Assembly: GCA_029261165.1 (NCBI GenBank)
Contig: JAJDBV010000049.1
Coordinates: 1 to 38,085 of the forward strand
Length of the DNA: 38,085 nt
Direction of reading: 5' to 3'
From: Nitrospirota bacterium
GTDB taxonomy: Bacteria > Nitrospirota > Nitrospiria > SBBL01 > JAADHI01
The translations under genes and the position numbers were made by a program. Every line of letters begins with the position of its first letter. The first letter of the stretch is position 1. Of the stretch, positions 1 to 38,085 are shown one piece after another. The notes below the pieces were generated by a model that worked only from the letters and a program-made list of their open reading frames with translations, ran no database searches and had not been told where the DNA came from.

Positions 1-114
1 CTCTGCCAAGGTCTTTGTGATCGCTGACGTCAGCGTCGTCTTCCCATGATCCACATGCCCGATCGTACCAATGTTAAGATGTGGCTTCGTTCGTTCAAAT
101 TTCGCCTTCGCCAT
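1..114 (-). CDS. tuf: Elongation factor Tu, N-terminal fragment (gene runs off the left edge)
   Basis: EF-Tu is the GTPase that delivers aminoacyl-tRNA to the ribosomal A site. Only the first 38 codons are present. They read [20 protein letters not shown] and continue [18 protein letters not shown], which contains the G1/P-loop GHVDHGKT typical of the family. The ATG at 112-114 is preceded on the minus strand by a strong GGAGGAG ribosome binding site about 8 bases upstream. Four tRNA genes lie directly upstream on the same strand in the order Thr-Tyr-Gly-Thr, the arrangement known for tufB in E. coli. The gene is therefore probably transcribed with them from the promoter at 874-902. Identification is certain; the rest of the gene is outside the window. 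Confidence 0.97.
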
Positions 115-153
115 CGAACCGCTCCTCCCTCTTCTATCTCTATGTTACCTTCA

Positions 154-182
154 CGGTCCCTTCGACCAAAACGAAGGGACCG
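154..182 (-). promoter_or_regulatory. Perfect 11-bp hairpin in the tRNA-Thr/tuf leader
   Basis: CGGTCCCTTCG at 154-164 is perfectly complementary to CGAAGGGACCG at 172-182, with a 7-base loop. It sits in the 113-base spacer between tRNA-Thr(GGT) and the tuf start codon. On the transcribed strand it is not followed by a T run, so a simple intrinsic terminator is unlikely. An RNase processing site separating tRNA from mRNA, or a translational control element, is more plausible (inference). Confidence 0.6.
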
Positions 183-227
183 ATGTCGTTCATCCTTATG
201 ACCTAAATCAATCTACGGACTGACGAT

Positions 228-303
228 TGGAGCCCTCGACCGGAATTGAACCGGTGACCTCATCCTTACCAAGGATGTGCTCTACCAACTGAGCTACAAG
301 GGC
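228..303 (-). tRNA. tRNA-Thr (anticodon GGT)
   Basis: This is a 76-base tRNA cloverleaf on the minus strand. The 5' acceptor strand GCCCTTG pairs with CGAGGGC before T and an encoded CCA. The D arm (GTAGCTCAGTTGGTAGAGC), the anticodon loop TTGGTAA with anticodon GGT, and the T arm containing GGTTCAATTCC are all present. It is the last tRNA before tuf and corresponds in position to thrT of E. coli. Confidence 0.97.
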
Positions 304-374
304 AACACGGCTCTCCCCAGCAATGACAGAGCAAAGCCTGACCACTCCCAATCCCGACTTACAACCCACGAATC

Positions 375-450
375 TGGAGCGGGAAACGGGATTCGAACCC
401 GCGACATCCAGCTTGGAAGGCTAGCGCTCTACCAACTGAGCTATTCCCGC
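375..450 (-). tRNA. tRNA-Gly (anticodon TCC)
   Basis: This is a 76-base cloverleaf on the minus strand. The acceptor strand GCGGGAA pairs with TTCCCGC, followed by T and an encoded CCA. The anticodon stem CTAGC/GCTGG encloses the loop CTTCCAA (anticodon TCC), and the T arm contains GGTTCGAATCC. It is third of four tRNAs in the tuf operon, the position of glyT in E. coli. Confidence 0.97.
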
Positions 451-541
451 GTCGCACTTCTTCATCAAGGAAACTCTGCTCCCAACCCCGAGGGATTGAA
501 AAACATACCCACGAGGACAAGGCCCCGAACAGAAATGTCCT

Positions 542-627
542 TGGTGGGGAGGGGAGGATTCGAACCTCCGAAGCCCATAGGCGACAGATTTACAGTCTGT
601 TCCCTTTGTCCACTCGGGTACCTCCCC
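542..627 (-). tRNA. tRNA-Tyr (anticodon GTA)
   Basis: This 86-base tRNA has the long variable arm expected of bacterial tRNA-Tyr. The acceptor strand GGGGAGG pairs with CCTCCCC, followed by A and an encoded CCA. The anticodon loop is CTGTAAA (anticodon GTA), flanked by the stem ACAGA/TCTGT. The T arm GGAGGTTCGAATCCTCC is perfect. It is second in the tRNA-tuf operon, the position of tyrU in E. coli. Confidence 0.97.
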
Positions 628-661
628 AGCCGGAGAAAATCATCCCACGTTATACAACATC

Positions 662-737
662 TGGAGCTGGCGAAGGGAGTTGAACCCCCGACCTGCTGAT
701 TACAAATCAGCTGCTCTACCAACTGAGCTACGCCAGC
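662..737 (-). tRNA. tRNA-Thr (anticodon TGT)
   Basis: This is a 76-base cloverleaf on the minus strand. The acceptor strand GCTGGCG pairs with CGCCAGC, followed by T and an encoded CCA. The anticodon stem CTGAT/ATCAG encloses the loop TTTGTAA (anticodon TGT). It is promoter-proximal in the cluster, about 130 bases downstream of the predicted start site, and matches thrU of E. coli in position. Confidence 0.97.
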
Positions 738-873
738 CAGAAACCTTTACAAAAATAAAAACCTATGTAATAATGAACAGTTGTGTCTAAGATCTCATTT
801 TTCACTAAGGAAACGAACAGAGGAACGCCTCGATGGAGTGAGAAAAACACAGAGATACCAAGAGAAACTACTG

Positions 874-902
874 ATTATAGTCTCCGTATTTTGTACTGTC
901 AA
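874..902 (-). promoter_or_regulatory. Consensus sigma-70-type promoter of the tRNA-tuf operon
   Basis: Read on the minus strand, TTGACA (897-902) and TATAAT (874-879) are both perfect and separated by exactly 17 bases. Transcription would start near 867 and run into tRNA-Thr(TGT), the other three tRNAs and tuf. Such a strong promoter suits a stable-RNA and EF-Tu operon. It lies in the 213-base divergent gap shared with the plus-strand gene at 951. Confidence 0.85.
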
Positions 903-950
903 GTAGATTCTAAAGGTTTTTTTATATCATTTTATAATGAGGAGGTCATC

Positions 951-1703
951 ATGTCCGCACTAATAAGAAGATACTTTTTCTGGATCGGTCTTGGATTCGT
1001 GTTCTTTACAAGCGTCCCTTCTATCTCGGCATTTAATGCGGATATCATCCTAAATACAACAACCGCCATCGGACAACCAGGATTCGACGACTTCAGCGAG
1101 GAACTCGGCCTTGCAATCGCTTATCTCCCCCTTTCCCCGGCTGAACCCCTTGGGATCCTCGGTTTCGACGTCGGAATTGAACTCACGGCGGTCGATATCA
1201 AGCAAGATAGTTCCTATTGGCAGGAGATCGCCCCGGGTGCCCCCGGCCTGATTCCACTGCCCAAGATTCACGTTCAAAAAGGCCTTCCGTTTGGAATCGA
1301 TGTCGGGGTTATTTATTCACAGGTGTCTAATTCAAACATCGAAATGATCGGTGGAGAGGTCAAAAAGGCTTTCCTGACAGGAAATGTTCTCGTTCCCGCA
1401 ATTGCCGTCAGGGCTTCCTACACAAAACTCCTCGGCGTTGATAACCTGGAGCTGGAAACGGTCGGAGCGGATATCTCGATCAGCAAAGGGATTCTCTTTA
1501 TTACGCCCTATGCCGGTTACGGACAGGTCTGGATCAAAAGTAAAATAGTCGGTCTTCCCCTTCTTAACTTAGAATCAAGCGTCTCGATCCCAAAACCATT
1601 TATCGGAGTAAAGATCTCTCCTCTACCCATCCTGAACATCGTGGCCGAGGCAGACTTTGGCAAGATCCCGCTTTACACCGCACGCATAAATATTGGTTTT
1701 TAG
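951..1703 (+). CDS. Secreted outer-membrane beta-barrel-type protein
   Basis: The product has 250 residues. Residues 1-28 form a Sec signal peptide: a positively charged start (RR), a hydrophobic core and an Ala-rich cleavage region ending SISAFNA. The mature part alternates polar and hydrophobic residues with many Gly and aromatic positions, and it ends in Phe (INIGF), the usual C-terminal signal of BAM-assembled outer-membrane proteins. No specific family is recognised. Start choice: the open frame extends up to 783, but the ATG at 951 is chosen because GAGGAGG lies 5 bases before it and the signal peptide follows at once. It is the only plus-strand protein gene here. It diverges from the tRNA-tuf operon and converges on the ABC operon with an 11-base gap. 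Transport or porin function is not demonstrable. Confidence 0.75.
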   Translation: MSALIRRYFFWIGLGFVFFTSVPSISAFNADIILNTTTAIGQPGFDDFSEELGLAIAYLPLSPAEPLGILGFDVGIELTAVDIKQDSSYWQEIAPGAPGLIPLPKIHVQKGLPFGIDVGVIYSQVSNSNIEMIGGEVKKAFLTGNVLVPAIAVRASYTKLLGVDNLELETVGADISISKGILFITPYAGYGQVWIKSKIVGLPLLNLESSVSIPKPFIGVKISPLPILNIVAEADFGKIPLYTARINIGF

Positions 1704-1714
1704 GGGGAGGGGAA

Positions 1715-1894
1715 CTAGCTAAAAAAAAGGGGTACACACAGGAGCAGGACACCCAAGAGACCGAGCACCAGGCTGAATGGCAGAATGAGTGCACTCAAGC
1801 TGTCGTAGGGACGCTTCAGGATATCTTGCCCCCAAAAACCAAGGCCGATCCCTGCGATTCCAATAATCACCATGAACAGATAGAGGAGTTTCAT
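1715..1894 (-). CDS. Small two-helix membrane protein (59 aa)
   Basis: This is a 59-residue protein with two predicted transmembrane helices: residues about 2-21 (LLYLFMVIIGIAGIGLGF) and 34-58. Between them is a short polar loop, WGQDILKRPYD. The frame is open further upstream, but the ATG at 1892-1894 gives a proper membrane-protein N-terminus. It starts 11 bases after the stop of the preceding gene, so it is probably the last gene of the ABC-transporter operon. The 3' end contains a run of eight T on the coding strand and ends 11 bases from the convergent gene. No function can be assigned. It may be a small accessory subunit of the exporter (inference from position). Confidence 0.5.
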   Translation of the reverse strand: MKLLYLFMVIIGIAGIGLGFWGQDILKRPYDSLSALILPFSLVLGLLGVLLLCVPLFFS

Positions 1895-1905
1895 CCCATA
1901 AGATC

Positions 1906-2565
1906 CTAAGCGTTCATCATTCCGATGATCCAGAGAGAGTAAAAGAAAATCACGATCCCGCCCCAAAAAAGTCCCCGCCTCATATTCAGTTTGTGTTCCG
2001 TATTGAAAGCCCTGAAGATAAAGAAGAGCGTGCCTGTGATCCAACCCCAGAAGCCGACTTCCAAAATGATGGACCAACCGGCATAGGGCCGCATGGGCCT
2101 TTTCAAAACAGCCAGGGCCTCATCCCTTCGTTCACCTTGACTCATTTTTTTATCTTTTTCAAAAACCGGAGGGGCTAAGGCCACCAAGTCGGCAATTTTT
2201 TGATCCGTCCGAGCAATCCACAAACCGCCTGGAGTATAGAAGCTTCGCGTTGCGTAAAAAGCGCTGCGAAGAGATCGGTACGCGATCAATGCGAGTTCCA
2301 TGTCGGTCTCTTCAAGGCTTTCTCCTATTTCCCAGAGCCTTTTGGCAGAAGGCGTAACATATCCTCCCACCGGAAGATACCAGAGAATGGCCCGTTCGTA
2401 ATGCTTGATCGCCTTTCGGGTATTCCCCTTCGCTTCGGCGACCTCGGCCACCTTAAATTCATGACGTGAGGAGAGAAAAACCTTTAGATAGATCAAAGAA
2501 AAGAACAGGACAACACAAAGCGCAAGCACCTTGATAAGCTTCCTTCGCCTGTCATTCACACTCAT
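1906..2565 (-). CDS. Membrane protein with TPR-like segment, ABC-operon partner
   Basis: This 219-residue protein has one N-terminal membrane helix (residues about 10-30) and a helical TPR-like stretch around 35-62 (AEVAEAKGNTRKAIKHYERA). The middle region is soluble, and two C-terminal helices lie at about 165-185 and 197-217. The topology places the central domain in the periplasm, or in the cytoplasm if inverted. It overlaps the upstream permease gene by 4 bases (ATGA), indicating translational coupling. No named family is recognised. Context suggests an accessory component of the ABC exporter encoded by the two genes before it. Confidence 0.7.
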   Translation of the reverse strand: MSVNDRRRKLIKVLALCVVLFFSLIYLKVFLSSRHEFKVAEVAEAKGNTRKAIKHYERAILWYLPVGGYVTPSAKRLWEIGESLEETDMELALIAYRSLRSAFYATRSFYTPGGLWIARTDQKIADLVALAPPVFEKDKKMSQGERRDEALAVLKRPMRPYAGWSIILEVGFWGWITGTLFFIFRAFNTEHKLNMRRGLFWGGIVIFFYSLWIIGMMNA

Positions 2566-3329
2566 TTGAAATCTCGTTTTTGGAAGAAGGCGGCAGAAGA
2601 AACCAGTAGGAATCCAATATAAAGTAGACCATAAGAGGCACTCAAAAGGATTTTTCCCGGCGCAAGAGGGAGATGGTAAACCACCTCTCCCTTGATATTA
2701 AAGTTTTCAAGGTTGGGTAGAAGATAGTAAAAGAAGGCGGTCAACTTCTCCAGGGCAAAATTCTCTGAACTACTGGCGATCCGATTTAAATCTTCGGTCA
2801 AATGGCCAATTACATAGACCGAAAAGGTAAACATCCCACTGAGAAAGGGAGTTGAAAAGGTAGAAAAAAGAATGGCCACTGCCGCAACAACCGAAATTTC
2901 AATGAAGATCAGGAAAATGGCTTTCAGCAAAACAAGGTCGATCCCACCCCCATACAACCAGACCAGTAGGAAGAAAAAAAATGTCATCAAGAGGGTCTCC
3001 ACCCCGAGGGTCAGGACAATACCCAGATATTTTCCGATTAAAAATTGCGCCCTGTGGACCGGTTTTGCCAAGAGTGTATAGATGGTCCGCTTTTCGATCT
3101 CTTTAGAGACAAGACCGATCCCCACGACAATCGCAATCATTACGCCGAAGAGGTTAATGCTGGCGAGGCCCATGTCTTTGATGATCTTATTCCGCTGTCC
3201 TACGGTCGCCTGATCGAGTACGAGAGAAACACCCATCATCACGAGAGCAAAGAAAATGAGACTGTACAGGATCTTATTCCGGATCGCCTCCTTAAAGGTA
3301 TTCACCGCGATGGCCTTGACGACGTTCAT
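2562..3329 (-). CDS. ABC-2-type transporter permease (PilI/NosY-like)
   Basis: This 255-residue integral membrane protein has about six hydrophobic helices. The amphipathic N-terminus (NTFKEAIRNKILYSL) is typical of ABC-2 permeases that partner a separate ATPase. The cytoplasmic motif GLVSKEIEKRTIYTLLAKPV after the second helix is characteristic of this family. It overlaps the ATPase gene by 4 bases and has a GGGGA ribosome binding site 6 bases before its ATG. With the ATPase it would form a membrane exporter or lipid/peptide extrusion complex. A comparable pair, PilH/PilI, is needed for type IV pili in Myxococcus. Equivalence is inferred from gene order and style, not shown. Confidence 0.85.
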   Translation of the reverse strand: MNVVKAIAVNTFKEAIRNKILYSLIFFALVMMGVSLVLDQATVGQRNKIIKDMGLASINLFGVMIAIVVGIGLVSKEIEKRTIYTLLAKPVHRAQFLIGKYLGIVLTLGVETLLMTFFFFLLVWLYGGGIDLVLLKAIFLIFIEISVVAAVAILFSTFSTPFLSGMFTFSVYVIGHLTEDLNRIASSSENFALEKLTAFFYYLLPNLENFNIKGEVVYHLPLAPGKILLSASYGLLYIGFLLVSSAAFFQKRDFK

Positions 3330-4258
3330 GTAGCTTCCCCCCTCATCTCCTCTATGAAGATGTCTTCAAGGGTTTCCCGTCTCGGTACAATTGAGACAAT
3401 CTTTCCTCCCTCCCGTTCTGTCCATTGAATGAGTTGCGGCAGAGCCTCCTCATCCTGGAGTGAAATCAAACTCTCTTCGCCTTTGGTGGTGATCGACTTT
3501 GACAGCGGGTCGAGGGCATGGACCCTTCCCTCGGGGAGTCCCCTCACACTGACCTCTACAGACTTCAGCTTCGGGTTCAGCATCTCTTCCAGGCGTCCGA
3601 CATTCCGAAGTTGTCCCTTAACAATAATCCCTACTTGATCGCAAATCATCTCTGCGTCTGACAGGACGTGTGTGCTGAAAAAGACGGTTTTCCCCTCTTC
3701 CTTCAGACGAAGAATGATGTCCCGGACATCCTTTCGACCCATCGGGTCGAGGCCCGACATCGGCTCGTCCAAGATAACCAGTTTCGGATCATTGATCAGG
3801 GCCTGGGCCAGCCCGATCCTCTGGAGCATTCCCTTCGAGTAGCGGCGGAGCTGAACCTGCTCTGCCCCTTTCAATTTGACCAGCTCAAAGAGCATCTCGA
3901 TCTTCACTTTCAATGCCCTTGATCCCATCCCAAAAAGCTGGCCATAAAAATAAAGAAACTCCGATCCGGTCAGATAATCATAGAAATAGGGACTCTCCGG
4001 GAGATAGCCGATCCCTCTCTTTATAGCAATCTCCCGGACCGACCTCCCAAAGAGGAAGGCCTCTCCCGAGGTCGGATGGAGGACCCCGATCAGCAGCTTC
4101 ATTGTCGTTGTTTTTCCCGCGCCGTTTGGACCCAGAAATCCGAAGGTCGCTCCACGTGCAACTTCCAGATTAAGATCGCTCAGGGCGGTTGACGCTTTCA
4201 GCCAAAAACCGGTGCGAAACCGCTTAGTCAGATGTCGTATCTGTATTGCCGGTGTCAT
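3326..4258 (-). CDS. ABC transporter ATP-binding protein (PilH-like)
   Basis: This 310-residue ABC ATPase has all catalytic motifs. Walker A GPNGAGKT is at residues 43-50 and the variant signature YSKGMLQRIGLAQAL at about 140-154. Walker B VILDEP is at 161-166 with its D-loop SGLDP, and the H-loop STH is at 195-197. The C-terminal 90 residues are an extra domain often found in ABC-2 exporters. The start overlaps the preceding TPR gene by 35 bases, an unusually long overlap, but the ATG at 4256-4258 begins the canonical first strand (IQIRHLTKRF). It energises the permease encoded immediately downstream. The substrate is unknown; context leaves pilus assembly or envelope export as options. Confidence 0.92.
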   Translation of the reverse strand: MTPAIQIRHLTKRFRTGFWLKASTALSDLNLEVARGATFGFLGPNGAGKTTTMKLLIGVLHPTSGEAFLFGRSVREIAIKRGIGYLPESPYFYDYLTGSEFLYFYGQLFGMGSRALKVKIEMLFELVKLKGAEQVQLRRYSKGMLQRIGLAQALINDPKLVILDEPMSGLDPMGRKDVRDIILRLKEEGKTVFFSTHVLSDAEMICDQVGIIVKGQLRNVGRLEEMLNPKLKSVEVSVRGLPEGRVHALDPLSKSITTKGEESLISLQDEEALPQLIQWTEREGGKIVSIVPRRETLEDIFIEEMRGEAT

Positions 4259-4913
4259 AGTTATCTATTCCTGAAAGAATACGGTTTATTTTCTTCTGGA
4301 TATGCTCCTTGACGAGGGCATCCGTCGCATTTCGATGGGCTTCGCGGTAAAACCGAAGTGCCGTCTCATTCTTATTGGTTTTGGCATAAAGTCCCCCGAC
4401 CAATGGCACCAGATAAGCGGGTGCTTCCGGAAGGGAAGATGCCTTTTCAATATACGGAGCAGCCTTCTCTGCATCTTTCTGATGATAGTAATAATTGAAT
4501 CCAATATAGAACGGAAATTGCCACTTCTCCGGGTAGGCTTCTATCCCCCTCTCCAATATCTGATTTGCCCGATCCACCTGTGAGGCCTCAAGAGATAAAA
4601 TGATCCCTCCGAAAAAATAAGGGAAATCAAAAAGGGGATCAAGGTCAATGATCAGGTTCAGGATGTGATGGAGCCAAGGATATTCCTTATCCGTCATAAA
4701 ATGGTCGCCGAAGTAACTGATTGTCTTCATCCAAAGCAAATCAGCCAGCATCTGATCATAACCCAGCGCCAAGGGTTTCAAATATTTCCCGGATGGGAGA
4801 TAAAGAAGCGTTTCCTGTTCGGGCGACTCAAACCGGGCCAGTTTTTTTTGGAGCTGTGCCTGGCCTAAAAACAAAATTATCATAACAATAACAATGAGAA
4901 GGGATCTTTTCAT
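4224..4913 (-). CDS. Membrane-anchored TPR protein, first gene of ABC operon
   Basis: This 229-residue protein has an N-terminal signal anchor (residues 3-17) followed by helical repeats. Two TPR-like units lie around residues 110-150 and 150-195 (motifs ANQILERGIEAYPEKW and ALRFYREAHRNATDA). The conserved-looking block LADLLWMKTISYFGDHFM is near residues 57-75. The protein is probably periplasmic and acts as a docking factor. It is the first gene of the operon TPR-ATPase-permease-membrane protein-small protein, reminiscent of pilG-pilH-pilI of Myxococcus, where PilG is also the non-ABC partner. No consensus promoter stands out in the 100 bases upstream. Confidence 0.75.
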   Translation of the reverse strand: MKRSLLIVIVMIILFLGQAQLQKKLARFESPEQETLLYLPSGKYLKPLALGYDQMLADLLWMKTISYFGDHFMTDKEYPWLHHILNLIIDLDPLFDFPYFFGGIILSLEASQVDRANQILERGIEAYPEKWQFPFYIGFNYYYHQKDAEKAAPYIEKASSLPEAPAYLVPLVGGLYAKTNKNETALRFYREAHRNATDALVKEHIQKKINRILSGIDNYDTGNTDTTSD

Positions 4914-4975
4914 GACTGATAATTATGATACCAGATTTTTTTCAATTTGGGGGCGATTTTTAAACATGTCCGGAC

Positions 4976-5009
4976 AAAATTGAAGCCCCCCGCCCTAGAA
5001 GGTCGGGGG
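4976..5009 (-). terminator. Intrinsic terminator at the end of the glycan locus
   Basis: On the minus strand, immediately after the TAA at 5010-5012, CCCCCG (5004-5009 complement) pairs with CGGGGG (4987-4992 complement). An inner CCT/AGG extends the stem. It is followed by CTTCAATTTTG, a moderate T-rich tail. It would end transcription of the glycosyltransferase genes and separate them from the ABC operon. Confidence 0.6.
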
Positions 5010-6080
5010 TTACGATCTCGATGCATATTCATGAAAGATCTCAGCCAGGCGTGATGAAACGACCTCACGGCTAAAATGTTTTACGGCAAGCTCTCGGCCC
5101 GCAAACCCCAAGCGATGGCCGAGGCTGGGATCTTTGTAAAGATTGTCCAGGGTCTCATACCAATCCCCTTCATTCCTGGCTGGAAACCCGACCTCCCCCA
5201 TGCCAAGAATCTCTTCATTCATCCCAACCGGAGAAACAACAACTGGCAGACCCGATGCCATATACTGCAACATCTTAAAACTGCACTTTCCGCGACACCA
5301 GTCATTGGAAAACAGCGGCATGATCCCAACATCCAACTCTCTCACAAATGGGGCCTCAGCGTTCGGCGACCAGGGAAAATACCGGACGCGGCCCACGGGT
5401 ATTGTTTTGAATCGGGGCGCTTGATCTGCCATGACCCACAATTCAGCCTCATGGTCGTTTAAAAATCTGCCTAAAGAAGACTCGATCCCATAAAGAAAAG
5501 GGAAGCCGCTGCTTTTTCCAGTCCAGCCGATGACAAACCCCCGATCGGCATTATTCTCTGATACACCCTTCGGAATAAACCGTTCGGTATCAATAGCTGT
5601 CGGAACAATGCGAACATTTCTCGAATATGCACTAAACCAGTCCGCGATATAAGCATTCCCGGCCAGGACCACCTCTGCGTCCTTCGCGATCCGCATCATC
5701 GCCGAACGGCCAAAGGGGGGATTGAGCCAGATGGCGTCATCAACATCGAATACATAAGGCCGTTTTAAGAACGGTTCCCATGTCAAACATCCTGGAAATA
5801 GTTCCCGTTCCAGCCATGTCAATTGGCCCTTCCAGCTACCTAAAACTCCCCGGATTCTTGTCGCCAATTCAACACCAGACCACAAAACGTATACCGGGGA
5901 GAACAAATATTTTGAGAAAGTTGATCGAGGTAACCCCGGGAGTTCGGCATACTTGCTAATAATCGGCATATATTCCCGCACATCGATACCGGCCATCTTC
6001 AAAGACTCGATATGCTGGCGTACGCGAAACCGGCTAGAGGGAACATCCTTCCCAGAGGTCAATGCGGCCACTTGAATCAT
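5010..6080 (-). CDS. Glycosyltransferase family 4 protein
   Basis: This 356-residue GT-B-fold glycosyltransferase probably transfers a sugar from a nucleotide donor to a lipid-linked glycan at the cytoplasmic membrane. Features include the N-terminal SSRFRVRQHIESL acceptor-side motif, IGWTGKSSGF at the start of the donor-binding domain (mid-protein), and a C-terminal LQYMASGLPVVVSPVG motif. The last corresponds to the E-x7-E region of GT4, with the first Glu replaced by Lys/Met context. The ATG at 6078-6080 is chosen over an upstream in-frame TTG at 6098. It is the last gene of the cluster, about 20 bases after the preceding GT2 gene and directly before a terminator. Donor and acceptor are unknown. 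Confidence 0.85.
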   Translation of the reverse strand: MIQVAALTSGKDVPSSRFRVRQHIESLKMAGIDVREYMPIISKYAELPGLPRSTFSKYLFSPVYVLWSGVELATRIRGVLGSWKGQLTWLERELFPGCLTWEPFLKRPYVFDVDDAIWLNPPFGRSAMMRIAKDAEVVLAGNAYIADWFSAYSRNVRIVPTAIDTERFIPKGVSENNADRGFVIGWTGKSSGFPFLYGIESSLGRFLNDHEAELWVMADQAPRFKTIPVGRVRYFPWSPNAEAPFVRELDVGIMPLFSNDWCRGKCSFKMLQYMASGLPVVVSPVGMNEEILGMGEVGFPARNEGDWYETLDNLYKDPSLGHRLGFAGRELAVKHFSREVVSSRLAEIFHEYASRS

Positions 6081-6102
6081 TCGTTTCTCTATGCCCAAAC
6101 CA

Positions 6103-7068
6103 TCATTTCTCCAACCGGATTTCCCTTGATTTTGTAATCCATTGAGGCAAGCTCATCCAGAGCAGGGCATATCCTCTTAGCGTCTCCTGTAGAGATATAC
6201 GACCCTTACCCATAGCACATCCTATCCTCAGAAAAGGTTCCAATAGCATTGTCCCCAACATCAAACCCGTTGCAGCCCACCAGCTTAAGTGTTTGTAGCC
6301 ATAAAGGATTCGGCTACGCAAAGAATAGTACAACCGTTTCGACTTAACTTGTTCGGATGAACCTCCCCCCCTATGGTAAACTTGAGCTTCACTAAGATAG
6401 TAAGAACTCCACCCCGCTTGCTTCGCGCGGCAGGAAAAATCAAGATCCTCAAAATACATAAAGAAATGCTCATCGAATCCGCCCAAAGCCTGATGCAAAG
6501 AACGCCGCACTAAAAAAAATGCCCCTAGGACATGATCTACCTGGCGACTCTCCATGTGATCCCACTCAGACATATGGTGGCTTAAAAAAAAATATGGTGC
6601 TAGAAGATCCAATCCGAATATGTAGGAAAAGAAACCCCTTGGTGTAGGAAACCGCGCGCAAGTTTGGCTCACCTTTCCTGTGTTATCAACAAGCTGTATT
6701 CCAACGATACCGATATTTTTACGAATCTTCTGCGCCATAAATTCCAATGGCCTGCTCAATGACCTATTGAAAAGACGGGTATCTGGATTGAGAAAAAGTA
6801 GGTATTCTGCCCGACTGCCCACTGCACCTTGATTGCAGGCTTTTGCAAAACCTAGGTTTTCTGTATTGTTGATCACGACCAGGGGCAATGCGATATCTGT
6901 CAGGTCATTTGCAGAACCATCTGATGAGGCATTGTCTACGACGACGACTCGGATGAGTTCAAAACCATCCCGGTTGGTGGCAAAAATTGACCCTAGACAA
7001 TCGCGTAATTGTTGTCCTGCATTCCAATTAACGATAACAATATCGAGAGAAATCATAGGGTCCAACAT
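6103..7068 (-). CDS. Glycosyltransferase family 2, rhamnosyltransferase-like
   Basis: This 321-residue GT-A-fold enzyme begins with the family's first strand DIVIVNWNAGQQL. It carries VVVDNASSDGS (nucleotide-binding region), the metal-site stretch LFLNPDTRLF near residue 95, and a WbbL-type block around residues 175-215 (GAFFLVRRSLHQALGGFDE, then FMYFEDLDF) followed by HRGGGSS. Enzymes with this signature often transfer dTDP-sugars such as rhamnose in O-antigen synthesis. The C-terminal 60 residues are hydrophobic or amphipathic and may attach it to the membrane. The ATG at 7066-7068 is preferred because GGAG lies just upstream; GTG one codon earlier is an alternative. Confidence 0.88.
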   Translation of the reverse strand: MLDPMISLDIVIVNWNAGQQLRDCLGSIFATNRDGFELIRVVVVDNASSDGSANDLTDIALPLVVINNTENLGFAKACNQGAVGSRAEYLLFLNPDTRLFNRSLSRPLEFMAQKIRKNIGIVGIQLVDNTGKVSQTCARFPTPRGFFSYIFGLDLLAPYFFLSHHMSEWDHMESRQVDHVLGAFFLVRRSLHQALGGFDEHFFMYFEDLDFSCRAKQAGWSSYYLSEAQVYHRGGGSSEQVKSKRLYYSLRSRILYGYKHLSWWAATGLMLGTMLLEPFLRIGCAMGKGRISLQETLRGYALLWMSLPQWITKSREIRLEK

Positions 7069-7141
7069 CACACTCCATATTAAGGGTCTTGCACTCCGTA
7101 TTCTAACTTTGGACCACGAACCTGAACAGTTTTGAATACTT

Positions 7142-8680
7142 TTATCGCATTCGATTACGGATCGTTCGTTCCAACCTGGAGATAGGACTCCTCGTATACA
7201 TATTGCGTATCGCTGCTCGCAGGCGATGGATGAGATTTAACCCAGCGGTTCTCCCGTGCTTATGAATGGAATGAAACGGTGCAACGAAATCTTTATCCAA
7301 CAAACGGGCGCGTCGAGGAAGGAGAAGACTATCTTCAATACGATGGGTTATTTGGTAAAGGAGGGATGGCCGTACATAGCCATGACCTACATGACCCTCG
7401 ATGAAAGACAATGGAATAAATCCCGCATCAATCGCTTCAAAAAGATCCTTCACCCATAGATAGCCCAAGGGGTTCTCTGTTGATACCCATGGCTGCGTTG
7501 CCATGTCTGTATAGTGAATCAATGCCGTTGCACCCTCATTAAATTGCTCAAGGGAATTCCAGGTCGGATCAATATCAAGGCGAATATCGTTTGCAACCGC
7601 CATGTCATACATAAGGGCTTCATACCGTAACTTTTCACAATCAAGGTCTGAAACAATTTCTTGAATATCCCACTTTAGCAGGTCACAATTCAAGAGCATG
7701 ACACTGAACTGTGGACGGCGACCACTCTCACCCGGCTCTCGTACAGCAAGACAATCCGCCCCATTGAAGGGTAAAACCCAGAGATCACGAATATCCTTAA
7801 AGACCTGCATGTCCGAATCCAGATAAACCGCCCTGCCTCTATAACCCGCCAACGCCGGAATAGTCAGCCTCTGGAATGAGAATGGTGTTCGAGGATGGTT
7901 TCGAATGTCTTTTGGGGTAGGAATCTCAATCCCCGCACGATGCATCGGGTAAATCTTGACACTCATACTCGCATGCTTACGAATAGAATACTCAAGCACT
8001 TTTACACTCAGCATCTGCGCTTCGGTCGTTGCCACATAAACCCGGATAGGCGTTTCTACATTTAGCGGGGCATAATCTATCCCTGTATTGAAAATAATTT
8101 TCGCTATCTTCTCAAACTGAACGTTAAAACTCTTTCTCTTATTGGAAAGTAATGTTTTATCTTTCAAATCATCAAACTCACCGCTGTAGGCAGCACCTCC
8201 ATCGATTCCTAAAGAGCGTACTTTACGAACCCCGGCCTGTGCGAGCAAATTCAGTGCTGCTTCTGCACTAAAGAACCTCACGTAAATGACAGGAGATCCT
8301 TCTCTTTTCTTGGGGGCCGTGCTTAGGTTGTACCATAACAATCGGCCCTCTTCTTCCAGCTGGTGGAGAAACGCATTTTCCCGAACCAGGTCAGCCAAAG
8401 TGCACAGACCAGGCTTATTTTTTACATGTGGATACCAAGGCATGACCAGTACCCGGGTATTCTCCACGAGGGAAATGCCACATGCGTCCACAACATCAAA
8501 ATCTATTATATGGGCAACAGTCACTTGTTGTTCGCGAACAGCATGATTGAGCGAAAAAAGCTTAAACATACTGATGTCAGAATGACTTCTTTCCGAAAAA
8601 CTGGGTCCTTTACCCAAGATCAACCATTGCTGGTTTTTTTCATAGCCCTGCTCCCCAAACCAGTTAAAATAGCTTTTCAC
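7142..8680 (-). CDS. Two-domain protein: Maf/DUF115-like domain plus GT8 glycosyltransferase
   Basis: This 512-residue protein appears to be a fusion. Residues 1-205 look like a Rossmann-type Maf/DUF115 (MptE-like) domain: WLILGKGPSFS near residue 20, LNHA near 45, DF near 60, and SAEAALNLL followed by GIDGG near 170. Residues from about 212 are a GT8-type glycosyltransferase: VYVATTEAQMLS, the metal-binding YLDSDMQVF near residue 295, and HYTDMATQPW near 410. GT8 enzymes use UDP- or CMP-activated sugars. The start codon is GTG, overlapping the upstream TGA (GTGA), so translation is coupled to the methyltransferase gene. The architecture could let one polypeptide add two different residues, or make and transfer one (inference). 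Confidence 0.75.
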   Translation of the reverse strand: MKSYFNWFGEQGYEKNQQWLILGKGPSFSERSHSDISMFKLFSLNHAVREQQVTVAHIIDFDVVDACGISLVENTRVLVMPWYPHVKNKPGLCTLADLVRENAFLHQLEEEGRLLWYNLSTAPKKREGSPVIYVRFFSAEAALNLLAQAGVRKVRSLGIDGGAAYSGEFDDLKDKTLLSNKRKSFNVQFEKIAKIIFNTGIDYAPLNVETPIRVYVATTEAQMLSVKVLEYSIRKHASMSVKIYPMHRAGIEIPTPKDIRNHPRTPFSFQRLTIPALAGYRGRAVYLDSDMQVFKDIRDLWVLPFNGADCLAVREPGESGRRPQFSVMLLNCDLLKWDIQEIVSDLDCEKLRYEALMYDMAVANDIRLDIDPTWNSLEQFNEGATALIHYTDMATQPWVSTENPLGYLWVKDLFEAIDAGFIPLSFIEGHVGHGYVRPSLLYQITHRIEDSLLLPRRARLLDKDFVAPFHSIHKHGRTAGLNLIHRLRAAIRNMYTRSPISRLERTIRNRMR

Positions 8681-9558
8681 TCCATTTGCCCTTCCAATGG
8701 GGGGACCCTTGGACCTTTTTTAGCAAAAAGCAATACTCGCGGTCCATTACGTTCATTCCTTGTTTCAATAATTTCAACCTTGCTAAAACCAGTACACTTT
8801 AATGTGTTAACGATGTCATCTAGCTTGAGCCACTTGGCATGATCATACATCCCTGAGAACGGATCAGAGTAACCGGATTCATTGAATTTCTTATATCGAT
8901 ACTCTATTCCATTGGCCTCATAGTTTTCTTTTGCTTCATCTTCGGGAGCGTAATGCGTATCCAACATAATACCAACGCGCGCATGTTCTCCTAAATCAAG
9001 CAAATGCTGAACGGGATCTTTTAAGTGATACAGAACACCAACATGATGAATTACATCTAAAGACGGTAAGCCGATTTTTATCGGCTTTTCTTCAATATTG
9101 CACTTAAAAACGGTTGGACTGAAACCAAAAAAGGCACATCGAATGATTGTCTTGACAACATTTTCGATTCTTGAATCGACAGCCGTTACTTTTTTTGCGA
9201 GTCCAGACAGCGCAATCGTATGAATGCCTTCGAAACAACCGACTTCCAAAACATGTTTATCCTTCAGGTCGAAATAATCGTGCATCAGCAAGACTCTTCT
9301 GTCTGGAATCTTTTGTGCTTCGATTCGCTTCCCGGCCCAGGCCGCACCCCCAAACCTTCGACCTCGGCCATCTACTGTGAAGCATTGCCAATTAAGTAAA
9401 TTGTTGAGTTCGACCAGATCATGATCACTTAAAGAGTCAACAAGCTCAGTTTCATTCTGATCCTCTTGGTAACCCGAAAAGGGGAATCGAGACCTGAATT
9501 TTTTCTGGTTGTAGTTCTTGATTATTTTTCTTATCGTGTGGAGGCCATTTCTTAACAT
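8677..9558 (-). CDS. Class I SAM-dependent methyltransferase, CmoB-like
   Basis: This 293-residue protein has a SAM-binding Rossmann core in its middle: VLEVGCFEGIHTIAL (motif I) and VTAVDSRIENV (acidic end of strand 2). Later elements are LDVIHHVGVLYHLKDP and a terminal strand. The pre-core segment W..FTVDGRGRRFGG resembles the family containing CmoB and related carboxymethyl/methyltransferases. Here it lies in a glycan locus, so methylation of a sugar or lipid carrier is more likely than tRNA modification (inference from context). The ATG at 9556-9558 is preferred to an in-frame TTG at 9570. It overlaps the GT8 fusion gene by 4 bases. The gene is more AT-rich than those to its left. Confidence 0.8.
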   Translation of the reverse strand: MLRNGLHTIRKIIKNYNQKKFRSRFPFSGYQEDQNETELVDSLSDHDLVELNNLLNWQCFTVDGRGRRFGGAAWAGKRIEAQKIPDRRVLLMHDYFDLKDKHVLEVGCFEGIHTIALSGLAKKVTAVDSRIENVVKTIIRCAFFGFSPTVFKCNIEEKPIKIGLPSLDVIHHVGVLYHLKDPVQHLLDLGEHARVGIMLDTHYAPEDEAKENYEANGIEYRYKKFNESGYSDPFSGMYDHAKWLKLDDIVNTLKCTGFSKVEIIETRNERNGPRVLLFAKKGPRVPPLEGQME

Positions 9559-9669
9559 GAGTAAACCCAATTAGCCCAATCATACTGGCCCTCCCCCACA
9601 AGGTCGCGGAAGATCCATCGCCTAGGCATCCTACATGCCCAAACTTTCCCGGGAAGAGAGCCAGTGTTA

Positions 9670-10500
9670 CTATTGATTTGTAAGGCGTATCAATCGTTTT
9701 GGAAATAATACTGCCGTAGTGGATCTCCCGGTCAATCCAACCTCAGTAATGGCTGAGGTCTCGCACGGATAAATAAGTGTGTGCGTTGTAAATATAGAGC
9801 TCCCCCTAAACATCATATAGTTAGCGACCCCCTTCTCGACCCCCTCGAAATCATCCAACGCAATGATCGCATCAGCTGTGGACAATTTATCCATTAGAAT
9901 AAGATCTTGATCTCCCACGCGCCCATCTATGTGGAAAAATGAAAAAGAGTTCTTCCCAGTCAAGGAACGTAACATATCCAAACTGGATGTTTTCTTGTAC
10001 TGAACGATTTTAATCTTACTGACTGCAGGCAGAGAGATCTCATTTGAAAAATCACAGGTGTGAATGCTCCCATTCGTTACTCCACCGTCCTCCATACCCA
10101 TCATGATAGCGGTTGTACTCTTACCGATAAATGTGCCGACTTCAAGAACATTTTCAGGTGCGAAAAACCGTGAGAGGCAATACAGGCACCAGGCGGAAGC
10201 AGATGATATTGAGCCAGTTTTATAATCAGCCCCACCTCGAAGGTCATCTAACTCTGAAAGCTGTTTAAAAAAAACAAATCGTTTATTATGAATCCAGAAT
10301 TCTGAATCGGAAAAGACTCTTTCCCAGAACATGCGACTCATCATCTCAACTGAAATATTTATACCCTGGGAAGGGGACATTCCATCACTTATTGCACTCG
10401 GAAGCGGATTCACTTGTTTTTTTCTCTTTATCTCCAACGAAATTGTTGCGAGGACCTTATTTAAAATAAGGAAAATTATTTTGATTAACTTACGAATCAT
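9670..10500 (-). CDS. Class I SAM-dependent methyltransferase (Methyltransf_24-like)
   Basis: The product has 276 residues. An N-terminal hydrophobic helix (residues about 5-22) is followed by a methyltransferase core. Motif I is VLEVGTFIGKSTTAIMMG. Next come IHTCDFSNE, FSFFHIDGRVGDQDL and IIALDDFEGVEKGVANYM, which resemble O-methyltransferase and cephalosporin-hydroxylase-like enzymes that bind a metal at the HIDG/DDF positions. It starts 3 bases after the stop of the WecF-like gene and so is in the same transcript. A 111-base gap follows before the next gene, with nothing recognisable in it. The likely substrate is a hydroxyl of the surface glycan, but this is context inference. Confidence 0.75.
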   Translation of the reverse strand: MIRKLIKIIFLILNKVLATISLEIKRKKQVNPLPSAISDGMSPSQGINISVEMMSRMFWERVFSDSEFWIHNKRFVFFKQLSELDDLRGGADYKTGSISSASAWCLYCLSRFFAPENVLEVGTFIGKSTTAIMMGMEDGGVTNGSIHTCDFSNEISLPAVSKIKIVQYKKTSSLDMLRSLTGKNSFSFFHIDGRVGDQDLILMDKLSTADAIIALDDFEGVEKGVANYMMFRGSSIFTTHTLIYPCETSAITEVGLTGRSTTAVLFPKRLIRLTNQ

Positions 10501-10503
10501 TTT

Positions 10504-11625
10504 CTAGCCCTTGTTAATACGAATTTTGATATCTTTGAGTTCAGAATATTGGAGTAACGTCGGAGGTGTTCCGGTCGGCTCACCTTTCTTACGATAAATT
10601 TGCTCAGGGCTCATACTCAAAAACTCCTTATGTGAAATGAGCTTCCCGGGGTAAAGATATTTGAAAATGTCGTAGTTGAAAGAAAATAAATTAAAACTCA
10701 CAACGCCACCCATTTTAACAAAATGAGTGAGAAGACCGACACCCTCATCCCTTAAGCAAGAAAAAAGGGCGATGTCGACGTTCTCCAATCTATCCTGCAT
10801 CTCTCTTGCCTTTAAAAATTTCCGCTCAAAAAAGACACTTTCGGCAAAATCGGCCTTCTCGTTTAATTTCTTCTCCAACGCATCCCGGTAAACCTCGTCG
10901 CCACCAGAATAAGATAAGAATCCTCGAACATGGATTTTCACAGGCCATCTTTTCTTATATTCTTTTATTATTTCAAGCGACTGTTCGTGCGCAACGGATG
11001 CAGTAGCGCTATGACAAATTAATACTGTTATTTCGTCTATATCAACCTTAATGTGCTCTTCGATAAATCTTATATCTTGATCACGAGAATAACCTTTAAA
11101 TATGGTCAATGGCGTTTTTAATGTGGTCTTAAATATCTTGCGATGAAAGGATCTTAACAGACGAAACTGTTTTGGGGTAAGAGCGAGGACAGCTTCAGAC
11201 CGGGAAACAACTTGTTGTCCAATCAACCGTCGAAATGTGCGAATAAATTTTGAATACCGACCTCTAATATTTGACCTATAATGTATTGGATTCAGTAAAG
11301 GGCTTTTTTTTAAGCAGTGCTGCTCGAATTCGATCTCATTCAAAAAGGTTGAGTAATAATCATCACCCCAATACAAGAGACCGTAATGGAAATTTCGCAC
11401 GAAGAACGACAAAGCCACGATCCAATAGTGTGGCACTCTGTGAAAGAGAACCAGACAATCAGTTCTTTTTTTGCATGCCGCATACAAGGAAAATAAGTCT
11501 TTCGTATTCTTCCAGAGGTTATTTTCTGCCCTATAAAAAAAACATTCATGGCCTAAGTCATTTGAAAAACCTTGAATAATAGGACCAAATATGCTTGGGT
11601 CTGGGATGACGTGTACTATTTTCAT
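10504..11625 (-). CDS. WecF-like TDP-Fuc4NAc transferase (4-alpha-L-fucosyltransferase family)
   Basis: The product has 373 residues. WecF adds 4-acetamido-4,6-dideoxygalactose (Fuc4NAc) from its dTDP donor to lipid III of enterobacterial common antigen. Visible similarities to E. coli WecF are HVIPDPSIFG at the start and YWGDDYY (WecF has WGADLY). The nucleotide-binding block VLICHSATASVAHEQSLEII corresponds to VGNSGDRSNEH in WecF. DIALFSCLRDEGVGLLTHF corresponds to GYFIFARQQGIGTLCLL. The WecE-type aminotransferase gene lies directly upstream, which supports the donor assignment. A 266-base gap precedes the ATG. It holds a TATAAT at 11796-11801 on the minus strand but no good -35, and nothing else recognisable. 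The gene is AT-rich compared with wecE. Confidence 0.75.
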   Translation of the reverse strand: MKIVHVIPDPSIFGPIIQGFSNDLGHECFFYRAENNLWKNTKDLFSLYAACKKRTDCLVLFHRVPHYWIVALSFFVRNFHYGLLYWGDDYYSTFLNEIEFEQHCLKKSPLLNPIHYRSNIRGRYSKFIRTFRRLIGQQVVSRSEAVLALTPKQFRLLRSFHRKIFKTTLKTPLTIFKGYSRDQDIRFIEEHIKVDIDEITVLICHSATASVAHEQSLEIIKEYKKRWPVKIHVRGFLSYSGGDEVYRDALEKKLNEKADFAESVFFERKFLKAREMQDRLENVDIALFSCLRDEGVGLLTHFVKMGGVVSFNLFSFNYDIFKYLYPGKLISHKEFLSMSPEQIYRKKGEPTGTPPTLLQYSELKDIKIRINKG

Positions 11626-11891
11626 TTTTACTTATCTTTTGAGAAAGCACGATCAGTGATGGTTTCTTCCCAAAGGACAACCGCTCACTGTGAGGTCGTG
11701 CCCCTTAATATCGTCTTAATTAGAATGATTGAATTTTCATTTAAACTTTTCAGTGATATAGAGTGGTACGGTCGTCATTGCGCTCAGTATTTTGGATTAT
11801 ACAGAAGTTAAAGCGCAGCTTCGCAGGAATATTGAACCTGTGAGAAGAACTTATGACCAATCGTTAATTTAAAACTTCCGAGGTCGTCGTA

Positions 11892-13019
11892 CTATTTTGG
11901 ATAAATCGCCAGCGCCAAACGACACAGCACCTCTTTTGTATCCACACCGACCCACAGTGGGAGCCTCAACAAACGGGCAGCGAGTTCATCTGTCTGGGTT
12001 AGTAAACCAGAGGTTCGACCATACCGCTTACCTCCTGGGGAACTATGTAACGGCACGTAGTGAAAAACCGTATTAACACCTTGTTGTCGCATCAACTCGA
12101 TGATCGAAGTTCGGTGCGCAAGCGAGTGGGACAACAAATAATACATGTGGGCATTGTGCTGGCAAAGGCCAGGAATCACGGGGCGTCGTACAACCTCAGC
12201 CGCTTCGGATGCGGCAAGGCCCTCATGGTAGGCATCCCAAATTGCGAGCCGCTTCTTAGTAATCTCCACTGCTTCCTGCATCTGAGCCCACAGAAATGCT
12301 GCGATTATTTCACCCGGCAAGAACGAAGATCCAATATCACACCAAGTGTATTGATCCAACTTCCCACGGGAAAACTGACTACGGTTTGTTCCTTTCTCGC
12401 GAATGATTTCAGCACGCTCAACAAAGCGCTCGTCATTGATTAATAGCGCACCTCCCTCGCCCGAAATAATGTTTTTGGTCTCATGGAAGCTGAGACATCC
12501 CATGTGACCAATTGAACCCAAAGGACGGTCTTTGTATGTGGACATGATGCCATGCGCAGCATCCTCGATAACCAACAGGTTGTACTTTTCGGCGATGGCC
12601 ATGATGGCGTCCATATCGCAGGAAACACCCGCATAATGCACAGGGACAATGGCGCGCGTTCGTGGCGTGATCGCGGCTTCAATCAGCGTTGCATCGATGT
12701 TTAAGGTATCTGGGCAAATGTCGATGAAAACCGGGATACCCCCCCTCAGTACAAATGCATTGGCAGTCGAGACGAAGGTATAAGAGGGCATAATTATTTC
12801 GTCACCAGGTTGAATATTTGCAAGAATGGCCGACATCTCCAGAGCCGCAGTGCAGGAATGGGTCAACAATGCCTTCTTAGTGCCGGTTCGCGCCTCAATC
12901 CATGAATGACAATAGTTGGTGAAGGGGCCATCCCCTGCAAGGATGAAATTGAAATGTGCCTTGGCAATGTAAAATAATTCTTTCCCTGTCATATAGGGCT
13001 TATTGAAGGGGATATTCAT
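11892..13019 (-). CDS. wecE: dTDP-4-amino-4,6-dideoxygalactose transaminase (WecE/RffA)
   Basis: This 375-residue PLP aminotransferase converts dTDP-4-keto-6-deoxyglucose to dTDP-4-amino-4,6-dideoxygalactose (dTDP-Fuc4N). It follows E. coli WecE almost end to end. Shared stretches include IPFNKPYMTG, LLTHSCTAALEM, QPGDEIIMPSYTFVSTANAF and IVPVHYAGVSCDMD. The PLP-lysine region is SFHETKNIISGEGG, and IIREKGTNRSQF and FHYVPLHSSPGGKRYG follow. Length matches the family. The ATG at 13017-13019 is followed by the canonical N-terminus. The genes for the dTDP-glucose precursor (rmlA/rmlB types) are not in the window. Together with the WecF-like gene it indicates a Fuc4N-containing glycan. Confidence 0.93.
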   Translation of the reverse strand: MNIPFNKPYMTGKELFYIAKAHFNFILAGDGPFTNYCHSWIEARTGTKKALLTHSCTAALEMSAILANIQPGDEIIMPSYTFVSTANAFVLRGGIPVFIDICPDTLNIDATLIEAAITPRTRAIVPVHYAGVSCDMDAIMAIAEKYNLLVIEDAAHGIMSTYKDRPLGSIGHMGCLSFHETKNIISGEGGALLINDERFVERAEIIREKGTNRSQFSRGKLDQYTWCDIGSSFLPGEIIAAFLWAQMQEAVEITKKRLAIWDAYHEGLAASEAAEVVRRPVIPGLCQHNAHMYYLLSHSLAHRTSIIELMRQQGVNTVFHYVPLHSSPGGKRYGRTSGLLTQTDELAARLLRLPLWVGVDTKEVLCRLALAIYPK

Positions 13020-13345
13020 GATAATTTTCTCGTTACAAACAATCTCGGCCAGCCGAGAGGAACACTCATCCCATTACGAATCATGGCGATCTCCACATTC
13101 AAACAACTTCTTAATGAATATCGTGACCCCAGACGAATTTCCAAGTAAAGCTATGGCATCAATATTCTTTTATGGAGTTTATTTTCACATCATACGGGAG
13201 ATAAACACTGCTTACGACAAAAGAGCCAAACATGATGCTGAGGTAATGCGATCACGTGAAACGCATCAACAATTCAATAACCTGCTCACAGTACCGATCA
13301 ACCCGCATTGGATGACTACCCTACGGGCTGGCGTGAAAAAAGAAA
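13020..13345. other. 326-base intergenic stretch without a recognisable gene
   Basis: This lies between the propeller gene and wecE, both on the minus strand. One plus-strand frame (13003-13356) is open throughout, but its translation resembles nothing known, lacks a ribosome binding site and overlaps both neighbours, so it is not called a gene. No clear promoter, terminator or repeat was found. The abrupt change from AT-rich sequence to the right to GC-richer wecE makes this a likely recombination junction (inference). Confidence 0.4.
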
Positions 13346-14248
13346 TTACTCTTTGATTAGCGTAGCAAGCCCAAAACCTGCCTTGCCGTAATCATTCCCG
13401 TTGTATAACATGAATCTATGCATTTTATGATCGAAGACAAATGGATACTCAATCATTTCGGAGTCCCAACCACTTTCACTGACATCTATCCCTGAGTTCT
13501 CTTTTCTATCCCATTTAATTCCATCCAGGCTATTGGCATACCCTATGCGGTACTTTTTCCCTTCACCTGATCGATAAGAGTACCACATATGATAACCGTC
13601 TTTATCTTTTACTACCGTGGGCCGGGAAAAAGCCTGTGCAACCCCTAATTCATACGGCACAGCAAGCCCCTGTTTTTGCCAATGCTCTCCGTCCCGCGAT
13701 GTTGCATATTTGATCACGTGCAACATCTCTCTATTCTCCTCTTCCCAGGTTATCGTAGAGCCATACCACATCTTATAATACCCTTTATCTTTCATCACCC
13801 AAGGATAGGACAGGCTGATGGGATCTTCTTCATCACTTGAAATAAATACTCCTTCAGGATCCAGGACCATTTTTTCAAGACTATCCAGTTTAAGACGTCC
13901 AATATCACCACGCCAATGGGCATGATCTCGAACTTGCCAACCCATGAACAGGACATAGTCATTTCCGTTTACCGAGTATATATTTCCAATACTCACACCG
14001 TGAGAATAAAAACTATCACTCTCCCCATATTTGAATATGGTTTTATTACACACATCTATCACTTTTAGTTTTTGAATATCTACATCAACAAAACCAATGG
14101 AAGACTTATCATCCTTATCTCTTCCACTAAAAAAAACCCTGAAAATATCTTCACTGATATGTCGTGCTATAGGATTGGAAGCATGTGTATATAGATTATT
14201 ATTAATGTATTCGAAATCAAAAATCTTTCCCAGCTTTTTCCACTTCAT
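13346..14248 (-). CDS. Five-bladed beta-propeller protein, glycosidase-like (GH43/32/130-type fold)
   Basis: This 300-residue protein has repeated blades of the form FRVFFSGRDKDDKSSIGFVD, YPWVMKDKGYYKMWYGS, YATSRDGEHWQ, RPTVVKDKDGYHMWYSYR and FVFDHKMHRFMLYNGND. These W-Y/F-S/Y-G motifs are typical of five-bladed propellers of the GH32/43/68/130 fold. There is no signal peptide, so it is probably cytoplasmic and may trim or bind an intermediate sugar rather than a polymer. Catalytic acids cannot be assigned with confidence. It starts 9 bases after the preceding methyltransferase gene stops and is strongly AT-rich like its upstream neighbours, which suggests shared acquisition. Confidence 0.65.
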   Translation of the reverse strand: MKWKKLGKIFDFEYINNNLYTHASNPIARHISEDIFRVFFSGRDKDDKSSIGFVDVDIQKLKVIDVCNKTIFKYGESDSFYSHGVSIGNIYSVNGNDYVLFMGWQVRDHAHWRGDIGRLKLDSLEKMVLDPEGVFISSDEEDPISLSYPWVMKDKGYYKMWYGSTITWEEENREMLHVIKYATSRDGEHWQKQGLAVPYELGVAQAFSRPTVVKDKDGYHMWYSYRSGEGKKYRIGYANSLDGIKWDRKENSGIDVSESGWDSEMIEYPFVFDHKMHRFMLYNGNDYGKAGFGLATLIKE

Positions 14249-14257
14249 GCATTAACC

Positions 14258-15385
14258 TTACTCAAGCCCTATCCCAGTAAATATATTCGAAAATTTAATA
14301 TTATTAATATCGTTAAATATACGTTTCACTTTTTTTTCATGTTTCGGATTGACTAACAAAACCATATTAATCTCTTCATTCATATTTTTTATAAGCTCTC
14401 TTGCTCTAGAAGAAGAAACAACCTTATCTTCTTTACTATAATCATCGATATAGTATTTAATTTTACAATCCAGTTGTGTATATGGAACAATCGTTTTTGC
14501 AATTTCTCCATAACCAAAGGCAATGAGCTCATTATGAGATTTCCTGGCAATAACATTATTTATATTTTCAAAAATCTTGTTTATATTTAAAATATTCCTA
14601 TTCTTTTCAAAAGAAAAAGTTTCCTCTGATATCATATTGTTCTTTCTGCAAATATACATGCCAACATTTGAATAAGCATCTCTACCAAGTTCATAGTTTA
14701 AAATATCAAAACCATTGGATCTGATAAGTTTTATAAAATTATTATGGGAAAAATGATACAGATGATCAATAAACAATATATCGTAGTTAAACCTGTCTTG
14801 AACTGGAAGAGCGATAACCATTATTCCTTCATCATTTAATATATTAAATGATTTTTTTAATAATGCTTCCGGTTCTTCTAAATGTTCTATGACACAATAC
14901 GATACCACCAAATCATATCTTTCAGTATCGTCAATGTTTTCAAACATAATATTTCTTACACTTGCAACATTATTTGCTATCTCCGATGCTTCTTTACTCG
15001 CCTCTACCCCAAACTTATTTTTCACATCCATCTTTTCTAACAAATAGCCTTGTCCGCAGCCTATTTCAAGCATATTCGAAAAGTGTTTAAGCTCAAGCGC
15101 GATCAGCAGCGAATCTATCCATTGATGAACGAACTCGCTTCTTGTTGTTTCAAGATCATCCTGATCAACAACAACCGTGTCAATATTTCGACTTGGAGAA
15201 TATTCATATTTATAAAACTCATCCCAATTGAAATCACATTTTGTTCCTACCGTGCCACAAGAAGTGCACTCTTTTTTTATTAACGGGTGATCTACTTTTG
15301 TCCCATCACTCATATATCCCTCTTTTAAAGAAAGAACCACCCTAAAGGAGGCCTTTTGGCAGACAGGACAATCCTTATTCAACAT
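14258..15385 (-). CDS. Class I SAM methyltransferase with N-terminal zinc-ribbon-like and C-terminal domains
   Basis: The product has 375 residues. Residues 1-46 carry a CPVC...CTSC four-cysteine cluster (Cys pairs near residues 6/9 and 40/43), as in sugar C-methyltransferases of the TylC3/NovU type. The SAM core follows: LEIGCGQGYLLEKM near residue 108, then VVSYCVIEHLEEPEALLK. A C-terminal Rossmann-like domain starts near residue 275 (ELIAFGYGEIAKTIVPY). This three-part layout is the hallmark of C-methyltransferases acting on dTDP-keto-sugars, so C-methylation of a nucleotide sugar is plausible. The start overlaps the dioxygenase gene by 11 bases. The gene is among the most AT-rich in the window, rich in ATT, AAT and AAA codons. 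Confidence 0.8.
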   Translation of the reverse strand: MLNKDCPVCQKASFRVVLSLKEGYMSDGTKVDHPLIKKECTSCGTVGTKCDFNWDEFYKYEYSPSRNIDTVVVDQDDLETTRSEFVHQWIDSLLIALELKHFSNMLEIGCGQGYLLEKMDVKNKFGVEASKEASEIANNVASVRNIMFENIDDTERYDLVVSYCVIEHLEEPEALLKKSFNILNDEGIMVIALPVQDRFNYDILFIDHLYHFSHNNFIKLIRSNGFDILNYELGRDAYSNVGMYICRKNNMISEETFSFEKNRNILNINKIFENINNVIARKSHNELIAFGYGEIAKTIVPYTQLDCKIKYYIDDYSKEDKVVSSSRARELIKNMNEEINMVLLVNPKHEKKVKRIFNDINNIKFSNIFTGIGLE

Positions 15386-16187
15386 CTTTATTTACTCTGT
15401 TTTCTCTCCAAGCCACATCATCAATTGCAGTCTGTGAGGTATAGCCAAGAAGTTGTGATAGAAACTTATCCTCAGAAAATTTTCCTTTCAACGCTCTTGG
15501 AAAATCATAAAATTGTTTCATTATTGGGGTTGAGTACATATGGTTTACTGCCCTTCTTGTTTTTTGAGAAGAGTTATAACCTGCCTTGTGAATCAGCATT
15601 GAATCAAAAACGATTGCTGAGCCAGCTTTTGCATTTAAGAGAAGAGAATGTTTTTTGATATACCTATCTGATGGGAGCACATCCATTTTATGTGTGTAAG
15701 GTAAAACTGCCGTTCCTCCGGTTTCCCTGGAAAAGTCATCAATACAGAAAAGAACATTTATTGATAAAGGGTTTGAAATCACATAATTCTGATAAGGTAA
15801 ATCCCTATGCCACTTATTTTGATGGTGTTTTTCATTTGGAGTATTAATGATTGCATTTTGCAGATTTAATATAAAATAATCACCTAAGATCTTTTTCACA
15901 ATTGATAAAATTTTCTCATTTATTACGAGGTTAATAAAAAAATCATCGTACTTTATAGGCATTCGGCATAAGTCTTTTTCTTGAAGAGAAGTAAGTTTAT
16001 CTAATCCCAGCTTATCCTCTTGTTGTTTATATATAGAATGGATTTTCTCTCTGTAAATATCAAGTTCATCCTCATTTAATAAATTTTCGACAATAGAAAA
16101 CCCATGGGTTCTAATCTCTTCAACATGTAATTCAATATCAGAGTTACATGGAGTTTGATCAAGGCGGCCATAAAAATCATCTTTCAT
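15375..16187 (-). CDS. Phytanoyl-CoA dioxygenase (PhyH)-family oxygenase
   Basis: This 270-residue Fe(II)/2-oxoglutarate-dependent oxygenase has the double-stranded beta-helix core. The N-terminal signature THGFSIVENLLNEDEL is characteristic of PhyH. The metal motif HRD (H-x-D, in NKWHRDLPYQ) is near residue 118, and the distal His in DSMLIHKAG is near 190. An Arg in KTRRAVNHMY, about 10 residues later, is suited to binding 2-oxoglutarate. Within a glycan locus it may hydroxylate a sugar, an amino-acid decoration or a lipid carrier. The ribosome binding site AAGGG lies 7 bases before the ATG. It belongs to the AT-rich islet. Confidence 0.8.
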   Translation of the reverse strand: MKDDFYGRLDQTPCNSDIELHVEEIRTHGFSIVENLLNEDELDIYREKIHSIYKQQEDKLGLDKLTSLQEKDLCRMPIKYDDFFINLVINEKILSIVKKILGDYFILNLQNAIINTPNEKHHQNKWHRDLPYQNYVISNPLSINVLFCIDDFSRETGGTAVLPYTHKMDVLPSDRYIKKHSLLLNAKAGSAIVFDSMLIHKAGYNSSQKTRRAVNHMYSTPIMKQFYDFPRALKGKFSEDKFLSQLLGYTSQTAIDDVAWRENRVNKDVE

Positions 16188-16201
16188 AAAAAACCCTTTT
16201 G

Positions 16202-16867
16202 TTATATCCTTCTTAGCCTATAACTCGGAACCTTTGAAACTTCTGTCACCCTTGCGATATAAACTTTATTATCCTCCGTGTTTCCAAGTATCAATGCCCC
16301 CGCGCCAATAACATTCGACTTCCCTACGGATATGTGATCCCTAAGCGTTGCGTTGACCCCAATGAACGTCGAGTTCCCGACAGTACAACCGCCAGAAACC
16401 ACAACGTGAGATGCAATAAAGCAATGATCTTGAATGACTGAGTGATGACCAATATGGTTTCCACTCCATAATGTAACGTTATTTCCAATGATGACAAAAG
16501 GCTGAATCGTATTGTCTTCGAAGATGAAGCAGTTATCACCGATCTTGCCTTCATTGAGAATTGTTGCATGGGAACTGATATAGCTGGCAAGCTGGTATCC
16601 CCGGGATTTTGCGGCCTTATATTTCTCTTTTCGCACTTCGTTAAGTTTCGCATAGCTCAGAGCTACGAAAAGTTCATGGGTCTTTGGTGTATAGCAACTT
16701 GTGACCTCTTCAAAAGGAACGACAGGTAACCCGCAGAATTCCTTTCCAGTGATGTAGGCAGCGTCCACCGTGAACGCCACGACCTGATAATCGGAATCCG
16801 TAGAGAAGTAGTAGTGAGCCAGTTGGGCAATGTCGCCCGTACCAAATATGAGCAGTGGTTTTTTCAT
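16202..16867 (-). CDS. NeuD-like sugar O/N-acyltransferase (left-handed beta-helix)
   Basis: The product has 221 residues. The N-terminal 85 residues form a Rossmann-like PglD/NeuD domain beginning LLIFGTGDIAQLAHYYF. The remainder consists of hexapeptide repeats (for example IGDNCFIFEDNTIQP, IGNNVTLWSGNHIGHHSVI and VGNSTFIGVNATLRDHI), building a trimeric left-handed beta-helix. The catalytic His is likely in GNHIGHHS. PglD-type enzymes acetylate amino groups of UDP- or dTDP-4-amino sugars. With WecE in the same locus, acetylation or other acylation of dTDP-Fuc4N is an attractive role, replacing the GNAT-type WecD that is absent here (inference). It overlaps the preceding methyltransferase gene by 4 bases. 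Confidence 0.85.
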   Translation of the reverse strand: MKKPLLIFGTGDIAQLAHYYFSTDSDYQVVAFTVDAAYITGKEFCGLPVVPFEEVTSCYTPKTHELFVALSYAKLNEVRKEKYKAAKSRGYQLASYISSHATILNEGKIGDNCFIFEDNTIQPFVIIGNNVTLWSGNHIGHHSVIQDHCFIASHVVVSGGCTVGNSTFIGVNATLRDHISVGKSNVIGAGALILGNTEDNKVYIARVTEVSKVPSYRLRRI

Positions 16868-17499
16868 GGATTTTTTCTCACTAAAATCGTGAATTCATAA
16901 AGACCATAGTCATGCAATAGCGCCACATGAGGCGAATAACGGCGCTTACACAGGTCGAACCAGTGGCAGGGATCAGCGTAATAAAGATAATCCCGCATCT
17001 TGCCTGTATCCGAGTATGAAGTCAGGCAATTGAAAGCAAAAGCACGCTGGCTGCTATGGTATAGCACATTGATGGTGGCCTCAAGATAATCACTCCACTC
17101 TGCATCGTTGCGCCCAAGGCGCACATTGAAGATGCCACTGGCGATGCCGTAGTCCGCCACTCCCGCTGGCTCGGAAGCTACGGCGAAGCGTGTATTGTGG
17201 TTGCTGCTGTACCGGGCGTTAGCGGCATGAATCATATCGTCCGAGACATCGCAACCGTTGTAGGCAAAATCTTGATAGTGTGCGTCCAGGTAATCAAACA
17301 GGGCCCCATAGCCGCAGCCAAGATCATTTATCGAAAAACCTTGCGGTTGTTCGATAACCTTGGACAGTTGCTTAAAGCGTAGTAACTGGCTATCTTCCCC
17401 GTTCCAATCAACACCGCACGGGGTTTCACCATGCGCTGCTAATTTCGCTGAATAGTAGTCGGCAACTTCGCTCAGAATGCTATTGATCCTATTTCCCAT
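16864..17499 (-). CDS. Class I SAM-dependent methyltransferase
   Basis: The product has 211 residues. The SAM core begins at about residue 57 with INDLGCGYGALFDYL (motif I), followed by YNGCDVSDDMIHAAN (acidic residue of strand 2) and later strands including FAFNCLTSYSD. The N-terminus (SEVADYYSAKLAAHG) is a short cap. The ribosome binding site GAGG lies 5 bases before the ATG. It sits between the WbqC-family and NeuD-like genes, so it is probably one of the tailoring enzymes for the same sugar. The substrate cannot be deduced from the sequence. Confidence 0.82.
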   Translation of the reverse strand: MGNRINSILSEVADYYSAKLAAHGETPCGVDWNGEDSQLLRFKQLSKVIEQPQGFSINDLGCGYGALFDYLDAHYQDFAYNGCDVSDDMIHAANARYSSNHNTRFAVASEPAGVADYGIASGIFNVRLGRNDAEWSDYLEATINVLYHSSQRAFAFNCLTSYSDTGKMRDYLYYADPCHWFDLCKRRYSPHVALLHDYGLYEFTILVRKNP

Positions 17500-17561
17500 A
17501 AATTACCTCACCATGTCGAACAGACAAAACCTGTTTTCCAGGAAAAATAAGCAATATCGTT

Positions 17562-18257
17562 TCATCGACAAACATACTTCATGTAATGCCCTGCATCTTT
17601 ACCGCAGTTGAACAACAAATCGAGAATAGTCACGCCATGAGTAAAATTGCCCCCGATCTGAGGGTACTCTGGGTAACCCGTATGGTCGAACCAGGTAAGC
17701 TTGATACCGCGCTCCAAAAAGACCTGTTCCTCGACATAATCCTTGGCGGCTGGGCCTGATATATACTCCTCTCCCCCTGCCTGCACGCAAAGATCTGCCA
17801 GCCGTTCTGTCTTTCCGTCCACCAAGGTGTAGTCCCAGGAATTGCTGATCTTGGTGTTGATGCCAAGGTAGAGGCAAACCGTCTCGATGAACGTTCTATT
17901 CAACGGGCTCAAACGGGAATAGGCGTTCTGAAGATACAGTGGTTCAAAGAGGGCAGCCACTTCCTCGAAATGAGGAGCACGGCGATAGTTCTGAGCAATT
18001 ATTTGCCAATGCCTGTCCTCCCAGTCAACTCCGTCAATTTCGGTATCTCGAATGGTCTGATGATACTTACCCTTGACCTTTACGGGTACCGTAAGCCATT
18101 GAACACCATGCGGCGTCTTGATCTGGTTGCGGTTGCGCCAGTCGCGCCGAGTGTATTGCATGTCGTCGTAGAGAATGAATTCATCCACAGAAGCAATCAT
18201 GTCGAAGTAGCCTTTCCACGGAATGTAGTTGGACTGAACCACGGCAATCTTCTTCAT
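17562..18257 (-). CDS. WbqC-family protein
   Basis: This 231-residue protein of the WbqC family is found in O-antigen clusters, where its exact reaction is not settled; acyl or aminoacyl transfer to an aminosugar is one proposal. Family hallmarks are the start [20 protein letters not shown] and the motifs [22 protein letters not shown] and [10 protein letters not shown]. The ATG at 18255-18257 is preferred over an in-frame TTG two codons earlier. The 62-base gap to the downstream methyltransferase gene has no feature. Frequent pairing of WbqC with WecE-type aminotransferases supports a role in modifying a 4-amino-4,6-dideoxy sugar. Confidence 0.9.
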
Positions 18258-18461
18258 ATACAAGAACCAATAAACACTTTATAGGGTGAATAGACGGTAA
18301 CAGTATTCGCTCAGCCGGTCCGCCATTTCTCCAGGCGCGACCATCATACATGCAAGTGTTTTCTCGTTGAACCCCAACCAGCCTTGTCACTTGAGTCCGA
18401 ATGCCGTAGCTTCTGACCTCTCAGGGGATAAAATTGCCATTATTAAATTTCAAACAAAGTC

Positions 18462-20231
18462 TCATTTCGCGTTTAGTGCTGTATTTTTTGTTAAGCTATC
18501 AAAGCTCCCCTCTGCCACCACTTTGCCCTGATCCAACCGATACAGCCAGTCGCATCGTGCAACCGTTGAAAGCCGGTGCGCGATAATCAACAGCGTTTTA
18601 TCACCTATCAATGCATTCACTGAGTCCATCACCTCCTGCTCTGTATCTGAGTCAAGCGCGCTGGTCGCTTCATCCAGTACCAGAACCAGCGGGTCATGAT
18701 AAAGCGCTCGGGCAATTCCGATCCGTTGGCGTTGACCACCTGAAATCCGTACGCCACGCTCGCCAACAAAGGTATGTACACCGTGGGAGAGGCTATCGAT
18801 AAAACCTTCGAGTTGAGCAGCTTTGATCGCACGTTGCACAGCGGTATCGTCGATTTGATCCTCCGGAAGGCCATAGGCTACATTGCGACGCAGACTATCG
18901 TCTGTGAGAAAAACACTTTGCGGGACGTATCCGATCTGATCCTGCCAACTCCGAAGATTGGTTTGGATATCAATTCCGTCAACCTTTACCTGACCCTTGG
19001 TGGGTGGGAGCAGGCCTAAAATCACATCAACGAGGGTGCTCTTTCCCGCACCACTACCACCGATAAAGCCAATCGAAGCCCCACGGGAAATAGTCAGATT
19101 TACATCTATGAGTCCCGTGGCCTCAGCTTTGGGATAACGGTAGCTAACCTGCGACAAGGAGATGCTTTTATGAAATGCCAGAAGCTTGGCGGATTGGGAG
19201 GGAGGTGTCATTACATCAGGAAGTTGAATTTCCCGATGTAATGTGTCGATTACCGGTATGGCATGGCGGAGACTTTGAAGACACCTGATCATGCTATTGA
19301 CGGAGGGCATCAGCCGGAAAGCGGCGATGGAAAATAAGCTAATGGTGGGAAAGATTTCAGCCGGTGGACTTCCCCGCCAGAGCATCACCAGAACGAGGCA
19401 GGATAGCCCGGAGATCGCTAGTACTTCCAACCACAAACGCGGCATTTGAAGAAGTGTATTCTGTAATCCGACAACGCGGACACTCCCAAGATTATGCTCA
19501 CTGTACTGGGAAAGAAACCCTGCCTCCCTCCCCAGTAATTTTATCTCTTTTACTCCACCCAAGCCCTGCTGCAAGTACTGAACACGGAGACCTTCGTGGT
19601 ATTGTCGTGCCTTTCCCCAGCGAAGAATATGCCCTTGAGTAAGGCGCTGGAAACCCCAGGCCGCCAGCCCCAACGAACTAATGGACAACAACACTCCTAA
19701 AGGTTCGACAATAATAAGCACCGTACATATGCCTAGAAACGTAAGTCCTTCGGCCAGAAGCACGAAGGCCGGTAGAAGCGCACTCGTGCTGAATAGGTTG
19801 GTTTCATTGGCCAGAATGTTGATCAACTGACCAGAGTTACGCTGTAGGTGAAAGGTCCAGGGTTGCCGTAGATAACTCGTGAAAAGCCTCTGGGACAGTA
19901 TACCGCGTGCGTCATAGACAAACGTATTTTGCTTCCAAGTCAAAAATACTAAGAAAATCGCCTTAACAAAATAAAGGCTGAATAGGGTCAAAATCCCGCC
20001 GGAAACCAGTTGATTTTGGCTGGGGTTTCCAAGTAATTGCAGTAAGGGCTGAACTTGTGGATAACTCGCAGTGATGTCAACCTGGGTCATCAGAACAAGG
20101 GTGGGAATGACGAGGCCAATGCTGACGGTCTCCAGTACCGAACCGATAATCATAAGCCCAAGGAGAAACACTGATTTCCGACGTTGTTGGGCGGTGAGGA
20201 GGGCATAGAGTTTATGTAAGGTATTCATCAT
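18462..20231 (-). CDS. PglK/MsbA-type ABC flippase for lipid-linked glycan
   Basis: This 589-residue half-transporter has an N-terminal membrane domain (about six helices, residues 1-310) and a C-terminal ATPase. Motifs are Walker A GGSGAGKST, Q-loop YVPQSV, signature RISGGQRQRIGIARALY, Walker B LVLVLDEATSALD and H-loop AHRLST. The first helices (LETVSIGLVIPTLVLM) resemble PglK/WlaB, which flips undecaprenyl-linked oligosaccharides to the periplasm. A GTG at 20286-20288 opens the frame, but the ATG at 20229-20231 is preceded by AAGG at 7 bases and starts directly before the membrane domain. No Wzx flippase or Wzy polymerase is visible in the window, so this is probably the export route for the glycan. 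Confidence 0.88.
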   Translation of the reverse strand: MMNTLHKLYALLTAQQRRKSVFLLGLMIIGSVLETVSIGLVIPTLVLMTQVDITASYPQVQPLLQLLGNPSQNQLVSGGILTLFSLYFVKAIFLVFLTWKQNTFVYDARGILSQRLFTSYLRQPWTFHLQRNSGQLINILANETNLFSTSALLPAFVLLAEGLTFLGICTVLIIVEPLGVLLSISSLGLAAWGFQRLTQGHILRWGKARQYHEGLRVQYLQQGLGGVKEIKLLGREAGFLSQYSEHNLGSVRVVGLQNTLLQMPRLWLEVLAISGLSCLVLVMLWRGSPPAEIFPTISLFSIAAFRLMPSVNSMIRCLQSLRHAIPVIDTLHREIQLPDVMTPPSQSAKLLAFHKSISLSQVSYRYPKAEATGLIDVNLTISRGASIGFIGGSGAGKSTLVDVILGLLPPTKGQVKVDGIDIQTNLRSWQDQIGYVPQSVFLTDDSLRRNVAYGLPEDQIDDTAVQRAIKAAQLEGFIDSLSHGVHTFVGERGVRISGGQRQRIGIARALYHDPLVLVLDEATSALDSDTEQEVMDSVNALIGDKTLLIIAHRLSTVARCDWLYRLDQGKVVAEGSFDSLTKNTALNAK

Positions 20232-20358
20232 CAAAAAGCCTTGGCTCCTAGCATCCTTTAGAGGACCTGAACCGACAGGTTTGCCCACTTTTTAAGTCAG
20301 TATGGACGATTTTCTTCTTCAGAATCGAAGAGGTTTTTAGTTTCCATTTCTTTCTCTC

Positions 20359-21441
20359 TCAGACCCTTCCCCCCTTAACCGCCAGGGCCAGAAGCGCCTC
20401 CCATTGATTCACAACCTCTTCTATCCCGAACCGTTGTATGATTTCCGGGGCGCGAGACGCCAAAGACTTTCTTTCTTGTTCATCTGACATCAAACGGTCC
20501 ATTGCTTCGGACAAGGTATCAACGTCATTCGGTGGGACCAACACGCCATCCACATTATTCCGAATAATCTCACGCGGCCCGCTTGGACAGTCGCTTGAAA
20601 TGACCGGTAAACCACAGGCCATGGCTTCACACAGAGCATTCGGAAAACCCTCAACACTAGAGGATAATACAAAGAGATCTGCTTGTTTGAGCATTTCATA
20701 GGGATGCTTCACGTTACCTGGTAAATAGAGGCACTCCTCCAGACCCATTTTACGTTGAAGTAATTCGTAGTCTTTTCGTAAAGGCCCATCTCCAAAAATT
20801 GTTAATGCCCACTTCGGGTATTTTTCCCTCAATTTTGAAAAAGCATGGATTAAAAGATCGAAACGCTTCTCTTGTATGAAACGGCCGATCGATAGGATCA
20901 TCGGTTTTCTGAGCAGACTTCTTTCCTGTACATCTTCGACTGGTGGTGCAATTACAGGATTTGGGATAATACAGGCATTTCTATTAAGTTCCGGCAAAAA
21001 ATATTCCAAGGCTCTTGTGCTTTGAACAACAATGCGATCTGCATAAGGGTAAGTCCATCCTCTGAGACGTTTCCAGATCTGAGAGACCTGATAAGCCCCT
21101 GGATCAGTACGTTCAGATACGATAACGGGTGTTCCTGCTCCCGACATAGCCATCAATGTCATAATATTCATCCGACAGATAAAAGAGATGACCACATCAG
21201 GTCTTGTTGATAATATGGCCCTCCGCAAACGAGAAAGTCGCCACATTGATTGTATGGAACCCGTAACACCCAGGGTGACTCTTTGTATATCGGTCGGCAA
21301 ATCAAAAAAATCCTTCTGGTCCCCATATAGAGTCACCACCGAAACCGCATGGCCTCTTTCCATGAAAGCCTGCGAGAGCAAAGACAACACCCGCTCTGCA
21401 CCACCCATCTCCAACGATCCGATTGAAAATGTGATCCTCAT
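20359..21441 (-). CDS. Glycosyltransferase family 4 (PglA/PglJ-like)
   Basis: This 360-residue GT-B enzyme has the acceptor-side motif IGSLEMGGAERVL near the N-terminus. The donor domain begins MILSIGRFIQEKRFDLLI (mid-protein). The nucleotide-sugar site VLSSSVEGFPNALCEAMACGLPVI contains the E-x7-E pattern, followed by SGPREII. This type commonly extends undecaprenyl-linked oligosaccharides with N-acetylhexosamines. The ATG at 21439-21441 is chosen because the family's first beta-strand (RITFSIGS) follows at once; an in-frame GTG lies three codons upstream. It is 52 bases after the asparagine-synthetase gene and 127 bases before the flippase start, with no visible terminator between. Confidence 0.9.
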   Translation of the reverse strand: MRITFSIGSLEMGGAERVLSLLSQAFMERGHAVSVVTLYGDQKDFFDLPTDIQRVTLGVTGSIQSMWRLSRLRRAILSTRPDVVISFICRMNIMTLMAMSGAGTPVIVSERTDPGAYQVSQIWKRLRGWTYPYADRIVVQSTRALEYFLPELNRNACIIPNPVIAPPVEDVQERSLLRKPMILSIGRFIQEKRFDLLIHAFSKLREKYPKWALTIFGDGPLRKDYELLQRKMGLEECLYLPGNVKHPYEMLKQADLFVLSSSVEGFPNALCEAMACGLPVISSDCPSGPREIIRNNVDGVLVPPNDVDTLSEAMDRLMSDEQERKSLASRAPEIIQRFGIEEVVNQWEALLALAVKGGRV

Positions 21442-21493
21442 CCATCCCACTCAATTATGGAACCTCTTCCTTTAGAGGATGAGTACCTCATCC

Positions 21494-23377
21494 TCACAAT
21501 GATTCCGATTCTTCCCAAAGGCGAAAGACCAACAACAACCAGAGTTTCTGGCTATGATCGTAAAATCCGCCCTGATGCTCTCGAACCAACTGATCAATAT
21601 AAGAAAGGTTGAGCAGGCCCATTTTGTCCGGTTTCAGTAAAACGGCCTCCATCAGCGGCTTCAATTCTTTCTTAAACCATGCCCCCAAAGGAAGCATAAA
21701 ACCATGTTTCTTCCTTTTAATGATACTGGGAGGGAGTAAACCCTGAAAGGTCTTCTTCAGGATGTGTTTTGTTTGAAATCCTTTTAGTTTTAAATCAATC
21801 GGAATTTTCTGCGCTAATGCAACCACTTCCTGATCTAAAAAGGGAGATCGCACCTCTAAACCATGCGCCATGCTCATCCGATCAACCTTTACCAGGATAT
21901 CATCAGGAAGGTAACGATGAAAATCGTCCCACATCATTTGTGAAACCTCATCCAAACTGGAGAGACGATCTGTCCAGGTCTCCTCTTGATCCTTTCTCGA
22001 TCGCCTCAAATAATCACGGATGGGGGGAGCATAAAGGCGACTCAATTCTTCCCTCGTAAAGGTCGCAGGGAGGAGATCAAGCGGATTTTCTTCCATGCGG
22101 CGAGAGGACCCCACAAAAAGCTTGAACTGTTTGATCAGGCTCTTCCCATAATATCCCGTCCCTTCCGGCAAGCGCTTCAATATATTCTCGATACATTTTT
22201 CTCGAATCGGCCTGGGAATCATCCAGTAATATTTTAGAAGCCTTCTCCCGACATAGCGACGATAACCGGAAAAGAGTTCATCACTCCCATCTCCGGAAAG
22301 GGCAACCTTCACGGAGCGTCTCGTCATCTCGGATAACTTATAGACGGCGATGGCAGACGAATCTCCAAAAGGTTGATCAAAATGGCAAACGACCTTAGGC
22401 AAGAGATCTTCAAGTTTATATTCAAGTCGATCGTTGTGATGATTGGTCTTAAAAAGATTGGATGCCTCAATCGCAAAAGAGGTTTCATCAAAACTCTCTT
22501 CCTTAAACCCGATCGAAAATGTGTTGAGATGCCTTACGCCTCCTTCTCGCATCAATCCAACAATCAGGGAAGAGTCGATCCCTCCGCTCAAGAACGCCCC
22601 CAACGGGACATCGCTGATCAAACGGAGCCGAATCGATTCCTGAAGGGTCTCTCGAAGGGCTTCTGAATAGGCCTCTTCACTCATTTTCTCTCCAGAGGGA
22701 ACAGGAGGGTCCCAATAACGCTTTATCTCAAAACCGTCCTGGTCGATGACCATGTAGTGTGCCGGAGGAAGTGATTGAATATCCTCATAGATCGTCTCCG
22801 GCCCGGTGATAAATTGATTTTTAAAAAAGAGATCCAGCGCCGCCAGATTCAAAGCGGAACCCGCACCGCAGACCAACAGAGCCTTGATCTCAGATCCGAA
22901 GAGAAGACGGCCTCCTCCCCCCCCTGCCCGCATAGCATAATAAAGCGGTTTTTGGCCGACGCGGTCCCTTGCCAAAAACAGCTTTTTTTTCCGCCCATCC
23001 CAAATTGCAAGGGCAAACATCCCCCGAAAATGCTTAAGACAATCGATCCCCTCTTCCTCGTAAAGATGGACGATAACCTCCGTATCACTCTTTGTGGCAA
23101 ACCGATGGTCCTTCTCCAGGTCTTGTCGAATCTTCTTGAAATTATAGATCTCCCCGTTGAAGACAAGCGCAACACTTCGATCCTCGTTAAACATCGGCTG
23201 CACACCTCCCGACACATCGATCACCGCCAGCCGTGTCTGTGCCAAACCAATTGGACCGTCAATATGGTGCCCGGAACCGTCCGGTCCTCGATGCTTAAGT
23301 CGTGTCATCATGGCGACCAGTTCATTAGAATTCACGGGATCACCATTTAGATTTAAGATGCCTGCGATACCACACAT
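21494..23377 (-). CDS. asnB: Glutamine-hydrolysing asparagine synthetase-type amidotransferase
   Basis: This 627-residue protein has two domains. The N-terminal class II glutaminase begins MCGIAGIL, with the catalytic Cys at residue 2, RHRGPDG-type KHRGPDG near residue 31, and NGEIYN. The C-terminal synthetase domain contains the PP-loop LSGGIDSS, then LSGDGSDELFSGYRRY. The usual activity makes asparagine from aspartate, but copies in polysaccharide loci are thought to amidate carboxylated sugars. The ATG at 23375-23377 is forced by the need for Cys2. It overlaps the preceding GT4 gene by 25 bases. A run of eight C (22917-22924, plus strand) encodes part of a Gly-5 stretch and could be slippage-prone. 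Confidence 0.93.
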   Translation of the reverse strand: MCGIAGILNLNGDPVNSNELVAMMTRLKHRGPDGSGHHIDGPIGLAQTRLAVIDVSGGVQPMFNEDRSVALVFNGEIYNFKKIRQDLEKDHRFATKSDTEVIVHLYEEEGIDCLKHFRGMFALAIWDGRKKKLFLARDRVGQKPLYYAMRAGGGGGRLLFGSEIKALLVCGAGSALNLAALDLFFKNQFITGPETIYEDIQSLPPAHYMVIDQDGFEIKRYWDPPVPSGEKMSEEAYSEALRETLQESIRLRLISDVPLGAFLSGGIDSSLIVGLMREGGVRHLNTFSIGFKEESFDETSFAIEASNLFKTNHHNDRLEYKLEDLLPKVVCHFDQPFGDSSAIAVYKLSEMTRRSVKVALSGDGSDELFSGYRRYVGRRLLKYYWMIPRPIREKCIENILKRLPEGTGYYGKSLIKQFKLFVGSSRRMEENPLDLLPATFTREELSRLYAPPIRDYLRRSRKDQEETWTDRLSSLDEVSQMMWDDFHRYLPDDILVKVDRMSMAHGLEVRSPFLDQEVVALAQKIPIDLKLKGFQTKHILKKTFQGLLPPSIIKRKKHGFMLPLGAWFKKELKPLMEAVLLKPDKMGLLNLSYIDQLVREHQGGFYDHSQKLWLLLVFRLWEESESL

Positions 23378-24537
23378 AAACGTGTGTAAACCTCCTGATA
23401 TCGTTTTGCCACCTGATCCCAACCAAGACCCATCTTGATGATTTCCTCCCGTCCCCTTTCCCCCATTTGAAATCGAAACCCCTTATTTCTAACGATCGTC
23501 AGAAGGTTTTGGGCCAGGCCATGTACATCCTCGGGCTTCGACAGCAGCCCATGCTCACCGTGTCGCATTACCTCTCGTATCCCGGGAAGGTCAGATGCCA
23601 CCACCGGAAGTCCACACGACATTGCCTCAAGCACGACATTCGGCGTCCCTTCCCAAAGACTCGGAAGCACGAGACAATCAGACTTATTCATCCAATGAGG
23701 AATCTGATCTGGAGACTGTACACCCACAAATTCTACCACCAAATTCAAGCCGTGACGGTTGATTTGCCTTTCCAAGTGTTTCTTTTCACTTCCGTCACCG
23801 ATCACTTGGAGACGAACAGCCTTTTCCTCTCTAACAACCTGGGAAAGGGCCTCAATAAGATGGTGAACCCCTTTACCGGGAACAAGACTCCCGACAAAAA
23901 GGAGACGACATTGTGAATTTGGTTCTTCATGCTGCCTCTTTAGAGGCAAGTCAACTCCATTACGAATGAAAACAACACGTTCACTGGGAATGCCCTGGGA
24001 GATCGCCCAGTGCTTCAGATCCTGATTGACGGTGGTAATAATAGCAGCTCGCCTTAGTATCCAGCGTGAAACAAGCGCTGAAAATCTTCCTTTTTTGGAG
24101 CGGAGGACATCACTTCCACGTAAGGTCACCACAAATGGCGTACCACGAAGAAGTTTCACAGCGGAGGCAACGAGGCCTGAGTAAATCCAGTGGGCATGGA
24201 TGATATCGGCCTCCCTCGCAACACGAAGACTCTTGATGACAAACATCACCAGAAAAAAGGGGACCTGGATGAAAAGCCAGGGACTGCGCTTCAGGTTGGC
24301 CGGGATACCTCCCGGTCCGTATGCAAGCCTTTGAAAGCGTGCAGGGAGAAAGTAGCAAAACCGATGGACCGATGCTCCTCCCATCTCATCCTCAGAAAGT
24401 GCACCACCGTTTCCCGGCGCAATGACATCGACTTGAACATTGGAGGCGGCCAGGGCCCGGCAGAGGCGAAAGATGAATATGCCGGAGACATCCCCGGCGG
24501 AGAGAGGATACGATGTGGTCAGCATACAAACCTTCAT
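23353..24537 (-). CDS. Glycosyltransferase family 4 protein
   Basis: The product has 394 residues. The N-terminal GT-B domain contains MLTTSYPLSAGDVSGIFIFRL and IIHAHWIYSGLVA. The donor domain begins LLFVGSLVPGKGVHHLIEAL, with the E-x7-E nucleotide-sugar motif in LPSLWEGTPNVVLEAMSCG and LPGIREVM after it. This is a typical membrane-associated enzyme of lipopolysaccharide or exopolysaccharide assembly; the sugar is unknown. The ATG at 24535-24537 overlaps the stop of the preceding GT2 gene by 4 bases. Its own 3' end overlaps asnB by 25 bases, so the three are translationally coupled. Confidence 0.92.
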   Translation of the reverse strand: MKVCMLTTSYPLSAGDVSGIFIFRLCRALAASNVQVDVIAPGNGGALSEDEMGGASVHRFCYFLPARFQRLAYGPGGIPANLKRSPWLFIQVPFFLVMFVIKSLRVAREADIIHAHWIYSGLVASAVKLLRGTPFVVTLRGSDVLRSKKGRFSALVSRWILRRAAIITTVNQDLKHWAISQGIPSERVVFIRNGVDLPLKRQHEEPNSQCRLLFVGSLVPGKGVHHLIEALSQVVREEKAVRLQVIGDGSEKKHLERQINRHGLNLVVEFVGVQSPDQIPHWMNKSDCLVLPSLWEGTPNVVLEAMSCGLPVVASDLPGIREVMRHGEHGLLSKPEDVHGLAQNLLTIVRNKGFRFQMGERGREEIIKMGLGWDQVAKRYQEVYTRLCVVSQAS

Positions 24538-25496
24538 CGGTCCCGTCCGCGAAGATGTTTGTTGTACTCCATATCAAACCACATCGCAAAGAAAAGTGAC
24601 TGGAGTCCGGAAATAAACAAAAAAGCCGCGAACAATGCCTCTGTCGGCATGACTCTATGTCCCATCAGTCGCAAGCCGATCAGGTAAGCGCCAAACAAAA
24701 ACCCGGTCGGCGTCAAGCTGAGACCGAGAAAGTAGAAAAATACAAGGGGATGAAAATCCTGGATGACATACTTCTGTAACATTCGCTTAACAAAGCCCTT
24801 CACCAGCAGCCAGCTAATGCCGGGGATCACCTTCCAGAGGCGTATCCCCGATTTTTCCCCAATATTATATATTGGGCGAACCGAGACATCTTTGACACGA
24901 AAATTACAGATATTCAACTTGATCAATATGTCGTTCGGCATCCCGTATTGATGATAAATAGCATCAAGATTTATGGCGCGAAGCGCCGTAAACGAAATCG
25001 CAGTATATCCTGATTGGGAATCCGCAATATGCCAATAACCGGAGGCAACCTTTGTCAGGAGGGATAGAACAGAGTTCCCGAGATATCGATAGTGCGGGAT
25101 CATCTCCCAGGACTCGCCGCGAAACAGACGATTCCCTTTCACATAATCCGACTTCCCCCGGATGATCGGCGAGACAATCCGTCTCAGGTCGGCCGGGTCC
25201 ATCTGTGCATCTCCATTCATCACGACGACAACATCAATTTTTTCTTCCAGCGCCAGTTTGTATCCTGTTGCAACGGCCCCGCCTACCCCCATATTCTTCT
25301 TATGTTGAATCAGAACAACTTGCTCAGGCATCTTTCGAACATAGTCCCCGACAATGGCAACTGTCTTATCCCTGCTGAGGTCATCCACAATAAAGATCCT
25401 GTCCACAAAAGACGGCATCGTCTCGATCACCTGACCGATCAACTTTTCTTCATCATGTGCCGGGATCACAATCCCGACCTTTTTTCCCTGAAGCAT
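24534..25496 (-). CDS. Glycosyltransferase family 2, polyprenyl-phosphate sugar synthase (DPM1/GtrB-like)
   Basis: The product has 320 residues. The GT-A domain has GIVIPAHDEEKLIGQVIE at the start, FIVDDLSRDKT near residue 38, and the metal-binding MNGDAQMDP near 95. It ends with two transmembrane helices (residues about 240-262 and 275-300). This is the layout of enzymes that transfer a sugar from a nucleotide donor to dolichyl/undecaprenyl phosphate, providing lipid-linked donors for periplasmic transferases. The neighbour immediately upstream is a DUF2723 membrane protein of the GT-C type. The two may form a donor/transferase pair (inference). The genes overlap by one base (TAATG). Confidence 0.9.
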   Translation of the reverse strand: MLQGKKVGIVIPAHDEEKLIGQVIETMPSFVDRIFIVDDLSRDKTVAIVGDYVRKMPEQVVLIQHKKNMGVGGAVATGYKLALEEKIDVVVVMNGDAQMDPADLRRIVSPIIRGKSDYVKGNRLFRGESWEMIPHYRYLGNSVLSLLTKVASGYWHIADSQSGYTAISFTALRAINLDAIYHQYGMPNDILIKLNICNFRVKDVSVRPIYNIGEKSGIRLWKVIPGISWLLVKGFVKRMLQKYVIQDFHPLVFFYFLGLSLTPTGFLFGAYLIGLRLMGHRVMPTEALFAAFLFISGLQSLFFAMWFDMEYNKHLRGRDR

Positions 25497-27631
25497 TACT
25501 CCTCCGCTTCCTTTCCCAACAACGTTTCCAATCCCTGCCTCGCATCCTTGTGTTTTGAGTCTTCTTTCAAGGCTTTTTCAAAATAGGAAATCGCCTGGCG
25601 ATCCTCTCCGGTCTGTGCATAAAGAAGGCCCAGTTGATAGTTTGTTTCCGCATCATTCTCCTGTAGCTGTTTCGCTTTTAACAACGCCATTTCTGCTTCT
25701 TTATACCGCATCTCAGAAAGATAAAGAACACCTAAATTCCTTTGCGCATCAAGGAAGTCTGAATTCAAAGACAGTCCTTTCATAAAATGAAACTCCGCCT
25801 CATCGAAATGTTTCAGTTGTGCATATGCCGCACCCAGCAGGCTTAAAGTGTTATAGTTGTTCGGCAACATCATATCGGCAACTTGAAAATGCTGAAGGGC
25901 AATTTCATACTGCCCCTGCTTCAAAAGATAAGCACCCAGATTCAGGAATCGGTTCTCATAAAATTCTAATTCATTCCGATCCCGGGATAACTGCATCGGA
26001 TCAAAAAAATCGCTTAATCTCTCACGATAATCATTGAGCAGCGATTCCGTCACGGGACGCGGCGGGTCCAGAATACGAAAAAAGGCCCCGTCCAAAGAAA
26101 GGTAGGACTGGACCAAATGATCATTGAGTGAATCGGGTTCCCAGTAGATGGGATGGCTGTCGATATTTGCGCCCAAAAAGGCGGGGCCGAGATCTTTAAA
26201 GTCAACTTCAGGGATCGTAACAAGTGGAAAGCGCTCTGGAGAGATCTCGAAAAAGAGTTCCGAGTGCAAGAATGCCATCGAACTGATGACCGTCACATCG
26301 GGCCGTATATTGGCCACCGCCTGGAGATAGCTGAAATTAAAATGAGAGTTTCTGGCAAAAACAATACCATTATTTCCCATATTCAGTAAAACCGACTTGT
26401 CGGGTCTCTCAGGTGTCCAGTAATGAGAGCGATTATTCAAGGGAAAATGTCTCACAGTAAGGAACAAGATGCCAGCCCCCAGGGCTCCCCAGAACAGGGG
26501 GATAATCTTCTGATTGAGCTGCTGCCGCCGAACAGCTTGTGATAAGGCAAAAAACGTCCACCAGACCCCGATACCGATGAAGAGCGTAAAGACCACAAAA
26601 CCGGAAAGATAGTTTGACGAATCCCCCCAGAAGCGAATAAAGAAAAGAAAAGGGGGAACAAAAAAAACAGCCAGAATAGCCGCCACCCGACGCGCGCGCC
26701 TGAGCGTATAAATCCCTCCACCTACGCCCAGGGCAATTCCCATGAATGAAAAATTATCGGGAAAAAATCGCCAATAATTCCTGATCATCGGGAGGAGGAC
26801 ACTCCGCGGGCTCGGGACCGAGACATGAACGGCAGCATCTTTCCGATCCGTCACATGCACCAAAAACTGACTGAAAGTCTCCGGATTCCCCCAGTTAAAG
26901 TACGGCTGTTGGCTGGCCCGGATCGGAAGATAAATATAGACCGAAAGACCAAGGATCACGAAAAACGAAAAAATAGAAAGATATTTTACCGGAGACAAAC
27001 AATTCGGCCTCAACCAGAAAATATACATGAGGATCGGGACAAAAGGGAGATAGAGAATTAAAATGGAATGGGCCCCAAGACTCAAACCGAAAAGAAACGA
27101 TATCCCCATAAAATATTGGAAAGTTTTACGGGATTCGTGGGAATGATCATTCTGCAGATGCATAATCAAGACCAGGATAAACAGGGCCGCAAATGCATTC
27201 ATCAATGTATAGGCCTCGGGCGCAATCGCATTCTCCCAAAGCGCATTAGAAAAAGAAAAAAATATCGCCGACAGGAAAGCTATTGCGCGAATCGCCCCAG
27301 AGGAGGGTGCCCCTTTTTTCCCGGCGGAGAGCTGGGTTAATATGGCCTCGATGATAAGATAGATCAGAAGGGATACAAGGGCTCCGAAGAAAGCGGACAA
27401 GAGTGTGGTCTTAAAAGCAACAGACCCAAAGGGGATGAAAGTAAACAATTTTGCGGCAAGTGCATAAAACGGAAAGCCGGAGGGGTGGGCAATGCCCAAT
27501 GTGAATCCAACCGTCTGAAATTCAGACCCATCCCTCCAGTAAAGTGTCGGTCCCGCCGTAAAAAGATATGTTGAATAGGAGACAAAAAAAAGAAGGAGGG
27601 GAAGGATATTTATTTTTAATGAGTCCTTCAT
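25496..27631 (-). CDS. DUF2723 multi-pass membrane protein fused to TPR repeats
   Basis: The product has 711 residues. Residues 1-400 contain about ten hydrophobic helices. The DUF2723 signature lies near residues 25-60: an Asp in YWRDGSEF between helices, then TLGIAHPSGFPFY, a layout resembling GT-C protein O-mannosyltransferases. Residues 560-705 hold four TPR units (for example YEIALQHFQVADMMLPNNY and DRQAISYFEKALKEDSKHK), probably periplasmic. A role as periplasmic glycosyltransferase acting on pilins or other surface proteins fits its place between the pilin genes and a polyprenyl-phosphate GT2, but is inference. The ATG at 27629-27631 has no ribosome binding site and lies only about 18 bases after the pilin terminator. 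Confidence 0.82.
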   Translation of the reverse strand: MKDSLKINILPLLLFFVSYSTYLFTAGPTLYWRDGSEFQTVGFTLGIAHPSGFPFYALAAKLFTFIPFGSVAFKTTLLSAFFGALVSLLIYLIIEAILTQLSAGKKGAPSSGAIRAIAFLSAIFFSFSNALWENAIAPEAYTLMNAFAALFILVLIMHLQNDHSHESRKTFQYFMGISFLFGLSLGAHSILILYLPFVPILMYIFWLRPNCLSPVKYLSIFSFFVILGLSVYIYLPIRASQQPYFNWGNPETFSQFLVHVTDRKDAAVHVSVPSPRSVLLPMIRNYWRFFPDNFSFMGIALGVGGGIYTLRRARRVAAILAVFFVPPFLFFIRFWGDSSNYLSGFVVFTLFIGIGVWWTFFALSQAVRRQQLNQKIIPLFWGALGAGILFLTVRHFPLNNRSHYWTPERPDKSVLLNMGNNGIVFARNSHFNFSYLQAVANIRPDVTVISSMAFLHSELFFEISPERFPLVTIPEVDFKDLGPAFLGANIDSHPIYWEPDSLNDHLVQSYLSLDGAFFRILDPPRPVTESLLNDYRERLSDFFDPMQLSRDRNELEFYENRFLNLGAYLLKQGQYEIALQHFQVADMMLPNNYNTLSLLGAAYAQLKHFDEAEFHFMKGLSLNSDFLDAQRNLGVLYLSEMRYKEAEMALLKAKQLQENDAETNYQLGLLYAQTGEDRQAISYFEKALKEDSKHKDARQGLETLLGKEAEE

Positions 27632-27648
27632 CTGGAGGGATTCATCGG

Positions 27649-27692
27649 TGAAAAAAAAGTGGGGCAGGCAGGGTCACCACCCCGCCTGCCCC
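27649..27692 (-). terminator. Strong intrinsic terminator after the sigma-54-driven pilin gene
   Basis: On the minus strand GGGGCAGGC (27684-27692 complement) pairs perfectly with GCCTGCCCC (27661-27669 complement), with an inner GGG/CCC extension. Eight consecutive T follow after AC. It begins 11 bases after the pilin stop codon, as expected for a highly expressed pilin transcript, and separates it from the glycosyltransferase genes. Confidence 0.9.
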
Positions 27693-27703
27693 GGAAACCT
27701 TAA

Positions 27704-28117
27704 TTAACTCGTAAATGAGCCTTTGACGGTTTCGTTTAAGTTCCTCGTATGATCAATCGTCCAGACATCACCAATCACTGCACCACCAGTCCCGGTCGCT
27801 GTTGCAATAAATTGTGTCGAGACCGTCGGGTTGGGCATGGTATAAGCGTATCGCAGGGTCCCTGTCGTCGCAAATCCGATATTATTGCCTGCGGCACAAC
27901 ATGTGGCACTTGTAAAACCGTCTACACTTTCCGCAGAATAAGCCACCATGTTTGTGAAGATGGACCCCAGGTTTGTCTTGGCTTCGGTCTGCTGTGATTT
28001 GGCCTGGTAATTCAAGAAGTTCGGGATCGCAATCGCCGCCAGAATCCCGACAATGGCCACGACGATCATTAACTCAATCAGGGTAAATCCTTTTTTATTT
28101 TTCACTTTTTTAAGCAT
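27704..28117 (-). CDS. pilA: Type IV major pilin-like protein (sigma-54-controlled)
   Basis: The product has 137 residues. A 10-residue basic leader ending KNKKG precedes the prepilin peptidase site. The mature N-terminus [20 protein letters not shown] has Phe1 and Glu5, and [15 protein letters not shown] follows. The globular part is short, rich in Thr/Ala/Gly, and contains two adjacent Cys (residues 73-74), the only cysteines in the protein. The ribosome binding site GGGAG lies 9 bases before the ATG. Upstream is a sigma-54-type promoter (28191-28206) and downstream a strong terminator, so it is a monocistronic, strongly regulated gene like pilA. It is paralogous to the gene at 28377-28766, sharing a DVWTID..RN C-terminus. 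It is probably the main fibre subunit. Confidence 0.93.
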
Positions 28118-28190
28118 CTTGTTTTCTCCCTTCGTTCAATGTGGTTGGTTGAAGTTTTTCTTTCTCAGTAACATTTCAACCTAGTACTTG

Positions 28191-28206
28191 TGCACATTAC
28201 ATGCCA
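28191..28206 (-). promoter_or_regulatory. Sigma-54 (-24/-12) promoter of the pilin gene
   Basis: The minus strand reads TGGCATGTAATGTGCA, against the consensus TGGCACGNNNNTTGCW. The invariant GG and GC are present with the exact 10-base separation. Start of transcription is predicted near 28180, leaving a leader of about 60 bases. Sigma-54 control by PilR is established for pilA in several bacteria. A near-consensus IHF-like site (28246-28258, plus strand) lies about 40 bases upstream. Confidence 0.7.
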
Positions 28207-28376
28207 TATTCAGACACAAAGGCTTAAAAAAATAAAGCTCTTTATTTTCAATATGTTATGCATATTGTTCTTTTCGACCCCCAACACAAATCCCCTAAAA
28301 GTGGCAATTTACATGCTTCCTCGTGCCATTTTTTGTCAACGGGGTCTGGATTGGCTTGGTTCGAAAGGAAGGAGGG

Positions 28377-28766
28377 TTAACTATTAAAATCACCGGTAAC
28401 CACATCAACGAAATTTCTGTTCTGATCAATGGTCCATACGTCATTGACGATCCGGCCCGATATCCCGGTTGCCCTGGCAGTAAACGCTGTGGCAGTCAAA
28501 GCCTCCAGGGCATATGCATACCGAGGTACACCGAAGACCAAGTACCCGATATTATTCATGGTCGCATTTGTATATCCCGAATTATCTGTGCCATCAGCAT
28601 ATGAAATCATGAGGGTATAAATCGCTCCCAGCTGGATCTTTGCCTCGGACTGTTGCGATTTTGCCAGATAATTAAGATAGTTTGGAATAGCAATTGCCGC
28701 AAGGGCACCCACAATGGCGATAACGATCATTAACTCAATGAGTGAAAAACCCCTTGATTTCCTCAT
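28377..28766 (-). CDS. Second type IV pilin-like protein
   Basis: The product has 129 residues. A 6-residue leader MRKSRG precedes the prepilin cleavage site, and the mature part starts FSLIELMIVIAIVGALAAIA (Phe1, Glu5) followed by NYLNYLAKSQQSEAK. The 123-residue mature part has no cysteine. It aligns along its whole length with the other pilin, ending DVWTIDQNRNFVDVVTGDFNS. The ATG at 28764-28766 overlaps the TPR gene's stop by one base (TGATG), with GAGGTG upstream as ribosome binding site, so it is expressed from that operon rather than from sigma-54. It may be a minor pilin or an alternative fibre subunit. A TTG one codon earlier is a less likely start. Confidence 0.92.
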   Translation of the reverse strand: MRKSRGFSLIELMIVIAIVGALAAIAIPNYLNYLAKSQQSEAKIQLGAIYTLMISYADGTDNSGYTNATMNNIGYLVFGVPRYAYALEALTATAFTARATGISGRIVNDVWTIDQNRNFVDVVTGDFNS

Positions 28767-30757
28767 CAATGGATCACCTCACTGGAAATTCCTCCCTGAA
28801 CAGGCACCTCCTTGGGCGTATTGGCCCGTTGAAAGCGGTCCTCAAAAACAGGATCTCCAAAACCCGCTGCCTTAAACCGAGAGATCAATTCCTGATTCTC
28901 GGGGTTGAGCAACAAAGATTGTGTCCACGCCTTTCGGGCAAGGTCAATCTTATCTTCTCCGAGATAAACCTCTCCTAGGTGCTCGTGTATAACCGGGTCG
29001 TCCGGAACCAGCAAAACCGCTTCCTGAAGAACGGCCAACGCATCTTCGGTCATGCCCTTCTTGTAATAAGCCCATCCCAGACTGTCGATGAAATAGCCAT
29101 CATCCGGTCTAAGGGCTAGCGCCCGCTTGACCAGGTCAATAGCCTCATTCAGACGGATACCTCTTTCCGCGTAGGTATAGCCAAGATAGTTCAAGGCATT
29201 CGCATGATCGGCATCGAGGCTGATCACCCTTTCCATCTCCAGAACCAGATCTTCAAATTGATTCAGTTTGTCATAAACCGCCCCAAGGTGAAAATGAAGC
29301 TCCGGTGACCTCGGACTCACTTCAATCCCTTCCTTGAATGTCCCAGCCGCTTCTTCATATCTTTCAGCATCAAAAAGAACAAGCCCCCGAAAAATATAAG
29401 CCTCCTCTCGCCCAGGATCGATCTCCCTCGCCATTTCACCCTGAGACAAGGCCGCTTCGATATCGTTTAACCGATAGTAATGAAGGGCACCCAAGCGTAT
29501 CCGGACAGTATAGGCATCCGGCATCTCTTCCAGAACCTTCTGGTAGACCGAAAGAGCCGCCTTAAACTGTTTGTTCTGCTCATAAAGCGAGGCCAGGTAG
29601 ACACGTAGTGAAGTCTCCTCCGGCAAAGCCTTCACAATGGACAACAATTGCCCAATCGCCCGTGTATAATTTTTTTTCTCAACCCAGACGCGAACCAGTT
29701 CAAGGGAGATATCAACATTTGAAGGGTCACGCTTGGCCAGTATCTGTAGAAAATCGAGAGATTCATCTACCGATCCTTCTTCGATAAGCAAGGCCACCAG
29801 TCGCTGCATGGCCTCCCTGTTTCGAGGATTGATTTCTTCAAGAACATGCCGATAAACCTTAATCGCATTCCGGAGCCGCTTTTGTCGTTCATGAATCATT
29901 GCAATCTCTATATGCGCCGGCTCAAGCGATCGATTGAGTGCAATCGCCTTCTCAAAATATTCCATCCCTTTTTCCGGACGCCCTCGGCTCACGGAAATTT
30001 TCCCAAGGTAGTAGTAACCAAGAGAAGAGGCGGCCCCGGTCTCAATCCCCTGAATGATCTGCCGCTCCGCGCGATCAAACTCTTTTCGATTCGCATAGAT
30101 CAGGCCAATACGGTAGTATGCGTCGCTTCGCTCCGGCGCAATCCGGACAACCTCTTCAAATATCTTCAGGGCTTTTTCCGTCTCACCCGATGTCAGGTAA
30201 ATATCTCCTAACAGGTCTAATATCTCAATATCATTGGGATGAAGTTTTACTGCGCGTTTTGCAAAATGGACGGCCTTTTCATGGTCTCCCATCCGATTCA
30301 GCAAAATGGCGACCCGCTTGAGCAGGAAAAAGGCATTCGGGTCATCCTGAAGGGCCATAAGGTATTCTTGCAGAGCAAGGCGTAAATTCCCCACACCGGC
30401 ACTGGAAAACCGATCCTGCTCATATTTTAGCCCCAGCAAGGTGTGAAAGTAGGAAGAGGCTGTCGGGACACTTGATCGGACGGACTTTTTCCCCTTGGGG
30501 GGAAGGCTCCTTCCTTCATTTTTAGAATTGGCAGGAAGGGGAGTCGGATTACGCGTAAGGACAGACCTTGTTTTCGGAACCGTTGCACATGAGATCAAAA
30601 CTGAGGAGAGGATGAAACAATACAAAAACTTTTTTAAAATACTCGAAATCGGATGGCGTTGTGGCTCCGAAAGACAAAGACCCCTCTTCGACGACCCCTC
30701 TCGTCTCCTCGAACCGGCTGGCCGGGTCGAGATCGCAACGCGATCATTATGAGCCAT
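28766..30757 (-). CDS. Large TPR lipoprotein-like protein
   Basis: This 663-residue protein consists mostly of about a dozen TPR units from residue 100 onwards (for example [20 protein letters not shown] and [20 protein letters not shown]). Near residues 40-60 lies a hydrophobic stretch followed by LISCATVP, which resembles a lipobox (L-I-S-C). It is preceded by an unusually long polar N-terminus of about 40 residues. The ATG at 30755-30757 has GGGAG upstream and overlaps tatA by 11 bases; an earlier ATG at 30784 overlaps by 38. The true start could be a non-ATG codon nearer the lipobox. Coupled to the downstream pilin gene, it may be an outer-membrane pilotin or assembly factor of the PilF/Tgl kind, though much larger. 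Confidence 0.75.
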
Positions 30758-30953
30758 TCTCTTCCGCTCCCTTTTTTCCTTCATCTTTTTTTGGGGGGGT
30801 GATATCTATTTCATCAGGCTCTGACACGCCCTTTTTAAAACCGCGAATGGCTTTTCCCAGACCTGTGCCGATTTCAGGCAACTTACCGGCCCCGAAAATA
30901 ACGAGTACAATCAGGAGGAGAATAAGCAACTCCGGCATCCCGATTCCAAACAT
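30747..30953 (-). CDS. tatA: Sec-independent protein translocase subunit TatA/E
   Basis: The product has 68 residues. TatA forms the pore-like oligomer of the twin-arginine pathway, which exports folded proteins. The sequence shows the short N-terminus [10 protein letters not shown], one membrane helix (residues about 7-21), the hinge [20 protein letters not shown] and an acidic/basic tail rich in Lys and Glu. A consensus promoter lies about 80 bases upstream (31035-31063), and the ribosome binding site AGAGGA is 5 bases before the ATG. tatB and tatC are not in the window. The 3' end overlaps the start of the TPR gene, suggesting co-transcription with the pilin section. Confidence 0.95.
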
Positions 30954-31034
30954 ATGTATCCTCTTTAAAACGATTCATCAAAAACAAGCGCATGCCGGGA
31001 ACCCGACCCTGAGGAATGACCCTATTAATGTTGA

Positions 31035-31063
31035 ATTATATGACTTTTTCCACATCCTGTCAA
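31035..31063 (-). promoter_or_regulatory. Consensus sigma-70-type promoter of tatA
   Basis: On the minus strand TTGACA (31058-31063) and TATAAT (31035-31040) are perfect and 17 bases apart. Predicted start of transcription is near 31028, giving a leader of about 75 bases. The -35 element overlaps the dnaB stop codon (31060-31062), so tatA and the TPR/pilin genes have their own strong promoter despite close packing behind dnaB. Confidence 0.85.
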
Positions 31064-32460
31064 ATTGACACCGTTGAAAAATCGCCGTCTGAATGTCCCC
31101 TGTCTTCAAACCGGGTATAGCGATCAATAAAGGTCATCGGCACATCATCAATCGGTCCATTCCGTTGTTTTCCGATAATAATTTCCGCTTTCCCCTTCTT
31201 TCCACAGACACATTCTCCTTCTCTAGGACACTTGCACGGATCATAGACCTCCTCCCGATAGATAAAAAGGACAACGTCGGCATCCTGTTCAATCGCCCCC
31301 GATTCTCGAAGATCAGCTAGAATGGGCCTTTTTTTCTTTTCCGGTCTTGATTCAACGGCCCGGGAAAGCTGTGAAAGGGCAATGACCGGGATACGGAGCT
31401 CTTTCGCCAATCCTTTTAATGAGCGTGATATGTCAGATATCTCCTGCTCCCGGCTCCCGGCATCTGCCCGGCCCCTCATCAGTTGAAGGTAATCCACGAT
31501 CAGAAGACTGAGCTTGTGTTCCGCCTTCAGGCGCCGGGCTTTTGCCCGCATCTCAAGGATCGACATTGCGGGGGTATCGTCAATAAAAATCGGGGCCTGG
31601 CTTAACTTTCCCGCCGCCTTGATCAGCTGCTTCCAGTTGTCATTCCCGGGCCGCCCTAGAAATCCGGAACGGAGCTTATGCGCATCAACGCGTGCCTCAG
31701 AGCAGAGCATCCGAAGAACCAACTGCTCCTTCGACATCTCCAGACTAAAAATCCCGACGGTTCCGGCCCCGCGTACCGCAATGTTCTGTGCAATGCCCAG
31801 CGCAAATGCCGTTTTACCCATTGAGGGACGGCCTGCGACGATGATCAGGTCGGAAGGCTGAAGTCCGGACATCAACTTGTCCAGATCTTTATGAAATGTG
31901 GGCAGACCCGTCAGTTTCTGCTCGGCAAGCCGCTCAATAATTTCAAAACCCTGCTTCACCAAATCATTCATCGGAGAGAACGATGAGCGCATCGTTGTGT
32001 CTGAGATCGCAAAAATAGACCGCTCAGCCCGGTCCAGGAGGTCCTCGACTTTCCCCTGATCTTCATAGCCTTCTGTCACAATATTGGTCGCGATACTGAT
32101 AAGATGTCTTAACAGGGCCTTTTCATGAACAATATTCGCATGAAGACGCACATTTGCCGCAGTCGGGACGCTGTTCAGGAGCTCCGTCAGGTAAGCACTC
32201 CCTCCGATCTTCTCTAATTGATCTTTTTTTCTTAGATGGTCTGATAGGGTGATGAGATCGATTGCCTCACCTTCACTATCGAGGTCCTCCAAGGCCGAAA
32301 ATATCTTTCGGTGACCCTCCTTATAAAAATCTTCAGGACGGAGGATCTCAACAACCTTGTTGAAGGCCTGGTTATCCAGGAGAATCGCAGCCAAAACCGC
32401 TTGCTCCGCCTCCAGATTTTGAGGGGGTAATTTTTGGATGGAAACATCTGTTACAGACAT
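31060..32460 (-). CDS. dnaB: Replicative DNA helicase DnaB
   Basis: This 466-residue hexameric ATPase unwinds DNA at the replication fork. The N-terminal domain shows NLEAEQAVLAAILLDN. The RecA-like domain has Walker A GRPSMGKTAFAL, SLEMSKEQLVLRML, Walker B LLIVDYLQLM, the DnaB motifs SREQEISDISRSLKGLAKEL and VIALSQLSRAVESR, and KQRNGP near the C-terminus. Length is normal. The oddity is an insertion at residues 409-419 with the pattern C-x-C-x5-C-x-C between FIYREEVYDP and GKAEIIIGKQ, where most DnaB proteins have a short Cys-free loop. The ribosome binding site AGGG is 7 bases before the ATG. The gene starts 33 bases after hisZ ends. Confidence 0.97.
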   Translation of the reverse strand: MSVTDVSIQKLPPQNLEAEQAVLAAILLDNQAFNKVVEILRPEDFYKEGHRKIFSALEDLDSEGEAIDLITLSDHLRKKDQLEKIGGSAYLTELLNSVPTAANVRLHANIVHEKALLRHLISIATNIVTEGYEDQGKVEDLLDRAERSIFAISDTTMRSSFSPMNDLVKQGFEIIERLAEQKLTGLPTFHKDLDKLMSGLQPSDLIIVAGRPSMGKTAFALGIAQNIAVRGAGTVGIFSLEMSKEQLVLRMLCSEARVDAHKLRSGFLGRPGNDNWKQLIKAAGKLSQAPIFIDDTPAMSILEMRAKARRLKAEHKLSLLIVDYLQLMRGRADAGSREQEISDISRSLKGLAKELRIPVIALSQLSRAVESRPEKKKRPILADLRESGAIEQDADVVLFIYREEVYDPCKCPREGECVCGKKGKAEIIIGKQRNGPIDDVPMTFIDRYTRFEDRGHSDGDFSTVSI

Positions 32461-32493
32461 TGTAAACCCTGATTCAGCCTGAATTATTACCTG

Positions 32494-33513
32494 TTATGAA
32501 AAGACCGATGCTCCTTTGGAGGCGTGTTCAAGCGCCATTTGAATGCGTTCGATATGCAGGGCAAAACCGGTCGAGGGTGAAGCAGCGCCAAACTTTTCAA
32601 GAAGTTGATCATAGCGTCCTCCGCCACCCAATTCCGACCCGACCCCATCGGCAAAGATTTCAAAAATCGTCCCGGTATAATAATCAAGGCCCCGAACCTC
32701 ACCCAGATCAATCAGGAGATCATCCTGATATCCAGAAGACCTCAATATCCCATAGACGGCTTTCAGTCTCTTCAGTGCAGATCGGCAAGGTGGATAATTG
32801 GTCAAAAGAGATGCCTTTTTAAAAACTTCTTCGCCGCCAAAAAGGTCCAATAAAGCAAGAATCTGCTTTCGTTTTTTAAGGTCCACCTTCCCCCCCTTGA
32901 GTAGCTCTTCGAGTTGGAAGGCCTCTTTTTTGGCAACGGAGTGGAGAATCTTCTGGAAAAAATCGGGAGAGGAACGAAATGACTCAAGGAGCCCACGGGT
33001 ATAAGCCATCTGGCCCAGAGAAACCTTGAATGATTTCAAACCCACCTTTTTCAGAATCTCAATGGCGAGTGCAACCATTTCGGCATCGGCCTCGACATCG
33101 GACAAGCCGATCAGTTCGCCTCCGACCTGAAAAATCTCCCGCTCTCTCCCGGCATGTTCCTCTTCATGTCGAAAGACATTGGCTGAGTAGCACAAGCGCA
33201 TCGGTATCGGCTGATCTCTCATCAGCGTCGCGGCAATGCGGGCAACCTGAGGGGTCACGTCCGGGCGAAGCACCATCATCCGGCCGGTCGCGCGATCAAC
33301 AAACTTATAGGCATGATCAAGAATGTTTTCCCCGACGCCGAGGGAGAAGACATCCAGGTACTCGAAGAGCGGCGTGATGACCTCCTGATATCCCCATTGA
33401 GAGAAAAGATCAAGGATCGAGCGCTCGATCGCACGGCGCCTCGCGGCCCCTTCCGGCAGAAGAGTCGCAACCCCTTTGGGAATCAGGGTCTTTGGTTTTC
33501 CTGAAAGTTTCAT
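32494..33513 (-). CDS. hisZ: ATP phosphoribosyltransferase regulatory subunit HisZ
   Basis: This 339-residue protein is similar to the catalytic core of histidyl-tRNA synthetase but lacks the anticodon-binding domain. HisZ partners the short form of HisG in the first step of histidine synthesis and carries the feedback site. Motifs are TLLPEGAARRRAIERSIL at the start, VLRPDVTPQVARIAAT (class II motif 2 region), YSANVFRHEEEHAGR, GLSDVEADAEMVALA, LDYYTGTIFEIF and a Gly-rich GGGGRYDQL. The ATG at 33511-33513 is chosen because homology begins there; the open frame extends 50 codons further without family features. hisG is not in the window. Confidence 0.9.
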   Translation of the reverse strand: MKLSGKPKTLIPKGVATLLPEGAARRRAIERSILDLFSQWGYQEVITPLFEYLDVFSLGVGENILDHAYKFVDRATGRMMVLRPDVTPQVARIAATLMRDQPIPMRLCYSANVFRHEEEHAGREREIFQVGGELIGLSDVEADAEMVALAIEILKKVGLKSFKVSLGQMAYTRGLLESFRSSPDFFQKILHSVAKKEAFQLEELLKGGKVDLKKRKQILALLDLFGGEEVFKKASLLTNYPPCRSALKRLKAVYGILRSSGYQDDLLIDLGEVRGLDYYTGTIFEIFADGVGSELGGGGRYDQLLEKFGAASPSTGFALHIERIQMALEHASKGASVFS

Positions 33514-33655
33514 AAACGGGACCAGAATTAGGAATCGGGCATCGAGGATCGGGAGGCGGCAACGGGACACACACCATGTCCTCCATTGGAGGGCATCACT
33601 TACACCTCTCCACCGGAAGACGATTTGCGGGTGCGCTGACTCCCAGATTATACAT

Positions 33656-33797
33656 CGTAACAATTCAGCATGCCACTATCTTCCTTCAGGGCAAGACGCG
33701 AGGAGCGGCGAACCGGAGCGTACATCCTGTACGTGAGGATTCGAGCACCACAGCAACGCCGCCATGGAGGAAGAGAGGGTTGTGCTGAGTTGTTATG
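33656..33797. repeat. 142-bp imperfect palindromic element (REP/MITE-like)
   Basis: The two ends are inverted copies of each other: 28 of the outermost 37 positions match between the left arm (from CGTAACAATTCAGCA) and the reverse complement of the right arm (from CATAACAACTCAGCA). The centre CGTACA-TCC-TGTACG (33719-33733) is a perfect 6-bp stem with a 3-base loop. It fills the gap between hisZ and serA, begins one base after the serA stop codon, and has higher GC than its surroundings. It could act as a bidirectional transcript end. A minus-strand TATAAT at 33647-33652 just outside it may serve hisZ-dnaB. Confidence 0.65.
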
Positions 33798-35378
33798 TTA
33801 CAACTTGACCTGTTTCACAGAAAGGACATACGGAATTGCTTTAATCTCTTCTAAGGCTTCGGGTGTGAGGAGCGCATCAATACCAACAACAGAAATAGCC
33901 TTTCCACCTGGTTTTTCCCGCCCCAACTGCATCCGAGAGATGTTAATCTGCTTCTCAGACAAAAGATTTCCGAGTCCGCCGATCACACCCGGTTTGTCTT
34001 CATTATGCAAGTAGATCATCACCCCTTCAGGAATCACCTCCAGAGCCATCTGATCAATTTCGACGATCCTCGGTTCGCTCTTATTGAATATGGCTCCGGA
34101 AACCGTCTTGACCTGATCCCCCGCCTTTACCCGAATACATATCAGACTCGAAAAATTCCCCGCCTGAGAACTTTTTGCCTCGTCCACCTTAATACCACGC
34201 TCCTTGGCAATACTCGGCGCGTTAACAGAATTCACCGGTTCTTCCAGGATAGGACTTAAGAGGCCCTTAAGGGCCGCAACCGTCATCGAGGCCGGCTCCA
34301 GATCTGCGGCCTCGCCGTGATACTCAATGGTCACTTCCTCAATACCGCCTTCAACCGTCTGGCCGATAAACGACCCAAGTTTCTCCGTCAGTTCAACATA
34401 GGGCTTCATCTTTGGAAGAAGGTCAGGAGGAACCGAGGGTAGGTTGACTGCAAAGCGAACCACCTGACGAACCAATAAATCTGCGACCTGTTCTGCAACC
34501 GCGACGGCAACATTCTCCTGAGCTTCTTTCGTCGCCGCTCCGAGATGAGGGGTGCAGATAAAGTTTTCCAGGCCGATCAGCGGATGCGCCGGGTCAACGG
34601 GTTCCTTTTCAAAAACATCAAAGGCGGCCGCCGCAACTTTTCCACTTTTCATTGTTTCAAGGAGGTCTTCTTCGTTCACCACCCCTCCCCTGGCACAGTT
34701 CACAATACGAACGCCATCCTTCATCTTTTCGATCGACGCTGTATTGATCAAATGTTTCGTTTCAGGGGTCAGGGGCGTGTGGATTGTAATAATGTCAGAG
34801 CGTCTGTACAAAGTTTCCAGGTCCACCACCTCTACGCCCAATTCCCGTGCATTCTCAGGGGAGAGATAGGCATCATAGGCCAGAACCGTCATCATCATAC
34901 CCTGAGCCAATTTCGCTACATGCGTTCCGATCGCCCCTAAGCCAATGATCCCGATCGTCTTATGAAAGAGTTCGATGCCCATAAACTTTTTCTTTTCCCA
35001 CTTCCCGGACTTGATAGAAGCGTCCGCCTGGGGAACCCGACGTGCCATGGAAATGATCATGGCCATGGTATGCTCTGCCGTGGTCACTGTATTTCCGCCC
35101 GGCGTATTCATGACAACAACGCCCCGCTTGGTTGCGGCAGGGATATCCACATTATCCAGTCCGGATCCGGCACGGCCAATGACTTTCAGTTTTTTTGCCG
35201 CATCGACCACCTCTTTCGTCACCTTCGTCCCGCTCCGGATCACGATACCATCATACTCCGGAATGGCTGCGATCAATTCCGTCGGGCTCATTCCCGTCTT
35301 GACATCGACCGTCAAACCCGCTTTTTTCAAAATTTCAATACCGCTTCCCGAAAGGGAATCACTGACTAAAACCTTCAT
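33798..35378 (-). CDS. serA: D-3-phosphoglycerate dehydrogenase
   Basis: This 526-residue protein catalyses the first step of serine synthesis, oxidising 3-phosphoglycerate with NAD. It is the long form. The substrate-binding N-terminus (MKVLVSDSLSGSGIEIL) precedes the NAD-binding domain with IGIIGLGAIG. Catalytic residues lie in VNCARGGVVNEEDL (Arg), a Glu in DVFEKEP and a His in CTPHLGA. An intervening domain and a C-terminal ACT domain (LHNEDKPGVIGGLGNLL), usually serine-sensing, follow. The ATG at 35376-35378 has AGGAG 7 bases upstream; the frame is open 13 codons further without support. It lies 72 bases after the aminotransferase gene and probably shares its promoter. Confidence 0.96.
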   Translation of the reverse strand: MKVLVSDSLSGSGIEILKKAGLTVDVKTGMSPTELIAAIPEYDGIVIRSGTKVTKEVVDAAKKLKVIGRAGSGLDNVDIPAATKRGVVVMNTPGGNTVTTAEHTMAMIISMARRVPQADASIKSGKWEKKKFMGIELFHKTIGIIGLGAIGTHVAKLAQGMMMTVLAYDAYLSPENARELGVEVVDLETLYRRSDIITIHTPLTPETKHLINTASIEKMKDGVRIVNCARGGVVNEEDLLETMKSGKVAAAAFDVFEKEPVDPAHPLIGLENFICTPHLGAATKEAQENVAVAVAEQVADLLVRQVVRFAVNLPSVPPDLLPKMKPYVELTEKLGSFIGQTVEGGIEEVTIEYHGEAADLEPASMTVAALKGLLSPILEEPVNSVNAPSIAKERGIKVDEAKSSQAGNFSSLICIRVKAGDQVKTVSGAIFNKSEPRIVEIDQMALEVIPEGVMIYLHNEDKPGVIGGLGNLLSEKQINISRMQLGREKPGGKAISVVGIDALLTPEALEEIKAIPYVLSVKQVKL

Positions 35379-35450
35379 TAATATCTCCTGTTCCTGTCTC
35401 TGACCTCCCCCCGCCACTCTGATGAGGGAAAGGGAGTAAAGCGCGATTAA

Positions 35451-36590
35451 TTATTTCTTAAGAAGGATCTCCTGCGCAATCCCGACCCCGGTCCCAAGCT
35501 TCAGAGGATGCCCCATTCCTTTCAGGACCATCTCCACCGCCGCAACGGCCATAATCGCATCAAAAGTATCCAGATAACCAATATTTGCAATCCGGAACAC
35601 CTTGCCCTTCAACTGGTCTTGTCCCCCAGCCGCCGTAATACCGTACTTTACACGAAGATCCTTGTAGATCTGCTGTCCGTCATATCCTTCCGGGGCAACA
35701 ATGGCAGTAACGGCGGTACTCGGAGATTCTTTCGGGAAGAGAGACATCCCAATGCCCTTCATCGCCTCACCGGTGGCCCGGGCCAGAAGTTGATGGCGCG
35801 CAAAAACATTCTCAAGGCCTTCTTCCTTAAACATCTGAAGAGAACGTTCCAATCCAACAATGAGGGAAACCGGCGCCGTAAAAGCCGTCGTGTTCTTGAC
35901 AATCGACTCTCTCTCTTTTTTAAAATTGAAATAAAATTTCGCGTTCGTACACTTCTCCGCCTGACGCCAGCCCTTCTCCGACACAGAAACAAAAGCCAAT
36001 CCAGGAGGAAGCGCCAGGGCCTTTTGGGAGCCGGTTACAACAACATCCAATCCCCAGGCATCGGTCTGAATATCAAAAACGCCCATGGCGGAAACCGCGT
36101 CAACCACCATGAGGCAGTCATCAAATTCCCGCACAACGGCCGCGATCTCCTTGATGGGATGCGCAACCCCGGTCGAAGTCTCCGATCCCTGTGTAAAGAC
36201 CCCCTTGATTGACGGGTCCCGTTGCAGGGCCTCCCTAATCTGTTCGGGTTTGACCGCATAACCCCATTCGACCTTGATCTCCTCTGTTTTGACGCCATAA
36301 CCGCTACAAATCTTCAGCCAGCGCTCCCCAAATTTTCCACCATTGACCACCAAGGCCTTGTCACCGGGAGAAAGGAAGTTGGAAACAGCCCCTTCCATCC
36401 CCCCCGTACCCGTAGACGCCAGAATAAAGACATCATTTTCTGTCTGAAATAACCACTTGAGATCATTCTTGACCCGCTCCAACAGCTTTGAAAATTCCGG
36501 GGACCGATGGTGCAGAATCGGCTGCGCCATCGCCAAAAGCACCTCTGACGAGACATTGGTCGGACCTGGGGCCAATAGGTATCTTTTCAT
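35451..36590 (-). CDS. Class V PLP aminotransferase (serine/alanine-glyoxylate aminotransferase family)
   Basis: This 379-residue fold-type I aminotransferase has the start RYLLAPGPTNVSSEVLLAM and ILHHRSPEF. ASTGTGGMEGAVSNFL forms the phosphate-binding loop, VVDAVSAMG holds the PLP-ring Asp, and TGSQKALALPPG holds the Schiff-base Lys. The C-terminal IANIGYLDTFD is also typical. The family includes serine-glyoxylate and alanine-glyoxylate transaminases. Because serA follows directly, it may supply the transamination step of serine synthesis in place of SerC, or interconvert serine and glyoxylate. The sequence alone does not decide. The ribosome binding site AGGAG lies 11 bases before the ATG, and a promoter is at 36673-36700. 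Confidence 0.9.
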   Translation of the reverse strand: MKRYLLAPGPTNVSSEVLLAMAQPILHHRSPEFSKLLERVKNDLKWLFQTENDVFILASTGTGGMEGAVSNFLSPGDKALVVNGGKFGERWLKICSGYGVKTEEIKVEWGYAVKPEQIREALQRDPSIKGVFTQGSETSTGVAHPIKEIAAVVREFDDCLMVVDAVSAMGVFDIQTDAWGLDVVVTGSQKALALPPGLAFVSVSEKGWRQAEKCTNAKFYFNFKKERESIVKNTTAFTAPVSLIVGLERSLQMFKEEGLENVFARHQLLARATGEAMKGIGMSLFPKESPSTAVTAIVAPEGYDGQQIYKDLRVKYGITAAGGQDQLKGKVFRIANIGYLDTFDAIMAVAAVEMVLKGMGHPLKLGTGVGIAQEILLKK

Positions 36591-36672
36591 CTTATGTTCA
36601 ACTCCTTTAAGTATACGGGATGGACTTTGGTATATAAGCCTCGGAAACTATATCTAAAAATAGACTGCTGAA

Positions 36673-36700
36673 ATTAACATAGCGTTATTAAACTTGTCAA
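36673..36700 (-). promoter_or_regulatory. Probable sigma-70-type promoter of the aminotransferase-serA operon
   Basis: On the minus strand TTGACA (36695-36700) is perfect. GTTAAT (36673-36678) matches the -10 consensus at four positions with a 16-base spacer. The start would be near 36666, giving a 76-base leader before the ATG at 36590. No operator is recognisable. Confidence 0.55.
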
Positions 36701-36770
36701 GAAAGCCGTATGCCCGCTTAGACCTGCTGGCCGCAAGATTCAAAACGATGATTCGCTTTGATAATCGCAC

Positions 36771-36798
36771 AAAAAAAACGGTAGAATCTATGCCCGTT
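36771..36798 (-). terminator. Intrinsic terminator after the Crp/Fnr gene
   Basis: On the minus strand AACGG (36794-36798 complement) pairs with CCGTT (36777-36781 complement), with an additional TAG/CTA inside, and eight T follow. It lies about 70 bases after the regulator's stop codon and upstream of the aminotransferase promoter, so it insulates the two transcripts. Confidence 0.6.
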
Positions 36799-36868
36799 AT
36801 TGACGTCAAAAACCCCCAGAAAGGAGACCGGATGACCTGGCTCTGCGCAGGCGTTTCTGTTGAGAGTA

Positions 36869-37582
36869 TTAGTTCCTCACCCTGTGCAGGCCTTCTTCAT
36901 CCAGAACAATAATTTGTTTCCCATTTAAGCGGATCAGCTTTTCGTTCTTCATCTTTGTCAAGAGACGGACCGTTGTTTCTTGTGTCACGCCTATCATCTC
37001 CGCCAGTTCATGTCGTTTTAAATCCAGCTTGATCACCATTCCCTCGCATTGCCTGGCTCCGTGATGATGGCTTAATTCTATTAGGATATATGCCAAACGC
37101 TTTTTTGCACTTTCGAACAAGAGTTGACGGCTCTTCTCTCGCCCGGACTCAACTTCCTTGGTCAAAATCGCGATCAAAGCCAATGAAAAATGAGCATTTG
37201 ATTTTAACAGATCGAGAAAATCTTTCGGACGAAAGAGACTGACCTCAGACCTCTCAAGCGCTTCCGCAGAAGCAGTGTGCCGCCCTTCGCAAAAAACCGC
37301 ACTCTTTTCGATTAAATCTCCAGGTAAGATGATCCCTAGGATATGCTGGTCCCCGTTTCGGGAAGATTGCATCAGCTTGACGCTTCCAGAGCAAAGGAGA
37401 TAAACCCCTTCACAAGAATTTCCTTCATAGAATATGGCCTGCCGTTTCTCGTAGAGATGGCTCTTCTTGATCTTCATGAAGAGGTCGATCTCATCCGCGT
37501 TCAAGTTACCGCAGAAGGGAGAACACGCCCGTGCCTCGCATCTGCGGCAGTCCGGAGAAGTAAAAGTTGCCTGTCGTTCCAT
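36869..37582 (-). CDS. Crp/Fnr-family transcriptional regulator with N-terminal four-Cys motif
   Basis: The product has 237 residues. The cyclic-nucleotide-binding-type beta-roll spans residues about 28-120 (AIFYEGNSCEGVYLLCSGSVKL and GIILPGDL) and is followed by the dimer helix. The winged helix-turn-helix lies at 185-225 (RHELAEMIGVTQETTVRLLTKM), where Glu202 and Arg206 match the DNA-contacting pattern of FNR-type recognition helices. Cysteines at residues 12, 15, 20 and 24 form C-x2-C-x4-C-x3-C, suggesting an Fe-S or redox sensor as in FNR, although the spacing differs. The ATG at 37580-37582 with GAGG upstream is chosen over an in-frame TTG four codons earlier. It lies 40 bases after a molybdenum-cofactor gene and may be co-transcribed. 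Confidence 0.88.
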   Translation of the reverse strand: MERQATFTSPDCRRCEARACSPFCGNLNADEIDLFMKIKKSHLYEKRQAIFYEGNSCEGVYLLCSGSVKLMQSSRNGDQHILGIILPGDLIEKSAVFCEGRHTASAEALERSEVSLFRPKDFLDLLKSNAHFSLALIAILTKEVESGREKSRQLLFESAKKRLAYILIELSHHHGARQCEGMVIKLDLKRHELAEMIGVTQETTVRLLTKMKNEKLIRLNGKQIIVLDEEGLHRVRN

Positions 37583-37622
37583 CTCACACCTCAATAGATA
37601 ACCAGATTTTGATATCGACAGA

Positions 37623-38085
37623 TTACGGCCTCCCGCACTCCCCCCCCTCCCCTTTCATTTTTTCAATAGCATGAGGGAGCGCCGGGAGGAGGATCTCGAA
37701 ATTTTCCCTGACAGCACGGGGACTCCCGGGAAGGTTGACAATAAGAGACAGGTTGCGAATCCCGGCAATACCGCGGGAGAGAATCGACCTGGGATTCTTT
37801 CGATATCCCTCCATCCGCATGATTTCTCCCATGCCGGGAACCAGGCGGTCGATGACATCTTCCGTCGCATCCGGGGTCACGTCTCGTGGAGAAACACCCG
37901 TGCCCCCTGTCGTGAGGACAAGATCAACCTTCCATTTATCACAAAAGGAGATTAATTGATTTCGAATCGCCTCCGCCTCATCCGGAACGATCTCGTAAAC
38001 ACGGACGGTGCCCGGAAGGGCCTCAATTAGTTGGTGGAGAAGACGACCGCTGCCATCCTCCCTTTCCCCAATGGCACCTTTATCA
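37623..38085 (-). CDS. MogA/MoaB-family molybdopterin adenylyltransferase, C-terminal part (runs off the right edge)
   Basis: About 153 codons are present up to the window end; the frame is open across the edge and probably lacks only about a dozen N-terminal residues. The family activates molybdopterin by adenylylation for molybdenum insertion. Visible features are DKGAIGEREDGSG at the start of the fragment, the substrate-binding LVLTTGGTGVSPRDVTPDAT, PGMGEIMR, LSRGIAGIRN and LIVNLPGSPRAVRE. MogA and MoaB cannot be separated from this fragment. It is the most upstream gene of a transcript that includes the Crp/Fnr regulator, suggesting a link to molybdoenzyme respiration (inference). Confidence 0.9.
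   Translation of the reverse strand, partial: DKGAIGEREDGSGRLLHQLIEALPGTVRVYEIVPDEAEAIRNQLISFCDKWKVDLVLTTGGTGVSPRDVTPDATEDVIDRLVPGMGEIMRMEGYRKNPRSILSRGIAGIRNLSLIVNLPGSPRAVRENFEILLPALPHAIEKMKGEGGECGRP

Follow-up and report, generated by a model that had tools for sequence, protein, structure and literature searches.

The locus analysed here raises the question of whether three closely packed, AT-rich genes form a recently acquired unit of their own, as an earlier note on this DNA held, and what they might do to a nucleotide sugar. In the window (the whole stretch of 38,085 nucleotides, contig JAJDBV010000049.1 of a Nitrospirota bacterium), these genes lie on the minus strand, as do the other genes of the window named in this paragraph. 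The first (15375..16187) encodes a 270-residue Fe(II)/2-oxoglutarate oxygenase of the PhyH family (PF05721, E = 2.5e-25, 90.5 bits against a cut-off of 22), the second (14258..15385) a 375-residue, three-domain C-methyltransferase-like protein (hereafter CMT; PF13489 methyltransferase match, E = 1.4e-14), assigned from an AF2 model and aligned catalytic residues, and the third (13346..14248) a 300-residue beta-propeller protein with a GH130-like fold in a confident all-beta AF2 model (mean pLDDT 94.3), in agreement with the domain names proposed earlier. The tight packing is likewise as described: PhyH and CMT overlap by 11 bases (15375-15385), and 9 bases (14249-14257) separate CMT from the propeller gene. 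Upstream are genes for a sugar N-acyltransferase of the NeuD/PglD/VioB-type family (NeuD-like; 16202..16867; TIGR03570, 177.2 bits, cut-off 160.8), a small class I SAM methyltransferase (small MTase; 16864..17499; PF13649) and a WbqC-family protein (17562..18263; PF08889, E = 7.7e-82). Downstream are a WecE-type dTDP-4-keto-6-deoxyglucose transaminase (11892..13019), which exceeds the cut-offs of both TIGR02379 (598 bits, cut-off 434.85) and NF008687 (587.1 bits, cut-off 375), and, as a lead only, a putative WecF-like (Fuc4N) glycosyltransferase (10504..11625; NF002756, E = 9.6e-9, 34.7 bits against a cut-off of 457). RmlB and RmlA, both above their cut-offs, are encoded on another contig of the same genome. 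A sequence search of the PDB at E up to 1 gave no match for the WbqC protein, and titles and opening lines of abstracts yielded no literature on WbqC function.

We identified 391 relatives of the propeller and kept the best 80, whose loci span 12 named phyla. Because only the best 80 of 391 were kept and some loci end at contig ends, the counts that follow, obtained with family profiles built from the same 80 loci and the window, are lower bounds. Near the propeller gene, NeuD-like genes were found in 79 of the 80 loci (directly upstream in 75), WbqC in 70, WecE in 64 and the small MTase in 62, in the order WbqC - (GT2) - small MTase - NeuD-like - propeller - WecE. The islet is thus only part of the picture: the propeller is a core member of a widespread cassette, conserved over many bacterial phyla, whose product is probably a decorated amino sugar of the cell surface. 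Within this cassette, PhyH is optional (37/80), and CMT is rarer (10/80). All ten CMT genes adjoin PhyH (Fisher p = 2e-4, a value that overstates independence because four of the ten loci, L101, L102, L104 and L106, the last from Rhizobium johnstonii 3841, are from closely related Rhizobiaceae). Conversely, 27 of the 70 loci that lack CMT contain PhyH, so the PhyH and CMT steps need not be sequential. Among the 37 PhyH loci, the methyltransferase partner is CMT in 10, MTc18 in 10 and MTc27 in 5, and no locus has more than one of the three. The exact order NeuD-PhyH-CMT-propeller recurs in two of the 80 loci (L031, and L035 of Flavobacterium sp. HTF), so that some recurrence of the proposed trio stands; as one self-contained natural unit, however, it has to be abandoned, since PhyH is absent from 43 and CMT from 70 of the 80 propeller loci and the propeller keeps company with the core genes, mostly without either. 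The sub-unit that recurs on its own is PhyH plus CMT. Among 72,556 plasmid records, 4 contain members of the PhyH family, and the propeller is present on each of these; CMT relatives were absent from the plasmid records at E 1e-15, and propeller relatives from phage records.

Comparison of the AF2 model of CMT with known structures shows that its fold matches those of the dTDP-sugar C3-methyltransferases MtmC, KijD1 and TcaB9 from end to end (Z = 23.0-25.2 over 335-347 residues), whereas the next neighbours reach Z of at most 19.7 over 161-201 residues; such neighbours indicate resemblance, and a family missing from the neighbour lists is not thereby excluded. The modelled domain plan is of the TylCIII/TcaB9 type, with a putative N-terminal zinc domain (C6, C9, C40 and C43 invariant in 9/9 sequences), a SAM domain and a C-terminal Rossmann-like domain. 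We take Tyr76, His181, Glu224 and His225, numbered from the titles of PDB mutant entries, to be the catalytic residues of TcaB9. The alignment places H181, E224 and H225 at H168, D207 and H208 of CMT, and the KijD1 tyrosine at Y62, all invariant in 9/9; the catalytic His/acid/His set is kept in this alignment, D207 being a conservative change, and TcaB9 Tyr222 corresponds to F205. The C-methyltransferase-like identity first suggested for this gene is therefore borne out by predicted fold and matching residues. Methyltransf_13 and Methyltransf_14, which we take to mark the NDP-hexose C3-methyltransferase family, were not among the 11 Pfam families matched at E up to 0.1, and the protein is accordingly named C-methyltransferase-like and not filed as a family member. 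An ordinary housekeeping methyltransferase was rejected, as the CMT profile, run against 296 genomes from the L035 phylum (E 1e-40) and 309 from the L106 phylum (E 1e-50), found no members beyond the seed genomes. In the PhyH protein, H127, D129, H200 and R211 are invariant in 23/23 sequences and correspond to what we take to be the PhyH motif, an HxD...H iron triad and a 2-oxoglutarate-binding arginine. With these predicted ligands kept, the oxygenase site appears intact, as expected of the hydroxylase-type enzyme proposed before. The protein scores 17.3 bits against the NCBIfam 'sporadic carbohydrate cluster' 2OG oxygenase (TIGR04324), below the cut-off of 150.

From these features we infer that the islet likely tailors a dTDP-4-amino-4,6-dideoxyhexose destined for the surface glycan, adding a C-methyl group and either a hydroxyl or an oxo function. 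RmlA and RmlB would supply dTDP-4-keto-6-deoxyglucose; CMT would deprotonate C3 beside the 4-keto group and then methylate it; WecE would subsequently transaminate C4, and the NeuD-like enzyme would N-acylate the new amine. PhyH may hydroxylate or oxidise a carbon of either the sugar or the acyl group, the small MTase may methylate further, and the WecF-like glycosyltransferase would place the residue in a surface polysaccharide. Two near-constant partners, the propeller and WbqC, are assigned to no particular step. A less likely alternative is that PhyH and the methyltransferases tailor not the sugar ring but the N-acyl group, as a hydroxylated or methylated chain supplied by the NeuD-like or WbqC protein. 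N-acyl variation is common on 4-amino sugars, the NeuD-like and WbqC genes are near-constant, and PhyH occurs with one of three methyltransferases at a time, as if one variable group were being decorated; the full-length fold and active-site residues of CMT, however, are those of enzymes that act on the ring of dTDP-keto-sugars, which counts against this alternative.

Structural comparison places the propeller, which we take to be five-bladed, nearest to GH130 phosphorylases (Z = 29.0, rmsd 2.3 over 269 residues, 18% identity), with other propeller glycosidases close behind, and D55, D142 and E174 are invariant in 42/42 sequences. Both observations could be expected if the protein were to trim or recycle the sugar as an active glycosidase or phosphorylase, as the 'trim' of the earlier note implied. 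We consider this unlikely: the protein falls below the NCBIfam GH130 cut-offs and just under that of PF04041 (25.3 bits, cut-off 26, residues 206-290 only), its gene is linked to biosynthetic genes, and no acidic residue stays invariant once more divergent relatives are included, in sets of 7 and of 49. A search aimed at mapping catalytic residues found GH130 proteins in 2 of 148 genomes. Any role proposed here for the propeller is putative. A wider, doubtful extension is that the cassette represents an undescribed nucleotide-sugar pathway over many phyla, in which the GH130-fold propeller would have become a near-obligate catalyst of biosynthesis, acting together with the NeuD-like enzyme on the dTDP-4-amino-4,6-dideoxyhexose, and PhyH with an interchangeable methyltransferase would be a plug-in whose oxygenase installs an oxo or hydroxyl function as the target for methylation by its partner, the CMT version including oxidation followed by C-methylation.

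The GC content of the whole islet is 0.344, a value equalled or undercut by 7 of 705 segments of the same length stepped along the contig, of which the five lowest start at 13401-13801 and thus lie on the islet. GC and GC3 are 0.325 and 0.262 for PhyH, 0.314 and 0.279 for CMT, and 0.396 and 0.379 for the propeller, vs. 0.447 and 0.473 (NeuD-like), 0.494 and 0.533 (small MTase), 0.494 and 0.603 (WbqC), and 0.495 and 0.532 (WecE). Synonymous codon use was compared by a divergence test, which replaced an uninformative test on mean likelihood; relative to the remainder of the window, PhyH (z = 10.7) and CMT (z = 10.3) diverge to an extreme degree and the propeller slightly (z = 2.5, below the z = 5.3 of the gene at 3326-4258). 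AT-richness relative to the four neighbours (0.45-0.50) is thus strong for PhyH and CMT and moderate for the propeller. Neither result that the earlier note would have counted against its reading, a trio that never recurs or a composition at the genome average, was obtained. The GC of the propeller gene is close to that of the glycosyltransferase-like gene at 10504-11625 (0.389), and other AT-rich glycan genes lie at 9670-10500 (0.412) and 8677-9570 (0.416). The 5' part of the propeller gene is AT-richer, with the same trend in L031; a search for a recombination break within the gene did not reveal one.

The best matches of the propeller and PhyH are to L030/L031 (66%; PhyH vs. L031, 67%), and CMT is 48% identical to that of L031, whereas the NeuD-like, small MTase, WbqC and WecE proteins best match other lineages (71-79%) and are only 51-59% identical to those of L031. 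Trees were built by quick searches on 43 of 81 rows for the propeller and on 42, 37, 30 and 38 rows for the other genes, after seven long-branch loci and the WecE row of L035 were dropped and the remainder thinned. In these sets, AU tests rejected the grouping of the propeller with Nitrospirota (p-AU = 0.0056) and the grouping of WbqC and WecE with L030-L032 (p = 8.4e-5 and p = 0.002, respectively). Tests of a broad two-group split of the trees were not significant, the NeuD-like and small MTase trees did not resolve the ancestry of the window, and in one quick NeuD tree the window fell with L030-L032 (support 48). Trees and identities assign the islet an ancestry other than that of WbqC and WecE, and its three genes seem to have entered together, by exchange with another lineage. 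Of the recent acquisition suggested previously, the foreign ancestry finds support in composition, trees and identities, but 'recent' does not, the closest relatives found being only 48-67% identical. An alternative, in which the cassette was inherited vertically without acquisition of a block and the low GC stems from a relaxed composition of genes for surface glycans, draws on the other AT-rich glycan genes, the nearly normal codon use of the propeller and the 5' trend shared with L031, but is very unlikely given the codon divergence of PhyH and CMT (z >10), the switch of best matches at the islet and the AU tests. A mobile element at the islet ends was also rejected, as there is no long flanking repeat in 12800-17600 and the orphan ORF at 13003-13356 has no Pfam match and, of 41 genomes searched, matched 1, the genome it comes from.

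Taken together, we give a probability of about 0.5 to the reading of the islet as a tailoring module that was swapped into a conserved cassette whose product is a modified dTDP-4-amino-4,6-dideoxyhexose of the Fuc4N type. It is favoured by the cassette counts and order, the PhyH-CMT adjacency, the recurrence of the exact order in L031 and L035, the constant presence of the propeller on the PhyH plasmid records, the WecE, NeuD-like, RmlA and RmlB scores, the CMT fold and residues, the PhyH ligands and the AU tests. Against it count the predicted nature of all activities, the two substitutions in CMT (D for E224, F for Y222) and its lack of a Pfam C-methyltransferase domain, the occurrence of PhyH without CMT, the weak likeness to WecF, the location of RmlAB on another contig, the NeuD-like and small MTase trees and the non-significant two-group tests. 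The window appears to show a surface-sugar cassette remodelled through exchange of an internal block. Nucleotide-sugar biochemistry has a gap that a cassette common to 12 named phyla, in which WbqC and the propeller are near-constant, would fill, and the PhyH-plus-methyltransferase plug-in offers a rule, open to test, by which unusual amino sugars with branches or hydroxyl groups can be predicted from sequence. A passage of a 2023 review rates branched 3-C-methyl monosaccharides as quite uncommon (PMC9912281).

Our literature searches found no published description of the cassette: those on O-antigen with PhyH/WecE/NeuD, Fuc4N with dioxygenase, and C-methyltransferase with O-antigen gave nothing relevant, those on the 'sporadic carbohydrate cluster' gave no result, those on kansosamine and 3-C-methyl sugars gave none bearing on the cassette, and among the matches listed for the R. 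leguminosarum 3841 O-antigen none concerned the cassette locus. With the Fuc4NAc pathway of enterobacterial common antigen (RmlA, RmlB, WecE, WecD, WecF) the cassette shares WecE, RmlAB in the genome and a weakly WecF-like gene, the NeuD-like protein presumably standing in the place of WecD; that pathway is not known to have equivalents of WbqC, the propeller, PhyH, CMT or the small MTase. CMT resembles TcaB9, KijD1 and MtmC in full-length predicted fold, in the aligned Tyr, His, acid and His and in the paired N-terminal cysteines, but is only 14-16% identical to them, differs at E224 and Y222, lacks Methyltransf_13/14 and lies in a surface-glycan cassette, whereas PDB titles and names place these enzymes in dTDP-sugar pathways, which we take to be antibiotic pathways. 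The Arn and GtrAB polyprenyl-phosphate sugar systems are similar in that 65 of the 80 cassettes have an ArnC/PgfS-like GT2 and 51 have GtrA or EamA, but no such gene was detected in the window's own cassette, which has WecE-type amination in place of ArnB and additional tailoring genes. The propeller shares its fold with GH130 beta-1,2-mannan phosphorylases and differs in its low identity, its scores under the family cut-offs and its biosynthetic context. N-acyl kansosamine, an N-acyl 4-amino-4,6-dideoxy-3-C-methyl sugar of the Mycobacterium kansasii lipooligosaccharide, is the kind of product proposed for the cassette; a link between the two was not found. A paper on that lipooligosaccharide names N-acyl kansosamine as a unique sugar (PMC4403928). 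For virenose, the 3-C-methyl-6-deoxyhexose of Coxiella LPS, an in silico proposal has a TylCIII-like enzyme methylate C3 of an NDP-4-keto-6-deoxyhexose, as proposed here, but ends in ketoreduction, whereas we propose transamination and acylation (PMC3539893).

The islet at 13346-16187 is real, recurrent and foreign in ancestry, and it is better described as a tailoring block within a widespread amino-sugar cassette. Its three genes, encoding a PhyH-type Fe(II)/2-oxoglutarate oxygenase (PhyH, 15375-16187), a three-domain C-methyltransferase-like protein (CMT, 14258-15385) and a protein with a GH130-like propeller fold (propeller, 13346-14248), all lie on the minus strand, and the tight packing described in the earlier note was confirmed: PhyH and CMT overlap by 11 bases, and 9 bases separate CMT from the propeller. 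The GC content of the islet is 0.344; among 705 stretches of that length along the contig, 7 were as low or lower, and the five lowest begin on the islet. The claim that the islet is AT-rich relative to its neighbours (0.49-0.50 for WecE, the small methyltransferase and WbqC, and 0.447 for the NeuD-like gene) held strongly for PhyH (GC 0.325, GC3 0.262) and CMT (0.314 and 0.279), whereas the propeller is only intermediate (0.396 and 0.379). Relative to the remaining genes of the window, codon use was likewise strongly divergent for PhyH (z = 10.7) and CMT (z = 10.3), and less so for the propeller (z = 2.5). A plus-strand open frame of 117 aa (13003-13356), flanked by WecE and the propeller, had no Pfam match and, among 41 genomes searched, was matched only in its own. 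Elsewhere in the window, four tRNA genes (Thr-GGT, Gly-TCC, Tyr-GTA and Thr-TGT) occupy 228-737 on the minus strand, and the ORF called at 277-699, which overlies them, is an artefact.

A scan of 84,980 genomes yielded 391 relatives of the propeller. The best 80 of the 391 loci fall into 12 named phyla (48 in Pseudomonadota, 14 in Bacteroidota, 3 in Nitrospirota, two each in four phyla and one each in five), with 2 loci lacking a phylum assignment. Among these 80, a NeuD-like gene was found within 6 kb of the propeller in 79 and immediately upstream in 75; WbqC (70), a GT2 glycosyltransferase (65), WecE (64), the small methyltransferase (62), GtrA or EamA (51) and PhyH (35) were found within the same distance. 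A protein of ~680 aa that carries a DCC1-like domain (PF04134) lies within 7 kb of 12 of the 80 cassettes (e.g., 1837-3888 in the Rhizobium johnstonii 3841 locus, L106). Searching plasmids with the propeller (tblastn) returned 31 records. In 6 of 8 plasmid neighbourhoods examined (L022-L027), a NeuD-like acetyltransferase directly precedes the propeller, mostly with WbqC, GT2, the small methyltransferase and WecE/RffA close by; another (L028) has no acetyltransferase directly before the propeller, and L029 carries a partial form of the cassette. Tandem propeller genes occur in L029 (7998-9934), where WbqC and a DegT aminotransferase lie alongside and a GNAT acetyltransferase replaces the NeuD-like one, in loci L119 and L121, and in genome G113 of the window's phylum. 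Of 295 genomes of that phylum, 11 contain the propeller (E 1e-20) and 13 contain WecE; both occur together in 4 (G000, G186, G212 and G238) vs. ~0.5 expected from the multiplied rates, and in all 4 they adjoin within the cassette. A divergent version in the host's family (L163, genome G139, 3647-12076) combines NeuD-like and propeller genes with a weak PhyH (64 bits), an RmlB-like gene and a different aminotransferase. No description of the cassette was found in the open-licence papers searched.

Among the same best 80 of 391 loci, PhyH occurs anywhere in the locus in 37 and CMT in 10, and in all 10 CMT loci PhyH adjoins on the same strand, in either order (Fisher p = 2 × 10−4); in L077 the called PhyH and CMT ORFs overlap. 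The three-gene unit does recur, the window's order NeuD-PhyH-CMT-propeller being found also in a marine biofilm bacterium (L031) and in Flavobacterium sp. HTF (L035). Two other methyltransferase families accompany PhyH in this sample, MTc18 in 10 loci and MTc27 in 5. Exactly one of the three is present in 25 of the 37 PhyH loci (e.g., L098 and L061), no two share a locus, and none occurs in the 43 loci without PhyH. Only 4 plasmid records contain PhyH relatives (E 1e-15), all 4 with the propeller. In the phylum of L106, 2 of 309 genomes contain the PhyH family, namely the seed and G781, where propeller, NeuD-like pieces and a WecE-like aminotransferase lie in the vicinity. These co-occurrence counts show that the PhyH family is nearly cassette-specific, and that PhyH and CMT form a sub-module, the propeller being part of the core.

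In the propeller tree, the window pairs with L031 as its sister (support 94) amid sequences of Campylobacterota and Bacteroidota, and its grouping with the three Nitrospirota propellers was rejected (p-AU = 0.0056). Grouping of the window with L030-L032 was rejected for WbqC (p = 8.4 × 10−5) and WecE (p = 0.002), and WecE grouping with Nitrospirota was also rejected (p = 2.2 × 10−6). Trees of the NeuD-like gene and the small methyltransferase left ancestry unresolved (one quick NeuD tree placed the window with L030-L032, support 48), and broad two-group tree tests gave no significance; the identities of these two proteins, 75% and 72% to other lineages and 51-64% to L030-L032, fit the non-islet side. 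Identity to L031 is 67% for PhyH, 48% for CMT and 66% for the propeller, and the GC contents there are similar (0.33, 0.34 and 0.39, respectively). Trees, identities and the composition of L031 together make it probable that the three genes entered as one block, by exchange, from a lineage of low GC content; the foreign origin proposed earlier is supported by composition, codon use, rejected groupings and the L031 identities.

The AF2 model of CMT (mean pLDDT 84.3; residues 60-74 poor) matches MtmC, KijD1 and TcaB9 end to end (Z 23.0-25.2, 335-347 residues, rmsd 5.3-6.1), with single-domain matches ranking lower (Z 19.7 and less, 161-201 residues). In the family profile, TcaB9 H181, E224 and H225 align with CMT H168, D207 and H208; Y62 is the counterpart of the KijD1 tyrosine. 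These four CMT residues and C6, C9, C40 and C43 are invariant in 9 of 9 sequences, and the TcaB9 Y222 position is F205. As CMT did not match Pfam's own C-methyltransferase domains, we call it C-methyltransferase-like. PhyH retains H127, D129, H200 and R211 in 23 of 23. The propeller model (mean pLDDT 94.3) is closest in fold to a GH130 beta-1,2-mannan phosphorylase (Z 29.0, rmsd 2.3, 269 residues, 18% identity), and the protein scores below the GH130 family cut-offs. Its D55, D142 and E174 are invariant in 42 closer relatives; once divergent relatives are added (49 rows), no acidic residue is invariant.

Because RmlA and RmlB, both encoded on another contig of the genome, and the window's WecE exceed their cut-offs, the host is expected to make dTDP-4-keto-6-deoxyglucose and the 4-amino sugar derived from it. 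A TcaB9-like enzyme requires a keto group adjacent to the methylated carbon, so CMT would act ahead of WecE, and the NeuD-like enzyme would N-acylate the amine; we infer this substrate, order of steps and product. The window gene at 10504-11625 weakly resembles WecF. Most other cassettes among the best 80 of 391 have an ArnC/PgfS-like GT2 with GtrA or EamA instead, which suggests a polyprenyl-phosphate route in those. In L031 (3144-14364), the islet's closest relative sits amid pseudaminic acid genes (PseB, PseC, PseF and PseG, all scoring above their cut-offs), which suggests that it serves protein glycosylation in that organism. Given these settings, the cassette product probably goes into surface glycans of at least two kinds. 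A proposed precedent is the virenose pathway of Coxiella, in which an NDP-4-keto sugar destined for LPS would be methylated at C3 (PMC3539893).
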